Assembly: GCA_029891385.1 (NCBI GenBank)
Contig: CM057224.1
Location: 28,351,005-28,415,004, forward strand
Length of the DNA stretch: 64,000 nt
Source: Erythroxylum novogranatense
Taxonomy: Eukaryota; Streptophyta; Magnoliopsida; Malpighiales; Erythroxylaceae
Direction of reading: 5' to 3'
Below the pieces are notes generated by a model, which had not been told where the DNA came from, searched no databases, and saw only the letters and a program-made list of their open reading frames with translations. Positions 1 to 64,000 of this stretch are shown here, one piece after another (the first letter of the stretch is position 1; each line of letters opens with the position of its first letter). The position numbers were made by a program, and so were the translations under genes.

Positions 1-218
1 TTGGAGATAAGGAATTGAAATGAAATTGAGATTGGGAAATTTGGAATAGGTTCGGAATGTCATAACAGTATAGTACTTATCGCATTTGTCGCATATGCAT
101 TGCTAAATATTAGAAATTTTCAATTGGTAATGTTCGATTGCTCGATTGTTCTAGAGGCTCGAGTGGGCGTAGATCGTCGTCGATGGTGAGACTTTTCTAC
201 TGTTGCTCGAAGTTCGAG

Positions 219-938
219 GTGAGTAACCTAGTTGGTTTCTCGGCCTTTATGTGTTTAATATTATGCATTAATGCCATGTGGAGTTAAGGATGGATATGTG
301 GTTGATTGCTATTGATTGATTTGGACCACGTGTGTCTAAAATATTTGGTATTGTTATAGAAGTGTTATTGTGTGTAAATGATTGTGAATGCATGCATGCA
401 ATCAATTGGAAATGTATACGATTGGAATCTGGATGAAGGTCCAAAAAGTGGAAAATGGCATCGAAATGTAATCGATTGTAATCAGAATTGGAACATATGC
501 ATTCATGCATATTGGCATACATGAATAATGACAGTTGTGACGGTGGTACCAACGTAATTCGAAGCTTTAGCTCGATGCTGAAACCTCACTCGATGATCGA
601 GAGCTATGCCCAACGATATATGAGCTTTAAGCTCAACGCATGTGACCTCGTGTCTAACGATTGATAGAGCCTCGGGCTCACCGCAGGCATATCACGCCTA
701 ACGATTTAGGCGCACGGTCACAACAACGTAACGAAATGAAAGTGTCACATGCATACTGCATATATAAATGATTGACTGTGAAATGTGTAATGTAATAAAT
801 GAAAATGCATGAATAATTTGGAATATGATAATATGTGCTATGATGTGATTTGACTGTGTATGCATGAGTTGGGTGGACCATCGATGATGGTTTCTCACTG
901 AGTTCGCAAACTCACCCAACATTACATTTATTTTTTAG
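219..938 (+). other. Putative LTR intron (split family A copy)
   Basis: A GAG|GTGAGTAAC donor at 219 and a pyrimidine-rich TTTATTTTTTAG acceptor ending at 938 bound this segment. The same two sites recur at matching places in the other three family A LTR copies. It contains the mini-hairpin array (534-724). Splicing is inferred from consensus only. Confidence 0.45.
534..724 (+). other. Mini-hairpin array (split family A copy)
   Basis: An outer 8-bp stem, GTTGTGAC (534-541) with GTCACAAC (717-724), encloses several small hairpins. GAGCT-TTA-AGCTC lies at 622-634, GAGCC-TCG-GGCTC at 667-679 and AGGC-ATATCAC-GCCT at 685-699. Spacers resemble AACGAT or AACGCA. Other units in this copy are imperfect. 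Confidence 0.7.
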
Positions 939-1008
939 GAATGAAGAGTACCCCGTTAGACAAACGGGAGTATGATTACCGCTAGCAAGACAGAGTAAAG
1001 GGTCGGGA

Positions 1009-4000
1009 TGTCAGGACCCGACCCGTAGACCGGATCCCAACTGTTGGATCCAAGACCCAACCGCATATAACTTACCATTTACCCTCTTACTTTGATACCA
1101 CAATTTGTCGGGATCCCGCTCCCGGAGCCCGACTTTCATAGTCCTGAAACTTGTACTTATAGACTTGCAGGATTCTTAACCAACCATTCACTTACTTTTA
1201 TTCAAACATTTTCATTTTAACTCCAATTGTTACATATTTTAATTGATAACAAGACATATGTCTTAGGAATCTAATGGTCCAAACCCCACCCCATTTGGAG
1301 GTCGGACGAAGGAGTTATGACCCGACAAACTCAACGTGTTCATGTTTTGACTCCTATCAAACATGTTTTGGCGCAAATGTCATAACTTTCACTATAGGTG
1401 TCGGAATGACTTCGTTCTTGGACCATTTTAAACTAGACATCTAGGTCTACAACTCTCAAGAAGACCATAAAACCAAATTCGGCCTCTAACAAGCCCAAAA
1501 CACTTGACTAAGGATCCTAGTCGACTGGAATAGATGCTAGTCGATCGGGATGAATATTTTGCTGGTTGTAGTCGATCGAAACATTTCAGTCATTGGAACT
1601 TACGAGAAATATTCTCCGCCCTCCGGTAGTCGACTGGAACACTTTCCAGTCGACTGGAACCTCCTAGTCGACTGGAACACCTTCCAATCATCGAATCTCT
1701 CTCTCAAGACCACTTGGAATCATCATCTTCAAGACTCATAACTTTTATCCCTAGCTCCAATTGGTGCATACTATACCTCTATGGAAAGGTAAGAAGATGA
1801 ACTACAAATCTTATGAAGGATGCTAAAACTAACTCCATCATTTAATAAGGTAAAATTCACTCAAAGGTCACTGCTCCATTAATACCTATGTAACAAGTTG
1901 CTATGGCTAAATGAACAATAACTGGTTGTGTTCTAATCCTCATAACTTCTTAACCCTAGATCCAAATGAGACAAACAATATACCCTTGAAAGCTCTAATC
2001 CTCTACTACAAACTTCATGAAGACTCATTTATCTAAATCAAACCCGAAGAGGGTCAAATGTCGAGGCGATGTCCGTCAAATTTTAAGAAAATTTGACAGC
2101 ACCTCCCTATTTTATTCCTAACCCAAAATCTTCAATCTAGACCATAACCTGCACATAAATTCTACATTCAAGGGCAGCAACACACTCTTAGTTTTCTAGA
2201 CATTCTCAATTCATACCCAAACCATCACCATGATTCAATTTCCATACACACAAGTATAAATTTCTCAAATACATTCATGATCTAATACTTTTACTTTCAA
2301 ATTCATTCATTCATTCATCATCATTCAATCATAACATGTTCATACAATGCTTTAGTGGGCATTTCAAGCCCAATTACATAAAGCTTCAAAATACATCATT
2401 TCCTTAAAATGCAACTAAAGCATTGATGTTACAAAATGATTTCAAATCCCAAAATAACAAAAGAACTGCTGGAGTAAAATGCCTTATGCTCGCTCCTCGG
2501 GTTCCTGCTCATTTCACGAAATTTGTGGGGTGAGCTAATGCTCTGTAGGTAACACATTTACGTTTATATAACAAGCACATCCTTAATTCATGTATTTATC
2601 AATTTTCCAAGGAAATCACATCACATGCATAACTCAAACATTTATACATTCATAACAATTTCAATCATTCCATCATTCACGTATCTTATACAATTCATGC
2701 ATATTCATGGCAAACACAACAATGGCTCGGTAAGTCCAAATCATGGCAACCACATAAGTTCATCAAATGACCTAATGTGGGCAAATTCTTGAGGAGTCCG
2801 ATATCGGATCATCCTATGCCTCAATCGGGCAGCCGGGCGAAGGCTTTTCATGTCGACGTGCACGTGACGGTTCTTGGGACATTACCTTACCCATACAAAG
2901 CATAATTCATTTCATAACAATAAAATTGGATTGTTCTTATCCAAGTTATTGTTTTCATTAAAATCATTCTTTTCATGCATCATTCATGCAAAATTCATAA
3001 TTCTCATTATATTCATTTCATTTAGCTCTCTAGGCTAATTCACCCATCATCCTAGAATTTACATTTTCTAACATTATGATCACATAGCATAATATTTACA
3101 ATCATTCAACAACCACAACATCAATCCTTCATATCATCCATTTACAATCATCCAACAACCACAACATCAATCTTTCATATCATCCGTTATGGTTTTCAAC
3201 AACCATACTAACATTCAACACAATCGTCAATATCAACAACACGAGCAATAAACATCATAAATATCATTCATCCATAACTAACACAAGCATTAACAACCAT
3301 TATTAATGTCATAATTAAATTTACATTAAATGCTCATAAATATAAAAGTAAAGGTGTAACCCACCTTAAATCCTTGATAATTCCTTGAATAGCTTGCTAT
3401 AATTCTTGTTCCTCTTCTCTTCCTCTTCTCTCTTCATTAAAAACCAACAACATTCCCAAATCAACATAGGATTTAGAAATTGAAAAACCTAAATGCTTAA
3501 ATCATGAAATTGGCAAGAGGATAACTAAACCCACTTGGTTCTTAACTCTTCTAACCAAAAACCCATCTAAAAACTTAATATTAAACCAAAGACTTACCTT
3601 AAATCTTCCTCCAACCAAAGGATTTCTTGAATCAAAATGAAGCTCTAGTCTTCCTCTATCTTCTTTCTCCTTGAACTTTCTTCAAAATCTTAAAGAAAAT
3701 CAAGCCTTAACATTTTTCTTCTTTTTCTCCCCCCTTCTCCTCCACGCACGACTTCTCCCTCTCCTTTCTCTCTATTTCACGATTCTTCACTCTTCCTCTC
3801 ATCCAACTCATTTAATTCACCTCTTTATACCTCCTCTTATTCTCACTTGGGCTCACTCACTTAAGCCCATTGGTTCCCTCTTCTTCCTCCTTCCTTCATC
3901 TTCTTCTTCCTTCATTTTCCTACACTCGAGCCCTGAAGCCTAAGCCCATCTTCACTTCATTTCTTCTTCTACTTCATTTCTTACTTAGGCCATCTATCTC

Positions 4001-4315
4001 CTTCTTCCTTTCTTTCATCCTACAACTTCCTCCTTAACAAACTCAAGCCCAATAACTTAAGCCTCTAAATTTTCTTTAAGCCCATCTCATTTAATTCACC
4101 TAACTAACTTGTTTCATTTGGACCCAAAGCCCAATTAACACATAAATCTCACTAACTCATTTAAGTCCAACTAACATATCTAACTTCATTAATTCTTCAA
4201 CTAACTTATTAATGCTATCATATATTAATTAATGTCACCTTAATTAATGCTAACATAATTTGCTTAATTAGACTAATCATGCTTAATTAAATAAAAAAAA
4301 ATTTTGGGGCTAACA
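1009..4315 (-). repeat. LTR 1 of the dimeric gypsy element (3' LTR)
   Basis: This 3307-bp LTR begins TG and ends CA. It is near-identical to 9202-12491 and 17303-20602. It holds a cluster of AGTCGACT palindromes (about 1518-1690, including TTCCAGTCGACTGGAA at 1644-1659) and a long pyrimidine-rich tract (3655-4070). Open frames in that tract are low-complexity and not genes. Confidence 0.93.
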
Positions 4316-4328
4316 TTTCTCCCCTTAA
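4316..4328 (-). promoter_or_regulatory. Polypurine tract, copy 1
   Basis: On the - strand CTTAAGGGGAGAAA directly abuts the LTR start TGTTAGCCCC. It is preceded by an AATTC-GAGGACGAAATTTC motif typical of Tekay/Del elements. It would prime plus-strand synthesis. Confidence 0.85.
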
Positions 4329-4349
4329 GAAATTTCGTCCTCGAATTTC

Positions 4350-4850
4350 TTACAGTTGATTGAAGAGGTGTGGTACCGCTCTGCATTGCATCCAAAGGTT
4401 CCCGTCGCCTCTTGATTGCATGATTCTTCCACGGACTTTGACTAGCTTGATTGTCTTGTTCACGAGGATCTTATCCTTGCTATCCAGAATTGCCACAGGC
4501 ATTTCTTCATAACTGAGATCATCACTCAGCTGAACTTCTGAGGTCTGAATGATGTGAGAAGGATCTGATCTGTACCTTCTCAGCATCGACACATGGAACA
4601 CATCATGGATCTGTGACAATTCGGGCGGCAATGCCAATCTATAGGCCAACGGACCAATCCTCTCCATAACTTCATAAGGACCCACATAACGAGGACTTAA
4701 CTTCCCTTTCTTACCAAATCTCATAACTCCCTTCCATGGAGACGCCTTAAGGAACACCTTATCTCCCACTGCATATTCCATTTCCTTCCTGTTGGCATCC
4801 GCATAACTCTTCATTCTGTCCTGGGCTGCCTTAAGCCTCTGCTTAATCAA
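4350..4850 (-). pseudogene. Integrase C-terminus (GPY/F) and chromodomain, copy 1
   Basis: The reading shows the VGDKVFLKASPW and KGKLSPRYVGPYEV motifs of the gypsy integrase GPY/F module. DVFHVSMLRRY follows, then a degraded chromodomain (PVAILDSKDKILVNKTI, then VKV). The chromodomain tail is out of frame from about 4430 downwards, so aromatic-cage residues cannot be checked. It lies directly after the integrase core piece. Indels near CAG/CTG sites may be sequencing artefacts. Confidence 0.88.
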
Positions 4851-4888
4851 GTCAACTTTTCAACCGCTCATCCGACCAACTCGTCCCA

Positions 4889-5709
4889 CTAGCTTCCTCT
4901 CACCTCTTCATCCCAAAGATATGGGAGTCCCGCATCTTCGCCATACAAGGCTTCATAAGGAGCCATCTCAGATGCTCGAATGGTACAATTGTTGTAAGCA
5001 AATTCGACCAACGGCAAGTGATCATCCCATGCTCCTTTGAAGTCCATTACACATGCTCTAAGCATCCCTTCTAGAGTCTGAATTGTCCTCTCAGACTGGC
5101 CATCCGTCTGAGGATGAAACGCCGTACTGAAATTCAACTTAGTTCCTAATGCTTCCTGTAGACTTCCCCAAAATCTGGATGTGAACCTAGGATCCCTGTC
5201 GGATACTATGGAATCCGGAACTCCATGCAATCTTACCACTTCATCAATATACTTTCTGGCTAAAATTTGCGCGAATGTCACTTTGATTGCTAGAAAGTGG
5301 GATGACTTCACAACCGATCCACTATTACCCAAATGGCATCATGCTTCTTGCTGGTCTTAGGCAAACCCATCAGAAAATCCATTGTAATCCTCTGCCATTT
5401 CCATTCAGGAATGGACAATGGCTGCAACATGCCTGAAGGTGCCTGGTGTTCAGCCTTGACTTGCTGACACACTAGACATCTACTCACATAATCTGCTACA
5501 TCTCTCTTCATGCCTTTCCACCAGAAATGTTCCTTCAAATCTCTGTACATTCTGGTGCTGCCTGGGTGCATGGAATAAGGCGCATTGTGTGCCTCATCCA
5601 TGATCTCATCCTTAACTGCTTTATCATTGAATGCATAACTGCTTTCCACCATCATTAATCCATCATCCCTTACTTGCACCATCGATCGCTTACCATTCTC
5701 AGATTTCAT
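4889..5709 (-). pseudogene. Integrase zinc-binding and catalytic core, copy 1
   Basis: Two overlapping frames (5709-5308 and 5332-4889) cover the integrase. The N-terminal HHCC region reads HPGSTRMYRDLKEHFWWKGM and then CLVCQQVK. The catalytic core shows D in TMDFLMGLP, D in IVSDRDPRF and E in TDGQSERTIQ, as expected for the DDE triad. A frame change at about 5310-5330 breaks the protein within VIVDRLTKSSHF. Its role was insertion of the retrotransposon cDNA. Confidence 0.93.
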
Positions 5710-6032
5710 CTCTCAACTTACTCAATTCCACATCTTGCTCCTGCAACTCCTTAACCTTTTCCCTAAGGATAGGTCTCACTCTAAATTGTGCAATAACACC
5801 TCGGATTCATCCTGCGCAAACTAATCTTCAACTTAGCCATCTGCTCCAACAGAGGCAAGTAGATCTACTGAACATGAGCCATCGACGACTTTACGCTCAA
5901 AGCATCCGCCACTACATTTGCTTTTCCGGGTGGTACTCAATCATTAAATCATAGTCCTTCAAGCAGCTCCAACCATCTTCTCTCGCCTCAGATTGACTCT
6001 TTCGACTCATGATGTACTTGAGACTCTTATGA

Positions 6033-7200
6033 TCAAGAAAACTCGTCCGAACCCCATACAAATAGTGTCTCCAAATCTTGAGCAAAGATCATCGCAGCTA
6101 ACTCCAAGTCATGAGTCGGATAATTCAACTCATACCGCTTCAACTGCCTTGAAGCATAAGCAATTACCCTATCATCCTGCATCGGACACATCCTAGACCC
6201 TTCCTCAAGCATCATCAGAATCATGTATAGCCTCGATCTCCACCGGGTAAAACTAATATTTGGAGCACTTGTCAATTTGTCCTTGAGTTCCTCGAACTCC
6301 TCGACAATCATCATTCCGCATAAACTTGATTCTTTCTCAACAATCTGGTCATCGGAGCAAATGCGATAGAAAACCCTCTACAAATCTTACGTAATACCGC
6401 CAGCCTAAGAAACTTCTCACTTCCTTCATTGCTTTGGCTCCAGCCAATTGACTACAGCTTCCACTTTTCTGGGATCGACATGAATTCCCTTACTGGAAAT
6501 CACATGTCCAAGGAATACTACTTCATGAAGCCAAAACTCGCACTTACTGAATTTGGCATACAATTTCTTCTCTCTCAGCCTCTGCAAGACTATCCTGAGA
6601 TGCTGTTCATGCTCTCCTCCATCCTTTGAATAGACCAGAATGTCATCAATGAACACAATGACAAACTGATCCAAGAAATCATTTAACACCCTATTCATCA
6701 GATCCATGAAGGCAGCTGGAGCATTGGTCAATCCGAAAGGCATGACTCTGAATTCATAATGCCCGTATCGGGTCCTGAAAGCTGTCTTCCTAACATCAGA
6801 CTCCCTGATCCGGAGTTGATGATATCCTGATCTTAGGTCAATCTTCGAAAAGACCCTTGCTCCTCTGAATCGATCAAATAAATCATCTATCCTCGGCGGA
6901 GGATACTTGTTCGAATCGTCATCTTATTCAACTTCACGTAATCTATGCACATCCTCCATGTGCCATCTTTCTTTAACAAACAGACCGAGCTCCCGGGGTG
7001 AAGAACTCGGCCTGATGAACTGTTTCTCCAATAACTCCTGCAATTGCTCCTTAAGTTCTCTCAACTCAATCGGAGCCATCCTGTAAGGAGGTATCGAGAT
7101 CGGCGCGGTTCCGGGAATCAAGTCAATTTCGAACTCAATGTCCCTCACCGGCGGTAATCCTGGCAACTCCTCCGGGAATACATCTGGGAACTCCCTCACC
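6033..7200 (-). pseudogene. Reverse transcriptase and RNase H, copy 1
   Basis: RT is recognised from FIRPSSSP near 7000 and [19 protein letters not shown] at 6743. The catalytic [10 protein letters not shown] box is at about 6635-6653 (FIDD in place of the commoner YIDD or YVDD), followed by [16 protein letters not shown]. RNase H follows at 6314-6033 with [20 protein letters not shown] and HDLELAAM. Several single-base indels split the frame at about 6920, 6750, 6426 and 6314. Compared with the second copy, many lie at CAG/CTG positions. Confidence 0.92.
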
Positions 7201-7399
7201 ACAATGTAATCCTCCAATCTTCCTACATTGACCTCTGGATCCACTATATGCGCCAAGAAGGCCTCACACCCTTGGCTCATCATACTGTCAGCTACCATAG
7301 CTGAAATAATCCTCGGCACTGGCAGTTTCCTGTCCCCCTTGAAGACTACCTTCTGATCATCTCCCAGATCAAATTCAACTTCCTTTAGACTGCAATCCA

Positions 7400-7680
7400 G
7401 CTTCGCCTTGTACCTCTCCATGACATCCATCCCCAAGATGACATCCAACCTGAAGGTCTAGCGGTAGTAGGTCCACTACCGCCTAGCACCCTCGATACTA
7501 AGCTCACAATTTTATAGATCGCTTATCACTACCTTACTCCCTAAAGGAGTACTAACAACCAGCATATTATCCAAAATCTCGGGACACACAAAGCAGACAA
7601 ATTCATGCTTGCGAGATATAAATGAGTGTGTAGACCGGTATCAATCAATACATAAACAGTGCATCAAATAGCATAGCCAT
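7400..7680 (-). pseudogene. Retropepsin-type protease, copy 1
   Basis: LIDTG is encoded around 7634-7650 (DTG at 7634-7642). The downstream flap and C-terminal region reads MDVILGMDVMERYKAKLDCS (from 7448), the usual gypsy protease ending. The frame is broken between these two parts. It would have cleaved the Gag-Pol polyprotein. Confidence 0.82.
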
Positions 7681-7718
7681 ACCACACTACTTACAGGCGG
7701 CTGCAGCTTCCTCCCCGG

Positions 7719-8963
7719 TCATGGCAAAGACTCTCGGGTGCTGACCACGCCCTCTAGGCCTTCCCGCCTGATAAGTCTTCCTTGTAGCTCTGAACTCCGA
7801 CTTCTTGGGTCGCCTAGATGCCACTGTCTCTGCTCTTCTTGGCCTCTGAGATCAACCCTTCCTCGCTTGCACTGTGGACAATCCTTGATTCTGTGCCCCT
7901 TCTGACCACAGCCAAAACATGCGCCTATCTTCATCAGACACTCCCCCTTGTGAAATCTACCACAGTGATCACACTGAGGATTGCCTCTGCCTGACCATCC
8001 TGGGCTTGCCACACTAGAAGCTTGCACCACACGTTTCTAAATCGCTTATTCTTTGTGGGGCCATCTGCCCACTTCACTCACTGTATGACCCGTCTTAGTG
8101 CTCTTTGCAAATCTGGGAACTCATGCTTTTCTTTGAAAACTGCTCTCTGTTCTTCCTCTTCTTGGTTACCTCAGCCCTCCTGATATTTTCTAACTTCTCA
8201 GCCTGCAATGCAGCATCCACCAGCTGCTTCACCAGCTGCTGATAATTCCTGAAATTGTGGATGACTACTTTCTCCCGAATCCCTAGGTGTAGTCCACCCT
8301 CAAACTTTCTGCACTTGTCCACTTCAGTTGCCACGATGTTGGCTGCATATCGTGACAACTGAGTGAACTTCAGCTCATACATACTGCTACACTCGGCTCC
8401 TCTCGGTCAAATTCAGAATTCTCTTACTTTCTCTGAACATACACCATGGAAAAGTACTTCCCACGGAAAGCTTCTAAGAACTCCCTCCATGTCAAGATCG
8501 AGGGTTCTTCCTGATCACATGCAGCACCGATTCCCACCAAGCAAAGTGATCCCCTGCAAGCTTCTGCATAATCAACTTTCTCTTCTTGAGCATCTCATCT
8601 CTTCAGACCCTCTCGGTCCTCTTCACCATCTTGGCTTCCTCGGGATTAGTGGTCCCGCTGAAGTCGACCGCTCCATACTTCCGGAGCTTATCATACTGAC
8701 CGCTCCTCTCCACTGGAGCTGGCATTGGAGCCTGCCTTCCTTGCCCCATGGCATAGGTAAACGCCTGGGCAAAAGCTTGGAAGAACTGGGGGTCCATCGG
8801 ATTTACTTGAGGAGGAGGCGGCGGAGGCGCCTCATGTTGCACACTGGGTGCATCAGAGTCGATCACAGGGATAGTCCCTGCATCCGTGGAACGCATTTAT
8901 TCATCCGCATTCATGCTGTGAGCTAGGTCAGCTGGAGCTCTCGAGTTCTCCTTCGAGGCGCAT
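7719..8963 (-). pseudogene. Gag with two zinc knuckles, copy 1
   Basis: The probable start is the ATG at 8961-8963, by comparison with the second copy, whose N-terminus reads MSPRRRTRGARLDLAHSGMR. Pieces in order are a proline-rich N-terminal segment with NPMDPQFFQAFAQAF (8896-8603), the retrotransposon gag core (MYELKFTQLSRYA, 8382-8095), and a CDHCGRFHKGEC / CFGCGQKGHRIKDC knuckle pair (about 7877-7973). This is the nucleocapsid precursor. It is frameshifted at three or more places. Confidence 0.9.
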
Positions 8964-9186
8964 TACTCCTTCAAGTTTAAAATTCAAAAAATCTTTAGTT
9001 TACATGAAACAAATTCAATTCATGTAAATCAATTCAAAACAATTCAATGCATTCATTTGAAAACAACATTGCATTGCATGCAATTAAAACAATGCACATA
9101 AGTCATGTAATTCATGTAGAAAAATGCATGATGACTTGACCTTTAAACATTCCACTAGGGTTCCTAGGAAACCGTAAACCCGTTTC

Positions 9187-9197
9187 GCTCGATACCA
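9187..9197 (-). other. Primer-binding site, copy 1
   Basis: On the - strand this reads TGGTATCGAGC, four bases from the LTR end. It is the plant initiator-Met tRNA site TGGTATCAGAGC with CAG shortened to CG. Both internal copies show the same shortened form, matching the CAG-to-CG discrepancy seen elsewhere in the window. Confidence 0.85.
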
Positions 9198-9201
9198 CGG
9201 A

Positions 9202-12200
9202 TGTCGACCCACCCGAGAGACGGATCCCAACTGTTGGATCCAAGACCCAACCGCATATAACTTACCATTTACCCTCTTACTTTGATACCACAATTTGTCG
9301 GGATCCCGCTCCGGAGCCCGACTTTCATAGTCCCAAACTTGTACTTATAGACTTGCAGGATTCTTAACCAACCATTCACTTACTTTTATTCAAACATTTT
9401 CATTTTAACTCCAATTGTTACATATTTTAATTGATAACAAGACATATGTCTTAGGAATCTAATGGTCCAAACCCCACCCCATTTGGAGGTCGGACGAAGG
9501 AGTTATGACCCGACAAACTCAACGTGTTCATGTTTTGACTCCTATCAAACATGTTTTGGCGCAAATGTCATAACTTTCACTATAGGTGTCGGAATGACTT
9601 CGTTCTTGGACCATTTTAAACTAGACATCTAGGTATACAACTCTCAAGAAGACCACAAAACCAAATTCGGCCTCTAACAAGCCCAAAACACTTGACTAAG
9701 GATCCTAGTCGATTGAATAGATGCTAGTCATTCGACGGTATTTTGCTGGTTGTAGTCATCGAAACATTTCCAGTCATTTGGAACTTACGAGAAATATTCT
9801 CCGCCCTCCGAGTAGTCGACTGGAACACTTTCCAGTCGACTGAAACCCTCCTAGTCGACTGGAACACCTTCCAATGATTGAAATCTCTCTTCTCAAGACC
9901 ACTTGGAATCATCATCTTCAAGACTCATAACTTTTATCCCTAGCTCCAATTGGTGCATACTATACCTCTATGGAAAGGTAAGAAGATGAACTACAAATCT
10001 TATGAAGGATGCTAAAACTAACTCCATCATTTAATAAGGTAAAATTCACTCAAAGGTCACTGCTCCATTAATACCTATGTAACAAAGCTGTGGCTAAATG
10101 AACAATAACTGGTTGTGTTCTAATCCTCATAACTTCTTAACCCTAGATCCAAATGAGACAAACAATATACCCTTGGAAAGCTCTAATCCTCTACTACAAA
10201 CTTCATGAAGACTCATTTATCTAAATCAAACCCGAAGAGGGTCAATGTCAAGGCGATGTCCGTCAAATTTTAAGAAAATTTGACAGCACCTCCCTATTTT
10301 ATTCCTAACCCAAAATCTTCAATCTAGACCATAACCTGCACATAAATTCTACATTCAAGGCAGCAACACACTCTTAGTTTTCTAGACATTCTCAATTCAT
10401 ACCCAAACCATCACCATGATTCAATTTCCATACACACAAGTATAAATTTCTCAAATACATTCATGATCTAATACTTTTACTTTCAAATTCATTCATTCAT
10501 TCATCATCATTCAATCATAACATGTTCATACAATGCTTTAGTGGGCATTTCAAGCCCAATTACATAAAGCTTCAAAATACATCATTTCCTTAAAATGCAA
10601 CTAAAGCATTGATGTTACAAAATGATTTCAAATCCCAAAATAACAAAAGAACTGCTTGGAGTAAAATGCCTTATGCTCGCTCCTCGGGTTCTGCTCATTT
10701 CACGAAATTTGTGGGGTGAGCTAATGCTCCGTGGGTAACACATTTACGCTTATATAACAAGCACATCCTTAATTCATGTATTTATCAATTTTCCAAGGAA
10801 ATCACATCACATGCATAACTCAAACATTTATACATTCATAACAATTTCAATCATTCCATCATTCACGTATCTTATACAATTCATGCATATTCATGGCAAA
10901 CACAACAATGGCTCGGTAAGTCCAATCATGGCAACCACATAAGTTCATCAAATGACCTAATGTGGGCAAATTCTTGAGGAGTCCGATATCGATCATCCTA
11001 TGCCTCAATCGGGCAAATGGCGAAGGCTTTTCATGTCGACGCACGTGATTTCGGTTCTTGGGACATTACCTTACCCATACAAAGCATAATTCATTTCATA
11101 ACAATAAAATTGGATTGTTCTTATCCAAGTTATTGTTTTCATTAAAATCATTCTTTCATGCATCATTCATGCAAAATTCATAATTCTCATTATATTCATT
11201 TCATTTAGCTCTAGGCTAATTCACCCATCATCCTAGAATTTACATTTTCTAACATTATGATCACATAGCATAATATTTACAATCATTCAACAACCACAAC
11301 ATCAATCCTTCATATCATCCATTTACAATCATCCAACAACCACAACATCAATCTTTCATATCATCCGTTATGGTTTTCAACAACCATACTAACATTCAAC
11401 ACAATCACAATATCAACAACACGAGCAATAAACATCATAAATATCATTCATCCATAACTAACACAAGCATTAACAACCATTATTAATGTCATAATTAAAT
11501 TTACATTAAATGCTCATAAATATAAAAGTAAAGGTGTAACCCACCTTAAATCCTTGATAATTCCTTGAATAGCTTGCTATAATTCTTGTTCCTCTTCTCT
11601 TCCTCTTCTCTTTCATTAAAACCAACAACATTCCCAAATCAACATAGGATTTAGAAATTGAAAACCTAAATGCTTAAATCATGAAATTGGCAAGAGGATA
11701 ACTAAACCCACTTGGTTCTTAACTCTTCTAACCAAAACCCATCTAAAACTTAATATTAAACCAAAGACTTACCTTAAATCTTCCTCCAACCAAAGGATTT
11801 CTTGAATCAAAATGAAGCTCTAGTCTTCCTCTATCTTCTTTCTCCTTGAACTTTCTTCAAAATCTTAAAGAAAATCAAGCCTTAACATTTTCTTCTTTTC
11901 TCCCCCTTCTCCTCCACGCATTGACTTCTCCTCTCCTTTCTCTCTATTTCACGATTCTTCACTCTTCCTCTCATCCAACTCATTTAATTCACCTCTTTAT
12001 ACCTCCTCTTATTCTCCTTGGGCTCACTCACTTAAGCCCATTGGTTCCCTCTTCTTCCTCCTTCCTTCATCTTCTTCTTCCTTCATTTTCCTACACTCAA
12101 GCCCACAAAGCCTAAGCCCATCTTCACTTCATTTCTTCTTCTACTTCATTTCTTACTTAGGCCCATCTATCTCCTTCTTCCTTTCTTTCATCCTACAACT

Positions 12201-12491
12201 TCCTCCTTAACAAACTCAAGCCCAATAACTTAAGCCTCTAAATTTTCTTTAAGCCCATCTCATTTAATTCACCTAACTAACTTGTTTCATTTGGACCCAA
12301 AGCCCAATTAACACATAAATCTCACCTAACTCATTTAAGTCCAACTAACATATCTAACTTCATTAATTCTTCAACTAACTTATTAATGCTATCATATATT
12401 AATTAATGTCACCTTAATTAATGCTAACATAATTTGCTTAATTAGACTAATCATGCTTAATTAAATAAAAAAAAAAATTTTGGGGCTAACA
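9202..12491 (-). repeat. LTR 2 of the dimeric gypsy element (central, shared)
   Basis: This 3290-bp LTR runs TGTCGACC...GGGGCTAACA. It serves as 5' LTR for the 4316-9201 internal region and as 3' LTR for the 12492-17302 region. No TSD lies at either of its edges, which argues for a tandem structure rather than two separate insertions. Confidence 0.92.
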
Positions 12492-12505
12492 TTTCTCCCC
12501 CCCTT
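12492..12505 (-). promoter_or_regulatory. Polypurine tract, copy 2
   Basis: On the - strand CTTAAGGGGGGGAGAAA abuts LTR 2. The G run is longer than in copy 1. Confidence 0.85.
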
Positions 12506-12529
12506 AAGAAATTTCGTCCTCGAAATTCT

Positions 12530-15500
12530 TACCTGGTTGATTGAAGAGGTGTGGGTACTGCTCCTGCATTGCATCCAAAGGTTCCCACGTCGCCTCTTCA
12601 ATTGCATGATTCTTCCACAGGACTTTGACTAGCTTGATTGTCTTGTTCACGAGGATCTTATCTCATATCCGAATTGCCACAGCATTTCTTCATAATCGAG
12701 ATCATCACTCAATTGAACTTCGAGGTCCGAATGATGTGAGAAGGATCGATCTGTACCTTCTCAAAGATCGACACATGGAACACATCATGGATCTGTGATA
12801 ATTCGGCAAATGCCAATCTATAGGCCAACGGACCAATCCTCTCCATAACTTCATAAGGACCCACATAACGAGGACTTAACTTCCTTTCTTACCAAATCTC
12901 ATAACTCCTTCCATGGAGACGCCTTAAGGAACACCTTATCTCCCATCGCATATTCCATTTCCTTCCTGTTGGCATCCGCATAACTCTTCATTCTCGTCTC
13001 GGGCTGCCTTAAGCCTCTCGCTTAATCAAGTCAACTTTTTCAACCGTCATCCGGACCAACTCGTCCCACTAGCTTCCTCTCACCCTCTTCATCCCAAAGA
13101 TATGGGAGTCCCGTGATCTTCGCCATACAAGGCTTCATAAGGAGCCATCAGATGCTCGAATGGTACGAATTGTTGTAAGCAAATTCACCAACGGCAAGTG
13201 ATCATCCCATGCCCTTTGAAGTCCATTACATGCTCTAAGCATCCTTCTAGAGTCTGAATTGTCCTCTCGAGATCGCCATCCGTCTGAGGATGAAACGCCA
13301 GATCAAATTCAACTTAGTTCCTAATGCTTCTCAGAGACTTCCCAAAATCTGGATGTGAACCTAGATCCTCGCTTGATACTATGGAATCCGAACTCCATGC
13401 AATCTTACCACTTCATCAATATACTTTCGGCTAAAATTTGCGTGAATAATGCTCTACCGATTGCTAGAAAGTGGGATGACTTCGTCAACCGATCCACTAT
13501 TACCCAAATGGCATCATGCTTCTTCGGTCTTAGGCAAACCCATCGAAAATCCATTGTAATCCTCCGCCATTTCCATTCAGAATGGACAATGGCTGCAACA
13601 TGCTGAAGGTGCACGGTGTTCAAATTTGACTTGTCGACACACTAGACATCTACTCACATAATCTGCTACATCTCTCTTCATGCCTTTCCACCGTAAATGT
13701 TCCTTCAAATCTCTGACATTACGGTGTCTTGCTGGTGCATGGAATAAGGCGATTGTGTGCCTCATCCATGATCTCATCCTTAATCGCTTTATCATTCTAA
13801 TGCATAACTTTGCTTCCGACCATCATTAATCCATCATCCCTTACTTGCACCAATCGATCGCTTACCATTCTCAGATTTCATCTCTCAACTTACTCAATTC
13901 CACATCTTGCTCCTGCGCAACTCCTTAACCTTTTCCCTAAGGATAGGTCTCACTCTAAATTGTGCAATAACACCCTGATTCATCCTGCTGCAAACTAATC
14001 TTCAACTTAGCCATCTGCTCCAACAGAGGCAAGTAGATCTACTGAACATGAGCCATCGACGACTTTACGCTCAAAGCATCTCGCCACTACATTTGCTTTT
14101 CCCGGTGGTACTCAATCATTAAATCATAGTCCTTCAAAGCTCCAACCATCTTCTCGCCTCAGATTCACTCTTTCGACTCATGATGTACTTCAGACTTTAT
14201 GATCAAGAAAACTCGTCGAACCCCATACAAATAGTGTTCCAAATCTTCGAGCAAAGATCATCGCAGCTAACTCCAAGTCATGAGTCGGATAATTCAACTC
14301 ATACCGCTTCAACTGTCTTGAAGCATAAGCAATTACCCTATCATCCTGCATCAAGACACATCCTAGACCCTTCCTCAAGCATCATCAGAACTCGAGATAG
14401 CCTCGATCTCCACTGGGTAAAACTAATATCGAGCACTTGTCAATTTGTCCTCGAGTTCCTCGAAACTCCTCGACAATCATCATTCCGCATAAACTTCGAT
14501 TCTTTCTCAACAATCGGTCATCGGAGCAATATGATAGAAAACCCTCTACAAATCTTACAGAATACCGCCAGCCTAAGAAACTTCTCACTTCCTTCATCTG
14601 TTTTGGCTCCAGCCAATTGACTACGACTTCCACTTTTTCGATCGATATGAATTCCCTACTTGGAAATCACATGTCCAAGGAATACTACTTCACGAAGCCA
14701 AAACTCGCACTTCATCAATTTGGCATACAATTTCTTCTCTCTCCTCTGCAAGACTATCCCGAGATGTTGTTCATGCTCTCCTCCATCCTTTGAATAGACC
14801 GAATGTCATCAATGAACACAATGACAAACCGATCCAAGAAATCATTTAACACCCTATTCATCGATCCATGAAGGCAAATGTGAGCATTGGTCAATCCGAA
14901 AGGCATGACTCAATTCATAATGCCCAGACGGGTCCCGAAAAGTCGTCTTCCTAACATCGACTCCACGATCCGGAGTTGATGATATCCCGATCTTAGGTCA
15001 ATCTTGAAAAGACCCTTGCTCCTCGCAATCGATCAAATAAATCATCTATCCTCGCAGAGGATACTTGTTCAATCGTCATCTTATTCAACTTCACGAATCT
15101 ATGCACATCCTCCATGTGCCATCTTTCTTTAACAAACAGACCGGAGCTCCCGGGGTGAAGAACTCGGCCGATGAACTGCTTTCTCCAATAACTCCTGCAA
15201 TTGCTCCTTAAGTTCTCTCAACTCAATCGGAGCCATCCCGTAAGGAGGTATCGAGATCGGCGCGATTAGGAATCAAGTCAATTTCAACTCAATGTCCTCA
15301 CCGCGAATCCCGCAACTCCTCCGGAATACATCCGGGAACTCCTCACCACAATGTAATCCTCCAATCTTCCTACATTGACCTCTGATCCACTATATGCGCC
15401 AAGAAGGCCTCACACCTCGCTCATCATAATCGTCGACCACCATAGCCAAATAATCCTCAGACCGCAGCTTCTGTCCCCCTTGAAGACTACCTTCCGATCA

Positions 15501-15830
15501 TCTCCCGGATCAAATTCAACTTCCTTTAGACGCAATCCGGCCTTCAGCCTTGTACCTCTCCATGACATCCATCCCCAAGATGACATCCAACCTCAAGGTC
15601 TAGCGGTAGTAGGTCCACTACCACCTAGCACCTCGATACTAAGCTCACAATTTTATAGATCAGCTTATCACTACCTTACTCCCTAAAGGAGTACTAACAA
15701 CCAAAGATATTATCCAAAATCTCGGGACACACAAGCATAAATTCATGCTTGCAGATATAAATGAGTGTGTAGACCCAGATCAATCAATACATAAACAGTG
15801 CATCAAATAGCATAGCCATACCCACATTAC
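12530..15830 (-). pseudogene. Pol region (protease, RT, RNase H, integrase, chromodomain), copy 2
   Basis: This is co-linear with 4350-7680 but more damaged. Recognisable pieces are integrase HHCC-region residues (RDLKEHLRWKGMKRDVADYV near 13577-13795), MDFRWVCLRPKKHDAIWVIVDRL near 13405-13623, and RNase H with [20 protein letters not shown] near 14190-14378. RT appears only as short blocks. Differences from copy 1 cluster at CAG and CTG, typically reduced to CG. Confidence 0.85.
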
Positions 15831-15839
15831 TTCAAGGCC

Positions 15840-17065
15840 GCAGCTTCCTCCCCGGTCATGGCAAAGACTCTCGGCAGCTCGACCTCGCCTCTAGGCCTTC
15901 CTCGCCGATAAGTCTTCCTTGTAGCTCTGAACTACCGACTTCTTGGATCGCCTAGATGCCACTTCTCTGCTCTTCTTGGGGCTCGAGATCAACCCCTTCT
16001 GCTTGCACCTGTGGACAATCCTTGATTCACTGTGCCCTTCCGACCACAACCAAAACATGCGCCTATCTTCATCGACACTCCCCCAGTGAAATCTACCACA
16101 GTGATCACACCGAGGATTGCCTCTGCTGACCATCCTGGCTTGCCACACTAGAAGCTTGCAGACCGACACGTACTCTAAACTGCTTATTCTTTGTGGGGCC
16201 ATCTTGCCCCACTTCACTGTATGACCCGCCTTAGTGCTCTTTGCAAATACAGGGAACTCATGCTTTTCTTTGAAAACGCTCTCTGTTCTTCCTCTTCTTG
16301 GTTACCTCAAACGATATTTTCTAACTTCACGAAGAATGCAAAGATCCACCACATTCTTGATAATTCCCGAAATTGTGGATGACTACTTTCTCCCGAATCC
16401 TAGGTGTAGTCCACCCTCAAACTTTCTGCACTTGTCCACTTGATTGCCACGATGTTGGCTGCATATCGTGACAACCGAGTGAACTTCACTCATACTCTGC
16501 TACACTCGGCTCCCTCTCGGGTCAAATTCAGAATTCTCTTACTTTCTCCCGAACATACACCATGGAAAAGTACTTCCCACGAAAGCTTCTAAGAACTCCT
16601 CCATGTCAAGATCGAGGGTTCTTCCCGATCACAAGACCGATTCCCACCAAGGTCGGTGATCCCCCGCAACAAGCTTCTCATAATCAACTTTCTCTTCTTG
16701 AGCATCTCATCCGCTTCAGACCCTCTCGGTCCTCTTCACCATCTTGGCTTCCTGGATTAGTGGTCCCATTGAAGTCGACCGCCCATACTTCCGGAGCTTA
16801 TCATATCGACCTCCTCTCCACTGGAGCCGGCATTGAGCTGCCTTCCTTGCCCATGGCATAGGTAAACGCTTTGGGCAAAAGCTTGGAAGAACTGGGGTCC
16901 ATCGGATTTACTTGAGGAGGAGGCGGGAGGCGCCATGTTGCACACGGGTGCATCGAGTCGATCATGTGGATAGTCCTCGCATCCTCGTGGAACGTCTTTA
17001 TTCATCCGCATTCCGCTGTGAGCTAGGTCGAGCCGAGCTCCTCGAGTTCTCCTTCGAGGCGACAT
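15840..17065 (-). pseudogene. Gag, copy 2
   Basis: The start is at the ATG 17063-17065. The N-terminus reads MSPRRRTRGARLDLAHSGMR. The zinc-knuckle region near 16060-16130 begins CDHCGRFH and then shifts frame. The gag core is split over several frames. It is the same gene as 7719-8963. Confidence 0.85.
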
Positions 17066-17287
17066 TACTCCTTCAAGTTTAAAATTCGGTGAAAATCTTT
17101 AGTTTACATGAAACAAATTCAATTCATGTAAATCAATTCAAAACAATTCAATGCATTCATTTGAAAACAACATTGCATTGCATGCAATTAAAACAATGCA
17201 CATAAGTCATGTAATTCATGTAGAAAATGCATGATGACTTGACCTTTAAACATTCCACTAGGTTCCTAGAAACCGTAAACCCGTTTC

Positions 17288-17298
17288 GCTCGATACCA
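17288..17298 (-). other. Primer-binding site, copy 2
   Basis: On the - strand it reads TGGTATCGAGC just outside LTR 3, the same shortened initiator-Met site as in copy 1. Confidence 0.85.
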
Positions 17299-17302
17299 CA
17301 GA

Positions 17303-20300
17303 TGTCGGGACCCGACCAGAGAGACGGATCCCAACTGTTGGATCCAAGACCCAACCGCATATAACTTACCATTTACCTCTTACTTTGATACCACAATTTG
17401 TCGGGATCCCGCTCCCTGAGCCCGACTTTCATAGTCCCAAACTTGTACTTATAGACTTGCAGGATTCTTAACCAACCATTCACTTACTTTTATTCAAACA
17501 TTTTCATTTTAACTCCAATTGTTACATATTTTAATTGATAACAAGACATATGTCTTAGGAATCTAATGGTCCAAACCCCACCCCATTTGGAGGTCGGACG
17601 AAGGAGTTATGACCCAACAAACTCAACGTGTTCATGTTTTGACTCCTATCAAACATGTTTTGGCGCAAATGTCATAACTTTCACTATAGGTGTCGGAATG
17701 ACTTCGTTCTTGGACCATTTTAAACTAGACATCTAGGTCTACAACTCTCAAGAAGACCACAAAACCAAATTCGGCCTCTAACAAGCCCAAAACACTTGAC
17801 TAAGGATCCTAGTCGACTGGAATAGATGCTAGTCGATCGACGGTATTTTGTTGTTGTAGTCGATCGAAACATTTCCAATCGATCGAACTTACGAAATATT
17901 CTCCGCCCTCCGAGTAGTCGACTGGAACACTTTCCAGTCGACTGAACCCTCCTAGTCGACTGGAACACCTTCCAATGATCGAATCCTCTTCTCAAGACCA
18001 CTTGGAATCATCATCTTCAAGACTCATAACTTTTATCCCTAGCTCCAATTGGTGCATACTATACCTCTATGGAAAGGTAAGAAGATGAACTACAAATCTT
18101 ATGAAGGATGCTAAAACTAACTCCATCATTTAATAAGGTAAAATTCACTCAAAGGTCACTGCTCCATTAATACCTATGTAACAGTGCTATGGCTAAATGA
18201 ACAATAACTGGTTGTGTTCTAATCCTCATAACTTCTTAACCCTAGATCCAAATGAGACAAACAATATACCCTTGAAAGCTCTAATCCTCTACTACAAACT
18301 TCATGAAGACTCATTTATCTAAATCAAACCCGAAGAGGGTCAATGTCGGGCGATGTCCGTCAAATTTTAAGAAAATTTGACAGCACCTCCCTATTTTATT
18401 CCTAACCCAAAATCTTCAATCTAGACCATAACCTGCACATAAATTCTACATTCAAGGGCAGCAACACACTCTTAGTTTTCTAGACATTCTCAATTCATAC
18501 CCAAACCATCACCATGATTCAATTTCCATACACACAAGTATAAATTTCTCAAATACATTCATGATCTAATACTTTTACTTTCAAATTCATTCATTCATTC
18601 ATCATCATTCAATCATAACATGTTCATACAATGCTTTAGTGGGCATTTCAAGCCCAATTACATAAAAGCTTCAAAATACATCATTTCCTTAAAATGCAAC
18701 TAAAGCATTGATGTTACAAAAATGATTTCAAATCCCAAAATAACAAAAGAACCGCTGGAGTAAAATGCCTTATGCTCGCTCCTCGGTTCCCGCCATTTCC
18801 TGAAATTTGTGGGGTGAGCTAATGTCTGTAGGTAACACATTTACGCTTATATAACAAGCACATCCTTAATTCATGTATTTATCAATTTTCCAAGGAAATC
18901 ACATCACATGCATAACTCAAACATTTATACATTCATAACAATTTCAATCATTCCATCATTCACGATCTTATACAATTCATGCATATTCATGGCAAACACA
19001 ACAATGGCTCGGTAAGTCCAATCATGGCAACCACATAAGTTCATCAAATGACCTAATGTGGGCAAATTCTTGAGGAGTCCGATATCGGATCATCCTATGC
19101 CTCAATCGGGCGTAGGCGAAGGCTTTTCATGTCGACGCACGTGATTTCGCGGTTCTTGGGACATTACCTTACCCATACAAAGCATAATTCATTTCATAAC
19201 AATAAAATTGGATTGTTCTTATCCAAGTTATTGTTTTCATTAAAATCATTCTTTTCATGCATCATTCATGCAAAATTCATAATTCTCATTATATTCATTT
19301 CATTTAGCTCTCTAGCTAATTCACCCATCATCCTAGAATTTACATTTTCTAACATTATGATCACATAGCATAATATTTACAATCATTCAACAACCACAAC
19401 ATCAATCCTTCATATCATCCATTTACAATCATCCAACAACCACAACATCAATCTTTCATATCATCCGTTATGGTTTTCAACAACCATACTAACATTCAAC
19501 ACAATCGTCAATATCAACAACACGAGCAATAAACATCATAAATATCATTCATCCATAACTAACACAAGCATTAACAACCATTATTAATGTCATAATTAAA
19601 TTTACATTAAATGCTCATAAATATAAAAGTAAAGGTGTAACCCACCTTAAATCCTTGATAATTCCTTGAATAGCTTGCTATAATTCTTGTTCCTCTTCTC
19701 TTCCTCTTCTCTCTTCATTAAAAACCAACAACATTCCCAAATCAACATAGGATTTAGAAATTGAAAAACCTAAATGCTTAAATCATGAAATTGGCAAGAG
19801 GATAACTAAACCCACTTGGTTCTTAACTCTTCTAACCAAAAACCCATCTAAAAACTTAATATTAAACCAAAGACTTACCTTAAATCTTCCTCCAACCAAA
19901 GGATTTCTTGAATCAAAATGAAGCTCTAGTCTTCCTCTATCTTCTTTCTCCTTGAACTTTCTTCAAAATCTTAAAGAAAATCAAGCCTTAACATTTTTCT
20001 TCTTTTTCTCCCCCCCTTCTCCTCCACGCACGACTTCTCCCTCTCCTTTCTCTCTATTTCACGATTCTTCACTCTTCCTCTCATCCAACTCATTTAATTC
20101 ACCTCTTTATACCTCCTCTTATTCTCACTTGGGCTCACTCACTTAAGCCCATTGGTTCCCTCTTCTTCCTCCTTCCTTCATCTTCTTCTTCCTTCATTTT
20201 CCTACACTCAAGCCCACAAAGCCTAAGCCCATCTTCACTTCATTTCTTCTTCTACTTCATTTCTTACTTAGGCCCATCTATCTCCTTCTTCCTTTCTTTC

Positions 20301-20602
20301 ATCCTACAACTTCCTCCTTAACAAACTCAAGCCCAATAACTTAAGCCTCTAAATTTTCTTTAAGCCCATCTCATTTAATTCACCTAACTAACTTGTTTCA
20401 TTTGGACCCAAAGCCCAATTAACACATAAATCTCACCTAACTCATTTAAGTCCAACTAACATATCTAACTTCATTAATTCTTCAACTAACTTATTAATGC
20501 TATCATATATTAATTAATGTCACCTTAATTAATGCTAACATAATTTGCTTAATTAGACTAATCATGCTTAATTAAATAAAAAAAAAAATTTTGGGGCTAA
20601 CA
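17303..20602 (-). repeat. LTR 3 of the dimeric gypsy element (5' LTR)
   Basis: This 3300-bp LTR ends in GGGGCTAACA and is followed by the TSD CGGGA at 20603-20607. It holds the AGTCGACT cluster at about 17805-17985. Family A LTR sequence resumes directly beyond the TSD. Confidence 0.93.
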
Positions 20603-20607
20603 CGGGA

Positions 20608-20840
20608 TCAGTGTTGTTCACGTCTGCATTAGTGTCCTTCTGTTTTTGCACAAATTTGTATTTCCGTAAATTAGTTGTAATATGATTTCGGGAAGTGTTC
20701 AGTTTTGTTACGGGCCTATACATGAATGTCATTATATTATGAATGAAAGTTTGAATTGGTAGCATACCATTTTTGTATGGCGCGGACTCGGATATCACCC
20801 ACGATATCGGGTTCGGGTCCTGCGGGAGTGGGGTGTTACA
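20608..20840 (+). mobile_element. Family A LTR, right part of the split copy
   Basis: It continues the sequence interrupted at 1008 (GGGATCAGTG...CGTCTGCATTAGTGT). It ends GGGAGTGGGGTGTTACA like the other family A LTRs. No PBS follows, so this is a 3' or solo LTR. Confidence 0.85.
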
Positions 20841-23800
20841 CTGCAGATGCTGGGAATGATCACCCCCAGGAATAGTTCGAGTGTTTTTTCGTGTATTTTC
20901 TTTTTGTTGTCTTTTTCTAGCTAGTTTGTTGGATGCTCAATTCCTTTTTGTAATGTCCAACTTTTTGCATACCATTTGCATATAATTCTCTTTGTTCTTT
21001 CAATTTGTTGTTCATGCACCTTTCCCTTTCACCTTATTTATTTCTATTACTTGTTCTTCACAATGAGGACAATATGATGTTTAAGTGTGGGGGAGGTTTT
21101 CCCATCTTACAACTCTTATTTGTGTTTCATTTTGGCCATTTAAATGTTTGTGTTAGTCAATTGTGCATAATGTTCAAAATTTTAAACTTGGTGATTGTGG
21201 CAAAATTTAGTTTCTAATGTTTTTCTCCGCGGCGCACTATGCCTTCACCGCGGCCATGTGCATGATTTTCGCCGCGGCGAACTCTTTCTTCACCGCGGCA
21301 ATGCTTGTGAGCATACTTTGGTTTCACCGCAGCTCAATACTCTTATAGAAGTGATTTTTAAATTTTTCCTCCATTCAAAAGTTCTCCCTAATTGGATTCC
21401 TATCACTCTCGTATCTTAAAGATTTTATAAGTTTCAAAGTGATTCTTGAGTTTTTGAAAATACCTCCCATTCTTTAAATGATAGTCGGTTTTGGCTAATT
21501 TAATTTTCAATGTTTTCAACACAAAGAAAGTGAAGGTATGCTGACAAAGTAGTACTCTATGTTTTTAAAACTTGAGATTGTTCATTGAGATATTAACCTT
21601 GTTGGAAGGATATTTGGGCCTCCATTTTTTTCAATTTTTGTGTGTATCTATTTATTTCATATCTATCTAGAACTTGTTTCAATTCTTAATCAAAGCTTTA
21701 TGAACTAGAATTTTGTTAACATGATAGAGGCATTCTTTCACAACCCTTTGACCCAAATATAATCCTATAAACACCTATCCATTGCTAGCCTCTTGAGCCA
21801 TAATTTATGAGCACATGCACGCATCTTTATATGGTGTCAATAGTTTATTTCACATTTTTTCTAGTTATTTCAAAAAATTGATTATTGAAAAAGCCGATGA
21901 AAAAAATTCCAAAAAAATATACATATATATATGTTCTCAAAAGAACATTTTCTCATCAGAAAAAAGGGTTACGAAATAATTATGTTGTCATTTGTGTAAA
22001 TATTGCCTTATTGTTGACATATATTTCATGATTGTGGTGCATGTGCTCATACTTATTTCCTCTTATGTCCATTCCATCCATTTCATCTAGCCTTCCGTGT
22101 ATTACAACCTTGAAAAGTCCTCTTAATTTTCGAAATCATAGTTCCTGTAGTGGAGAGGTAGAACTATTACAAGCTTATGGTACAGAATGGACTAAGCAGA
22201 TTTTTATTGTGAAATTATCCCAAAATAAGTGAGATGAGAGCAAACACCTTACTTTGAGTGAAATCTCTTTTGCTCAATCTCTTGGATTAATTTCTTATAG
22301 TGTTTAGTTTCTTAACATTCTTTCAGTCTGCTTGGATTGATTTATGAGAAAGTGATTTTTGTCAATTTTCTAATTTTATTTTAAGCATGGTCGGAATTTT
22401 TCTTTTGCACTTGTGTCTCTTTGTCCCTCATAAACTTTGTCTAAGAGTACAAAGGTCTAAGTGTGCTGGAATTTGATTGAGCTCAAGTTTATTATATAAA
22501 TTGGACACATTTTCATGGCTCTTGCTACACTTTTTGACTCCTATCTCTAACTTTTGTGCTTAAATTGACTCTTGAGTGTGTACTTTTATTTTATATAATT
22601 TGAGGGTAAAAATTGTTACAAATTAGTATTACTTGCACTAGTTAATTTTCTGAGAACAATTGATACTTTAAATTACCATTTTTATTGTAGGAGACTCAAG
22701 GAAAAGGGACTTAAAAAGAAGATGTAAAGTGAAAGAAGGCTGAAGTGAAGCCAACAAGAGAAAAGGCGCAATAGGAAGTTCACCGTGGCGAAGTGGATCT
22801 TTCACCGCGGCGAAATACAAAGAATCCAAGCTGAACTTTCAAAAAAAGTTTGTCGCGATGAAGGAACCAGCAATGAAGCAAAACTTTTCAGGAAAAGTTT
22901 ACCGCGGTGAAAAACATCTGTCGTCGCGGTCAACCTTCGAAAACCCAGATCAATTTCGAAAAAATCACCCACTGTGCTACCCGACCTAAGCATCCTTCAT
23001 TTAAAAACCTTCCAAATTAGGTTATAGCTGACAATTATTAACAGGCATACAGAAGATACGCACACTCTCGGCTCTTCCTCTCTCAACTTGACCATCATCC
23101 ATAACTTCTTTTCATTTTTCTATCGCCACCTTCATCATCTGTTGTTGCTGCCATGGATGCTCTTGGTGAGTTTCCAGTTGTGAGATCTCTTAAAGCAATG
23201 CTTGGCTAAGTACCATTCCCTCTTGAAGATGTAGCAATGGCGTGAGTTCAATGGGCTTCAAAGGGGAGTAGTTTGTTCATGTTTAGCTACATTGTGATGA
23301 ACTCCTTAGTTAGGATTTATGCTTTGTAGTTGGATTTTCTTGATTATAGTTTAATCAAGTGTTGAACAATGTATTGTGTTATTGAGTTCATTGATGTAGA
23401 ATTTGGAGCTTGAATATATAAAGTCTCATATATGTCATTTTATGATTTTGTTCATTCTCTTTTATCTACCTAGTTGTATTTGATATTGAGATAATGCTAG
23501 ATCACAAATTGACCACTTGCATTAACTTAGCCTTTGCACACACTAAGATGCATTTAACAAGGTTTTAAGCAATGGAGTTCATTGATTAAAACCTTGGACT
23601 TAAAGAGTTCTTTAAGGTTTACCATTTGAAAACTTAATGATTTTCACTCCCAAAAAGATTTATTTTGAACTATGATAGCCAAAGCTCATTTTTCAAGAGG
23701 ATTTTATTACATTTGATCATTGTTTTAACTTTCAATTTCTTATTCCCAAAAATCCAAAAATACTTTTTACACACTTCTCTTTCAATTAGTTCAATTTTGT

Positions 23801-23920
23801 TAGTTTCTTCAAAGAATCAAAACCCCCATCCTAACCAATTTAGTTTACATCTTATGACATTTAGGCTAGCTTAGATCCATTGCATTAGGTTCCAATTAAG
23901 TGAGACGACACGAGGTTGCA
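20841..23920 (+). mobile_element. Athila-like gypsy 3' end and LTR remnant (boundaries approximate)
   Basis: A purine tract AAGTGTGGGGGAGG (21083-21096), preceded by AATGAGGACAATATGATG, resembles the region next to the 3' LTR of Athila-type elements. The following AT-rich sequence looks like a long LTR. It has two clusters of CACCGCGGCGAA-type motifs (about 21228-21335 and 22778-22945). There is no coding sequence, and short open frames here lack recognisable domains. The LTR edges and TSD could not be fixed. Confidence 0.45.
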
Positions 23921-24402
23921 CTCTATATTGCAATCCTTGGAGTTCAATTCTTAATTCGACCTCCAAGGGTAAAGCTAAAAGATGAAGCGGATCACCTGAA
24001 CAAAGGCCTAAGTAAACGCCTGAAACAATCTTGGATCCCAGGTAGGCACTTATTTTGACGGAATAGGCGACTCCTACATTTGAGACCGAGATGGCCAACT
24101 ACTATGCTCTACAAATCCTCAGTATTTTCTGGGGCTATTGACTCATCAGTACTCTCCTCTCTTGGTGGAGATTCAGGCGCAACAGACCCTTGCAAAAATC
24201 CTCGTGTCCTTCTACGAGGTGACATATTACTCCTTCAATGAAAACACTAATGATTAGTTTACATTTCATTTTAATCTTAGTTCCTACATATATGCATGAT
24301 ATGCATATCACTTAAGGAAATTAATCAATTCACAATGCAAAAAATAATCACATAACACAATAATTCATCCTGATATGCATTCTAAGCCTAGGAAAAGCCT
24401 AA
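23921..24402 (-). mobile_element. Leader and gag start of an old Tekay-like element
   Basis: The ATG at 24223-24225 (-) opens MSPRRRTRGFLQG, clearly related to the gag N-terminus of the 1009-20602 element. Leader sequence with the shared TTAGTTTACAT motif follows towards 24402. Removing the 24403-33166 insertion joins this to 33172-33188 and to the LTR at 33189. The rest of the gene is not recognisable. Confidence 0.6.
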
Positions 24403-26137
24403 TGTAACATCCCGTTACCGGCGTGACGGGTATGTTGGTAATTTGGGATTGGATTTGAATTGAGTACAGGCAAAGTGGCATTGCACATGCATTATAGTTT
24501 TAATAGTTATTGGTAAATGATTATTGATTTTACAAATATATATATATATGTACATACATGTATGACAATTCTTGACTTGATTGTGTAGATCGGAAATTTG
24601 GTTCTAATCGCATGTATGAGAATTTGATTGTGCAAATTGGAAATTGAGAAAGTGTATAAATCAAGTTGTGAATATGGAATTGGAATGAAATGGAAGTCGA
24701 GGAATGGAAATTTGAATATGAGTATAGGATTGGTCGCTTCTAATTTTGTAAATTTATGGGAATTTTTCCAAAATTTTAGAGTAATAGATCCTAACCAAAA
24801 ATTGGCTTGGTGATGATTAATTGGATTCCGAGTCCGAGATTGGTTGGCAATCGACATGGAACAATTGGGATCATAATTTTTGGATTTATTAGTTATGGTT
24901 ATTGCGAAGTTGGGAGAAAACTAAAATAAGAATCGGACTAATAGACTCTAAGATTTGGACTTGTGGCAACTAAATTGCCAAACAAGCCTTTAAAGCTTAC
25001 ACATATATATAAGTTTAACCGTTTGTTTTCATCATCGACGGTCGTGGGTGAGCATTTTGCGATTCGGAGTTCTTGGAAGATTTTTAAAGGATTAAAGTTT
25101 GAATCAAGTAAGTTTTTATGTGTTTATTCCTTGCATCGTTTCATTTGATCATTGATTTGAGTATGAAATGTTTAGAAATTTGGAAAGTGTCGATGATAGG
25201 GTTTTCGTTGGTTTTGATTTGGGTTTGTGATGAAAAATGGTTTAAATGATGGATTGAGGTTAGAAATAAATTGGGTTTAAGGCCTAAAACTGATTGAGAG
25301 TGTTTAGAATGGATTTAGGGTGGATTTCTATCAGAGGATCTGAGAAATTTCTGGGTTTCGGATGAGTTTCTGGGTTCGCATGTCGCGACGTGTGAAGAAC
25401 ACGCCGCGGCGAGCCCCCTTAGGGTGCACGTCGTGATTAATATTAAATATTTAATTAGATGGTCGCGACGAAGCAGGTTTGTCCTCACGTCGCGATTTAA
25501 CAACATCGACGTCATGACGAGCAGCGATTTCACGCCATGATTTAAAGATCGGACGTCACTGATTTAAGGAGACCGATTTCAGAAGTAGATTATTGAGGTT
25601 TTGAATTTGAGAATTTTGGGATTCAATTTGGATTAGTTATGGATCAAAATGGCATTTGAGAGAATAGGAATTGCAATTTAGAAGAAATGAAATTAAGTGA
25701 TTATAAGATGATTGTTACAAGTAATGAATTTAAGGTGATTTCAAATGAATTGGTTCTAAATGATTAATTGGAATTTGGAGACTAAGAATATTGAATTGAT
25801 AAGGATGGGAATTCGGAATGCAATTAGATGATTATCGGAGTTGAGTGGTAAATGAATAGTGATTATGATTTTAATTGGAATGTGACTATAGAGTATGGAA
25901 TTGAATTATGGTATTGAGAACTGTTATGAATTAGAGTGAGAGTGATCAAATTGAGAAATTCAGGAATAGGATTGAGAATGTCATAACATGTATAGTATTT
26001 ATTGCATTTGCTAAACATGCATGATTGATTATTGAAATGGGTATAATTAGTGATGTGCGATTATTTGATTGTTATAGAGGCACCATGGAGCAATTCCACG
26101 AATATCTTTGGGACTTCCAGTCAGAGTTCTAAGTGCG

Positions 26138-26849
26138 GTGAGTAACCTAGTTGGTTTCTCAACCTTTATGTGTTTAAGATTTTGCAATTATGCCATGTGG
26201 AGATAATGGGGTTTATGTGTGTTTGATTTGATTGATTTCGACCATGGGTGTCCAAATATTGGAAATGTGATATCAAAGTGCTATTATGTAAATGATTATG
26301 ATGCATCAATGCAATAAATTGAAAATGATATGATTGATATACGGACCAAAGGTCCAAGGAATAGAAATGGCATGAAATGTAAATGGAAATTGGAACATAT
26401 GCATTCATGCATATTGGTATGATCGAGATAAAGCCGGTTGTGGCCTAATGCCACCGATCGTAAGCATATCACGCCTAACGATATGAGAGCTTTCACCAAC
26501 GCACGAGACCTCGGTCCAACGATTCGAGCCTCAGCTCAATGTATCAGGGCTTCAAGCCCAACGAAATTTCAGAGCCACTGGCTCACCGTTATTGAGCTCA
26601 GGTGCACGGTCACAACAACGTAATGAAAATGGAAAGAGTCTCATGTGCATTGCATATATGGAATGATTACATGTGAATTGTGTGAAAGGCATATCGCCTT
26701 ATAAAGGTGAATTTGACTGCATGTGATTTCTTGAATGTGATAATATGCGATATTATGTGATTGTCTGTATATGCATGAGTTGGGTGAACCATCGATGATG
26801 GTTTCTCACTGAGTTCGCAAACTCACCCAACATTGCATCTATTTTTCAG
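26138..26849 (+). other. Putative LTR intron, 5' LTR copy
   Basis: The donor reads GCG|GTGAGTAAC where the 3' LTR has GCAG|GTGAGTAAC, and the acceptor is CTATTTTTCAG|GAAATG. It contains the degraded hairpin array 26437-26616. Confidence 0.45.
26437..26616 (+). other. Mini-hairpin array, 5' LTR copy (partly degraded)
   Basis: GGGCT-TCA-AGCCC (26547-26559) and GAGCC-ACT-GGCTC (26572-26584) are perfect. Other units have lost bases at CAG sites relative to 32303-32491. The right outer arm CGGTCACAAC (26607-26616) is intact; the left arm reads GTTGTGGCC. Confidence 0.65.
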
Positions 26850-27298
26850 GAAATGAAGAGTACCCCGTTAGACACACGGGAGTATGTCTACCGCTAGCAA
26901 GACAAAGTTTTCGGGTCGGGATCAGTGTCGTCCACGTCTGCATTAGTGTAGTGATTTGATTCAGTAGGCCCCATTGATTATGTGTAAATGTATTGTATAG
27001 TGTACCGTAAATGTTCGAAATATCAAGGGCCCGGTTTGGGAATTTGTGTTTTATTGATAAATGTAAATGAGTGCCCTTTTGAATAATATTGTTCTACCGA
27101 AAATGATTTGAATTGAAGTGGGCACAAATTGTTTACCGTTTTCTGTATACTCAACTGCTTTTGAAAGAAAAGATAAATGTTATAACGAGTTTTAAAAAGG
27201 TAGTGATTGTTCTAGTACGCCACCCTCGCGGGTCACGGGCTCAGATATCATCGTAGATGTCGGGTTCGGGTCTCGTCGGGAGTGGGGTGCTACATTTG

Positions 27299-27310
27299 TG
27301 GTATCAGAGC
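27299..27310 (+). other. Primer-binding site of the LARD
   Basis: TGGTATCAGAGC lies four bases after the 5' LTR. It is the standard plant initiator-Met tRNA complement, here intact. Confidence 0.93.
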
Positions 27311-30257
27311 CCAAAAGTACAATCTTACATGGGCATTCTGAACAAAATGTGTCAAAGTGCATGCATTCAAGTCATGTCTCGGCAGACAGTGACGACTGAT
27401 CCCCAGTATAGCATATGAGTCTCATCCATGAGCCTGTACTAGTGATTTAAGTGGTTAGAAATAGTAAAGAAAAGATGATATGTAGAATGTGATAAATGGA
27501 AGTTGTGGAAATCAAGGAATAAGAACAGGTATATGGTACGATATGATAATTGGAGATTTAGTGTATTATGCGATGGGCGATTATGAAATCGACATTAGAG
27601 TTATGATTGGAAGTCTATGACTTAGAGTCAGAATGTGTTAAGTGAGAAAGCATGAATGAATGAACGTTTGTGATATGGATTTGAGTGTAATTGTATAAAA
27701 CGAAATAATGAAAAGATGTGAGAAAATAATATTGGTAGATGAAAAAGTTGAACAGTTGTTAAGATTCAATGGATTTGCCTATGCGAATGCACACCTGATC
27801 ATGGGAATACACCATGGATGTGAATGATATCGGAATTGATTGGTGAGTTAGTGGATAACCGCCAATCATAATTCTTATAGTTAAAAATTCATGTGAGTAG
27901 AGTAAGAAATGAAAGTCCTTATAGTGATTACTTGGAAATGAATTGAGATTGTGATCCTGATATTGGTATGGTAAAATCCTCATGATTGAGGACATGTGTA
28001 AAAAGGAAAAATGCGGTCAAAAATCAAATGAGATTGAGGTATCCTAACGTAAGTGACTAAGTTGTGAGTTGCTTTACGTCTATTTCTTGATGAGATGATG
28101 TGAAAAGGATGTCCCGTATGAATTGTGGCATAATTGATCTTCATGAGATATTAAGAGCTATAGTTAACATTGATGATTTAAGGCATTGAAAATGACTGAT
28201 AAGAAATGTGATGACTGATGATGATTAGGAAGTGAAAGAAAAGTTGCCCCTGATTTGGGTCAAGTTGATCAGATAATTTAATTGGAAGAATTATTGATTC
28301 AAGGATAAATTTGAATTGAATTAAAAGTCCATTATTAGGGAGTCCCAAGAATATGTTATTGAGAGGATGTGTGTTATGTTAATGTAAAGGCTTCAATGTA
28401 TAATAGGATTATTGAACAAGAAAGAGATATTAGTCGTGATTATGCGGAGGATATCGGTTCAGTATATATTCGTGTGAATATGTTCGTGAAGCTTAAAGTG
28501 GATCGATGAATGTAAAATGTGTGAGAATCTAGTGTAAGAGAATATGTGTCCAATAGGTTAAGATGAGATTGAGAGAATGGTTAGAACATCGTTCCTCGTT
28601 GGAGAAGTATGATAATTAAAGAGTTTTGCAAATTAATCATAGGTAATCAAGAGTGAAATGTTTAGATTGAGTTTAAAGTGGATAGTAATCGTGATCATCG
28701 ATGATCGATATAATACATTTGAAAAGTGAAGACGATAAATTGGCACAATTGAGGAAATTGTATAGCATGTAAGTTTCATAAAAGTGAATTTGACCTTGAT
28801 TGAATAATTAGTGGATGAATTTTATTCAACATGGTATTGGGAGATTAAAGGCAAATAGAGGTATTGATAAATGTGAAATTGTAAAGATTAAAATGTGATC
28901 TATTGAAATAATGTAAAGAGATTCTATATGTATGGAGATCGAGACAAGCTTATGGGCTGCATTGGTATTTGATGACTTGAAAATTTATTATATTGGACAT
29001 TGTATTGATAGTGTTGTGAAAGTTTAGAGGTTCTATTCGTATGAAATTGTTACGGATGTATATGCGTTTGTAAAGAAATAATGATTAAGATATTTTAGTA
29101 AATGGGGAAAAGGATTATGCGTTTGAGTGTTTGATTTTTCGTTAATAACGCAAATAATTAGATGATAAGGTTATGAAACGGATGTAAGATTGAGTGTTAA
29201 CTATCAAGTTGGTAAAGTACAAAAAGAGAACGTACTGTGCAGGTATGTGTTGAAAGCATGGCAAAATCCGAATTGAGAATTTTGAATAGGGGACCTTATC
29301 GAGAAATTTGCGAATAGCTTTAGCTATAAAGAAAATGAGTATTGTGACTGGACTAAGAAGTATGAGTAAAACTCATTAAAGGAACTGTTAGTGAAAATTC
29401 AAGGCATAATCGAAGTTATAGATTATAGTATGAGTGTATTAGAAGAGTAATAGAAAGTAGAATGTGACATTGAGAAATTATGAGTATGTTTGACCTACAG
29501 AATTAACTGCTGGTGATAACTGTGAAACTGATACGTGGGGAGTCCATAGGATTGTGAGATTGATGTATAGATCAGAGTGATTGTGAGAATATCAATTGTT
29601 ATATTGATGATATCACTTGAATAGTGTATAAAAGGTCAAGAGGAATTGTTCGTCCGGATAATAAAGTGAACAGGACCTAATATAGTCAAAGGCCCTGAGT
29701 GATTTGAGTTAGAATTGATAAGTGATTTGGATCGGTAATAATAGTTAAGAAATCCAAATTGATGAAAATGAGTCAAATTGATGATTATCGAAGTTTTAAA
29801 ACCTTATGAGATTTGAAATTGGCATTGGAGAGATGCAATATGATAAGCGATACATGAAATGTCTCTAAATGTGTCACCTCGGCCAAACTATGCATTGACC
29901 GAGATAAAAGGTAAATGGGAAATTAAATTAGTTATTAGTGACTTCCATATGATTGTGGTGTGAATAGATTTGTAAGGCAAATTAATATAAACCGAAAAGA
30001 TGAATTGGATTTGTAAAGTGCTATATGGATAGAAATAGGAATACCGATATGATCGGAGGTGTGTTATTGGTATTGAAAATGACGAATTGTGAGTAATCAT
30101 AAAGAAATTGTTAAAACAAGTGTAGATTGTGAAAAAAGAGATAAGTAATTGTGTTAATTTCAGAAATTGGCGGACATTGGTTTTATGTTGATATAGTGAC
30201 AAAAGTTCCCCTATTTTTCTGATAAATCGTATATGAAATTTCGAGACGAAATTTTAT

Positions 30258-30271
30258 AAGGAGGGGAGAAT
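30258..30271 (+). promoter_or_regulatory. Polypurine tract of the LARD
   Basis: AAGGAGGGGAGAAT directly abuts the 3' LTR start TGTAACATCC. It is preceded by TTTCGAGACGAAATTTTAT. Confidence 0.9.
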
Positions 30272-31995
30272 TGTAACATCCCGTTACCGACGTGACGGGT
30301 ATGTTGGTAATTTGGGATTGGATTTGAATTGAGTACAGGCAAAGTGGCATTGCACATGCATTATAGTTTTAATAGTTATTGGTAAATGATTATTGATTTT
30401 ACAAATATATATATATATATGTACATACATGTATGACAATTCTTGACTTGATTGTGTAGATCGGAAATTTGGTTCTAATCGTACAGATGAGAATTTGGAT
30501 TGTGCAAATTGGAAATTGAGAAAGTGTATAAATCAAGTTGTGAATATGGAATTGGAATGAAATGGAAGTCGAGGAATGGAAATTTGAATATGAGTATAGG
30601 ATTGGTCGCTTCCTAATTTTGTAAATTTATGGAATTTTTCCGAATTTTAGAGTAATAGATCCGCATCAAAAATTGGCTTGGTGACTGATTAATTGGATTT
30701 CGGTCCTAGATTGGTTGGCAATCGACATGGAACAATTGGGATCATAATTTCTGGATTTATTAGTTATGGTTATCATGCGAAGTTGGGAGAAAACTAAAAT
30801 AAGAATCGGACTGATAGACTTAAGATTTGGACTTGTGGCAACTAAATTGCCAAACAAGCCTTTAAAGCTTACATATATATAAGTTTAACCGCTTGTTTTC
30901 ATCATCGACGGTCGTGGGTGAGCATTTTGCGATTCAAGTTCTTGGAAGATTTTGAAGGATTAAAGTTTGAATCAAGTAAGTTTTATGTGTTTATGCCTTG
31001 CATCGTTTCATTTGATCATTGATTTGAGTATGAAATGTTTAGAAATTTGGAAAGTGTCGATGATAGGGTTTTCGTTGGTTTTGATTTGGGTTTGTGATGA
31101 AAATGGTTTAAATGATGGATTGAGGTTAGAAATAAATTGGGTTTAAGGCCTAAAACTGATTGAGAGTGTTTAGAATGGATTTAGGTGGATTTCATCGAGG
31201 ATCCGAGAAATTTCGGGTTTGGATGAGTTTACGGGTTCAGACGTCATGACGCGTGAAGAACACGCCGCCGAGCCCCTTAGGGTGCACGTCATTTAATATT
31301 AAATATTTAATTAGATGCGCCATGACGAAGCGGGTTGTCCGCACGTCATGATTTAACAAAGATCGTGCGTCGCGACAAGCAATGATTTCACGCCGCGATT
31401 TAAGGATCGAACGTCATGACGAAGACCGATTTCAGAAGTAGATTATTGAGGTTTTGAATTTGAGAATTTTGGGATTCAATTTGGATTAGTTATGGATCAA
31501 AATGGCATTTGAGAGAATAGGAATTGCAATTTAGAAGAAATGAAATTAAGTGATTATAAGATGATTGTTACAAGTAATGAATTTAAGGCTGATTTCAAAT
31601 GAATTGGTTCCTAAATGATTAATTGGAATTTGGAGACTAAGAATATTGAATTGATAAGGATGGGAATTCGGAATGCAATTAGATGATTATCGGAGTTGAG
31701 TGGTAAATGAATAGTGATTGTGATTTTAACTGGAATGTGACTATAGAGTATGGAATTGAATTATGGTATTGAGAACTGTTATGAATTAGAGTGAGAGTGA
31801 TCAAATTGAGAAATTCAGGAATAGGATTGAGAATGTCATAACATGTATAGTATTTATTGCATTTGCTAAACATGCATGATTGATTATTGAAATGGGTATA
31901 ATTAGTGATGTGCGATTATTTGATTGTTATAGAGGCACCGATGGAGCAATTCCACGAATATGCTGGGACTTCCAGGCTGTAGCCCGGAAGTGCAG

Positions 31996-32724
31996 GTGAG
32001 TAACCTAGTTGGTTTCTCAACCTTTATGTGTTTAAGATTTTGCAATTATGCCATGTGGAGATAATGGGGGTTTATGTGTGTTTGATTTTGATTGATTTCG
32101 GACCATGGGTGTCCGAAATATTGGAAATGTGATATTGAAGTGCTATTATGTGTAAATGATTATGATGCATCAATGCAATAAATTGAAAATGATATGATTG
32201 ACATACCGGACCAAAGGTCCGAAGGAATAGGAAATGGCATGAAATGTAAATGGAAATTGGAACATATGCATTCATGCATATTGGTATGATCAGATAAAGG
32301 CAGTTGTGACCGAAGCAGCCAACGTATCAGGGCATATCACGCCCAACGTATATGAGAGCTTTCAGCTCAACGCACAGGACCTCAGGTCCAACGTATTCAG
32401 AGCCTCAGGCTCAATGTATCAGGGCTTCAAGCCCAACGAAATTTCAGAGCCACTGGCTCACCGTTATTGAGCTCAGGCGCACGGTCACAACAACGTAATG
32501 AAAATGAAAAGGGTCTCATGTGCATTGCATATATGGAATGATTACATGTGAATTGTGTGAAAGGCATATCGCCTTATAAAGGTGAATTTGACTGCATGTG
32601 ATTTCTTGAATGTGATAATATGCGATATTATGTGATTGTGCAGATATGCATGAGTTGGGTGAACCATCGATGATGGTTTCTCACTGAGTTCGCAAACTCA
32701 TCCAACATTGCATCTATTTTTCAG
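31996..32724 (+). other. Putative LTR intron, 3' LTR copy
   Basis: CAG|GTGAGTAAC opens and CTATTTTTCAG|GAAATG closes a 729-nt segment. Both match plant splice consensus closely and are kept in the other family A copies. The hairpin array sits inside. Confidence 0.5.
32303..32491 (+). other. Mini-hairpin array, best preserved copy
   Basis: An outer stem GTTGTGACCG (32303-32312) / CGGTCACAAC (32482-32491) encloses GGGC-ATATCAC-GCCC (32330-32344) and five 13-nt hairpins. These are GAGCT-TTC-AGCTC (32356-32368), GGACC-TCA-GGTCC (32377-32389), GAGCC-TCA-GGCTC (32400-32412), GGGCT-TCA-AGCCC (32422-32434) and GAGCC-ACT-GGCTC (32447-32459). Spacers are 8-12 nt and resemble AACGTATNCA. The function is unknown. 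Confidence 0.85.
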
Positions 32725-33188
32725 GAAATGAAGAGTACCCCGTTAGACACACGGGAGTATGTCTACCGCTAGCAAGACAAAGTTTTGGTCGGGATCGATC
32801 GCCCACGCTGCATTAGTGTAGTGATTTGATTCAAGAGGCCCCATTGATTATGTGTAAATGTATTGTATAGTGTGACCGTAAATGTTCGTAAATATCAAGG
32901 GCCCATTTGGGAATTTGTGTTTTATTGATAAATGTAAATGAGTGCCCTTTTGAATAATATTGTTCTACTGAAAATGATTTCGAATTGAAGTGGGCACAAA
33001 TTGTTTACCGTTTTCCGTATACTCAACTGCTTTTGAAAGAAAAGATAAATGTTATAACGAGTTTTAAAAAGGTAGTGATTGTTCTAGTATGCCACCCTCG
33101 CGGGTCACGGGCTCAGATACCACCGTAGATGTCGGGTTTGGGTCTCGTCGGGAGTGGGGTGCTACACCTAATCTATGATACTAAACAA

Positions 33189-35711
33189 TGTTGGACCTCG
33201 CTTTCGAAGCCCAACATTCGTAATCATAAGACGTGAGTAAACTCCTTTCTTTAACTTATACCCTTACTTTGATTCAATCAATCTTTTTCAAATTAATACC
33301 AAAAGCTATAAGTTCTTATGAAGAGATAGAGGAATGTTTTAGGAAACTATTGCTTTAAAAATCAAGTCATTTGGAGGTGGGACAGAGAAGTTATGACTAA
33401 AAGAATCAAACATGATTTTTCCCTCAATCACATTTTACCTGTTTCGAGAAAATTGGCATCACTTTCACTAGAGATATCAAATTATGGTTATTTTTAGACG
33501 GTTTCTAAGAGAACTTCGAGATCTACAATATGAGGACTTCGGAGAGAGATTTTGCCATCTATAGGGTCAAAATCTTGACTTTCTAAAAGTGTAGATGGAT
33601 CAAACGAAGGGATTCAGTCTAAGACTAAATTAAACGAAGGCAGTCAGTCTAAGACTGAATCAAATGAAGGCATTCAGTCTAGGATTAAATCAGACAGAGG
33701 CATTTAGTCTAAGACTGAATCAGACGGAGGCATTCAGTCTAAGACTAAATCTGATGAAGGGAATTAGTCTAAGACCGAATCAAACAAATGGATTCCTACA
33801 AGGTCTTCCTCACATCACCAAAAGTTTTAAAACACTACATTTACTAAAGTTGTTTCGTATATACATCCTCTACAACATCCTAACTTGCAATGGTCATAAA
33901 TCTCGACTCCGATATCTAAAAATCACATACATTATACCATTGGGAAGATAAAATGATAAACTAAAACTTTCTAGAAGACAATGTTATCTAATTCAGCCTA
34001 GATTATTCCATATTTTCCTTGGAAGTCAAAACACAATTTTTACACCTATGAAAAGATTTGTAAAAAATGCAATGTAAAGACTTAGAAAGTCATATGAAAA
34101 AAAATCATATTGCCTTAACAAATCCAAACACAATTTGAGCCTAGCTTTAATTACATATCAACATACACATCAATAGCTTAATACAAATACAAGTGGATGC
34201 TCAATGTTTGATATGCTTATAAAGCTATCCCAAAATGATCGAACTAACTTAGTTACAAAAGTCTCTAACTATTTTGGAGTTTTCGATGCCTTACAAGGAA
34301 TGTCAACCTTCTTGTTCTGCACCTGAGGAGTGGAAAAATATTGGGTTGAGCTACAATGTTCAATGGCTAATATATTTATAGCCATTGACAATTTATCACA
34401 AACTCAAGCATATGCATATATATATATATATATAATTCAATCATTCACCAATTTAGCTCAAAAACTCATAATTAAGTAGGTAATACATAAAACATAACAC
34501 AGACTTTAGCCATTAAGCAAATCATTCAAATGCATCATACTTGATAATTCAAAGATTTAATGCACAACAAATGGCTCGAGGGGTCCCATGGGTACGAAAT
34601 GAAGAAACTGAAGTTTACACCATGAATAAAATGAGTTCATTTTCAGAGCTAATATGCCATAAACGGGCAGCCGGGAGAAGGCTCTTGTCTAGGTGCATGT
34701 GACAAATGAAATGGTTCCTCTCTCGCCCAAACAAAAACACATATTCATTTTATCATATACTTATACTTTCATACTTTTTCCTTCTTTTCATTTAATTCAA
34801 AATGTTATAACCTCTTTCAAGATATAACATAATCACAATGCATCATGCATTTCCCATCAAATCATAACGATTCAATTTCAAGCAATCAACATACACACAC
34901 ACATTTTAATCACACAATAACTATAATTAAATTACCCACCTAATTTGCTTGCAAAAATCCAACTCAAGGTTGTCTTCCCTTTTGCTCTTAGGTAAGATTC
35001 TCTTGGTTTCCTAAAACAACCAAGGTTTCATTCAAAACAATATTATAATAAAATCCATAAACTTTAATAATCATAAAAATGCAATAAATACAAATTAAGC
35101 TTAAACCTAACCTAACCTACCCATAGTTCATCTAAGCTACTAAAACCAAACCCTAATTCCAAAACTCACAAAAATCAAAATGGGTCTCATCTTCTTTGAA
35201 CACAACCCATTCTCTACTTCTTTCTCTACCTAAGCAAGAAAGAAAGATGAACTTACCTTACACAAGCTTGATTTTTTCTCTTTCCACGTTTTGTTTCTTC
35301 TTCCCTAGCTTCTCCCACGACTCTCTTCTCTTCCTTCTTTCTTCTCTACATTTTTCTCCTCTCTTCTTCTCTTCTTTCGATTTCTTCTTCTCTTCTTTCT
35401 TATTCAAGACACATTTTATCCTTTTCTTCCAAAAATACTCCCTTCTTTGGTTGTCCTTCCACTTTTACCCTTCTTTCAAATTTTTACCCTTCTTTCATTT
35501 GATCTACTAACTCCTTTAATCCATTAATCACCATACAATACTTTAATTTAATTCTAATCTTTCTATCTGAAATTCTAATTTCCACTTAAGTCCACTAAAT
35601 TAATAATTCAATTCTAAGAAAATTAAAAAAACTAAAACTAAAACTAAAAATAACACAAATAAATAAATCATAAACAAATAATAAATAATTTAAAAAAATC
35701 GAGATCCAACA
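33189..35711 (-). repeat. 5' LTR of the old Tekay-like element
   Basis: The termini TGTTGGA (33189) and TCCAACA (35711) form a 7-bp inverted repeat. The left part matches the 1009-20602 LTRs in layout (TTGGACC...GAAGCCCAACATTC and ATTTGGAGGTGGGACAG). Its leader and gag start are at 33172-33188 plus 24402 leftwards. A degenerate PBS TAGTATCATAGATT is visible across the join. It carries a 30-bp repeat array and a pyrimidine-rich tract (35200-35520). Confidence 0.75.
33601..33790 (-). repeat. Six-unit 30-bp tandem array with palindromic core
   Basis: Units begin every 30 bp from 33601. The consensus core is ATTCAGTCTAAGACTGAAT, a near-perfect palindrome. Unit 2 has perfect 7-bp arms, TCAGTCT-A-AGACTGA. 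The open frame through it (33664-33951, +) is a by-product of the 30-bp period. Confidence 0.85.
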
Positions 35712-36650
35712 ACGATCGTGAAAAAGGCCCCATGCACAACTTGTTTATATGATGTATCCATTCCTTCTGACAGCACATCTACCACTAGTCAAAACAAACT
35801 AGACCTACTACTATAGCAATAGTGAGTTTAGGTCGATCCCACAAAAAGCGTGTGTAAAGTTTATGAAATAAAATTAGTTAGTGTTTAATTATTAGGGGGT
35901 TTTAGATTTGTTTGGTTTGAAATAAGAAAATAAAATGAAACTAAACTAAGAAAAACATATTAAAGAGAACATTAAAGTGATGAAAGTGGTGAATTCATTA
36001 GGAATCTAGTTCTTTGGTTCTATCTCGACCTATACCCTAATTAAACATATTTTGATGATTTATTGTTCTCAAATTTCTTCTAGAAACTATTAATCATAGG
36101 TTAATCTATTAACCCGAGTCTTCCCTTAAGTTGTGTTTAATCAAGATATAATCATTAATTAAACCTAGCAACTGAATAACTTAGAATACGATCTCTAAAT
36201 TTAATTAGGAAATCGCATTACGAATTAGAAAAATCGATTAATTAAGGAAACAACTGCATACGATGCATCATTTAACCTAGGTTATATTATCCCTAATGAT
36301 TACAAGCCATTAGTCGCTATAAATGAATTTCAACATGAAGATTACAGATTACATTAAATATTCTAACAATGGGTTTGTAATAAAGCTGTCCAATGAACGT
36401 AATAAAATCATCTTTTCATAATACCCAAATTCATAGACATCGGATAACAAAAAGAATTTCTAAGGAGAGAAAGAGACAATAAATACAAGGAAGAAATGTT
36501 TCACTGGGTTTTCACTGTTGATATTGCCTTCAAATTGATGTCAGAAAGCTACCTTTCCATGTGTCTTCTCATAATGGAGAGCTTACCTCCCTCTTGTTGC
36601 TCTCCTGAAGATCCCTCATGATTTAGCCCAGTCAAAAATATCTTCTCCTC
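35712..36650 (-). mobile_element. LTR end remnant of a Tat/Athila-type element (tentative)
   Basis: On the - strand the sequence TTTGTGGGATCGACCTAAAC, followed by CTATAGTAGTAGGTC, resembles the U5 end of Tat/Athila LTRs. It is AT-rich and without coding sequence. It ends where pararetroviral sequence begins, near 36650. Confidence 0.4.
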
Positions 36651-36659
36651 TTTTCTCTA

Positions 36660-36975
36660 TATTTTCATCAATACTGGTTTAAGTGGAAGTTACATTAATC
36701 ATAATCTAATAAATAATTTAATAAAATTCCACTTAATAGAGCATTATCAATTTATAAATTTCAATGGTGACATACACCAAATAGATAATGCTATAGAAAC
36801 TACTATTAAGATAGAAGATAATAAAATACCTATACGACTATTAGTTGAATCTGTAGGATTTAATTTAGAGATAATGCTAGGTACTAGTTTTCTCGAGCAA
36901 GTCCAATCATATAACATAAATGAATATGGAATACAATTATACTATAACAATAACATCATATATATTCTTAGATAA
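36660..36975 (+). pseudogene. Endogenous pararetrovirus: first retropepsin-like reading frame (5' truncated)
   Basis: An open frame of about 105 codons ends at TAA 36973-36975. It has FINTGLSGSYI near the start (NTG where DTG is expected) and IMLGTSFLEQ towards the end, the two-part signature of a retropepsin fold. There is no start codon, because the upstream part is replaced by the LTR remnant. Its stop overlaps the next start (TAATG), a coupling typical of caulimovirids. It could be the end of a larger viral polyprotein. Confidence 0.6.
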
Positions 36976-37542
36976 TGACTAGTCTAACTAGTATTTATAT
37001 TCTTATTAAAATTAATTATAAAGATTATTAAATAGAGAATTTTGGAACTTATATAGATAGTGGAGCGTGTTCATACTTATGTAAATCAAGTTGTTTTCCT
37101 AAACAATATCATAAACCTTTAAAACCTATAATAAGGTTAGATATTTCTAATGATCATATACATTTATCTACCGGTATACAACAACCTCAAATCCTTTTAG
37201 GGTCATTTTTAATTAAATTTCCTCCCGTTTATTTTTATGATACTTACACAGATACTCTCCTACGAAATAATTTGCTGCAACTATTTCATAAAATCTTATT
37301 TGATATTTTAAAACAACAAATCCATTTCAAAACTTCTTGTGCTCACTGGATAATTGTCAACTTTCTTAAACATCCTTATTGTAGGACCTCGACCTCTCGG
37401 GCCTCGCGTCCACAGGACCTTGGCCTCTCGGGCCTCGCGTCCTCCAAAAGGCCTCGGCCTCACTCCCACCCACCCGCTTGCAGATATTGTCCGCTTTGGG
37501 CCTCGGCCTCTAGGGCCTCGCACCCTCACGGTTTTACTTTTC

Positions 37543-37638
37543 CACAGGACTTCCCAGGAGGTCACCCATCTTGGTACTGCTCTGGCCCTAACATGTTTAA
37601 CTTCGGAGTTCTGATGAGATCCGGTGCGTTAGGGTATG
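37543..37638 (-). ncRNA. 5S rRNA-derived segment in TRIM LTR (left)
   Basis: On the - strand it contains GCACCGGATC, CATCAGAACTCCGAAGTTAA and GATGGGTGACCTCCTGGGAAG. These match the 3' three quarters of plant 5S rRNA including the internal A-box and C-box regions. It is not a functional 5S gene, because the 5' end differs and it sits in an LTR. Confidence 0.85.
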
Positions 37639-37901
37639 GAAAACGAGTCTGCAAAGGAGAGGTTTCCACATCCTTATAAGGCATGCTTCGTTCTCCTCTC
37701 CAGTCGACATGGGATACCCCTAAGTATCCACCCCCCTCGGGAGGCCCAGCATTCACGCTGGCATATCGCTCAGGTCCTGTCTCTGATACCAATCTGTAGG
37801 ACCTCGACCTCTCGGGCCTCGCGCCCACCTACCTGCTTGCAAATATTGTTCGCTTTGAGCCTCGGTCTCTAGGACCTCGCACCCTCATGATTTTACTTTT
37901 T

Positions 37902-37998
37902 CACAGGACTTCCCAGGAGGTCACCCATCCTGGTACTGCTCTGGCCCTAGCACGTTTAACTTCGAAGTTCTGATGGGATCCGGTGCGTTAGGGCATGG
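37902..37998 (-). ncRNA. 5S rRNA-derived segment in TRIM LTR (right)
   Basis: It is as the left copy but closer to 5S consensus (GGATCCCATCAGAACTTCGA, and GGATGGGTGACCTCCTGGG). It may retain Pol III internal promoter activity. Confidence 0.87.
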
Positions 37999-38763
37999 AA
38001 AACACGGCTGCAAGGAAGAGGTTTCCACATCCTTATAAGGCATGCTTCGTTCTCCTCTCCAGTCGATATGGGATACCCCTAAGTATCCACCCCCCCTCGG
38101 TCTTTCCTCATTGGGGAAATTAGATATTTAAAGAGTTATGATAATCAATCAAGGGTATAAGGAGTTTATTATACTATTGAAGAGTAGAGTGTCTCAATTG
38201 TGTTTAGATTGGATAAGTGTGTAAAGAGTTATGCATGTTAGAAATTCAGATGGTGAAGAGAGAGAAATAAGTGCAAACCCTCTTATCTTTTGTTTTATCC
38301 TAAAGTTTCTTTTGCTTATATCTTCGTCATCCGACCTTCGATTGACCTGGTTCTTGAGGCATCAGATTCGTCTAATATTTAATTTCATTTATTTGTGAAA
38401 TTGGAAATTTTTATAGCTGAAATTGACGTGGATCGATTATGTCAAAGTGAGAGGACCGGAAAATGATTTTTTTGACTCGTATTTTATTTATAATTGGACC
38501 TATAGAGGTCCGAATTGAGTGATTTTTATGTCTACGGGTTTCTAATTTATAAAGGAAAATTTGGTGACGGGAAATTGTGCAATAGTGTCGGGAATGTCAT
38601 GAACATGCATTGTACACGTTTTAATTGTTCTATGTGCATTGTTTGCTACTTTTGAATATACATTTGGTAATGTGTCACTATTTTGAATGTTATAGAGGCA
38701 CAGTTGGAATGTCATCCCACGGACGTTGCTGAGACTTCCCCACATTAGCTCGGAAGCTATTTG

Positions 38764-39678
38764 GTGAGTAACCTAGATGGTTTCTCGATTATTGATTGTT
38801 TATAATTTTACACTATAACACTGTGGAGAATAATGGAGGGCTTTGCATTTGTTTATGACTGATTCCGAGCTGAAGGTGCCCGATGTACTAGGAGAATTTG
38901 ACATAGAAGTGTTATTTGTCTGAGAATTTGAGACCTTCGTGTTTCCAATGTGATAGATCGTGATTGTGATTATATTGTGAATAGTTGTGAAATAATTGTT
39001 TGACTATAATAATTTGGGTTCGAGTGTGATGTGATAAATTGTGATACGGAAATTGGTCAGATACGCTTCGCTTATTTGTAACATGTGGATAATTGTGCTG
39101 CATTTACTGTTAAATTGGGATATATGCATTTCATACATGAATGCATGACCAGTTAATGAGAGTTGTGACTGGAGTAGCCACCGAGAGCTATAAGCTCAAC
39201 GTTTATATTGGGCCTCGAGCCCCACAGTGATTCAGAGTCACAGGCTCACCGATTAATGCACCCATATTGGGACAGTTCAGAGCCTCAAGCTCACCGATTA
39301 ATGCACCCATATTGGGACAGTTTCAGAGCCTCTGACTCAACAATTAATGTGCCCTTATTAGGACAGTTTAGGCGCTCAGTCACAACACCGAAATAAAATA
39401 GAAATGTGTCATATGCACATGTCATATGTATCTGATTTTAGTCTCTTTGATTGAGCGAAAGGCTAACTGCCTTATGCTTCTGTGGTATTTCTGAATGTGA
39501 ATTTTGGATGTTTATGAATTCAATTGGTTATGTATGTCTGTGCAATGTGATAATTAAATATGCAACAATGTGAATATTTGTTATATGGAACGTTGTGTTG
39601 CATGAATTGAGTGAACCATCGATGATAGTTTCTCACTGAGTTCGCAAAACTCACCCAAAATTTGCAATTATTTTTCAG
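38764..39678 (+). other. Putative LTR intron, diverged copy
   Basis: Donor TTG|GTGAGTAAC and acceptor AATTATTTTTCAG are retained although the inside has diverged and grown to about 915 nt. Confidence 0.45.
39162..39386 (+). other. Mini-hairpin array, diverged copy
   Basis: The outer stem GTTGTGACTG (39162-39171) / CAGTCACAAC (39377-39386) differs from the 32303 copy by a paired C-to-T and G-to-A change. Units are GAGCT-ATA-AGCTC (39185-39197), GAGTC-ACA-GGCTC with a G-T wobble (39235-39247), and weaker GAGCC-TCA-AGCTC (39280-39292) and GAGCC-TCT-GACTC (39326-39338). CCCATATTGGG hairpins are added in a local duplication. Confidence 0.7.
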
Positions 39679-41387
39679 GACTCAAAAGAATACCTCGTTA
39701 GACAACGGGCGTATGACATCTGCTGGTTAATGAAGTAGAGAAGGGGTCGGGATCAGTTCGTGTCTGCATTAGTGTATTTTATTTTCTGAATTTTTGCATT
39801 AATGATATTGTATTTATGGAAAGGGCCCCGAGGTCATTGAATTGTTTATGTAAATTGTTTTCTGCATAAATTATAACGTGTGTGTGTATGTGTTAAAGAA
39901 AAAAAATTATACTGAGTTTTGACTGAGTGATGTAGCACGCCACCCTCGCGGGGCATAGACTCGGATATCACCTTCGATGTCGGGTTCGGGTCATGCAGGA
40001 GTGGGTGTACACTTATGGTCATTTTACCCCTATTACTTTTAAACCTTGCACTACCCAGCGTAGTGTAGATATAAAAAAAACTAATTTTTCCAAAATGTAA
40101 CCCTTTATTGAAAATAGAAAATATTATAGAAAACAAATACCAACAGATAAAATATATCAAAGATGGATTAAGTAGTTAAAAAAATAACAAGGAATTACTA
40201 TGGTAATCCATTACAATTTTATGATAAAACATAGAAGCAATGCTAGAAATGGTAGATAAACAAAAGGTTATTAGAGTAATTACAATGAGATATGATTTGG
40301 AAGATAAAGAAGAATTTAAAAAGCAACTCCTTGAACTAGAAAATCTAAAATTATTAGCTCTAGTAAATCCCCATATTTGTTTAGAAACTATACATAGATA
40401 CTTAGAAATAAAGCAAGGATGGTGGTAAATTATAAAAAATTAAATAATACAATATTTGATGGATTGTTTTGCCTCATAAAGAAACATTAATAAACTTAAC
40501 AAGAGCAAAACAATTTTTTAAAAATTTTGACTATAAAAGTGCATTTTGGCAGATAAAAATCAATAAAGATAGTATTCCTTACACTGCTTTCTTTACTCCA
40601 TAAGTTCATTATGAGTGGCTAGCGATGCCCTTTGGTTTAAAAAGTGCCCACAAATATTCCAAAGAAAAATGGATAATATTTTTAAATATCATAATTTTAT
40701 ACATTATTATTTAGACGATATTTTAATCGCTAACAATAACATTTCTCAACATATTATGCATCTCCATATATTTGCAGATTCATGTGAAAATCATGGTCTT
40801 GTTATTTCAAAAAAAAACTAAGATATGTTAAACAGAAATAGAATTTAAAGGTGTTAAACTTCAACCTCATATTCTTGAAAAAATTTCGCAATTCCCTAAT
40901 GGATTACAAGATAAGAAACAAGTTCAAAGGTTTTTAGGTGTATTTAATTATGCATCTGATTTTATTCAAATTTTAACTAAGATCAGAAAACCTTTTCAAA
41001 TGCTTTTAAAGAAAGATCAAAGATTTTAATTTTCACCTTATTAGATTGAACAGGTAAAGAAAATTAAAGTTCTTTGCTTTACTCTACATAAGCTTTCTTT
41101 ACCCTCTGATGATGCCTCTAATCATGTATGGAGTGGAATATTTAAAAAAAGATAGATTATGATAATGCTAATGTTAAAGTGAATTAGTCTCTTTGAATGT
41201 ATACCTCAAGAACTTTTAAAGATACTCAAGAACAATACCATATAAATGAAAAAATTATTGATAATAGTAAAAAGTTGTCAAAATTTTTATTATTTCTTGT
41301 TACCAAAAAGATTTTTGTTAAGAACTGATAATACTCAAATAAAAGCATTTATTCATAATAAGTTGCCTACTAAACCTGAATATAAGA

Positions 41388-43254
41388 TGTTGGACCAATG
41401 GTGGTTGACAAATTAAATCCCTTTATGTTTTGATAATAATAAAATATCTAGAATTAGTTAAGAAATTATTTCAGGTACTATTCATGAAAGAGTTGTGCAA
41501 ATCAAGAAGAGCAAGTGTTTAATCATTAAAGAATCAAGATGGGAGTTGCCTTCTAAGAGAAAATGACATAAAACATAAGGATTATCGAGGATTTGGTCAG
41601 ATGTGACCATTGAAGTCAATACAAGTCGACTTACATGGAGATATGACAATACAAGTCGACTTATCATACACAAGTCGACTTATCGTGGACGACAAGTCGA
41701 CTTACATGGAACAATCGACTTATTGGAGGCGGAGTTACAATTTTACGTAAATGGTTGAAACAAGTGACTTATATATTAGACAAGTCGACTTATGGATGCA
41801 CCAAATCAGCTCCAACGGTCCAATAAGCTAAAAATAGAATGGAGATTATCAAGGCAGGCTATAACAAATCAAGCAACAATTTAGAAGAGCTCCAACACTA
41901 TATTTCTTCAAGTATAAATAGAGGATGATGGAAGAAGAGTATAGAGAAGTTCTACAAGCCTACATACTCTTCTATTGCTCCAAAATTGCTCATTATTGTT
42001 CTTATCTTATTACATCATGTATTGAGCTTTGTTCTTCAATCTTTATCTTATTTCTCTTACAATTTGGTGACTAGTGAAAGGTCACGTGTGAGGTAACAGG
42101 CCAAAATTAAGCGTTATTGGTAGGATTTGTGTCGGAAGACAAATCAAGTGTAAAGGTAGCTTAGCCGAAATCAAGCGAGATTAAAGAGTTCACACTGAAC
42201 TACAAAGTGTGCAATAAAGTGGTTAGCGATCCGGAAGGGGTTGAATAGATCTTTAAGCTTTTGTAATTTTACAATAAAATCGAAGTTAATACACACAAAA
42301 CAATTTAGATAAACTTAAATAAAAGTGTAGGAAGAAGATCAAACACTATTTTTATAGAGGTTCTGCTAAGACCCACGCCCTCTACCTAAGCTCCCACTTA
42401 GGATTTTGCAAACCACTTTATCAGCACACTTTGTAGTTCAGGTGAACTCTTACAATATCGCTGATTTCCTACTCAAGCTACCTTTACACTTGATTTGTCT
42501 TCCGCACAAATCCTACCAATACCGCTTGATTTTCTACTGTTACCTCACACGTGACCTTTCACTAGTCACTCAAATTGTAAGAGAAATAAGATAAAGATTG
42601 AAGAACAAAGCTCAATACATGATGTAATAAGATAAGAACAATAATGAGCAATTTTGGAGCAATAGAAGAGTATGTAGGCTTGTAGAACTTCTCTATACTC
42701 TTCTTCCATCATCCTCTATTTATACTTGAAGAAATATAGTTGTTGGAGCTCTTCTAGCCGTTGTTTGATTTGTTATAGCCGTTCCTTGATAATCTCCATT
42801 CCATTTTTGGCTTATTGGACCGTTGGAGCTGATTTGGTACATCCATAAGTCGACTTGTCTAATGTATAAGTCGACTTGTTTCAACCATTTACATAAAAAT
42901 TGTAACTCCGCTCTCCAATAAGTCGACTTGTCCCATGTAAGTCGACTTGTCGTCCACGATAAGTCGACTTGTGTATGATAAGTCGACTTGTACTGTCATA
43001 TCTCCATGTAAGTCGACTTGTATTGACTTCAATGGTAACATCCGACCAAATCCTCTATAATCCTTATGTTTTATGTCATTTTCTCTTAGAAGGCAACTCC
43101 CATCTTGATTCTTTAATGATTAAATACTTGCTCTTCTTGATTTGCACAACTCTTTCATGAATAGTACCTGAAATAATTTCTTAACTAATTCTAGATATTT
43201 TATTATTATCAAAACATAAAGGGATTTAATTTGTCAACCACCATTGGTCCAACA
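41388..43254. mobile_element. Giant inverted-repeat element with LTR-like ends
   Basis: The termini TGTTGGACCAATGG (41388) and CCATTGGTCCAACA (43254) are flanked by the 5-bp TSD TAAGA (41383-41387 and 43255-43259). The arms 41388-42224 and 42411-43254 are near-identical inverted copies around a 186-bp spacer. Each arm has an inward-facing TATAAATAG box (41913-41921; 42714-42724 on -) and a cluster of AAGTCGACTT palindromes. TG...CA ends, 5-bp TSD and an LTR-style promoter suggest two LTRs in opposite orientation, but no retroviral gene, PBS or polypurine tract is visible. A foldback DNA element is the alternative. Confidence 0.8.
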
Positions 43255-43355
43255 TAAGAGACATATAAGATGGCAAACTTTATTACCTGAATATACTTTT
43301 GATATTGAAATTATTAAATCTAATAATAATATTCTTGTAGATCTTTTAACCAGGG

Positions 43356-43566
43356 ATGACCAGCCCTATAGAAGAGATATTTGATCTTTTAGATCAAATG
43401 TCTGAAGATATAGATATCTATCAAGCATAGATAAAAGATCTGCTAGATATTGCAAATTTCCCTTCGATATCAAAAGAAATAGCTGAATTACTTTTCTCTT
43501 TTTGCCATGTATGGAAAGAAAAGAGAAACCATTACGACTAAATCAATTCATATTAATATATCACTT
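43356..43566 (+). pseudogene. Pararetroviral ORF downstream of pol, copy A (start only)
   Basis: The ATG at 43356 overlaps the end of pol. The product begins MTSPIEEIFDLLDQMSEDID and is lost at about 43560, where an inverted copy begins. Related starts are at 45432 (-) and 47830 (+). By position this is the ORF VI/transactivator slot of caulimovirids, but I cannot confirm homology. Confidence 0.5.
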
Positions 43567-43788
43567 TTAAGATCGCGATAAAATATAGGTTTTTATTAGA
43601 TCTAAACTTTTCAAGATATTGAAGATTAAAGTTATTCTAACTAAATCTTCTTCCTCCAAATTATCATTATCTATTATAATATCAATCACTTCTTCATATA
43701 AAGAAGTAATTATTTTGTTTATAGAATTGATAAAATCTAGATCTAATCCAAATAATCCATATAAAAATTTTTCAAGAAAAGAAGTCAT
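43567..43788 (-). pseudogene. Small pararetroviral ORF after the leader, copy B
   Basis: An open frame begins MTSFLEKFLYGLFGLDL and is rich in acidic and hydrophobic residues. It is cut at the junction with copy A. The homologous stretch at 50640-50760 (+) is broken. It follows the viral leader in the circular order (RT-RH, ORF, leader, this ORF). The function is not recognised. Confidence 0.45.
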
Positions 43789-43809
43789 GAATAATTTGAA
43801 GAGCAAAAA

Positions 43810-44200
43810 TTGTCCATTATGCTTTCGGACCTATTTCCTTAGTGTTTTGATCATAACTTCACTGAGTTTCCATCAAGTATTTTATCGACCATTCTAGATC
43901 CAGCCTCAAGAGGTAACCACCCTTGACAAATCCTTTAGTAAAGTCTAGCACAACCTTATTTCATTTCCTACATTAAGATATAGACTAAAGAGTAAGCTGG
44001 GAGAGTAAAGTTTTAATATGAAAAATGTAAACTCTATCTGCATAAGAAAAAGGATTTTTATTTCATAAGAAGAGAGTACATGAAGAGATATTATAAAGAG
44101 TGAGGCATGCAAGTGATGCCCTTCCATCATTGAAGTTGGGGCTTATTTATACACAAATTTTACAAACAAATTTAAAATCCAAAAGTTAAAGACTACATCT
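43810..44200 (-). promoter_or_regulatory. Pararetroviral intergenic promoter/leader, copy B
   Basis: A TATAAATA-type box on - at about 44142-44151 and AATAAA at 44057-44062 lie about 85 nt apart. This is the close promoter-to-polyadenylation spacing of caulimovirid terminal repeats. Copy C has the same pair at 49081 and 49168. Confidence 0.55.
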
Positions 44201-44459
44201 GATCTGTTCTTGAAGTTCATCCTTATCTTTAAGAGATTATCTTTCTCTATATTAGACAAGAGGATTCTCTTATCTTTGCTTTTAAATGATAGGAGATTTC
44301 CTTATCTCTTGCTTTATCTTTACATCTTGGAGTCTAATCAGGATCAACATAAGTATTGACTCCAGAATATTCAACTTTTTCTTTTGGTTTTAAAGACTTG
44401 ATACCACTTGTACAAGCTGGACAGATGCTCTCGGGATGCTTTCTAAGGTGGCAAAAATC

Positions 44460-45432
44460 TTCTTTATGCTTCAAGACTTAATTTAATTTTTCCTCTCTTG
44501 ATCATACCAATTTTCACTTTAACAAAATTCTTTGCAACATTTTTTACTAGGGTTATCATTAGTGAAGAAAAATTACTCTTACTAGTATAGAATTTGCATC
44601 CATTTTCGAAAACGGCTTCCATGTCAGAAATAATAGTGGATATCAGTTTCATTGAACTTAGAAAATTCTTTCCTTAACTTCAAATCTATCATAATAGGGA
44701 AATGTTCTGATTTTTTATCATTATAAAATGATATGTGTTATATCATTCATCTTTGTACAAATTCGAGCCAGCAGATAATATCTTAAGCATTAAAGTGTCT
44801 CTAGGAGTTATTGTGGAGTTGTTCAAATAACAATCTTTAACTCCTTCTTGAATTCACTTAGGAAGTAAAGAAATCTCTATAAACTCTTGATTAGTTAAAT
44901 AGATAGTATTTATGGCCCGAAATTGTACCAATCACAAATAGTTTGAGGATGAGTTCTCTGCAAAAAGTTCAATATAGGGTATATCCCTGAAAATTCAATA
45001 TAACAAGTATCATTATTTTGTAGAGAACATAAGTCTCTCATTATTTCGAAATGTGCTTGAACAATAGGATGATTTCTAGAATAGCTTTCAATCATAGTTT
45101 TTTTTTGGTATCTAGGATTTACAAGAAATAATTAGTCGTAAGGAAATATTATCAGGAGTAACGGCCTCTAGACTTAGATGAAGATCCTGTGGACTTGGAA
45201 TCTTCATTTATCTTGATCTAATTGAGCAACCTATAAAGTTTTTGCACCGAATAGTGGTAATGGTTTATATTTGCTTGCCATACATGGCAAAAAGAGATAA
45301 GTAATTCAACTATTTCTTTTGATATCTATAGGAAATTTGCAAAATCTATTAGATCTTTTATCTGTGCTTGACAAGTATTTATATCTTAAAACATTTGATA
45401 TAAGAGATCAACTCTTCTTTGGGGTTGGTCAT
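44460..45432 (-). pseudogene. Pararetroviral ORF downstream of pol, copy B
   Basis: The start is at 45430-45432. The frame is broken, with blocks at 45095-44910 (HPIVQAHFEIMRDLCSLQNN) and 44652-44464. Related blocks occur in copies D (47017-47504) and C (48237-48900). Near the end, GTACAAGTGG-type sequence encodes a Cys-containing segment. No named domain is recognised. Confidence 0.5.
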
Positions 45433-45439
45433 CCTTGGT

Positions 45440-46660
45440 TAAAAAATCTATAAGAATATTATCATTAGATTTAATAATTTCAACATCATAAGTATATTTG
45501 GCTAATAGAGTGTCATCTTACATATCTCTTATATTCAGTTTAGAAAGCAAATTATTTTGAATAAATGTTTTACTTAAGTATTGTCAATTCTTAATAAAAA
45601 TCTTTTGGTAATAGAAAATAATAAAATTTTTACAGCTTTTTACTACTGACAATAATTCTTTTTCATTTATATGAAATCAATGTTGAGAATCTGTAAGAGC
45701 TCTTGAGGTATACCTTCAAAAAGACTCATTCACTTTAACATTAACATCGTCACAATCTATCTTTTTTAATATTCCACTCCATATATGATTGGAAGCATCA
45801 GTTTCAAGGATTAGATCATCTTTATCAAAGGGTAAAGAAAGTTTAGATAGAGTACAACAAAGAATTTTAATTTTCTTTACCTGTTCAATCCAATAAGGTG
45901 AAAATTCAAACATTTGATTTTTTAAAAACATTTGAAAAGGTTTTTTTATCTCAACTAAATTTTGAATAAAATCATATTCTTAATTTAATACACCTAAAAA
46001 ACTTTGAACTTTTGTCTTATCTTGTACTCTATTAGGGAATTGCAAATTTTTTTCAAGAATATAAGGTAAAAGTTTAACACCTATACCATCTCTTTCCACT
46101 CCAAGAAATTCTATTTCCGTTTGACATATCTTAACTTTTTTCTTTAAAAGAGCAAGACCATTTTTTCACATAAATCTACAAATATATGAAGATGTCTAAT
46201 ATGTTGAGAAATATTATTGCTAGCAGCTTAAAATATCATCTACATAACAATGTATAAAATTTTGATATTTTAAAATATTATTCATTTTCTTTGGAATCTT
46301 TATGGGACATTTTTATCAAAGGTATTACTAACCACTGAAAATGACCTTGTGAAGTAAAGAAAGTAGTATCGAAATACTCTCTTTATTCATTTTATCTACT
46401 AAAATTCACTTTTATTGTCAAATTTAGAAAAAAATATTTTCCTCTTGTTAAGTTTATTAATGTTTCTTTATAAGGCAAAAATATCCATCAAATACTATAT
46501 TATCATTTAATTTTTTATAATTTACCACCATCCTTGCTTTATTTCCAAGTATCTCTACATGGTTTCTAACCATAAAACTAGAGAAGAATGTGGGGATTTA
46601 CTAGATCTAATAATTTTCAGATTTTTTAGTTCAAAAAGTTTCTTTTAAAATTCTTCTTGA
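45440..46660 (-). pseudogene. Pararetroviral RT-RNase H, copy B (inverted)
   Basis: On the - strand the same RT order as copy A is visible: NYKKLN near 46500 and RNase H start with SPYWIEQVKKIKILC and ILETDASNHIWSGI (45931-45716). Frameshifts and stops are frequent. The orientation is opposite to copies A, C and D. Confidence 0.75.
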
Positions 46661-46661
46661 T

Positions 46662-46876
46662 CTTCCGGATATGAGTCCTACTAATTTTGACCTAGTAGAA
46701 TTGGGAGAAGCCAATAGGTATTATTACTGATCAATCCATTGAAGAGCTAGGTACTCAACTAATATTAAGAACGTTTCATACGAGTGGAGTATTCACAAGG
46801 GATTGTAGAACATGTATGAGCCCCCCCTCTAATGGAAAAATAAACTTTAATAAGGATTTAGTTCATCCCACATAAA
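46662..46876 (+). pseudogene. rpoC2: Plastid rpoC2 fragment (NUPT)
   Basis: The translation contains DLVELGEA, then after a 1-base insertion [28 protein letters not shown] and [15 protein letters not shown]. This is the conserved region of the chloroplast RNA polymerase beta'' subunit. It is about 215 bp long, diverged and frameshifted, and flanked on both sides by pararetroviral sequence. It is a nuclear copy of plastid DNA, not a functional gene. Confidence 0.88.
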
Positions 46877-47614
46877 TTTTTGCAGAGAGCTTTTCCTCCA
46901 GTTATTCATTATTGGTAGATTTTGGTTCCATAAATGCTATATATTTAACTAATCCAGAATTTCTAGAGATTTCTTTACTTGCTAAATAGATTCACGAAGG
47001 AGTTAAAGATTGTTATTTGAATAAACTCATAATAACTCCTAGGAGCACTTTAATGCTAAAGATATTATCTACTGGCCCAGATTTTTATGAAGAAGAACAA
47101 TATGATGCATATCATTTTATCATGATCGGAAAATCAGAACATTTCTCTATTACGATAGATACAAAGTTGAGGAAAGATTTTCTAAGCTCAACGAAACCAA
47201 TATCCACTATCATAGAGGAAATGGAATAAGGACAATTATTTCTGGCATGGAAGTCGCTTTCAAAAAAGGATTCAGAACCCATGCTAGAAAAAATAATTTT
47301 TTCTTACTAATGATAGCTTCAGCCAAAAAGACCCAAATGGTTGCAGAGAATTTTGATAAATTGAATATTGGTATGAACAAGAGAGGAAAAGTTAAATCAA
47401 GTCTAGAAGTACAAAGAAGATTTTGCTACCGCAAAAAGCAAACAAAAAACATTTCCAGCTTGTACAAGTGGCATCAAGTCTTTAAAAGTAAAAGAAAAAG
47501 TTGAAGATTCTTCAGTCAATACTTATAGTGATTCAGAGCAAAGTCCACGATGCAAAGATAAAGCAAGAGATAAGGAAATCTCCTATCAATAAAAAGCAAA
47601 GATAAGAGAATAGT
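46877..47614 (+). pseudogene. Pararetroviral downstream ORF, copy D (C-terminal part)
   Basis: Two broken frames (47017-47229 and 47247-47504) match copy C at 48300-48900. Shared blocks include AIYLTNPEF and YDAYHFIMIGKSEHF. It joins directly to an RNase H fragment of copy C at about 47615, so the circular order is disrupted. Confidence 0.55.
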
Positions 47615-49181
47615 AAAAGGCTATCAAAAATTTTATTATTTTCTATTACCAAAAAGATTTTTATTAAGAACTGATAATACTCAGGTAAAAGCATTTATTC
47701 ATAATAATTTGTCTTCTAAACCTGAATGTAAGAGATATATAAGATGACAAACTCTATTAGCTTAATAAACTTTTGATATTGAAATTATTAAATCCAATAA
47801 TAATATTCTTATAGAACTTTTAACCAGGGATGGCTAATCTCGGAGAAGACATATCTGATCTCTTAGATCAAATGCCTTAAGATATAGATACCTGTCAAGC
47901 ACATATAAAAGATCTACTAGATATTGTCAATTTCCTCTTAATATCAAAAGAAATAGCTTCATTACTTCTCTCTTTTTGCCATGTATGGAAAGCAAAGATA
48001 AACCATTACCACTATTCAAAGCAAAAACTTTATAAGTTGCTTAACCAGATCAAGATAAATGAAGATCAAGTCCACAAGATCTTTACCTATACATAAACAG
48101 ATTCAACTAAAGGAAGTTACTGTTGATAATATTTCCTTACGACCAAATATTTCTCGTAAATCTCAGATATTAAAAAAATATCATGACTGAAAGCTCTTCT
48201 AAAAATCATCCTACTATTTAAGCACATTTCTAGATAATGAGAGACTTATATTCTCTACAGCATAATGACACTTGTTATATTGATTGGCATGATTTTGGCA
48301 CCATAAATGCTATATATTTAACTAATCCAAAGTTTCCAGAGATTTTTTTACTTCTTAAATGGATTCAGGAAGGAGTTAAATTTTGTTATTTGAACAACCC
48401 CACGATACCTCCCAGGATACTTTAATGCTAAAGATATTATCTGCTAGTTTGTACTTTTACGAAGATGAATGATATGATGCATATCATTTTATCATGATCG
48501 AAAAATCAAAACATTTTCCTATTACGATAACTAAGAAGTTGAGGAAAGAATTTTCCAAGATCAACAAAACCAATATCCACTGTTGTAGAGGAATTGGAAT
48601 GAGGCCTATTATTTCTGACATGAAAGCCACTCTCAAAAAAGGATTTTGAATCTATGCTGATAAGAGTAATTTTTCCTCACTAATAATAGCTCCATCCAAA
48701 AAGACCCCAATAGTTACAGAGAATTTTGTTAAAATGAAAATTGATATGATCAAGAGAGAAAAAACTAAATCAAGTCTAGAAGCACAAAGAAGGCTCTACA
48801 CAAAGAACATCTGTCTAGCTTGTACAAATGGCATCAAGTCTTTAAAAGCAAAAGAAAAAGCTGGCAATTTTGGAGTCAATATTTATAATGATTCAAATTA
48901 GACTCCACGATGTAAAGATAAAGCAAGAGATTAGGAAATCTCCTAACAATAAAAAGCAAAGATAAGATAATCCTATTGTTGAATACAGAGAAAAAGAACC
49001 TCTTAGAGATAAGGATGCACTTCAAGAATAGATAAGATGTAGTTTTTAAGTTTTAAATTTGAAATTCATTTGTAATCTGTGTATAAATATGCCCATCTTT
49101 GATGATGAAAGGCATCATTTGTATGCATCGCTCTTTGTAATATCTCTTTATGTACTCTCTTTTTATGAAATAAAACCTATG
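47615..49181 (+). pseudogene. Pararetroviral RNase H end, downstream ORF and leader, copy C
   Basis: It opens with RNase H sequence (LRTDNTQVKAFIHNN) and then CCAGGGATGG with the downstream ORF start at 47830. Broken ORF blocks run to about 48880. The leader has TATAAATA at 49081 and AATAAA at 49168. It is interrupted at 49182 by the hAT element and resumes at 50360. Confidence 0.7.
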
Positions 49182-50359
49182 CAATGTTTTAAAAACCGGA
49201 CCGGACATCGAACCGATCGAAGGAAAGGTTTAAGGTTTAGAGGTTCAACCGGTAATGAACCGCTATTAAACCGGAATATAATAAATAAGATAAAAATTTC
49301 ATAAAAATAAATAAAAATAAAATATTTTATTAAACATATGCTAGCCTTGTCCACGTGACTTTAATTAAAGACTATCTTTAATTATCTTGTTCTTTTTGCA
49401 TTAGTCTTTGACTGGGTCCATCACTGTGCATGTGCTTACCTTTCACGTGACTCCATTTACCTTTGTATAATTGAACTTAATGAAGTGCAGCGTTTTATTC
49501 ATAAAGTTCCCTTGTGCTATGCGTTTTTGTACCTCACTTGTGTCTGAACAAAAGTGTCTTAGGTGAGTTTATGACTTCAGAGTTCAGACAGACAGCTTCT
49601 TTGGAACTTTCGAGAGTCACCCATTTCATGTCTCTGCTATTCTTCTTTCTCTTTTGCTTCGACTTATCATCTGTAGTGCTTTAGAGTTGATTTTTTGAAG
49701 AATCATATGTTTTTCTTCACACCTTGAAAATGGAGGCTCCCCACCCCAATTCCAAGCGACCCATGTGCCCATCTTGCTCCAAACCCTCACGTCTCTCCCT
49801 CTGCACTCGGATTCAGAACCCTGCGCTTGAAAACAAGATCAGTGTTACTATTCTTCAATACATTCTTGAGAGAAAACATCCTCTCAATTCTTCTAGAATA
49901 ACGAAACTAGGACTTCAATACGTTTCTGTAACTACGGTAACTGACGTTAACGTTGATGCCCAGTACCTTTTTTGGTTGCTTGAGCCTATTCTTGATTAGG
50001 ATTGGGGTCGAGCTGGTTGTGGTTGTAAAGTTGGAGAAACTCTTAAGCAAAAAATTGAGGATGTTGGTGGATTGAGCTCTGATGCGAAGGATACGGGTTT
50101 GATTCAATTTGAAGGACATTTGAGGGTTTCAAATGGTGAAAGCAGCAGCCTAGACAAATTTAAGGGAGGTGGTGTTATGGAAAACAAGGGTTTAAAACCG
50201 GACCGGTCCGGTTCGACCAAAAAAGGTTGAACCGTCCGGTTTTTATATAGAGAGGTTATTAAGTGAAACTGAACCGGACCACTGACCGGTTCAAACTTTT
50301 TCCGGTCGGACCGGATGGTTCAGTCCAATTTTTAAAACATTGAACTTTTTAAAACATTG
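49182..50359 (+). mobile_element. Non-autonomous hAT element carrying a gene fragment (Pack-type)
   Basis: The TIRs CAATGTTTTAAAAA (49182) and TTTTTAAAACATTG (50359) are flanked by the 8-bp TSD AACCTATG (49174-49181 and 50360-50367), the hAT hallmark. Subterminal regions are rich in ACCGGACCGG/GGTTC motifs. The right TIR is duplicated in tandem. No transposase is present. The centre carries a DTW-domain gene fragment with apparent 5' flanking sequence. Confidence 0.9.
49724..50175 (+). pseudogene. Captured DTW-domain protein gene fragment
   Basis: The frame from ATG 49731 reads MEAPHPNSKRPMCPSCSKPS and then LCTRIQNP, the Cys-rich N-terminal motif of DTW proteins (tRNA-uridine aminocarboxypropyltransferase family). 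VTILQYILERKHPLNSSRIT and KLGL follow. One expected Cys in the motif is Ser. After a stop at 49997-49999, DWGRAGCGCKVGETLKQKIE continues to about 50175. The C-terminal half with the DTW box is missing, so enzyme activity is excluded. Confidence 0.75.
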
Positions 50360-50796
50360 AACCTATGATCTACAGCTATAATTTATATTTTTCATCTTAA
50401 AACCTTACTCTTTAGGCTACACCTTAAGGTAGGAAACGAAATAAAGTTGTACCGGACTTTGCTAAAAGAGTCAATGGTATATACCTCTTGAAGTTGGAGT
50501 TGAAATGCTCGATAAAAAAACTCGATGAAAACCTTGTAAAGTTACGATCAAACTGCTAAGAAATAGATACAGAAGCATAATGAACCCTTTAATTTGAAAA
50601 TTGTAATTTTGTTTTGCATATTATTTATGACTTCTTTTTTTAAAAAAAAATTATATGGATTATTTAGATTAGATCTATATTTTATCGATTCTATAAACAA
50701 AATAATTACTTGTTTTCGAAGAAGTAATTGATATTATAATAGATAATGATAAGAAGCAAGGCTAGAAATGGTAGAGAAACAAAAGGTTATTAGGAT
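50360..50796 (+). pseudogene. Pararetroviral leader and following pieces, copy C tail
   Basis: It continues 49181 after the TSD. It matches the reverse complement of 43570-43990 and then the RT-start region at 40229-40270 (GCTAGAAATGGTAGA). It ends at about 50796, where single-copy sequence near the host gene begins. Confidence 0.6.
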
Positions 50797-51565
50797 TGTC
50801 TTTTAACAGTGGGCAGTGCCCCGATTTTTGGACTTTTAGAAACAAAGCTGAAAACATTAGAACAATTTAACCTTTCCTTGCCAACTGACACTCACTTCCA
50901 TTTATATTATCGTATGCGTATTCTCCATTTACTTTCGGCAGACTAGGCAAACTTCAGCAGTTCTTTGCAATTCTTTCTGTCCTCTTTCAGCCCAACATAG
51001 GAAGAGTGACTGGTAGGGAAACTCCATGGAGATTGATAACTATTGGCTTAATAATGGTAAAGGTGCATAATCTTATATTTATGTTGATCACAACTCTAAT
51101 TGGCTGTAGCACAACTAGAACAACGAGATGACTGCATAGGCACCGAAGTGAGTAGAAAATCGGTAGATCTAATCATGGCACTAAAATTATTACCCGCTAG
51201 AGGATGTAGCAAACCAACCCCGGGTCCAACCTACAGGCTAAAGTAGCTCCCCCAGCTTAGAATAGAGGCAAGCCAGATTCGGCTGAAAGGCCAGTTCTAC
51301 CTGTACTAACTGAATTAAGATCCTAAGACTGATATGAATTGAAGATAGTAAAACCATAGAACTTTTCATTCTTCTGACAAAAGCATTTTTACAAGAAAGC
51401 AGAAACGCTGCAATAACTTCAGAGCAGCTGCTTCCCTCAATCATCACAAATATAAGAGAAGCCACATAACAAGGTCAGGCAGAGTCAAACTCTGCTATTT
51501 TTCCCAACCTGTAGCTGATTTTAAACGCTATGACCCTAAGCAGTTAAAAAAGAAAACTAATTCCA

Positions 51566-53510
51566 CTAAGTCTTCAATCTCAAAGTTGAAGTTCTATCAG
51601 GAACAAAAGATGAAACTGGAGGACGACACAGTCTTTGTCTACTACTTTTGTTTCCAGAACCTGATGGGAAAGATGTCAAAGAAGGAGCAGTTATAGAACT
51701 AGACGGAGAAAAATACCTACTTGAATGAGTTCTCAACTTCTTTTCCTCTCCCTCTACCACCCTATCATCCGATCTAACTTGTCGAATTTTCGTTTCAGCC
51801 AATTCTGCTGGAAGAACACAGTTGCAGAAAAGACCTGTAGAATGAATCAGACCCAAGATCATGATCAAGCTTGAAGTGATTTTGAAGATGGCAGCTATTT
51901 CGGCTTCCAATATTTTACCCCATAAAACTAGGAGGAGGATCATTATTGATGACACAAAACTATAGAAGTCACACTAACGTCAAAATTACAGGTACCCTCT
52001 TTAACAAGATACTTTCAGTAGTGTTAATGAACAAACAATTTATGCAAACTATTGAAAGCATACAAATAATCAAAATGTCAAGACGAAAATTGCAACAGTC
52101 CCCATACTAGATATCAAAATTAGAAAAAGGATTGGAAAGAAAATTGTTGTAGGTGTTAAAAAGATCCTTCTATTCGTGAACAATTAAACAATTAGGCTTG
52201 GGCAGTATGCTGCCGCTGCTATGGGTAAAATCAGAGACTATTGAGAGGTATAACAAAGGAGGCATTAAATTAATATAATAGGAAGTGGCTGTCTAGGTTA
52301 TAGTGTGGCAATGGCCGTTTACTGTCCATATACGCGGGTACATGCATATATTTTCAGCAAGTGCCTCATGCATATGCAGTGGCTTAAAATAGATTCATCA
52401 GTAAAACAAAAAGTTTGAGGACATCCAGTTTTGCATTTCATTAGCTTATTCTACTACCACAAGCTTAATGCTTAATTATTTTTACTTCAAGGGCGCTAGG
52501 AAAGGAAAATCCGTATTTGAAAGAAGAAACAAGATGTAAACGGGTTATTACCTAATCGAGCAAGACGATTAACCCAGCTAGGGATTGGTTTGCCGGTCAA
52601 CTTTACACAGACGTCATTGCAGAAATGATTACAGTTCTTGGTGATAAGATGGTATGTGTTCCCAGGGTAATCTTGAGCTAGTTTCTCCATGAATCCGCGA
52701 ACATCTTTAGGACCCAAATCAGTCCTACCTATTAATATTGATTTCCTGAAAGTAAAACCAGGGCATTGCTTCGGTTCAACCTCGAAGATCCCTGTGCTTG
52801 AATGCTCGTGTGCTCCAAAACCGTATTCTACTCCATGAACTACATAGCAAGAACGACCAAAAAATTTTAATACAATAAAGAATGAAGTAAAAAAGAATTC
52901 AAGCTTATAGTATCGTCTGCACTTAGCTAAGAATATAAATGTAGAAGAAAAATGGCAATTGAAAACCTATTACGTTTTAGATTGTGAGAAAAAAGATGTT
53001 TCCCATTTCAAAGAAACAAAATCAACGAAAGCATTTTCCTTGGCCAGCCATTGAAAAAAAGAAAAATCAATCATATCAAATGTAAATCAGAGAACGTGAG
53101 CAATCACCAGTTATTTCCTCTTAATTACACCCAAAAATTCATATTATACTCTCTCTTGACAAACACGTAAAACCCCTATCTGAAAACACATCCAACTTCA
53201 TTTCAAAAGTCGAATACATATGATTAAAATAAGCTTTAGAAAATCACAACAAAATTCTTTGAAGAAAATAATAACTTTTCATCTCAGACACATCGGGAAG
53301 CTTGGATCAAAAACTCAAAACCCACATAAAAGTTTTACTATTTTCTCCAAAAGGAAAGACAAGGAACCAACCTTGGACGCCAGAGTGATAGATTCCGAGG
53401 CCGAGCCAGTAAGCATAGCCGTTGATCGGAGTCAAATCATAAACATTCAAGTAAACCAGAACTTTCCCAGTCATCTTCTTCCGATTCATCAACCCCATTT
53501 TACACAGCAT
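51566..53510 (-). CDS. deSI-like PPPDE-domain peptidase
   Basis: Three exons join in frame at GT/AG sites: 53510-53372, 52839-52552 and 51834-51566, giving 231 residues. The start is at the ATG 53508-53510 (MLCKMGLMNRKK). The PPPDE domain spans about residues 17-145: VYLNVYDLTPINGYAYWLG, catalytic His42 in YHSGVQ, VHGVEYGFGAHEH, IFEVEPKQCPGFTFRKS, and catalytic Cys116 in KNCNHFCNDV, then GKPIPSWVNRLARLG. The tail is basic and Ser-rich. The family comprises cysteine peptidases thought to remove SUMO or ubiquitin; plants have several (deSI-like). The length and exon joins look intact, so it is probably functional. The pararetroviral cluster begins about 0.8 kb past its stop. Confidence 0.93.
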
Positions 53511-53800
53511 TGTTTCTTCTTAACCCGAATTCCTTTTATCAACTTCTTTGCGTCAACAACTACAACATTTTTTTCCACCAACAGCAATAATAAATAATTT
53601 GCACGAAACAAGAAAGGCAAGGAATCCAATGTTAGTGGCCTTTTTCACAGGAAGGGTGGGGAATTTGGATCTACACGGACTCGTTTTAGCTTCAACAGAA
53701 AGCGACCTCACCGACACCAAAGGAGAGCATCAAGAAAATTCGAGGAACTTTTGGGGGCAGATTAGGAATATCAAGAATTGAATGATTATAATTGTATTTT
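53511..53800 (-). promoter_or_regulatory. Probable 5' UTR/promoter region of the deSI-like gene
   Basis: No competing ORF with known domains is seen here. An in-frame upstream extension is not supported. The exact transcription start cannot be fixed. Confidence 0.3.
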
Positions 53801-55750
53801 TTCCTAAGTTAAACTTAAATAGTTTACTTTTCCCTAGGGTTTAAATTTCAGGGAACGGCGTCGGCAGGCGGTGGGGGATGAGGGGTTTCGAAGGAGAAGC
53901 TTCTACTAAGATTTCCCCCGGCCCCGTACCCGTCGGTTCTTTGTCTGTGTTTCCTCGTTTTGTGCACTCAATCAAACAATGGTGTTGTTATCAAAAAGGA
54001 AAAAGCACGGGAGTCTATGTGCGTTCAAAGTTCAGACAGAAAATCTTGCCTAATTACCATAAATCGCCCCTCGTGGCGGTAATGTGGTTACTTGCTTTTT
54101 CTTACGGTAACCTTCTTAGAAAACAAAAAATTAAATGATAATTACATGTTTGTTTTATATATCTTTTTCAAATTCAGTAAAATTATTTTTAAACTTTTTG
54201 AATTTCAGTTTTTTAATATTCATAAAAAGTTATTTTATTTTCTTTTTTTTTACAATCTGGTATAGTATAAATTAAAATATATATTATTTAATATTAATTA
54301 TTAATAATATTTATAAATAAATTAATTTAAAATTATATTTTAATCATTTAGAATTATATATAAATTATTTTAAATAATTAAATTTAATAATTATTAATAA
54401 ATATAATTTAATTTTAAAATATATAAAATTTTAAATAAATTTAATTTAAAATTAATATTTATTTATTTTATTTTATAAATAAAATTATTTATTTTAATCA
54501 AAATTAAATTTTACTAATAAAATATATAATTATTATAAATAATAATAACAAACTTGGGTTTCCTCTGATTTCAACTCTCTCGCCATACCATGTAATTTGA
54601 TAAGGTAATGTTTACCCATATTTATGTTGTTAACAAAACCTAAACGGAGAGCCTTTTAATGTTAATATTGGTGTAAATTGACATCCAATTTTGATGATAT
54701 GATCTTCTCCTTGGACATTAATTTCAAATTTCACTCTATTTAAAATATAAAAAAAAAAAACAGGACACAATTTTGTTACTAATTTTACTTTCTTAGCAAA
54801 TAAGGTCTTTACATGTTATATTTTATTGATATTCCGTCAACTTGAAATATTAAAATTTTATTTTAGGTTTTTATGATATTTTATAATCAATCAAACTCAT
54901 TATTCATTAACAAAGAGAAGTTCTTCACCCCAAATAGGGTGCATTGGGTTTTATTTTTACTTTCATTACCATTTATAACACTGGAAAATAGTAATTTATT
55001 TACCGATACGGCTTCGGAGTATGATAGGTGAAAATTTTTGTTTCGTAAATGAGTCAATGTTAAATCTTCAGAAATTAAATTTCTATTATTATCACACGTC
55101 ACATAACTATGTGAATTGAAAGAGAAAGTGTGACCAAAGATGCTGGCGTCTTATCCTAGTTGGTGGGGAATACATCTGAAGGGGACTGATCACATAGCTT
55201 GTTGGTAATAAATCCTTTGTAGAATGATAAAATAGTAATCTCACAATGTTAAAAAAATTTCTTTGAAACTTTTTTCTTCTTCTTCTTACTCACCATGTTT
55301 TATCTTTTTGTTCCGTTATAAATAAGGAACAAGATTTTTTGTTTTTACCAATTACAATAGTTAATTTTGAAAGTTACAAAGTAATCATTTTATTAGATAT
55401 ATTCAGTGCTAAAAGAACATAATAGAGGTACAGTGAAATGATGCGAAAATAATTCTTAAAAGTTGTAAAAGAAAAAATAAGACGCTTAAGAACAATTAAG
55501 GTGAAATAAACAAGAGTAATCTAATTTTGCTGGAACTTAGAGAAGACATGGTCGACAATAGAAAATTTCGACCTACTAAGATATATATATATATATAAGA
55601 TTTCAAGTAGAGAGGTTTAAAAAAACATAAATTTTGTATTTTTGTCAATTGTGACAATTGGTTTTTAAAATAATAATAACGTTTTTGTTAGATTTATTTT
55701 ATTTTAATTTTCGGTCTTCTGATATTTCTTTTTTTAATTATCATCATTAA
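53801..55750. other. Intergenic, AT-rich; no gene seen
   Basis: 54240-54545 is almost pure A+T, with ATTTAATAATTATT-type strings that could act as a matrix-attachment or low-stability region. A (TA)n run is at about 55580-55597. The short open frames lack known motifs. Confidence 0.6.
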
Positions 55751-56066
55751 ATAAAGTTGGTCGGATCGGTTATCTTGAAGCTCGAGTTCAAATTTCAGAT
55801 GGCATGTAATGATCGGTACCATTCCTATGAGGTTGAGTCAAACACGACAGAGACGTTGAATTAAACGCGTTAGGTATTTACTATATAAGATCATTATCTT
55901 CACACGACGCAGGTACGACTCGCATAACTCTGATTTCTCTTTGTTCATAAACACATAAACCTATGACAAAGAGCTAACTTAGGCATCGGAGGGGCAAGCC
56001 GACGATCAACCCCCGGTGTGCCTTATTGTTTTTGCAGGTCTCTCTCGATTGAAACTCATCAGGATC

Positions 56067-57680
56067 ATGGATCCAAACAACGACGTCCAGCCCCAACAGA
56101 ATCAGACTGAACCAAATGACGCCCACCGTGAGGCAGGACGTCAAGACACCACGTCCAGAAACACATAGATAAGTCAGGTGGCAGCAACAAACCCGGATGT
56201 AGCTGCCGTCATGGCACTCGCACTGCAACGAATGGATTTGCAATTACCTGCCGCCGCCCTTCCACCTGCGCATCATGATCCTTAGACTCATCCTCCACCT
56301 ATCACTCATAACCCTAGCGCAGACGACCTACCCTCGTTAAACCCAAATAACCAAACACAATCCTCACATCCGAATGACCAACCACCACCCCAAAACCGAG
56401 ATCAAGAAAACAACAAAACTCTCTTACCTAAAGACAAATACAAGAAGCGACCGATCTACTGATTCGACAAATCTTACAATCTCAAACAGAACAGCAGCAA
56501 ACCCCCGCTCGGCGGATGGGTATGATAGTCAATCGTCATTCTGCTGAAACTCTCAAAAAAATCGTGGACGATCGAATCAATATGACTATGAATTCCCGTC
56601 CAGATCAGCCATCAACATAATACAACTCTCCTTTACTCAGGAGATCCTGGATAGCTTTCTAGCGTTCAGTACTAAGATACCAATGCCCGAAAAATATACT
56701 AGAAAGACCGACTTCCTCGACTATCTTCAATATTTTCAATCAATGATAAACCTACATTTCATCCCCGATGTCATTCAATGTAAGGCTTTCTGTACAACCT
56801 TTCAAGAAGGAGCCCGACGATGATTCAACAGTTTACCTCCATGTTGCATCACATGTTTTGAGAATTTTAAGTCGCTATTCCTCAACTAATTTGCCACAAG
56901 TAAACGGTCACAGAAGACCGCCTTAGAAGTAATGCAGTTAACCCAAAGATGGAATGAAAGTTTACGGGAGTTCATCGCTCGGTTTAATAATGAGGCTGTT
57001 GAAGTCCCTGACCTCACCTGCTCGTCCATGTTGGTTGCCCTTATGAGCAACACGAAAATGAAGAGTTCAAAAAGTCATTAGTCCTCGATCAACCCAGTTC
57101 TATTCAAGAGATAAGAAATCGGGCAGATAAATATATTCAGCTCGAGGAAGTGTTGAAAAACACAAAACGCAGGGTGGATAACCGCTCGACAAACGGCAAA
57201 ACAGACGGTTCACACAAGATACAAAAGGATCAGTCTAGCTGAAAGAAGCCGACCAACCGAAAGGATCAACGACGAGAATCCTTCACCCCGCTCAACAGGC
57301 GATATGCGGAAGTACTGAAAGCCATGAGAGCAGAAGGGGAATCCCTCTGAGAACCTAATAAGTTGAAAACTCCTCTCAAAAAGAGGGATCATGATCTATA
57401 TTGTCGTTTCCATAGAGACGTAGGTCATGACACGGAGGACTGTTGGGATTTAAAGAGAGAAATCGAATCCCTTATTTAAAGGGGAAAACTCGATAGATTT
57501 TTGAAGTACAGTAAAAATACCGAAAGGGATAACGAGGGTAAGAGCGGTCGGTCTGATAATTGGCGAAGGCCTTGGAAACAAAACGATACGAACGAAGGAG
57601 CGAAGCAGAATAGAAATTCAGATGACCGATGCGACACGAGAAGGCAGTCCAGGGCAAGAGGCGACAGAAATGTCGATCAG
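56067..57680 (+). pseudogene. Tat-type gag
   Basis: ATG 56067 opens MDPNNDVQPQQNQTEPND, with a stop at about 56166. The gag core is visible at about 56690-57010 (MPEKYTRKTDFLDYLQYFQS and LREFIARFNNEA). The zinc-binding motif YCRFHRDVGHDTEDCWDLKR is at about 57400-57460. Multiple stops make it non-functional. Confidence 0.82.
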
Positions 57681-57710
57681 TAAGATGACCAACCGGTTAG
57701 AGTCATAAAC

Positions 57711-59133
57711 ATGATTTATGGTGGGAGTGTAGCAAGAGGGTCCACTGTCAGAGGAAGAAAGAGGTATGTCAGGCAGGTCGCTGAAGACTTGTCAGCAAAG
57801 AAAAAGAGGCAAAACGATGGGGTGATCTCGTTTGACGAATCTGATTTGGAGGGTGTTAGCTGTCCTCATGACGATGCATTAGTAGTCACCTTGAATATGG
57901 ATGGTAGCGAGGTAAAACGGGTTATGATTGACACATGTAGCTCGGTCGACCTGCTCTATTATGACGCATTTAAGTAGATGGAGATACCGGAAGAGCGACT
58001 ATTGCCAATAGAGGGACTCATCAAAGGGGTAACAGTAGCATTAGCCTACCTATTCACTCGAGTCTTCTTGAAAGTAAAATTCGGGCAAAAGCCACGTCAA
58101 ATAGAGAAGAATGTCGAATTCTTAGCGGTAAAGTTTGTCGGAGCATATAATGCAATAATTGGAAGAGCGACTCAAAATGCCCTCAGAGCAATTGTTTCCA
58201 CCTACTATCAAGCAATGAAATTCTCAACATCTCATAGAGTCGGTCTTGTCAGGGGTCAGCAAAGAATCGCTAGGGAATGCTACATTGCTGAAACGAGGAC
58301 CCTTGATGGGGCGGTAGTTTTAACAAGTTCCCTTGATGTCAGAGCCGACGAAGAAACTGAGAGGATGAACCCTGTCGAAGAAACGCAACAGATAATATTA
58401 GACGAAGAAGACCGATCCAAATTCACGAATCTAGGCACTGAGCTCGAAAAAGGGCTGACCAAAGAGATCACAGATTGCTTGATAGAGAACAGATCGATCT
58501 TTGCCTGGGTACCGAGCGATATGCCTAAAATTTCTCGAACAGTAGCGCCTCATTCTCTCGGTATTCAGAAAAACTACAAGCCAGTCAAACAGAAGAAGCG
58601 GTGGCAGAGCAAAGAAAGGCAGGAGGTGATCGAGAAAGAGATAGGAAAATTACTCGATGCTGGGTTCATCCGGGAAGTCAAGTACCCTGAATGGTTGGCG
58701 AACGTGGTACTGGTGAAGAAGAAAAACGGAAAATGGAGAATATGCATCGATTTCACTGACTTGAACAAAGCATGCCCAAAGGACAGCTTCCCTTACCCAA
58801 AATCGATCAGCTAGTAGACGCTCAGTTTCTTGGATGCTTTCTCCGATTATCACCAGATACAAATGAGTCTTGAAGACGAAGAAAAGACGGCTTTATAACC
58901 CACTGAGACGCGATCGCTACCGAGTAATGCCGTTTGGTTTGAAAAACGCAGGGGCTACTTACCAGCGACTCGTTATGGAATTTTTTAAGAAACAGAACGG
59001 TCGGACAATGGAGGCTTATGTGGATGATATGGTAGTCAAAAGCAAGACGGTTGCCGAGCATGTGGAAGACCTCAAAGAAGTCTTCCTGATCCTCAATAAA
59101 TTCCAAATGAGGCTGAACCCTGAAAAATGCGTC
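57711..59133 (+). pseudogene. Tat-type protease and reverse transcriptase
   Basis: [20 protein letters not shown] begins the domain. The protease motif is [16 protein letters not shown] (DTC where DTG is usual), then a TAG at 57975-57977. RT follows: YKPVKQKKRWQSKERQEVIE, FIREVKYPEWLANVVLVKKK, CIDFTDLNKACPKDSFPYP, a frameshift near 58800, VMPFGLKNAGATYQRL, then the catalytic AYVDDMVVKSK (about 59010-59045). It is truncated at about 59133. Confidence 0.9.
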
Positions 59134-61185
59134 TTTGGTGTGGTATCTGAAAATTTATGTACCATCATCTAATTTAGGGATGGTTTTATTTGTTTAAGGT
59201 ATTGCTTAAAAATTAAACAAACTTGTTAGACCCATTTATGAAATCATGGTTTCACATTCATAAATACATATACTAAACAATTTTAAGGAAATAATCTAGA
59301 TCATTGCAACTATAGGTCATGATCGTCTTAATCCATGATGAAATCACCTAGAACATCAATAACCTTGTTTATGTTATTTATAAAATCTGATGATAAATAA
59401 TAGGTGTTTTATTAATTGAATTTTATTTTAATGTAATTCGACTTTTAACTATTATTTTTATAATTTTATTAAATATTTAGAGCGTTTAGTAAGAAGAGAA
59501 TATATGATTCAATTGATATCAATTGTATTGGTCATACTAATTTTTGATCGAAGAAGAACCATTAATTGATCTTGATTATAATGAATTTGAGAAGGTGATT
59601 TATGAAGAAAATATAGTTGTCATTATGAATGAATTAAGAATATTTATTAATTAGTTGATATTTTATTTTGAACATATTTAAAATTGAAAGGATAACATAT
59701 TATAATAGAGAACAATCCATATATTACTAATTTGTAATCTACTTAAATGGAGCACAAGTTGTTAATGCAAATATTTTGAATGAAAGCTTAGTTCATGAGT
59801 GATGAGTTGCAACCAACTTCAAAAACATAATTTTGAATTTTATTATTATTTTAAGATTTATGTTAATTATAATTGTAATTATAATTATTTGATTTATTAT
59901 TAATTGATAATACATTAATAGATACTGTTATATTCTTCTTATTCCAATAACATATTTTATTTTATTTATTCTTATAATTTTGATTTCTTATTTATTATAT
60001 ATTATTTGTAAATATACCTCAAATATTTTCTCTTAGCATTTTAATGTCCAATTCAATATTTTAAATATTGGTTTTCCTATCGCAAATGCCATTTAACCAC
60101 CTGCATATGACCCCTGAAAGTAAGTGATGTGTATTATCCGAGACGTTGTCAACAAAAATCTAAGTGAACAGAGATGGAATCTTCAAATTTTTCGGCTTTA
60201 AAGAATTTTAACTTTTTAATTTTTTTAATCTAATATACTATGAGTAGGCACACTTGTTAGCCATGTATCTAATGAATTTACGTTTGAATTAGCATTTCAA
60301 AATTGAGTAAATTTTATAAATTTTGCTGTAATTTTCTCAAATTAAAATTTAAAATTTAAAAGATTCAATTAGTATTAGAATGTTATAAATTGATTAAAGA
60401 TTAAATAAAATTAAAATTCTAAAACATAATTGAAAAAGAATGTACTTATTTATTAAAAATTTAAAGTTTAATTGAAAATGATGATGAAAATAAAAATAAT
60501 TGACTTATTTTGATTTACAAAATTGAATATTTTTAAAACCGACCTATTAATTAATAAACTGATTAATTTTAATAATAAAAGTTATTAACGTAAATTGAAT
60601 CAAAATTAAAACTGAACTAAAAAGTAAACCGATTAAGATTTTTATAGTTGAACTGGTTGAATTTTTAAGCCCTAACTTTTCTTAAAAGATTTGTATCTTT
60701 TACCTTTTAATTTAATATATGCAAAAATATTTAAAACTCAACATCTATATCATTATTTTAATAATTTTCATTCTCAAGTTTACATTTACTGAAGATGAAA
60801 TGTAAGCAGACGGGTCAATCAGTGTAAGCAGATGGAAGAAAATGGAGAAAAGAAAGACTGGGCTAGATTTTGTTCTTTTTCGAATTTCTTTCAACTTAAT
60901 CATTTTAATATTAATTACATTAGTTTCTGACGTAGAACTATTGCCTGTTAAGAATAAAATAAATGGTTCGACTATTTTATTTTATTTTTAATTCAGATTA
61001 TAAATACAAATTTTAGTAAAATAAATTTTGTATAATTAACCCAAAAGTTATATTTCTTTTACTTAGCAGCAACGAATCTGGCTAAAAGAGATGGAATCGA
61101 ACAAAGACTAATGAGATATAGTTGTAAAAGACTAACCAAATAGCACATTATATTAATCAGTAAGCAAAGTCAGCTTTAGTTCAGT
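59134..61185. other. Intergenic, AT-rich; no gene seen
   Basis: I see no protein motif, RNA gene or clear repeat boundary in this stretch. 61186-61413 is likely 3' UTR and downstream flank of the b561 gene. Confidence 0.6.
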
Positions 61186-61413
61186 AGAAAACAAAGTATA
61201 AGTTTACACTGTGCTAAAGAATTTATGAAGTATACAAAATGCAGTCATCATTACTGTTCAGGTGAATATCATGACTAGCGACTACACAAGCCTTCCACGG
61301 TTCCACCAGAAAAAACCATGCAAACGAAGAAGAGCCCTGCATCCTCCATATGGTGAAAATCCTCAAAAATGGGAGGTATGTGAAGCTTATGCAAAAGCCC
61401 AAATCAACAATAT

Positions 61414-64000
61414 CTATCTACTCAATGGCTCTAATTGAACTTCCATACGTCCCAATTCTTGTGATTCCTTTTTTGCAAGAGTTCCATTTGGACTCAAGAG
61501 ATCAAGAGAATCTTCATCCGGCTCATTACCCAACACCCAATTACTTCTCCCATACATTCTGTCCCTCACTTTCTGTTTTTCTCGATACTCCAAGTACATG
61601 ACAATTAACGCAGCAATTGAGAACCAAAGTGTTAAGGCCAAAATATATCCGCGGACATTTTCGCCTCCATATCTATCTCCCAAATGCTTCATTCCACTGA
61701 AAAGTGATGCTATTCCAGCAATTATGGTACTACGTCCGATTATAATGTGAAAATACTCCCAAAGCAGCCTTTTAGTAGAAACCTCCTCTCCTTGAGCAGG
61801 TTTTTTAGGTCTCATGGAAGCATTCACCGGTTGCACACAAGCCAAGAATATAGCAGTAAGACCAAGCTTGACATGCACTGAACTGACATAGAAACCCCGG
61901 AGCTCAGCGACTGCAAAAAGAAGGCCAAGGAGGACTATAGCCAAACCTGAATATTGTAAGTAAACATGACTTTGGTACCAGCCATCCCCCTTGCCAACAT
62001 GCTTCAAGTATCTTGCTGCCAAGATCCCGCCAGGTAGTAAAATACCCCAGGCAAGGAACATCATGAACCCATGAACAGCCAAAACCGGTCTTAGATCTTG
62101 CTCAGCCTCTGCAGAACCACGCATAAGCAACACCAGGACAGGCCTTTGACTAGTAGCAGAATGCATATTCGTCTCAGTTAGATGCTTCTCGGACCATTTA
62201 GTGCCCATTGCCCACACCACCTTAAGAGGAGTTGTTGGGTCAATGATATTTTTACACTCTACCCTATCATCACTGGGAGTACATGATGGTTTGAAGGGCC
62301 GTGTAAACTCTAAAGTAATGACACCATTTTCTGAATTGCATCTGACATATGTCAAACTCTCGTTTGTTGGATGTATACTTGAGGCATCCCTTCCACTAAT
62401 CCAATAAGTGTTTACATGCCCTTTACCATTATCATCTACCCAGCCGACGTAAGCATAACTATTTACCATTCCTGCACCAAATCCAATAGCAATATAACCA
62501 CTCTTTTTCTCACCACGAGCTGCAATAGATATAGAATCTTCTGACAATGTCCAAAAGAATGTAACTTGCTGATCATCCAAAAATACACTATTGTTGTACA
62601 TATCAGATAAACCCCCTTCAACAACCTGAACTCTCCAACCCATTTTCTGCTGATACAAGGAGTGATAATACACATGATCTGGAGTATTCCTATCAGGTGC
62701 CCAAACCAATTCCATTGGATTGGCTTGAACACCCTCAGCTTCAGGCCCTCCTGCATAAATGGTCTCTGTTTTGTTCCTCAATGTGGCATTTCCACCAAGC
62801 TGATCGGACGTAATGTAAAATGCAACATCATGTCCAGCTTGAACCGAAAATTTTACTGGCACTCCTCTTTCAACTCTCAAAACTGGAGCCTCCTTCTTAT
62901 TAATGTACAATACTTTCGAAGGATGAGGTGGATTAGGATAAAACATAGCAGGACCACTAGTAACAACAAGAGGGACATTAGCATCAGCAACAATCACATC
63001 TTGGTCCTCCTTGTCTGCAGCATCAAGTGGCCCTGAGCACTCGCTAACCTGCTCAGATACATTAAGTACAAGATGCCCATAAGTGACCTGAGCTGATCCT
63101 CCATGATTCTGAGGTAGATAGTAAGGCCGAAGTAGATCAGGAGGCCTCATCAATCCCAAAGCCCATATGACAGTCATATTTGAAGTATGATTCACTGCTA
63201 CATCATACTTCTTATCGATGGAAACCAAGGGCCTCCTATACCTAACAAATGACACTCCATCCTTTCTGTGCCCATAAACCAACTCTGTATTATTCACCAG
63301 TCCAACCGAGTCTGAACCCTCATAAATTGTATCAGGACAAACACCTTGAGCAGAACCATCCTTGTTTATAGTACACTCACTATACCTCGTAATATAAAAA
63401 TCATCAACAAATGGTAAGCCTTCCTCCGTAATTCCAGTCACGGCCACATCTCCACCCAGCATGAACTCCGAATTGGGGATCAGACTCGCCCATCCAAATG
63501 CCATATAATACTGCATTCCAACAGCGGCCTCCAATCCGATGTCAATAAAACCCTCATCCGCACTTAAACTCCACCGAAGCCTATAATCTTTAGACAACAT
63601 TTTGCAATTATCAAACATTGTTGGGACCGAAAAATTCCGAGTCATCACACCCCCACTACTAGTCCCATCCTCAGACAGCGATGGAGGCACACCAGGGCTT
63701 AACTCTGAATTCAATGCTGAATCATTTGCAAGAACAACATGACCAAAATCAGAAGCAGAGGGTAGGTCCCAAACGGACAAAACTTGGATCCTGTCCCACG
63801 AAACATTTCTCATCAAATGCACAACAAAAGACGCGTTTTTGTACGTTTCATTGAGTTTGTTATCAGAAACGACAAATCCTGCAGTCATGTTGGCGAAATA
63901 GGGGCCGACGGCGCCCCACCAGCGAACGTCGGAGCCGGAAAGCATGTCAAATTGGGAAACCCTTAAAGAGCAATCGTCGAGGATGGCTACTCTGCCACGC
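61414..64000 (-). CDS. DM13-DOMON-cytochrome b561 protein (5' partial)
   Basis: A single open frame runs from the right edge to the stop at 61414. It is 861 residues if the 18 codons before the first internal Met are counted. Numbering from that Met (63945), a DM13 domain ends near residue 95. DOMON 1 is about 120-265, a cupredoxin-like segment about 335-445, DOMON 2 about 460-585, and the b561 core about 615-790 with five or six membrane helices. Candidate haem ligands are His625, His660, His691 and His733. The architecture matches Arabidopsis At5g54830. Such proteins are membrane electron carriers, probably ascorbate-linked, with DOMON domains facing the apoplast. The true start and signal peptide lie beyond 64000. 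The frame is intact. Confidence 0.95.
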   Translation of the reverse strand, partial: RGRVAILDDCSLRVSQFDMLSGSDVRWWGAVGPYFANMTAGFVVSDNKLNETYKNASFVVHLMRNVSWDRIQVLSVWDLPSASDFGHVVLANDSALNSELSPGVPPSLSEDGTSSGGVMTRNFSVPTMFDNCKMLSKDYRLRWSLSADEGFIDIGLEAAVGMQYYMAFGWASLIPNSEFMLGGDVAVTGITEEGLPFVDDFYITRYSECTINKDGSAQGVCPDTIYEGSDSVGLVNNTELVYGHRKDGVSFVRYRRPLVSIDKKYDVAVNHTSNMTVIWALGLMRPPDLLRPYYLPQNHGGSAQVTYGHLVLNVSEQVSECSGPLDAADKEDQDVIVADANVPLVVTSGPAMFYPNPPHPSKVLYINKKEAPVLRVERGVPVKFSVQAGHDVAFYITSDQLGGNATLRNKTETIYAGGPEAEGVQANPMELVWAPDRNTPDHVYYHSLYQQKMGWRVQVVEGGLSDMYNNSVFLDDQQVTFFWTLSEDSISIAARGEKKSGYIAIGFGAGMVNSYAYVGWVDDNGKGHVNTYWISGRDASSIHPTNESLTYVRCNSENGVITLEFTRPFKPSCTPSDDRVECKNIIDPTTPLKVVWAMGTKWSEKHLTETNMHSATSQRPVLVLLMRGSAEAEQDLRPVLAVHGFMMFLAWGILLPGGILAARYLKHVGKGDGWYQSHVYLQYSGLAIVLLGLLFAVAELRGFYVSSVHVKLGLTAIFLACVQPVNASMRPKKPAQGEEVSTKRLLWEYFHIIIGRSTIIAGIASLFSGMKHLGDRYGGENVRGYILALTLWFSIAALIVMYLEYREKQKVRDRMYGRSNWVLGNEPDEDSLDLLSPNGTLAKKESQELGRMEVQLEPLSR

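Follow-up and report, generated by a model that had tools for sequence, protein, structure and literature searches.

In a large family of plant retrotransposons with long LTRs, these LTRs carry a genuine, family-wide structured element, an array in which a closing stem of 10 bp surrounds six to eight short GC-rich hairpins, mostly with stems of 4-5 bp. The reading preferred for this array, at a probability of roughly 0.4 and drawn from sequence comparison, is that of a structured RNA module which would act in cis on the unspliced RNA of the element, in its packaging or export. Four copies of the array (A, B, C and D) were analysed in the window, that is the whole stretch of 64,000 nucleotides under study, together with related copies across the genome.

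The array and its host element

The features of the array, its copies and its host element are collected in Table 1. Five 13-nt units, a GGGC/GCCC hairpin and a 10-bp outer stem had been described for array B in an earlier reading of the letters only (the sequence-only reading), along with hairpin stems named for the copies C and D, and all of these are present where they had been placed. Each repeat unit consists of a hairpin, the motif AACG or ACCG and an AT-rich spacer, the spacers between u1 and u5 of array B measuring 8, 10, 9 and 12 nt. The region is a variable tandem-repeat zone, with a period of 45 found by Tandem Repeats Finder in both B and D (in D at 39231-39369, where the second hairpin differs from that of B) and with arrays that differ among B, C and D. 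Within the window, units 1-3 of copy A are broken, the outer stem of copy C has only 8 bp and three of the five 13-nt units of copy D have a mismatch or a shortened stem.

Outside the closing stem, further GC-rich mini-hairpins were noticed by eye in the LTR of array B at 32096-32120, 32205-32220 and 32557-32573, with the stems GGACC/GGTGTCC, CGGACC/GGTCCG and AAGGC/GCCTT. Just 5' of array B, a conserved block at 32255-32279 (88% three-way identical) forms the perfect inverted repeat ATATGCAT-TC-ATGCATAT.

The host element is an LTR retrotransposon with paired TG...CA LTRs (TGTAAC...GCTACA), a target duplication, a primer site and a polypurine tract, and its 3' end before this tract presumably resembles that of the Tekay/Del lineage of Ty3/gypsy. 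No ORF of 150 aa or more was found in the interior, where the longest stop-free piece among 25 is at most 121 aa, and no pol ORF was found inside the element as a whole (24403-33166). The element is therefore LARD-like (large retrotransposon derivative), combining long LTRs with a long interior devoid of coding capacity.

Other features were observed elsewhere in the window. The LTR that carries array C is interrupted by an insertion (1006-20602) which, read on the minus strand, has the order LTR-interior-LTR-interior-LTR with two interiors and three LTR-like copies near 1006-4315, 9199-12500 and 17301-20602. An SH3_Tf2-1 domain was matched in a different element of the window. Near the LTR of array D, a duplicated 286-bp stretch (37456-38100) holds two minus-strand matches to 5S rRNA (37534-37647 and 37897-38002). 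The single clear host gene is an 843-aa ORF (61414-63945, minus strand) for an At5g54830-type DOMON/cytochrome b561 protein, of which the closest named relatives are mostly from Malpighiales.

Table 1. Positions of the hairpin array, its window copies and the parts of its host element.
Feature	Position	Strand	Remarks
LTR element (array host)	24403-33166	+	8.76 kb
Target duplication CCTAA	24398-24402 (left), 33167-33171 (right)	.	
5' LTR	24403-27294	+	2892 bp; carries array copy A at 26437-26616
Element interior	27295-30271	+	2977 bp; without long ORFs
Primer site TGGTATCAGAGC	27299-27310	+	in element interior
Polypurine tract	near 30260-30271	+	directly before the 3' LTR start at 30272
3' LTR	30272-33166	+	2895 bp; carries array B; TATA-like site near 30874-30883
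Putative intron-like stretch	31996-32724	+	729 nt; bounded by GTGAGT (donor-like, from 31996) and TTTTTCAG (acceptor-like, up to 32724)
Three-way-junction fold	32654-32706	+	conserved; before the acceptor-like site
Array B	32303-32491	+	in 3' LTR; hairpin row within 10-bp closing stem
Outer stem 5' arm, array B, GTTGTGACCG	32303-32312	+	
Outer stem 3' arm, array B, CGGTCACAAC	32482-32491	+	
Degenerate tandem repeat carrying the hairpins	32320-32464	+	period 45 (22 inside); Tandem Repeats Finder
Hairpin u0, GGGC/GCCC	32330-32344	+	4-bp stem, 7-nt loop
Hairpin u1, GAGCT/AGCTC	32356-32368	+	
Hairpin u2, GGACC/GGTCC	32377-32389	+	
Hairpin u3, GAGCC/GGCTC	32400-32412	+	
Hairpin u4, GGGCT/AGCCC	32422-32434	+	
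Hairpin u5, GAGCC/GGCTC	32447-32459	+	
Array copy A	26437-26616	+	5' LTR; absent from the sequence-only reading
Array copy C	534-724	+	LTR fragment, 73% identical
Array copy D	39162-39386	+	LTR 69% identical

Hairpin excess and folding of the array

Array B contains 5 perfect hairpins with a 5-bp stem and a 3-nt loop against a mean of 0.12 in shuffled sequences, and a count of 5 was reached in none of 5000 dinucleotide shuffles. The corresponding counts are 3 for C (reached in 2 of 5000 shuffles), 2 for A (49 of 5000) and 2 for D (70 of 5000), the region of copy A having been started 5 nt inside its outer arm in this count as in that of the anchored 13-mers given below. Once 4-bp stems, G-T pairs and loops of 3-5 nt were allowed, the count did not exceed chance in any of the four window copies, being equalled by 633 to 1485 of 5000 shuffles depending on the copy; the hairpin signal therefore resides in perfect 5-bp stems with 3-nt loops. 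13-mers ending at A[AC]CG are perfectly paired in 10 of 25 cases within the four arrays compared with 2 of 196 elsewhere in the window. The 5-bp/3-nt rule is also passed by a cluster of AT hairpins formed by AT-rich tandem repeats at 54281-54545, which has no GC-rich stems.

RNA folding of the window copies gave z values of -5.86 (B), -5.30 (D), -3.58 (C) and -2.66 (A), and five further genome copies (L004, L054, L035, L064 and L067), which like the reference copies had been picked as clean-looking, gave -7.2, -6.3, -6.3, -4.3 and -5.9. A 200-nt scan of the three LTR regions reached its lowest plus-strand z over the array each time (B -3.98, C -3.53, D -3.05); array B also has structured neighbours, at 32072-32271 on the plus strand (z -3.43) and at 31922-32121 on the minus strand (z -4.20), with strong minus-strand structure in the windows across 31822-32171 as well. 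In the minimum-free-energy fold of array B (-71.6 kcal/mol) unit 3 pairs with unit 5, and the fold in which all local hairpins are enforced has -70.4 kcal/mol, which is 1.2 kcal/mol worse. Several local hairpins are absent from the fold of array D.

Copies across the genome

In the copy search, the best 40 of 3989, 2827 and 6146 candidates were scored for the three array types and the best 40 of 4152 for copy A, so that the resulting copy numbers are lower bounds (at least 40 per type). Among the matches listed, 28 loci were retrieved for B, 30 for C, 30 for D and 31 for the A-like type, 9 other A-like places having been part of the B set; the window copies belong to the B, C and D counts.

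Perfect Watson-Crick stems are kept in most B copies, namely in 26 (u0), 25 (u1), 24 (u2), 24 (u3), 25 (u4) and 27 (u5) of the 28 aligned. For the 30 aligned C copies the numbers are 19 (c1), 13 (c2), 14 (c3), 29 (c4), 18 (c5), 27 (c6) and 17 (c7), and for the 30 aligned D copies 22 (d1), 26 (d2), 19 (d3), 22 (d3b), 22 (d4), 22 (d4b) and 18 (d5), the eighth D hairpin, d5b, lying outside the counts as it was not found in the D reference copy. A perfect outer stem is kept by 25 of the 28 B copies, 11 of the 30 C copies and 15 of the 30 D copies. With hairpins perfect in 24-27 of 28 B copies, 13-29 of 30 C copies and 18-26 of 30 D copies, the proposal of a multi-hairpin element conserved in this LTR family is borne out.

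What is conserved between the types is the closing arms and the property of forming hairpins, and what varies is the order, number, loops and spacers. By reading, 6 hairpins were counted in B, 7 in C and 8 in D, in a partly different order; thus the GGGC-ATATCAC-GCCC hairpin is the first in B and the last in C. The GAGCT unit has the same stem in all three types and a different loop in each: TTC in all 28 B copies, TTA in all 30 C copies and ATA in 24 of the 30 D copies.

Covariation between and within families

Covariation was counted on 13 units from B, C and D, picked by eye from the A[AC]CG-anchored list, with the A rows and three decayed C rows initially left out and the D hairpins of CCCA/TGGG type outside all unit counts. 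Standard pairs occupy 60 of the 65 cells (92.3%) compared with 82.2% in shuffles, and 10 cells show a two-sided change from the commonest pair compared with 3.5 in shuffles; neither value was reached in 500 shuffles, nor in any of 5000 in a larger run. With the six poorer rows included (A units and decayed C units), 77 of 91 cells are paired and 14 are changed on both sides, again reached in 0 of 5000 shuffles. For the B units alone the covariation value is reached in 9 of 5000 shuffles, and for the window D units alone in 1179 of 5000, which is no covariation signal. These numbers overstate independence, since the units arose by duplication from one another and are also related from copy to copy, and because the three array types are themselves related and come from one genome the independent covariation events are few. 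Nearly every change at a stem pair within a family (28 B, 30 C and 30 D copies) is one-sided or unpaired, the pattern expected of dead copies.

The claim of the sequence-only reading that the arms differ while pairing is kept is supported across the 13 units and is not significant for the D units taken alone. Two-sided pair changes beyond the shuffle level were found between paralogous units. Two particular examples given in the sequence-only reading did not survive the alignment of the copies. At the pair of the D outer stem for which a compensatory change had been claimed, 24 of 30 copies have C-G and 4 have C.A, and T.G and T-A are found in one copy each, the copy with T-A being that of the window. 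This pair has a CpG on both sides, so that the T-A fits two deamination-type transitions without selection, and five other copies have single-side changes; outer-stem compensation was ruled out as evidence for RNA structure by the 30 D copies, and CpG transitions should be kept in mind as able to mimic compensatory changes. Likewise, the wobble said to maintain one unit (T.G at pair 4 of d3) occurs in 2 of 30 D copies, with C-G in 25 and C.A in 3. A hand count of wobble-type pairs in the window copies gave about equal numbers on either strand's reading, which favours RNA no more than DNA, and wobble pairs were ruled out as evidence for an RNA strand.

Broken hairpins and CHG/CG sites

The alignment of the 5' and 3' LTRs of the host element, which omits the first 9-10 bases of each, contains 80 substitutions and 66 gap events. 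Gaps in A lie at or adjoin CHG/CG sites in 25 of 37 cases against a background of 19%, and gaps in B in 15 of 28 against 18%. As gap events cluster at such sites, copy A was dropped as a natural test of decay. The A-like copies are a patchwork of variants at CAG sites, and all four state combinations occur in 12 of 15 hairpin pairs in the 31 A-like loci (a set including L106, which has no clear array) compared with 6 of 15 in the 28 B loci. Among the C hairpins, c4 is the sole one without a CHG/CG site inside or overlapping it and is perfect in 29 of 30 copies, against 13-27 of 30 for the others; c3, which has no such site inside and whose first base is part of a CAG, is among the latter (14 of 30). 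Much of the breakage in the A and C copies is probably consensus error at methylated cytosines, with real mutation or recombination as the alternatives.

A concentration of gap events at CHG/CG sites in a recurring patchwork was observed between the LTR copies of 24403-33166 and in the A-like loci L090-L120, a pattern that suggests methylation-linked consensus errors in the assembly. Caution is needed in this assembly with CHG/CG-site indels, which can mimic broken hairpins. A second hot spot of A-B LTR difference is a CpG-rich patch at 31181-31481 with repeated near-palindromes such as CGTCATGACG and CGTCGCGACG. At G000:C6:98802807-98809334 (L103 and L013), about 5.9 kb separates a B-like from an A-like array on the same strand, an arrangement resembling an LTR pair of which one copy is clean and the other patchy.

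Placement in an intron-like stretch and proposed function

In 25-nt windows the B/C/D identity is 8-20% in the array interior (starts 32325-32375), a low value that is not special to the array as 32205-32229 and 32555-32589 are equally low, and it is 64-80% in the closing arms. The two most conserved blocks are found outside the array, namely the donor-like GGTGAGTAACCTAGTTGGTTTCTC (92%) and the three-way-junction block (up to 96%) that directly precedes TTTTTCAG. All 8 B loci examined carry the donor-like block, as do 26 of 30 C, 22 of 30 D and 10 of 12 A-like ones, and the exact junction core occurs in 4 of 8, 21 of 30, 21 of 30 and 6 of 12. The array, which is on the element's sense strand, is thus flanked by conserved donor-like and acceptor-like blocks and in B has a TATA-like site about 1.4 kb upstream, suggesting that it probably lies within an intron of an LTR-driven leader.

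A hairpin array common to dozens of genome copies is probably a working signal in the element RNA. The array would belong to the 5' leader of the full-length transcript and, as splicing would remove it, its presence would mark unspliced RNA; its multi-branched, repeat-built fold could then serve in cis as a recognition site, with packaging or nuclear export as its most likely purpose and with the recognising proteins supplied in trans. Such a supply in trans would suit an element with no long ORF in its own interior. Several observations speak against the reading as an RNA module: the units can pair with each other as well as locally, the closing stem is perfect in fewer than half of the C copies and in half of the D copies, and to these are added the loss of the outer-stem example, the mainly one-sided or unpaired changes within families, the small number of independent covariation events, the D units without signal, the looser hairpin count at no more than chance level, the D fold lacking local hairpins, and the equally low identity and strong structure of other LTR stretches. 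A more specific version, improbable as it stands, would make the repeat-built, intron-borne multi-hairpin RNA an identity tag of the unspliced genome RNA, through which the proteins of a helper would recognise this parasitic element, with interchangeable hairpin units being gained, lost and reshuffled inside a fixed closing stem. To our knowledge, how the RNAs of plant LTR elements, above all noncoding ones, are recognised for export and packaging is poorly understood; if the array is indeed an RNA module, it is a compact, high-copy one with three natural variants in one genome and would be directly testable.

The main rival to such a module is neutral upkeep by template switching, in which a self-complementary unit was duplicated in a tandem-repeat zone and its perfect stems are preserved or restored by template switching, either in DNA replication or in reverse transcription, without selection on RNA. 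This is possible, if doubtful. The period-45 repeats of B and D and the D units without covariation signal speak for it, as do reports that template switching creates and maintains RNA hairpins (passages of PMC8794818) and that variable tandem repeats occur inside plant LTR elements (passages of PMC7004042). However, the closing arms, which are separated by 190-225 nt, rank with the better conserved sequence, an outcome that a local repeat process does not predict, and hairpins are kept at different positions in the three array types. Moreover, in a hand check none of the loops of the 13 listed units is the reverse complement of another, so that loop inversion, one mark of template switching, is absent among them.

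That the fold instead serves splicing control, joining or hiding the donor-like and acceptor-like sites and thereby setting the ratio of spliced to unspliced RNA, is unlikely. Such control would agree with the conserved splice-like blocks on both sides of the array, with the small hairpin in which the donor-like site is located (z -2.0, equalled by 7 of 200 shuffles) and with the structured junction (z -3.5) after which the acceptor-like site comes, but this site follows the exact junction core in just 45 of 80 loci (4 B, 19 C, 17 D and 5 A-like).

An element working at the DNA level, that is a dyad array extruding cruciforms or binding a dimeric protein, for example in chromatin or silencing, is very unlikely. 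The array folds strongly with DNA parameters too (z -6.0) and its wobble-type changes show no strand preference by hand count; on the other hand, the dyad letters vary and the spacing is loose (8-12 nt), a poor fit to one sequence-specific protein, and arms of 5 bp with 3-nt loops are short for cruciform extrusion. Least credible is the old insertion of a small inverted-repeat element with the outer stem as its terminal repeats, for although an outer inverted repeat of 8-10 bp does surround a variable interior, no target duplication is seen beside the arms and the sequence outside them aligns across B, C and D. A miRNA-type precursor was ruled out because the stems are too short.

Comparison with known systems

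Among the papers listed by searches of the open-licence literature, none has a title or abstract that reports an LTR hairpin array of this kind, and in the excerpts of a paper on plant structured RNAs (PMC12218528) the words transposon and transposable are absent. No useful match to the array was found in plasmid records and prokaryote genomes, viral contigs gave one 17-base match (L001) without further likeness by eye, and protein searches with two small ORFs over the array region gave nothing useful. Rfam, searched with the whole window at the gathering score, gave only 5S rRNA, away from the array, the best hit near the array having an E value of 0.45 and 14.2 bits against a gathering score of 65.

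Retroviral RRE, CTE and packaging signals are multi-stem RNAs located in introns or leaders. The likeness of the array to them would be one of working principle only, a multi-branched RNA that marks unspliced RNA, whereas the array has no Rfam match, is built from repeats in a different architecture and is not known to bind a protein. For the LTR element Cer1, passages of PMC10309623 take up the requirement that unspliced RNA be exported. BARE, a plant LTR element with separate RNA pools that include spliced and packaged classes, has a parasitic subfamily whose packaging takes place in trans; unlike the stretch considered here, its intron has 104 nt and is at the end of gag, and the excerpts of that paper mention no hairpin array in its LTR (PMC3735527).

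Hairpins made by template switching can acquire perfect stems with changed letters in one mutation event, as described in passages of PMC8794818, which concerns RNA genes and not an enclosed tandem array in an LTR. The 3' UTR arrays of Ogre/Tat elements are likewise short tandem repeats inside an element that vary between families (passages of PMC7004042), but the unit of the present array is a self-complementary hairpin, located in the LTR and enclosed by a conserved stem. Finally, the host element resembles LARDs in its noncoding interior and its predicted structured RNA (passages of PMC7215508), and it differs from them in that its structured zone studied here is a repeat-built hairpin array inside the LTR.
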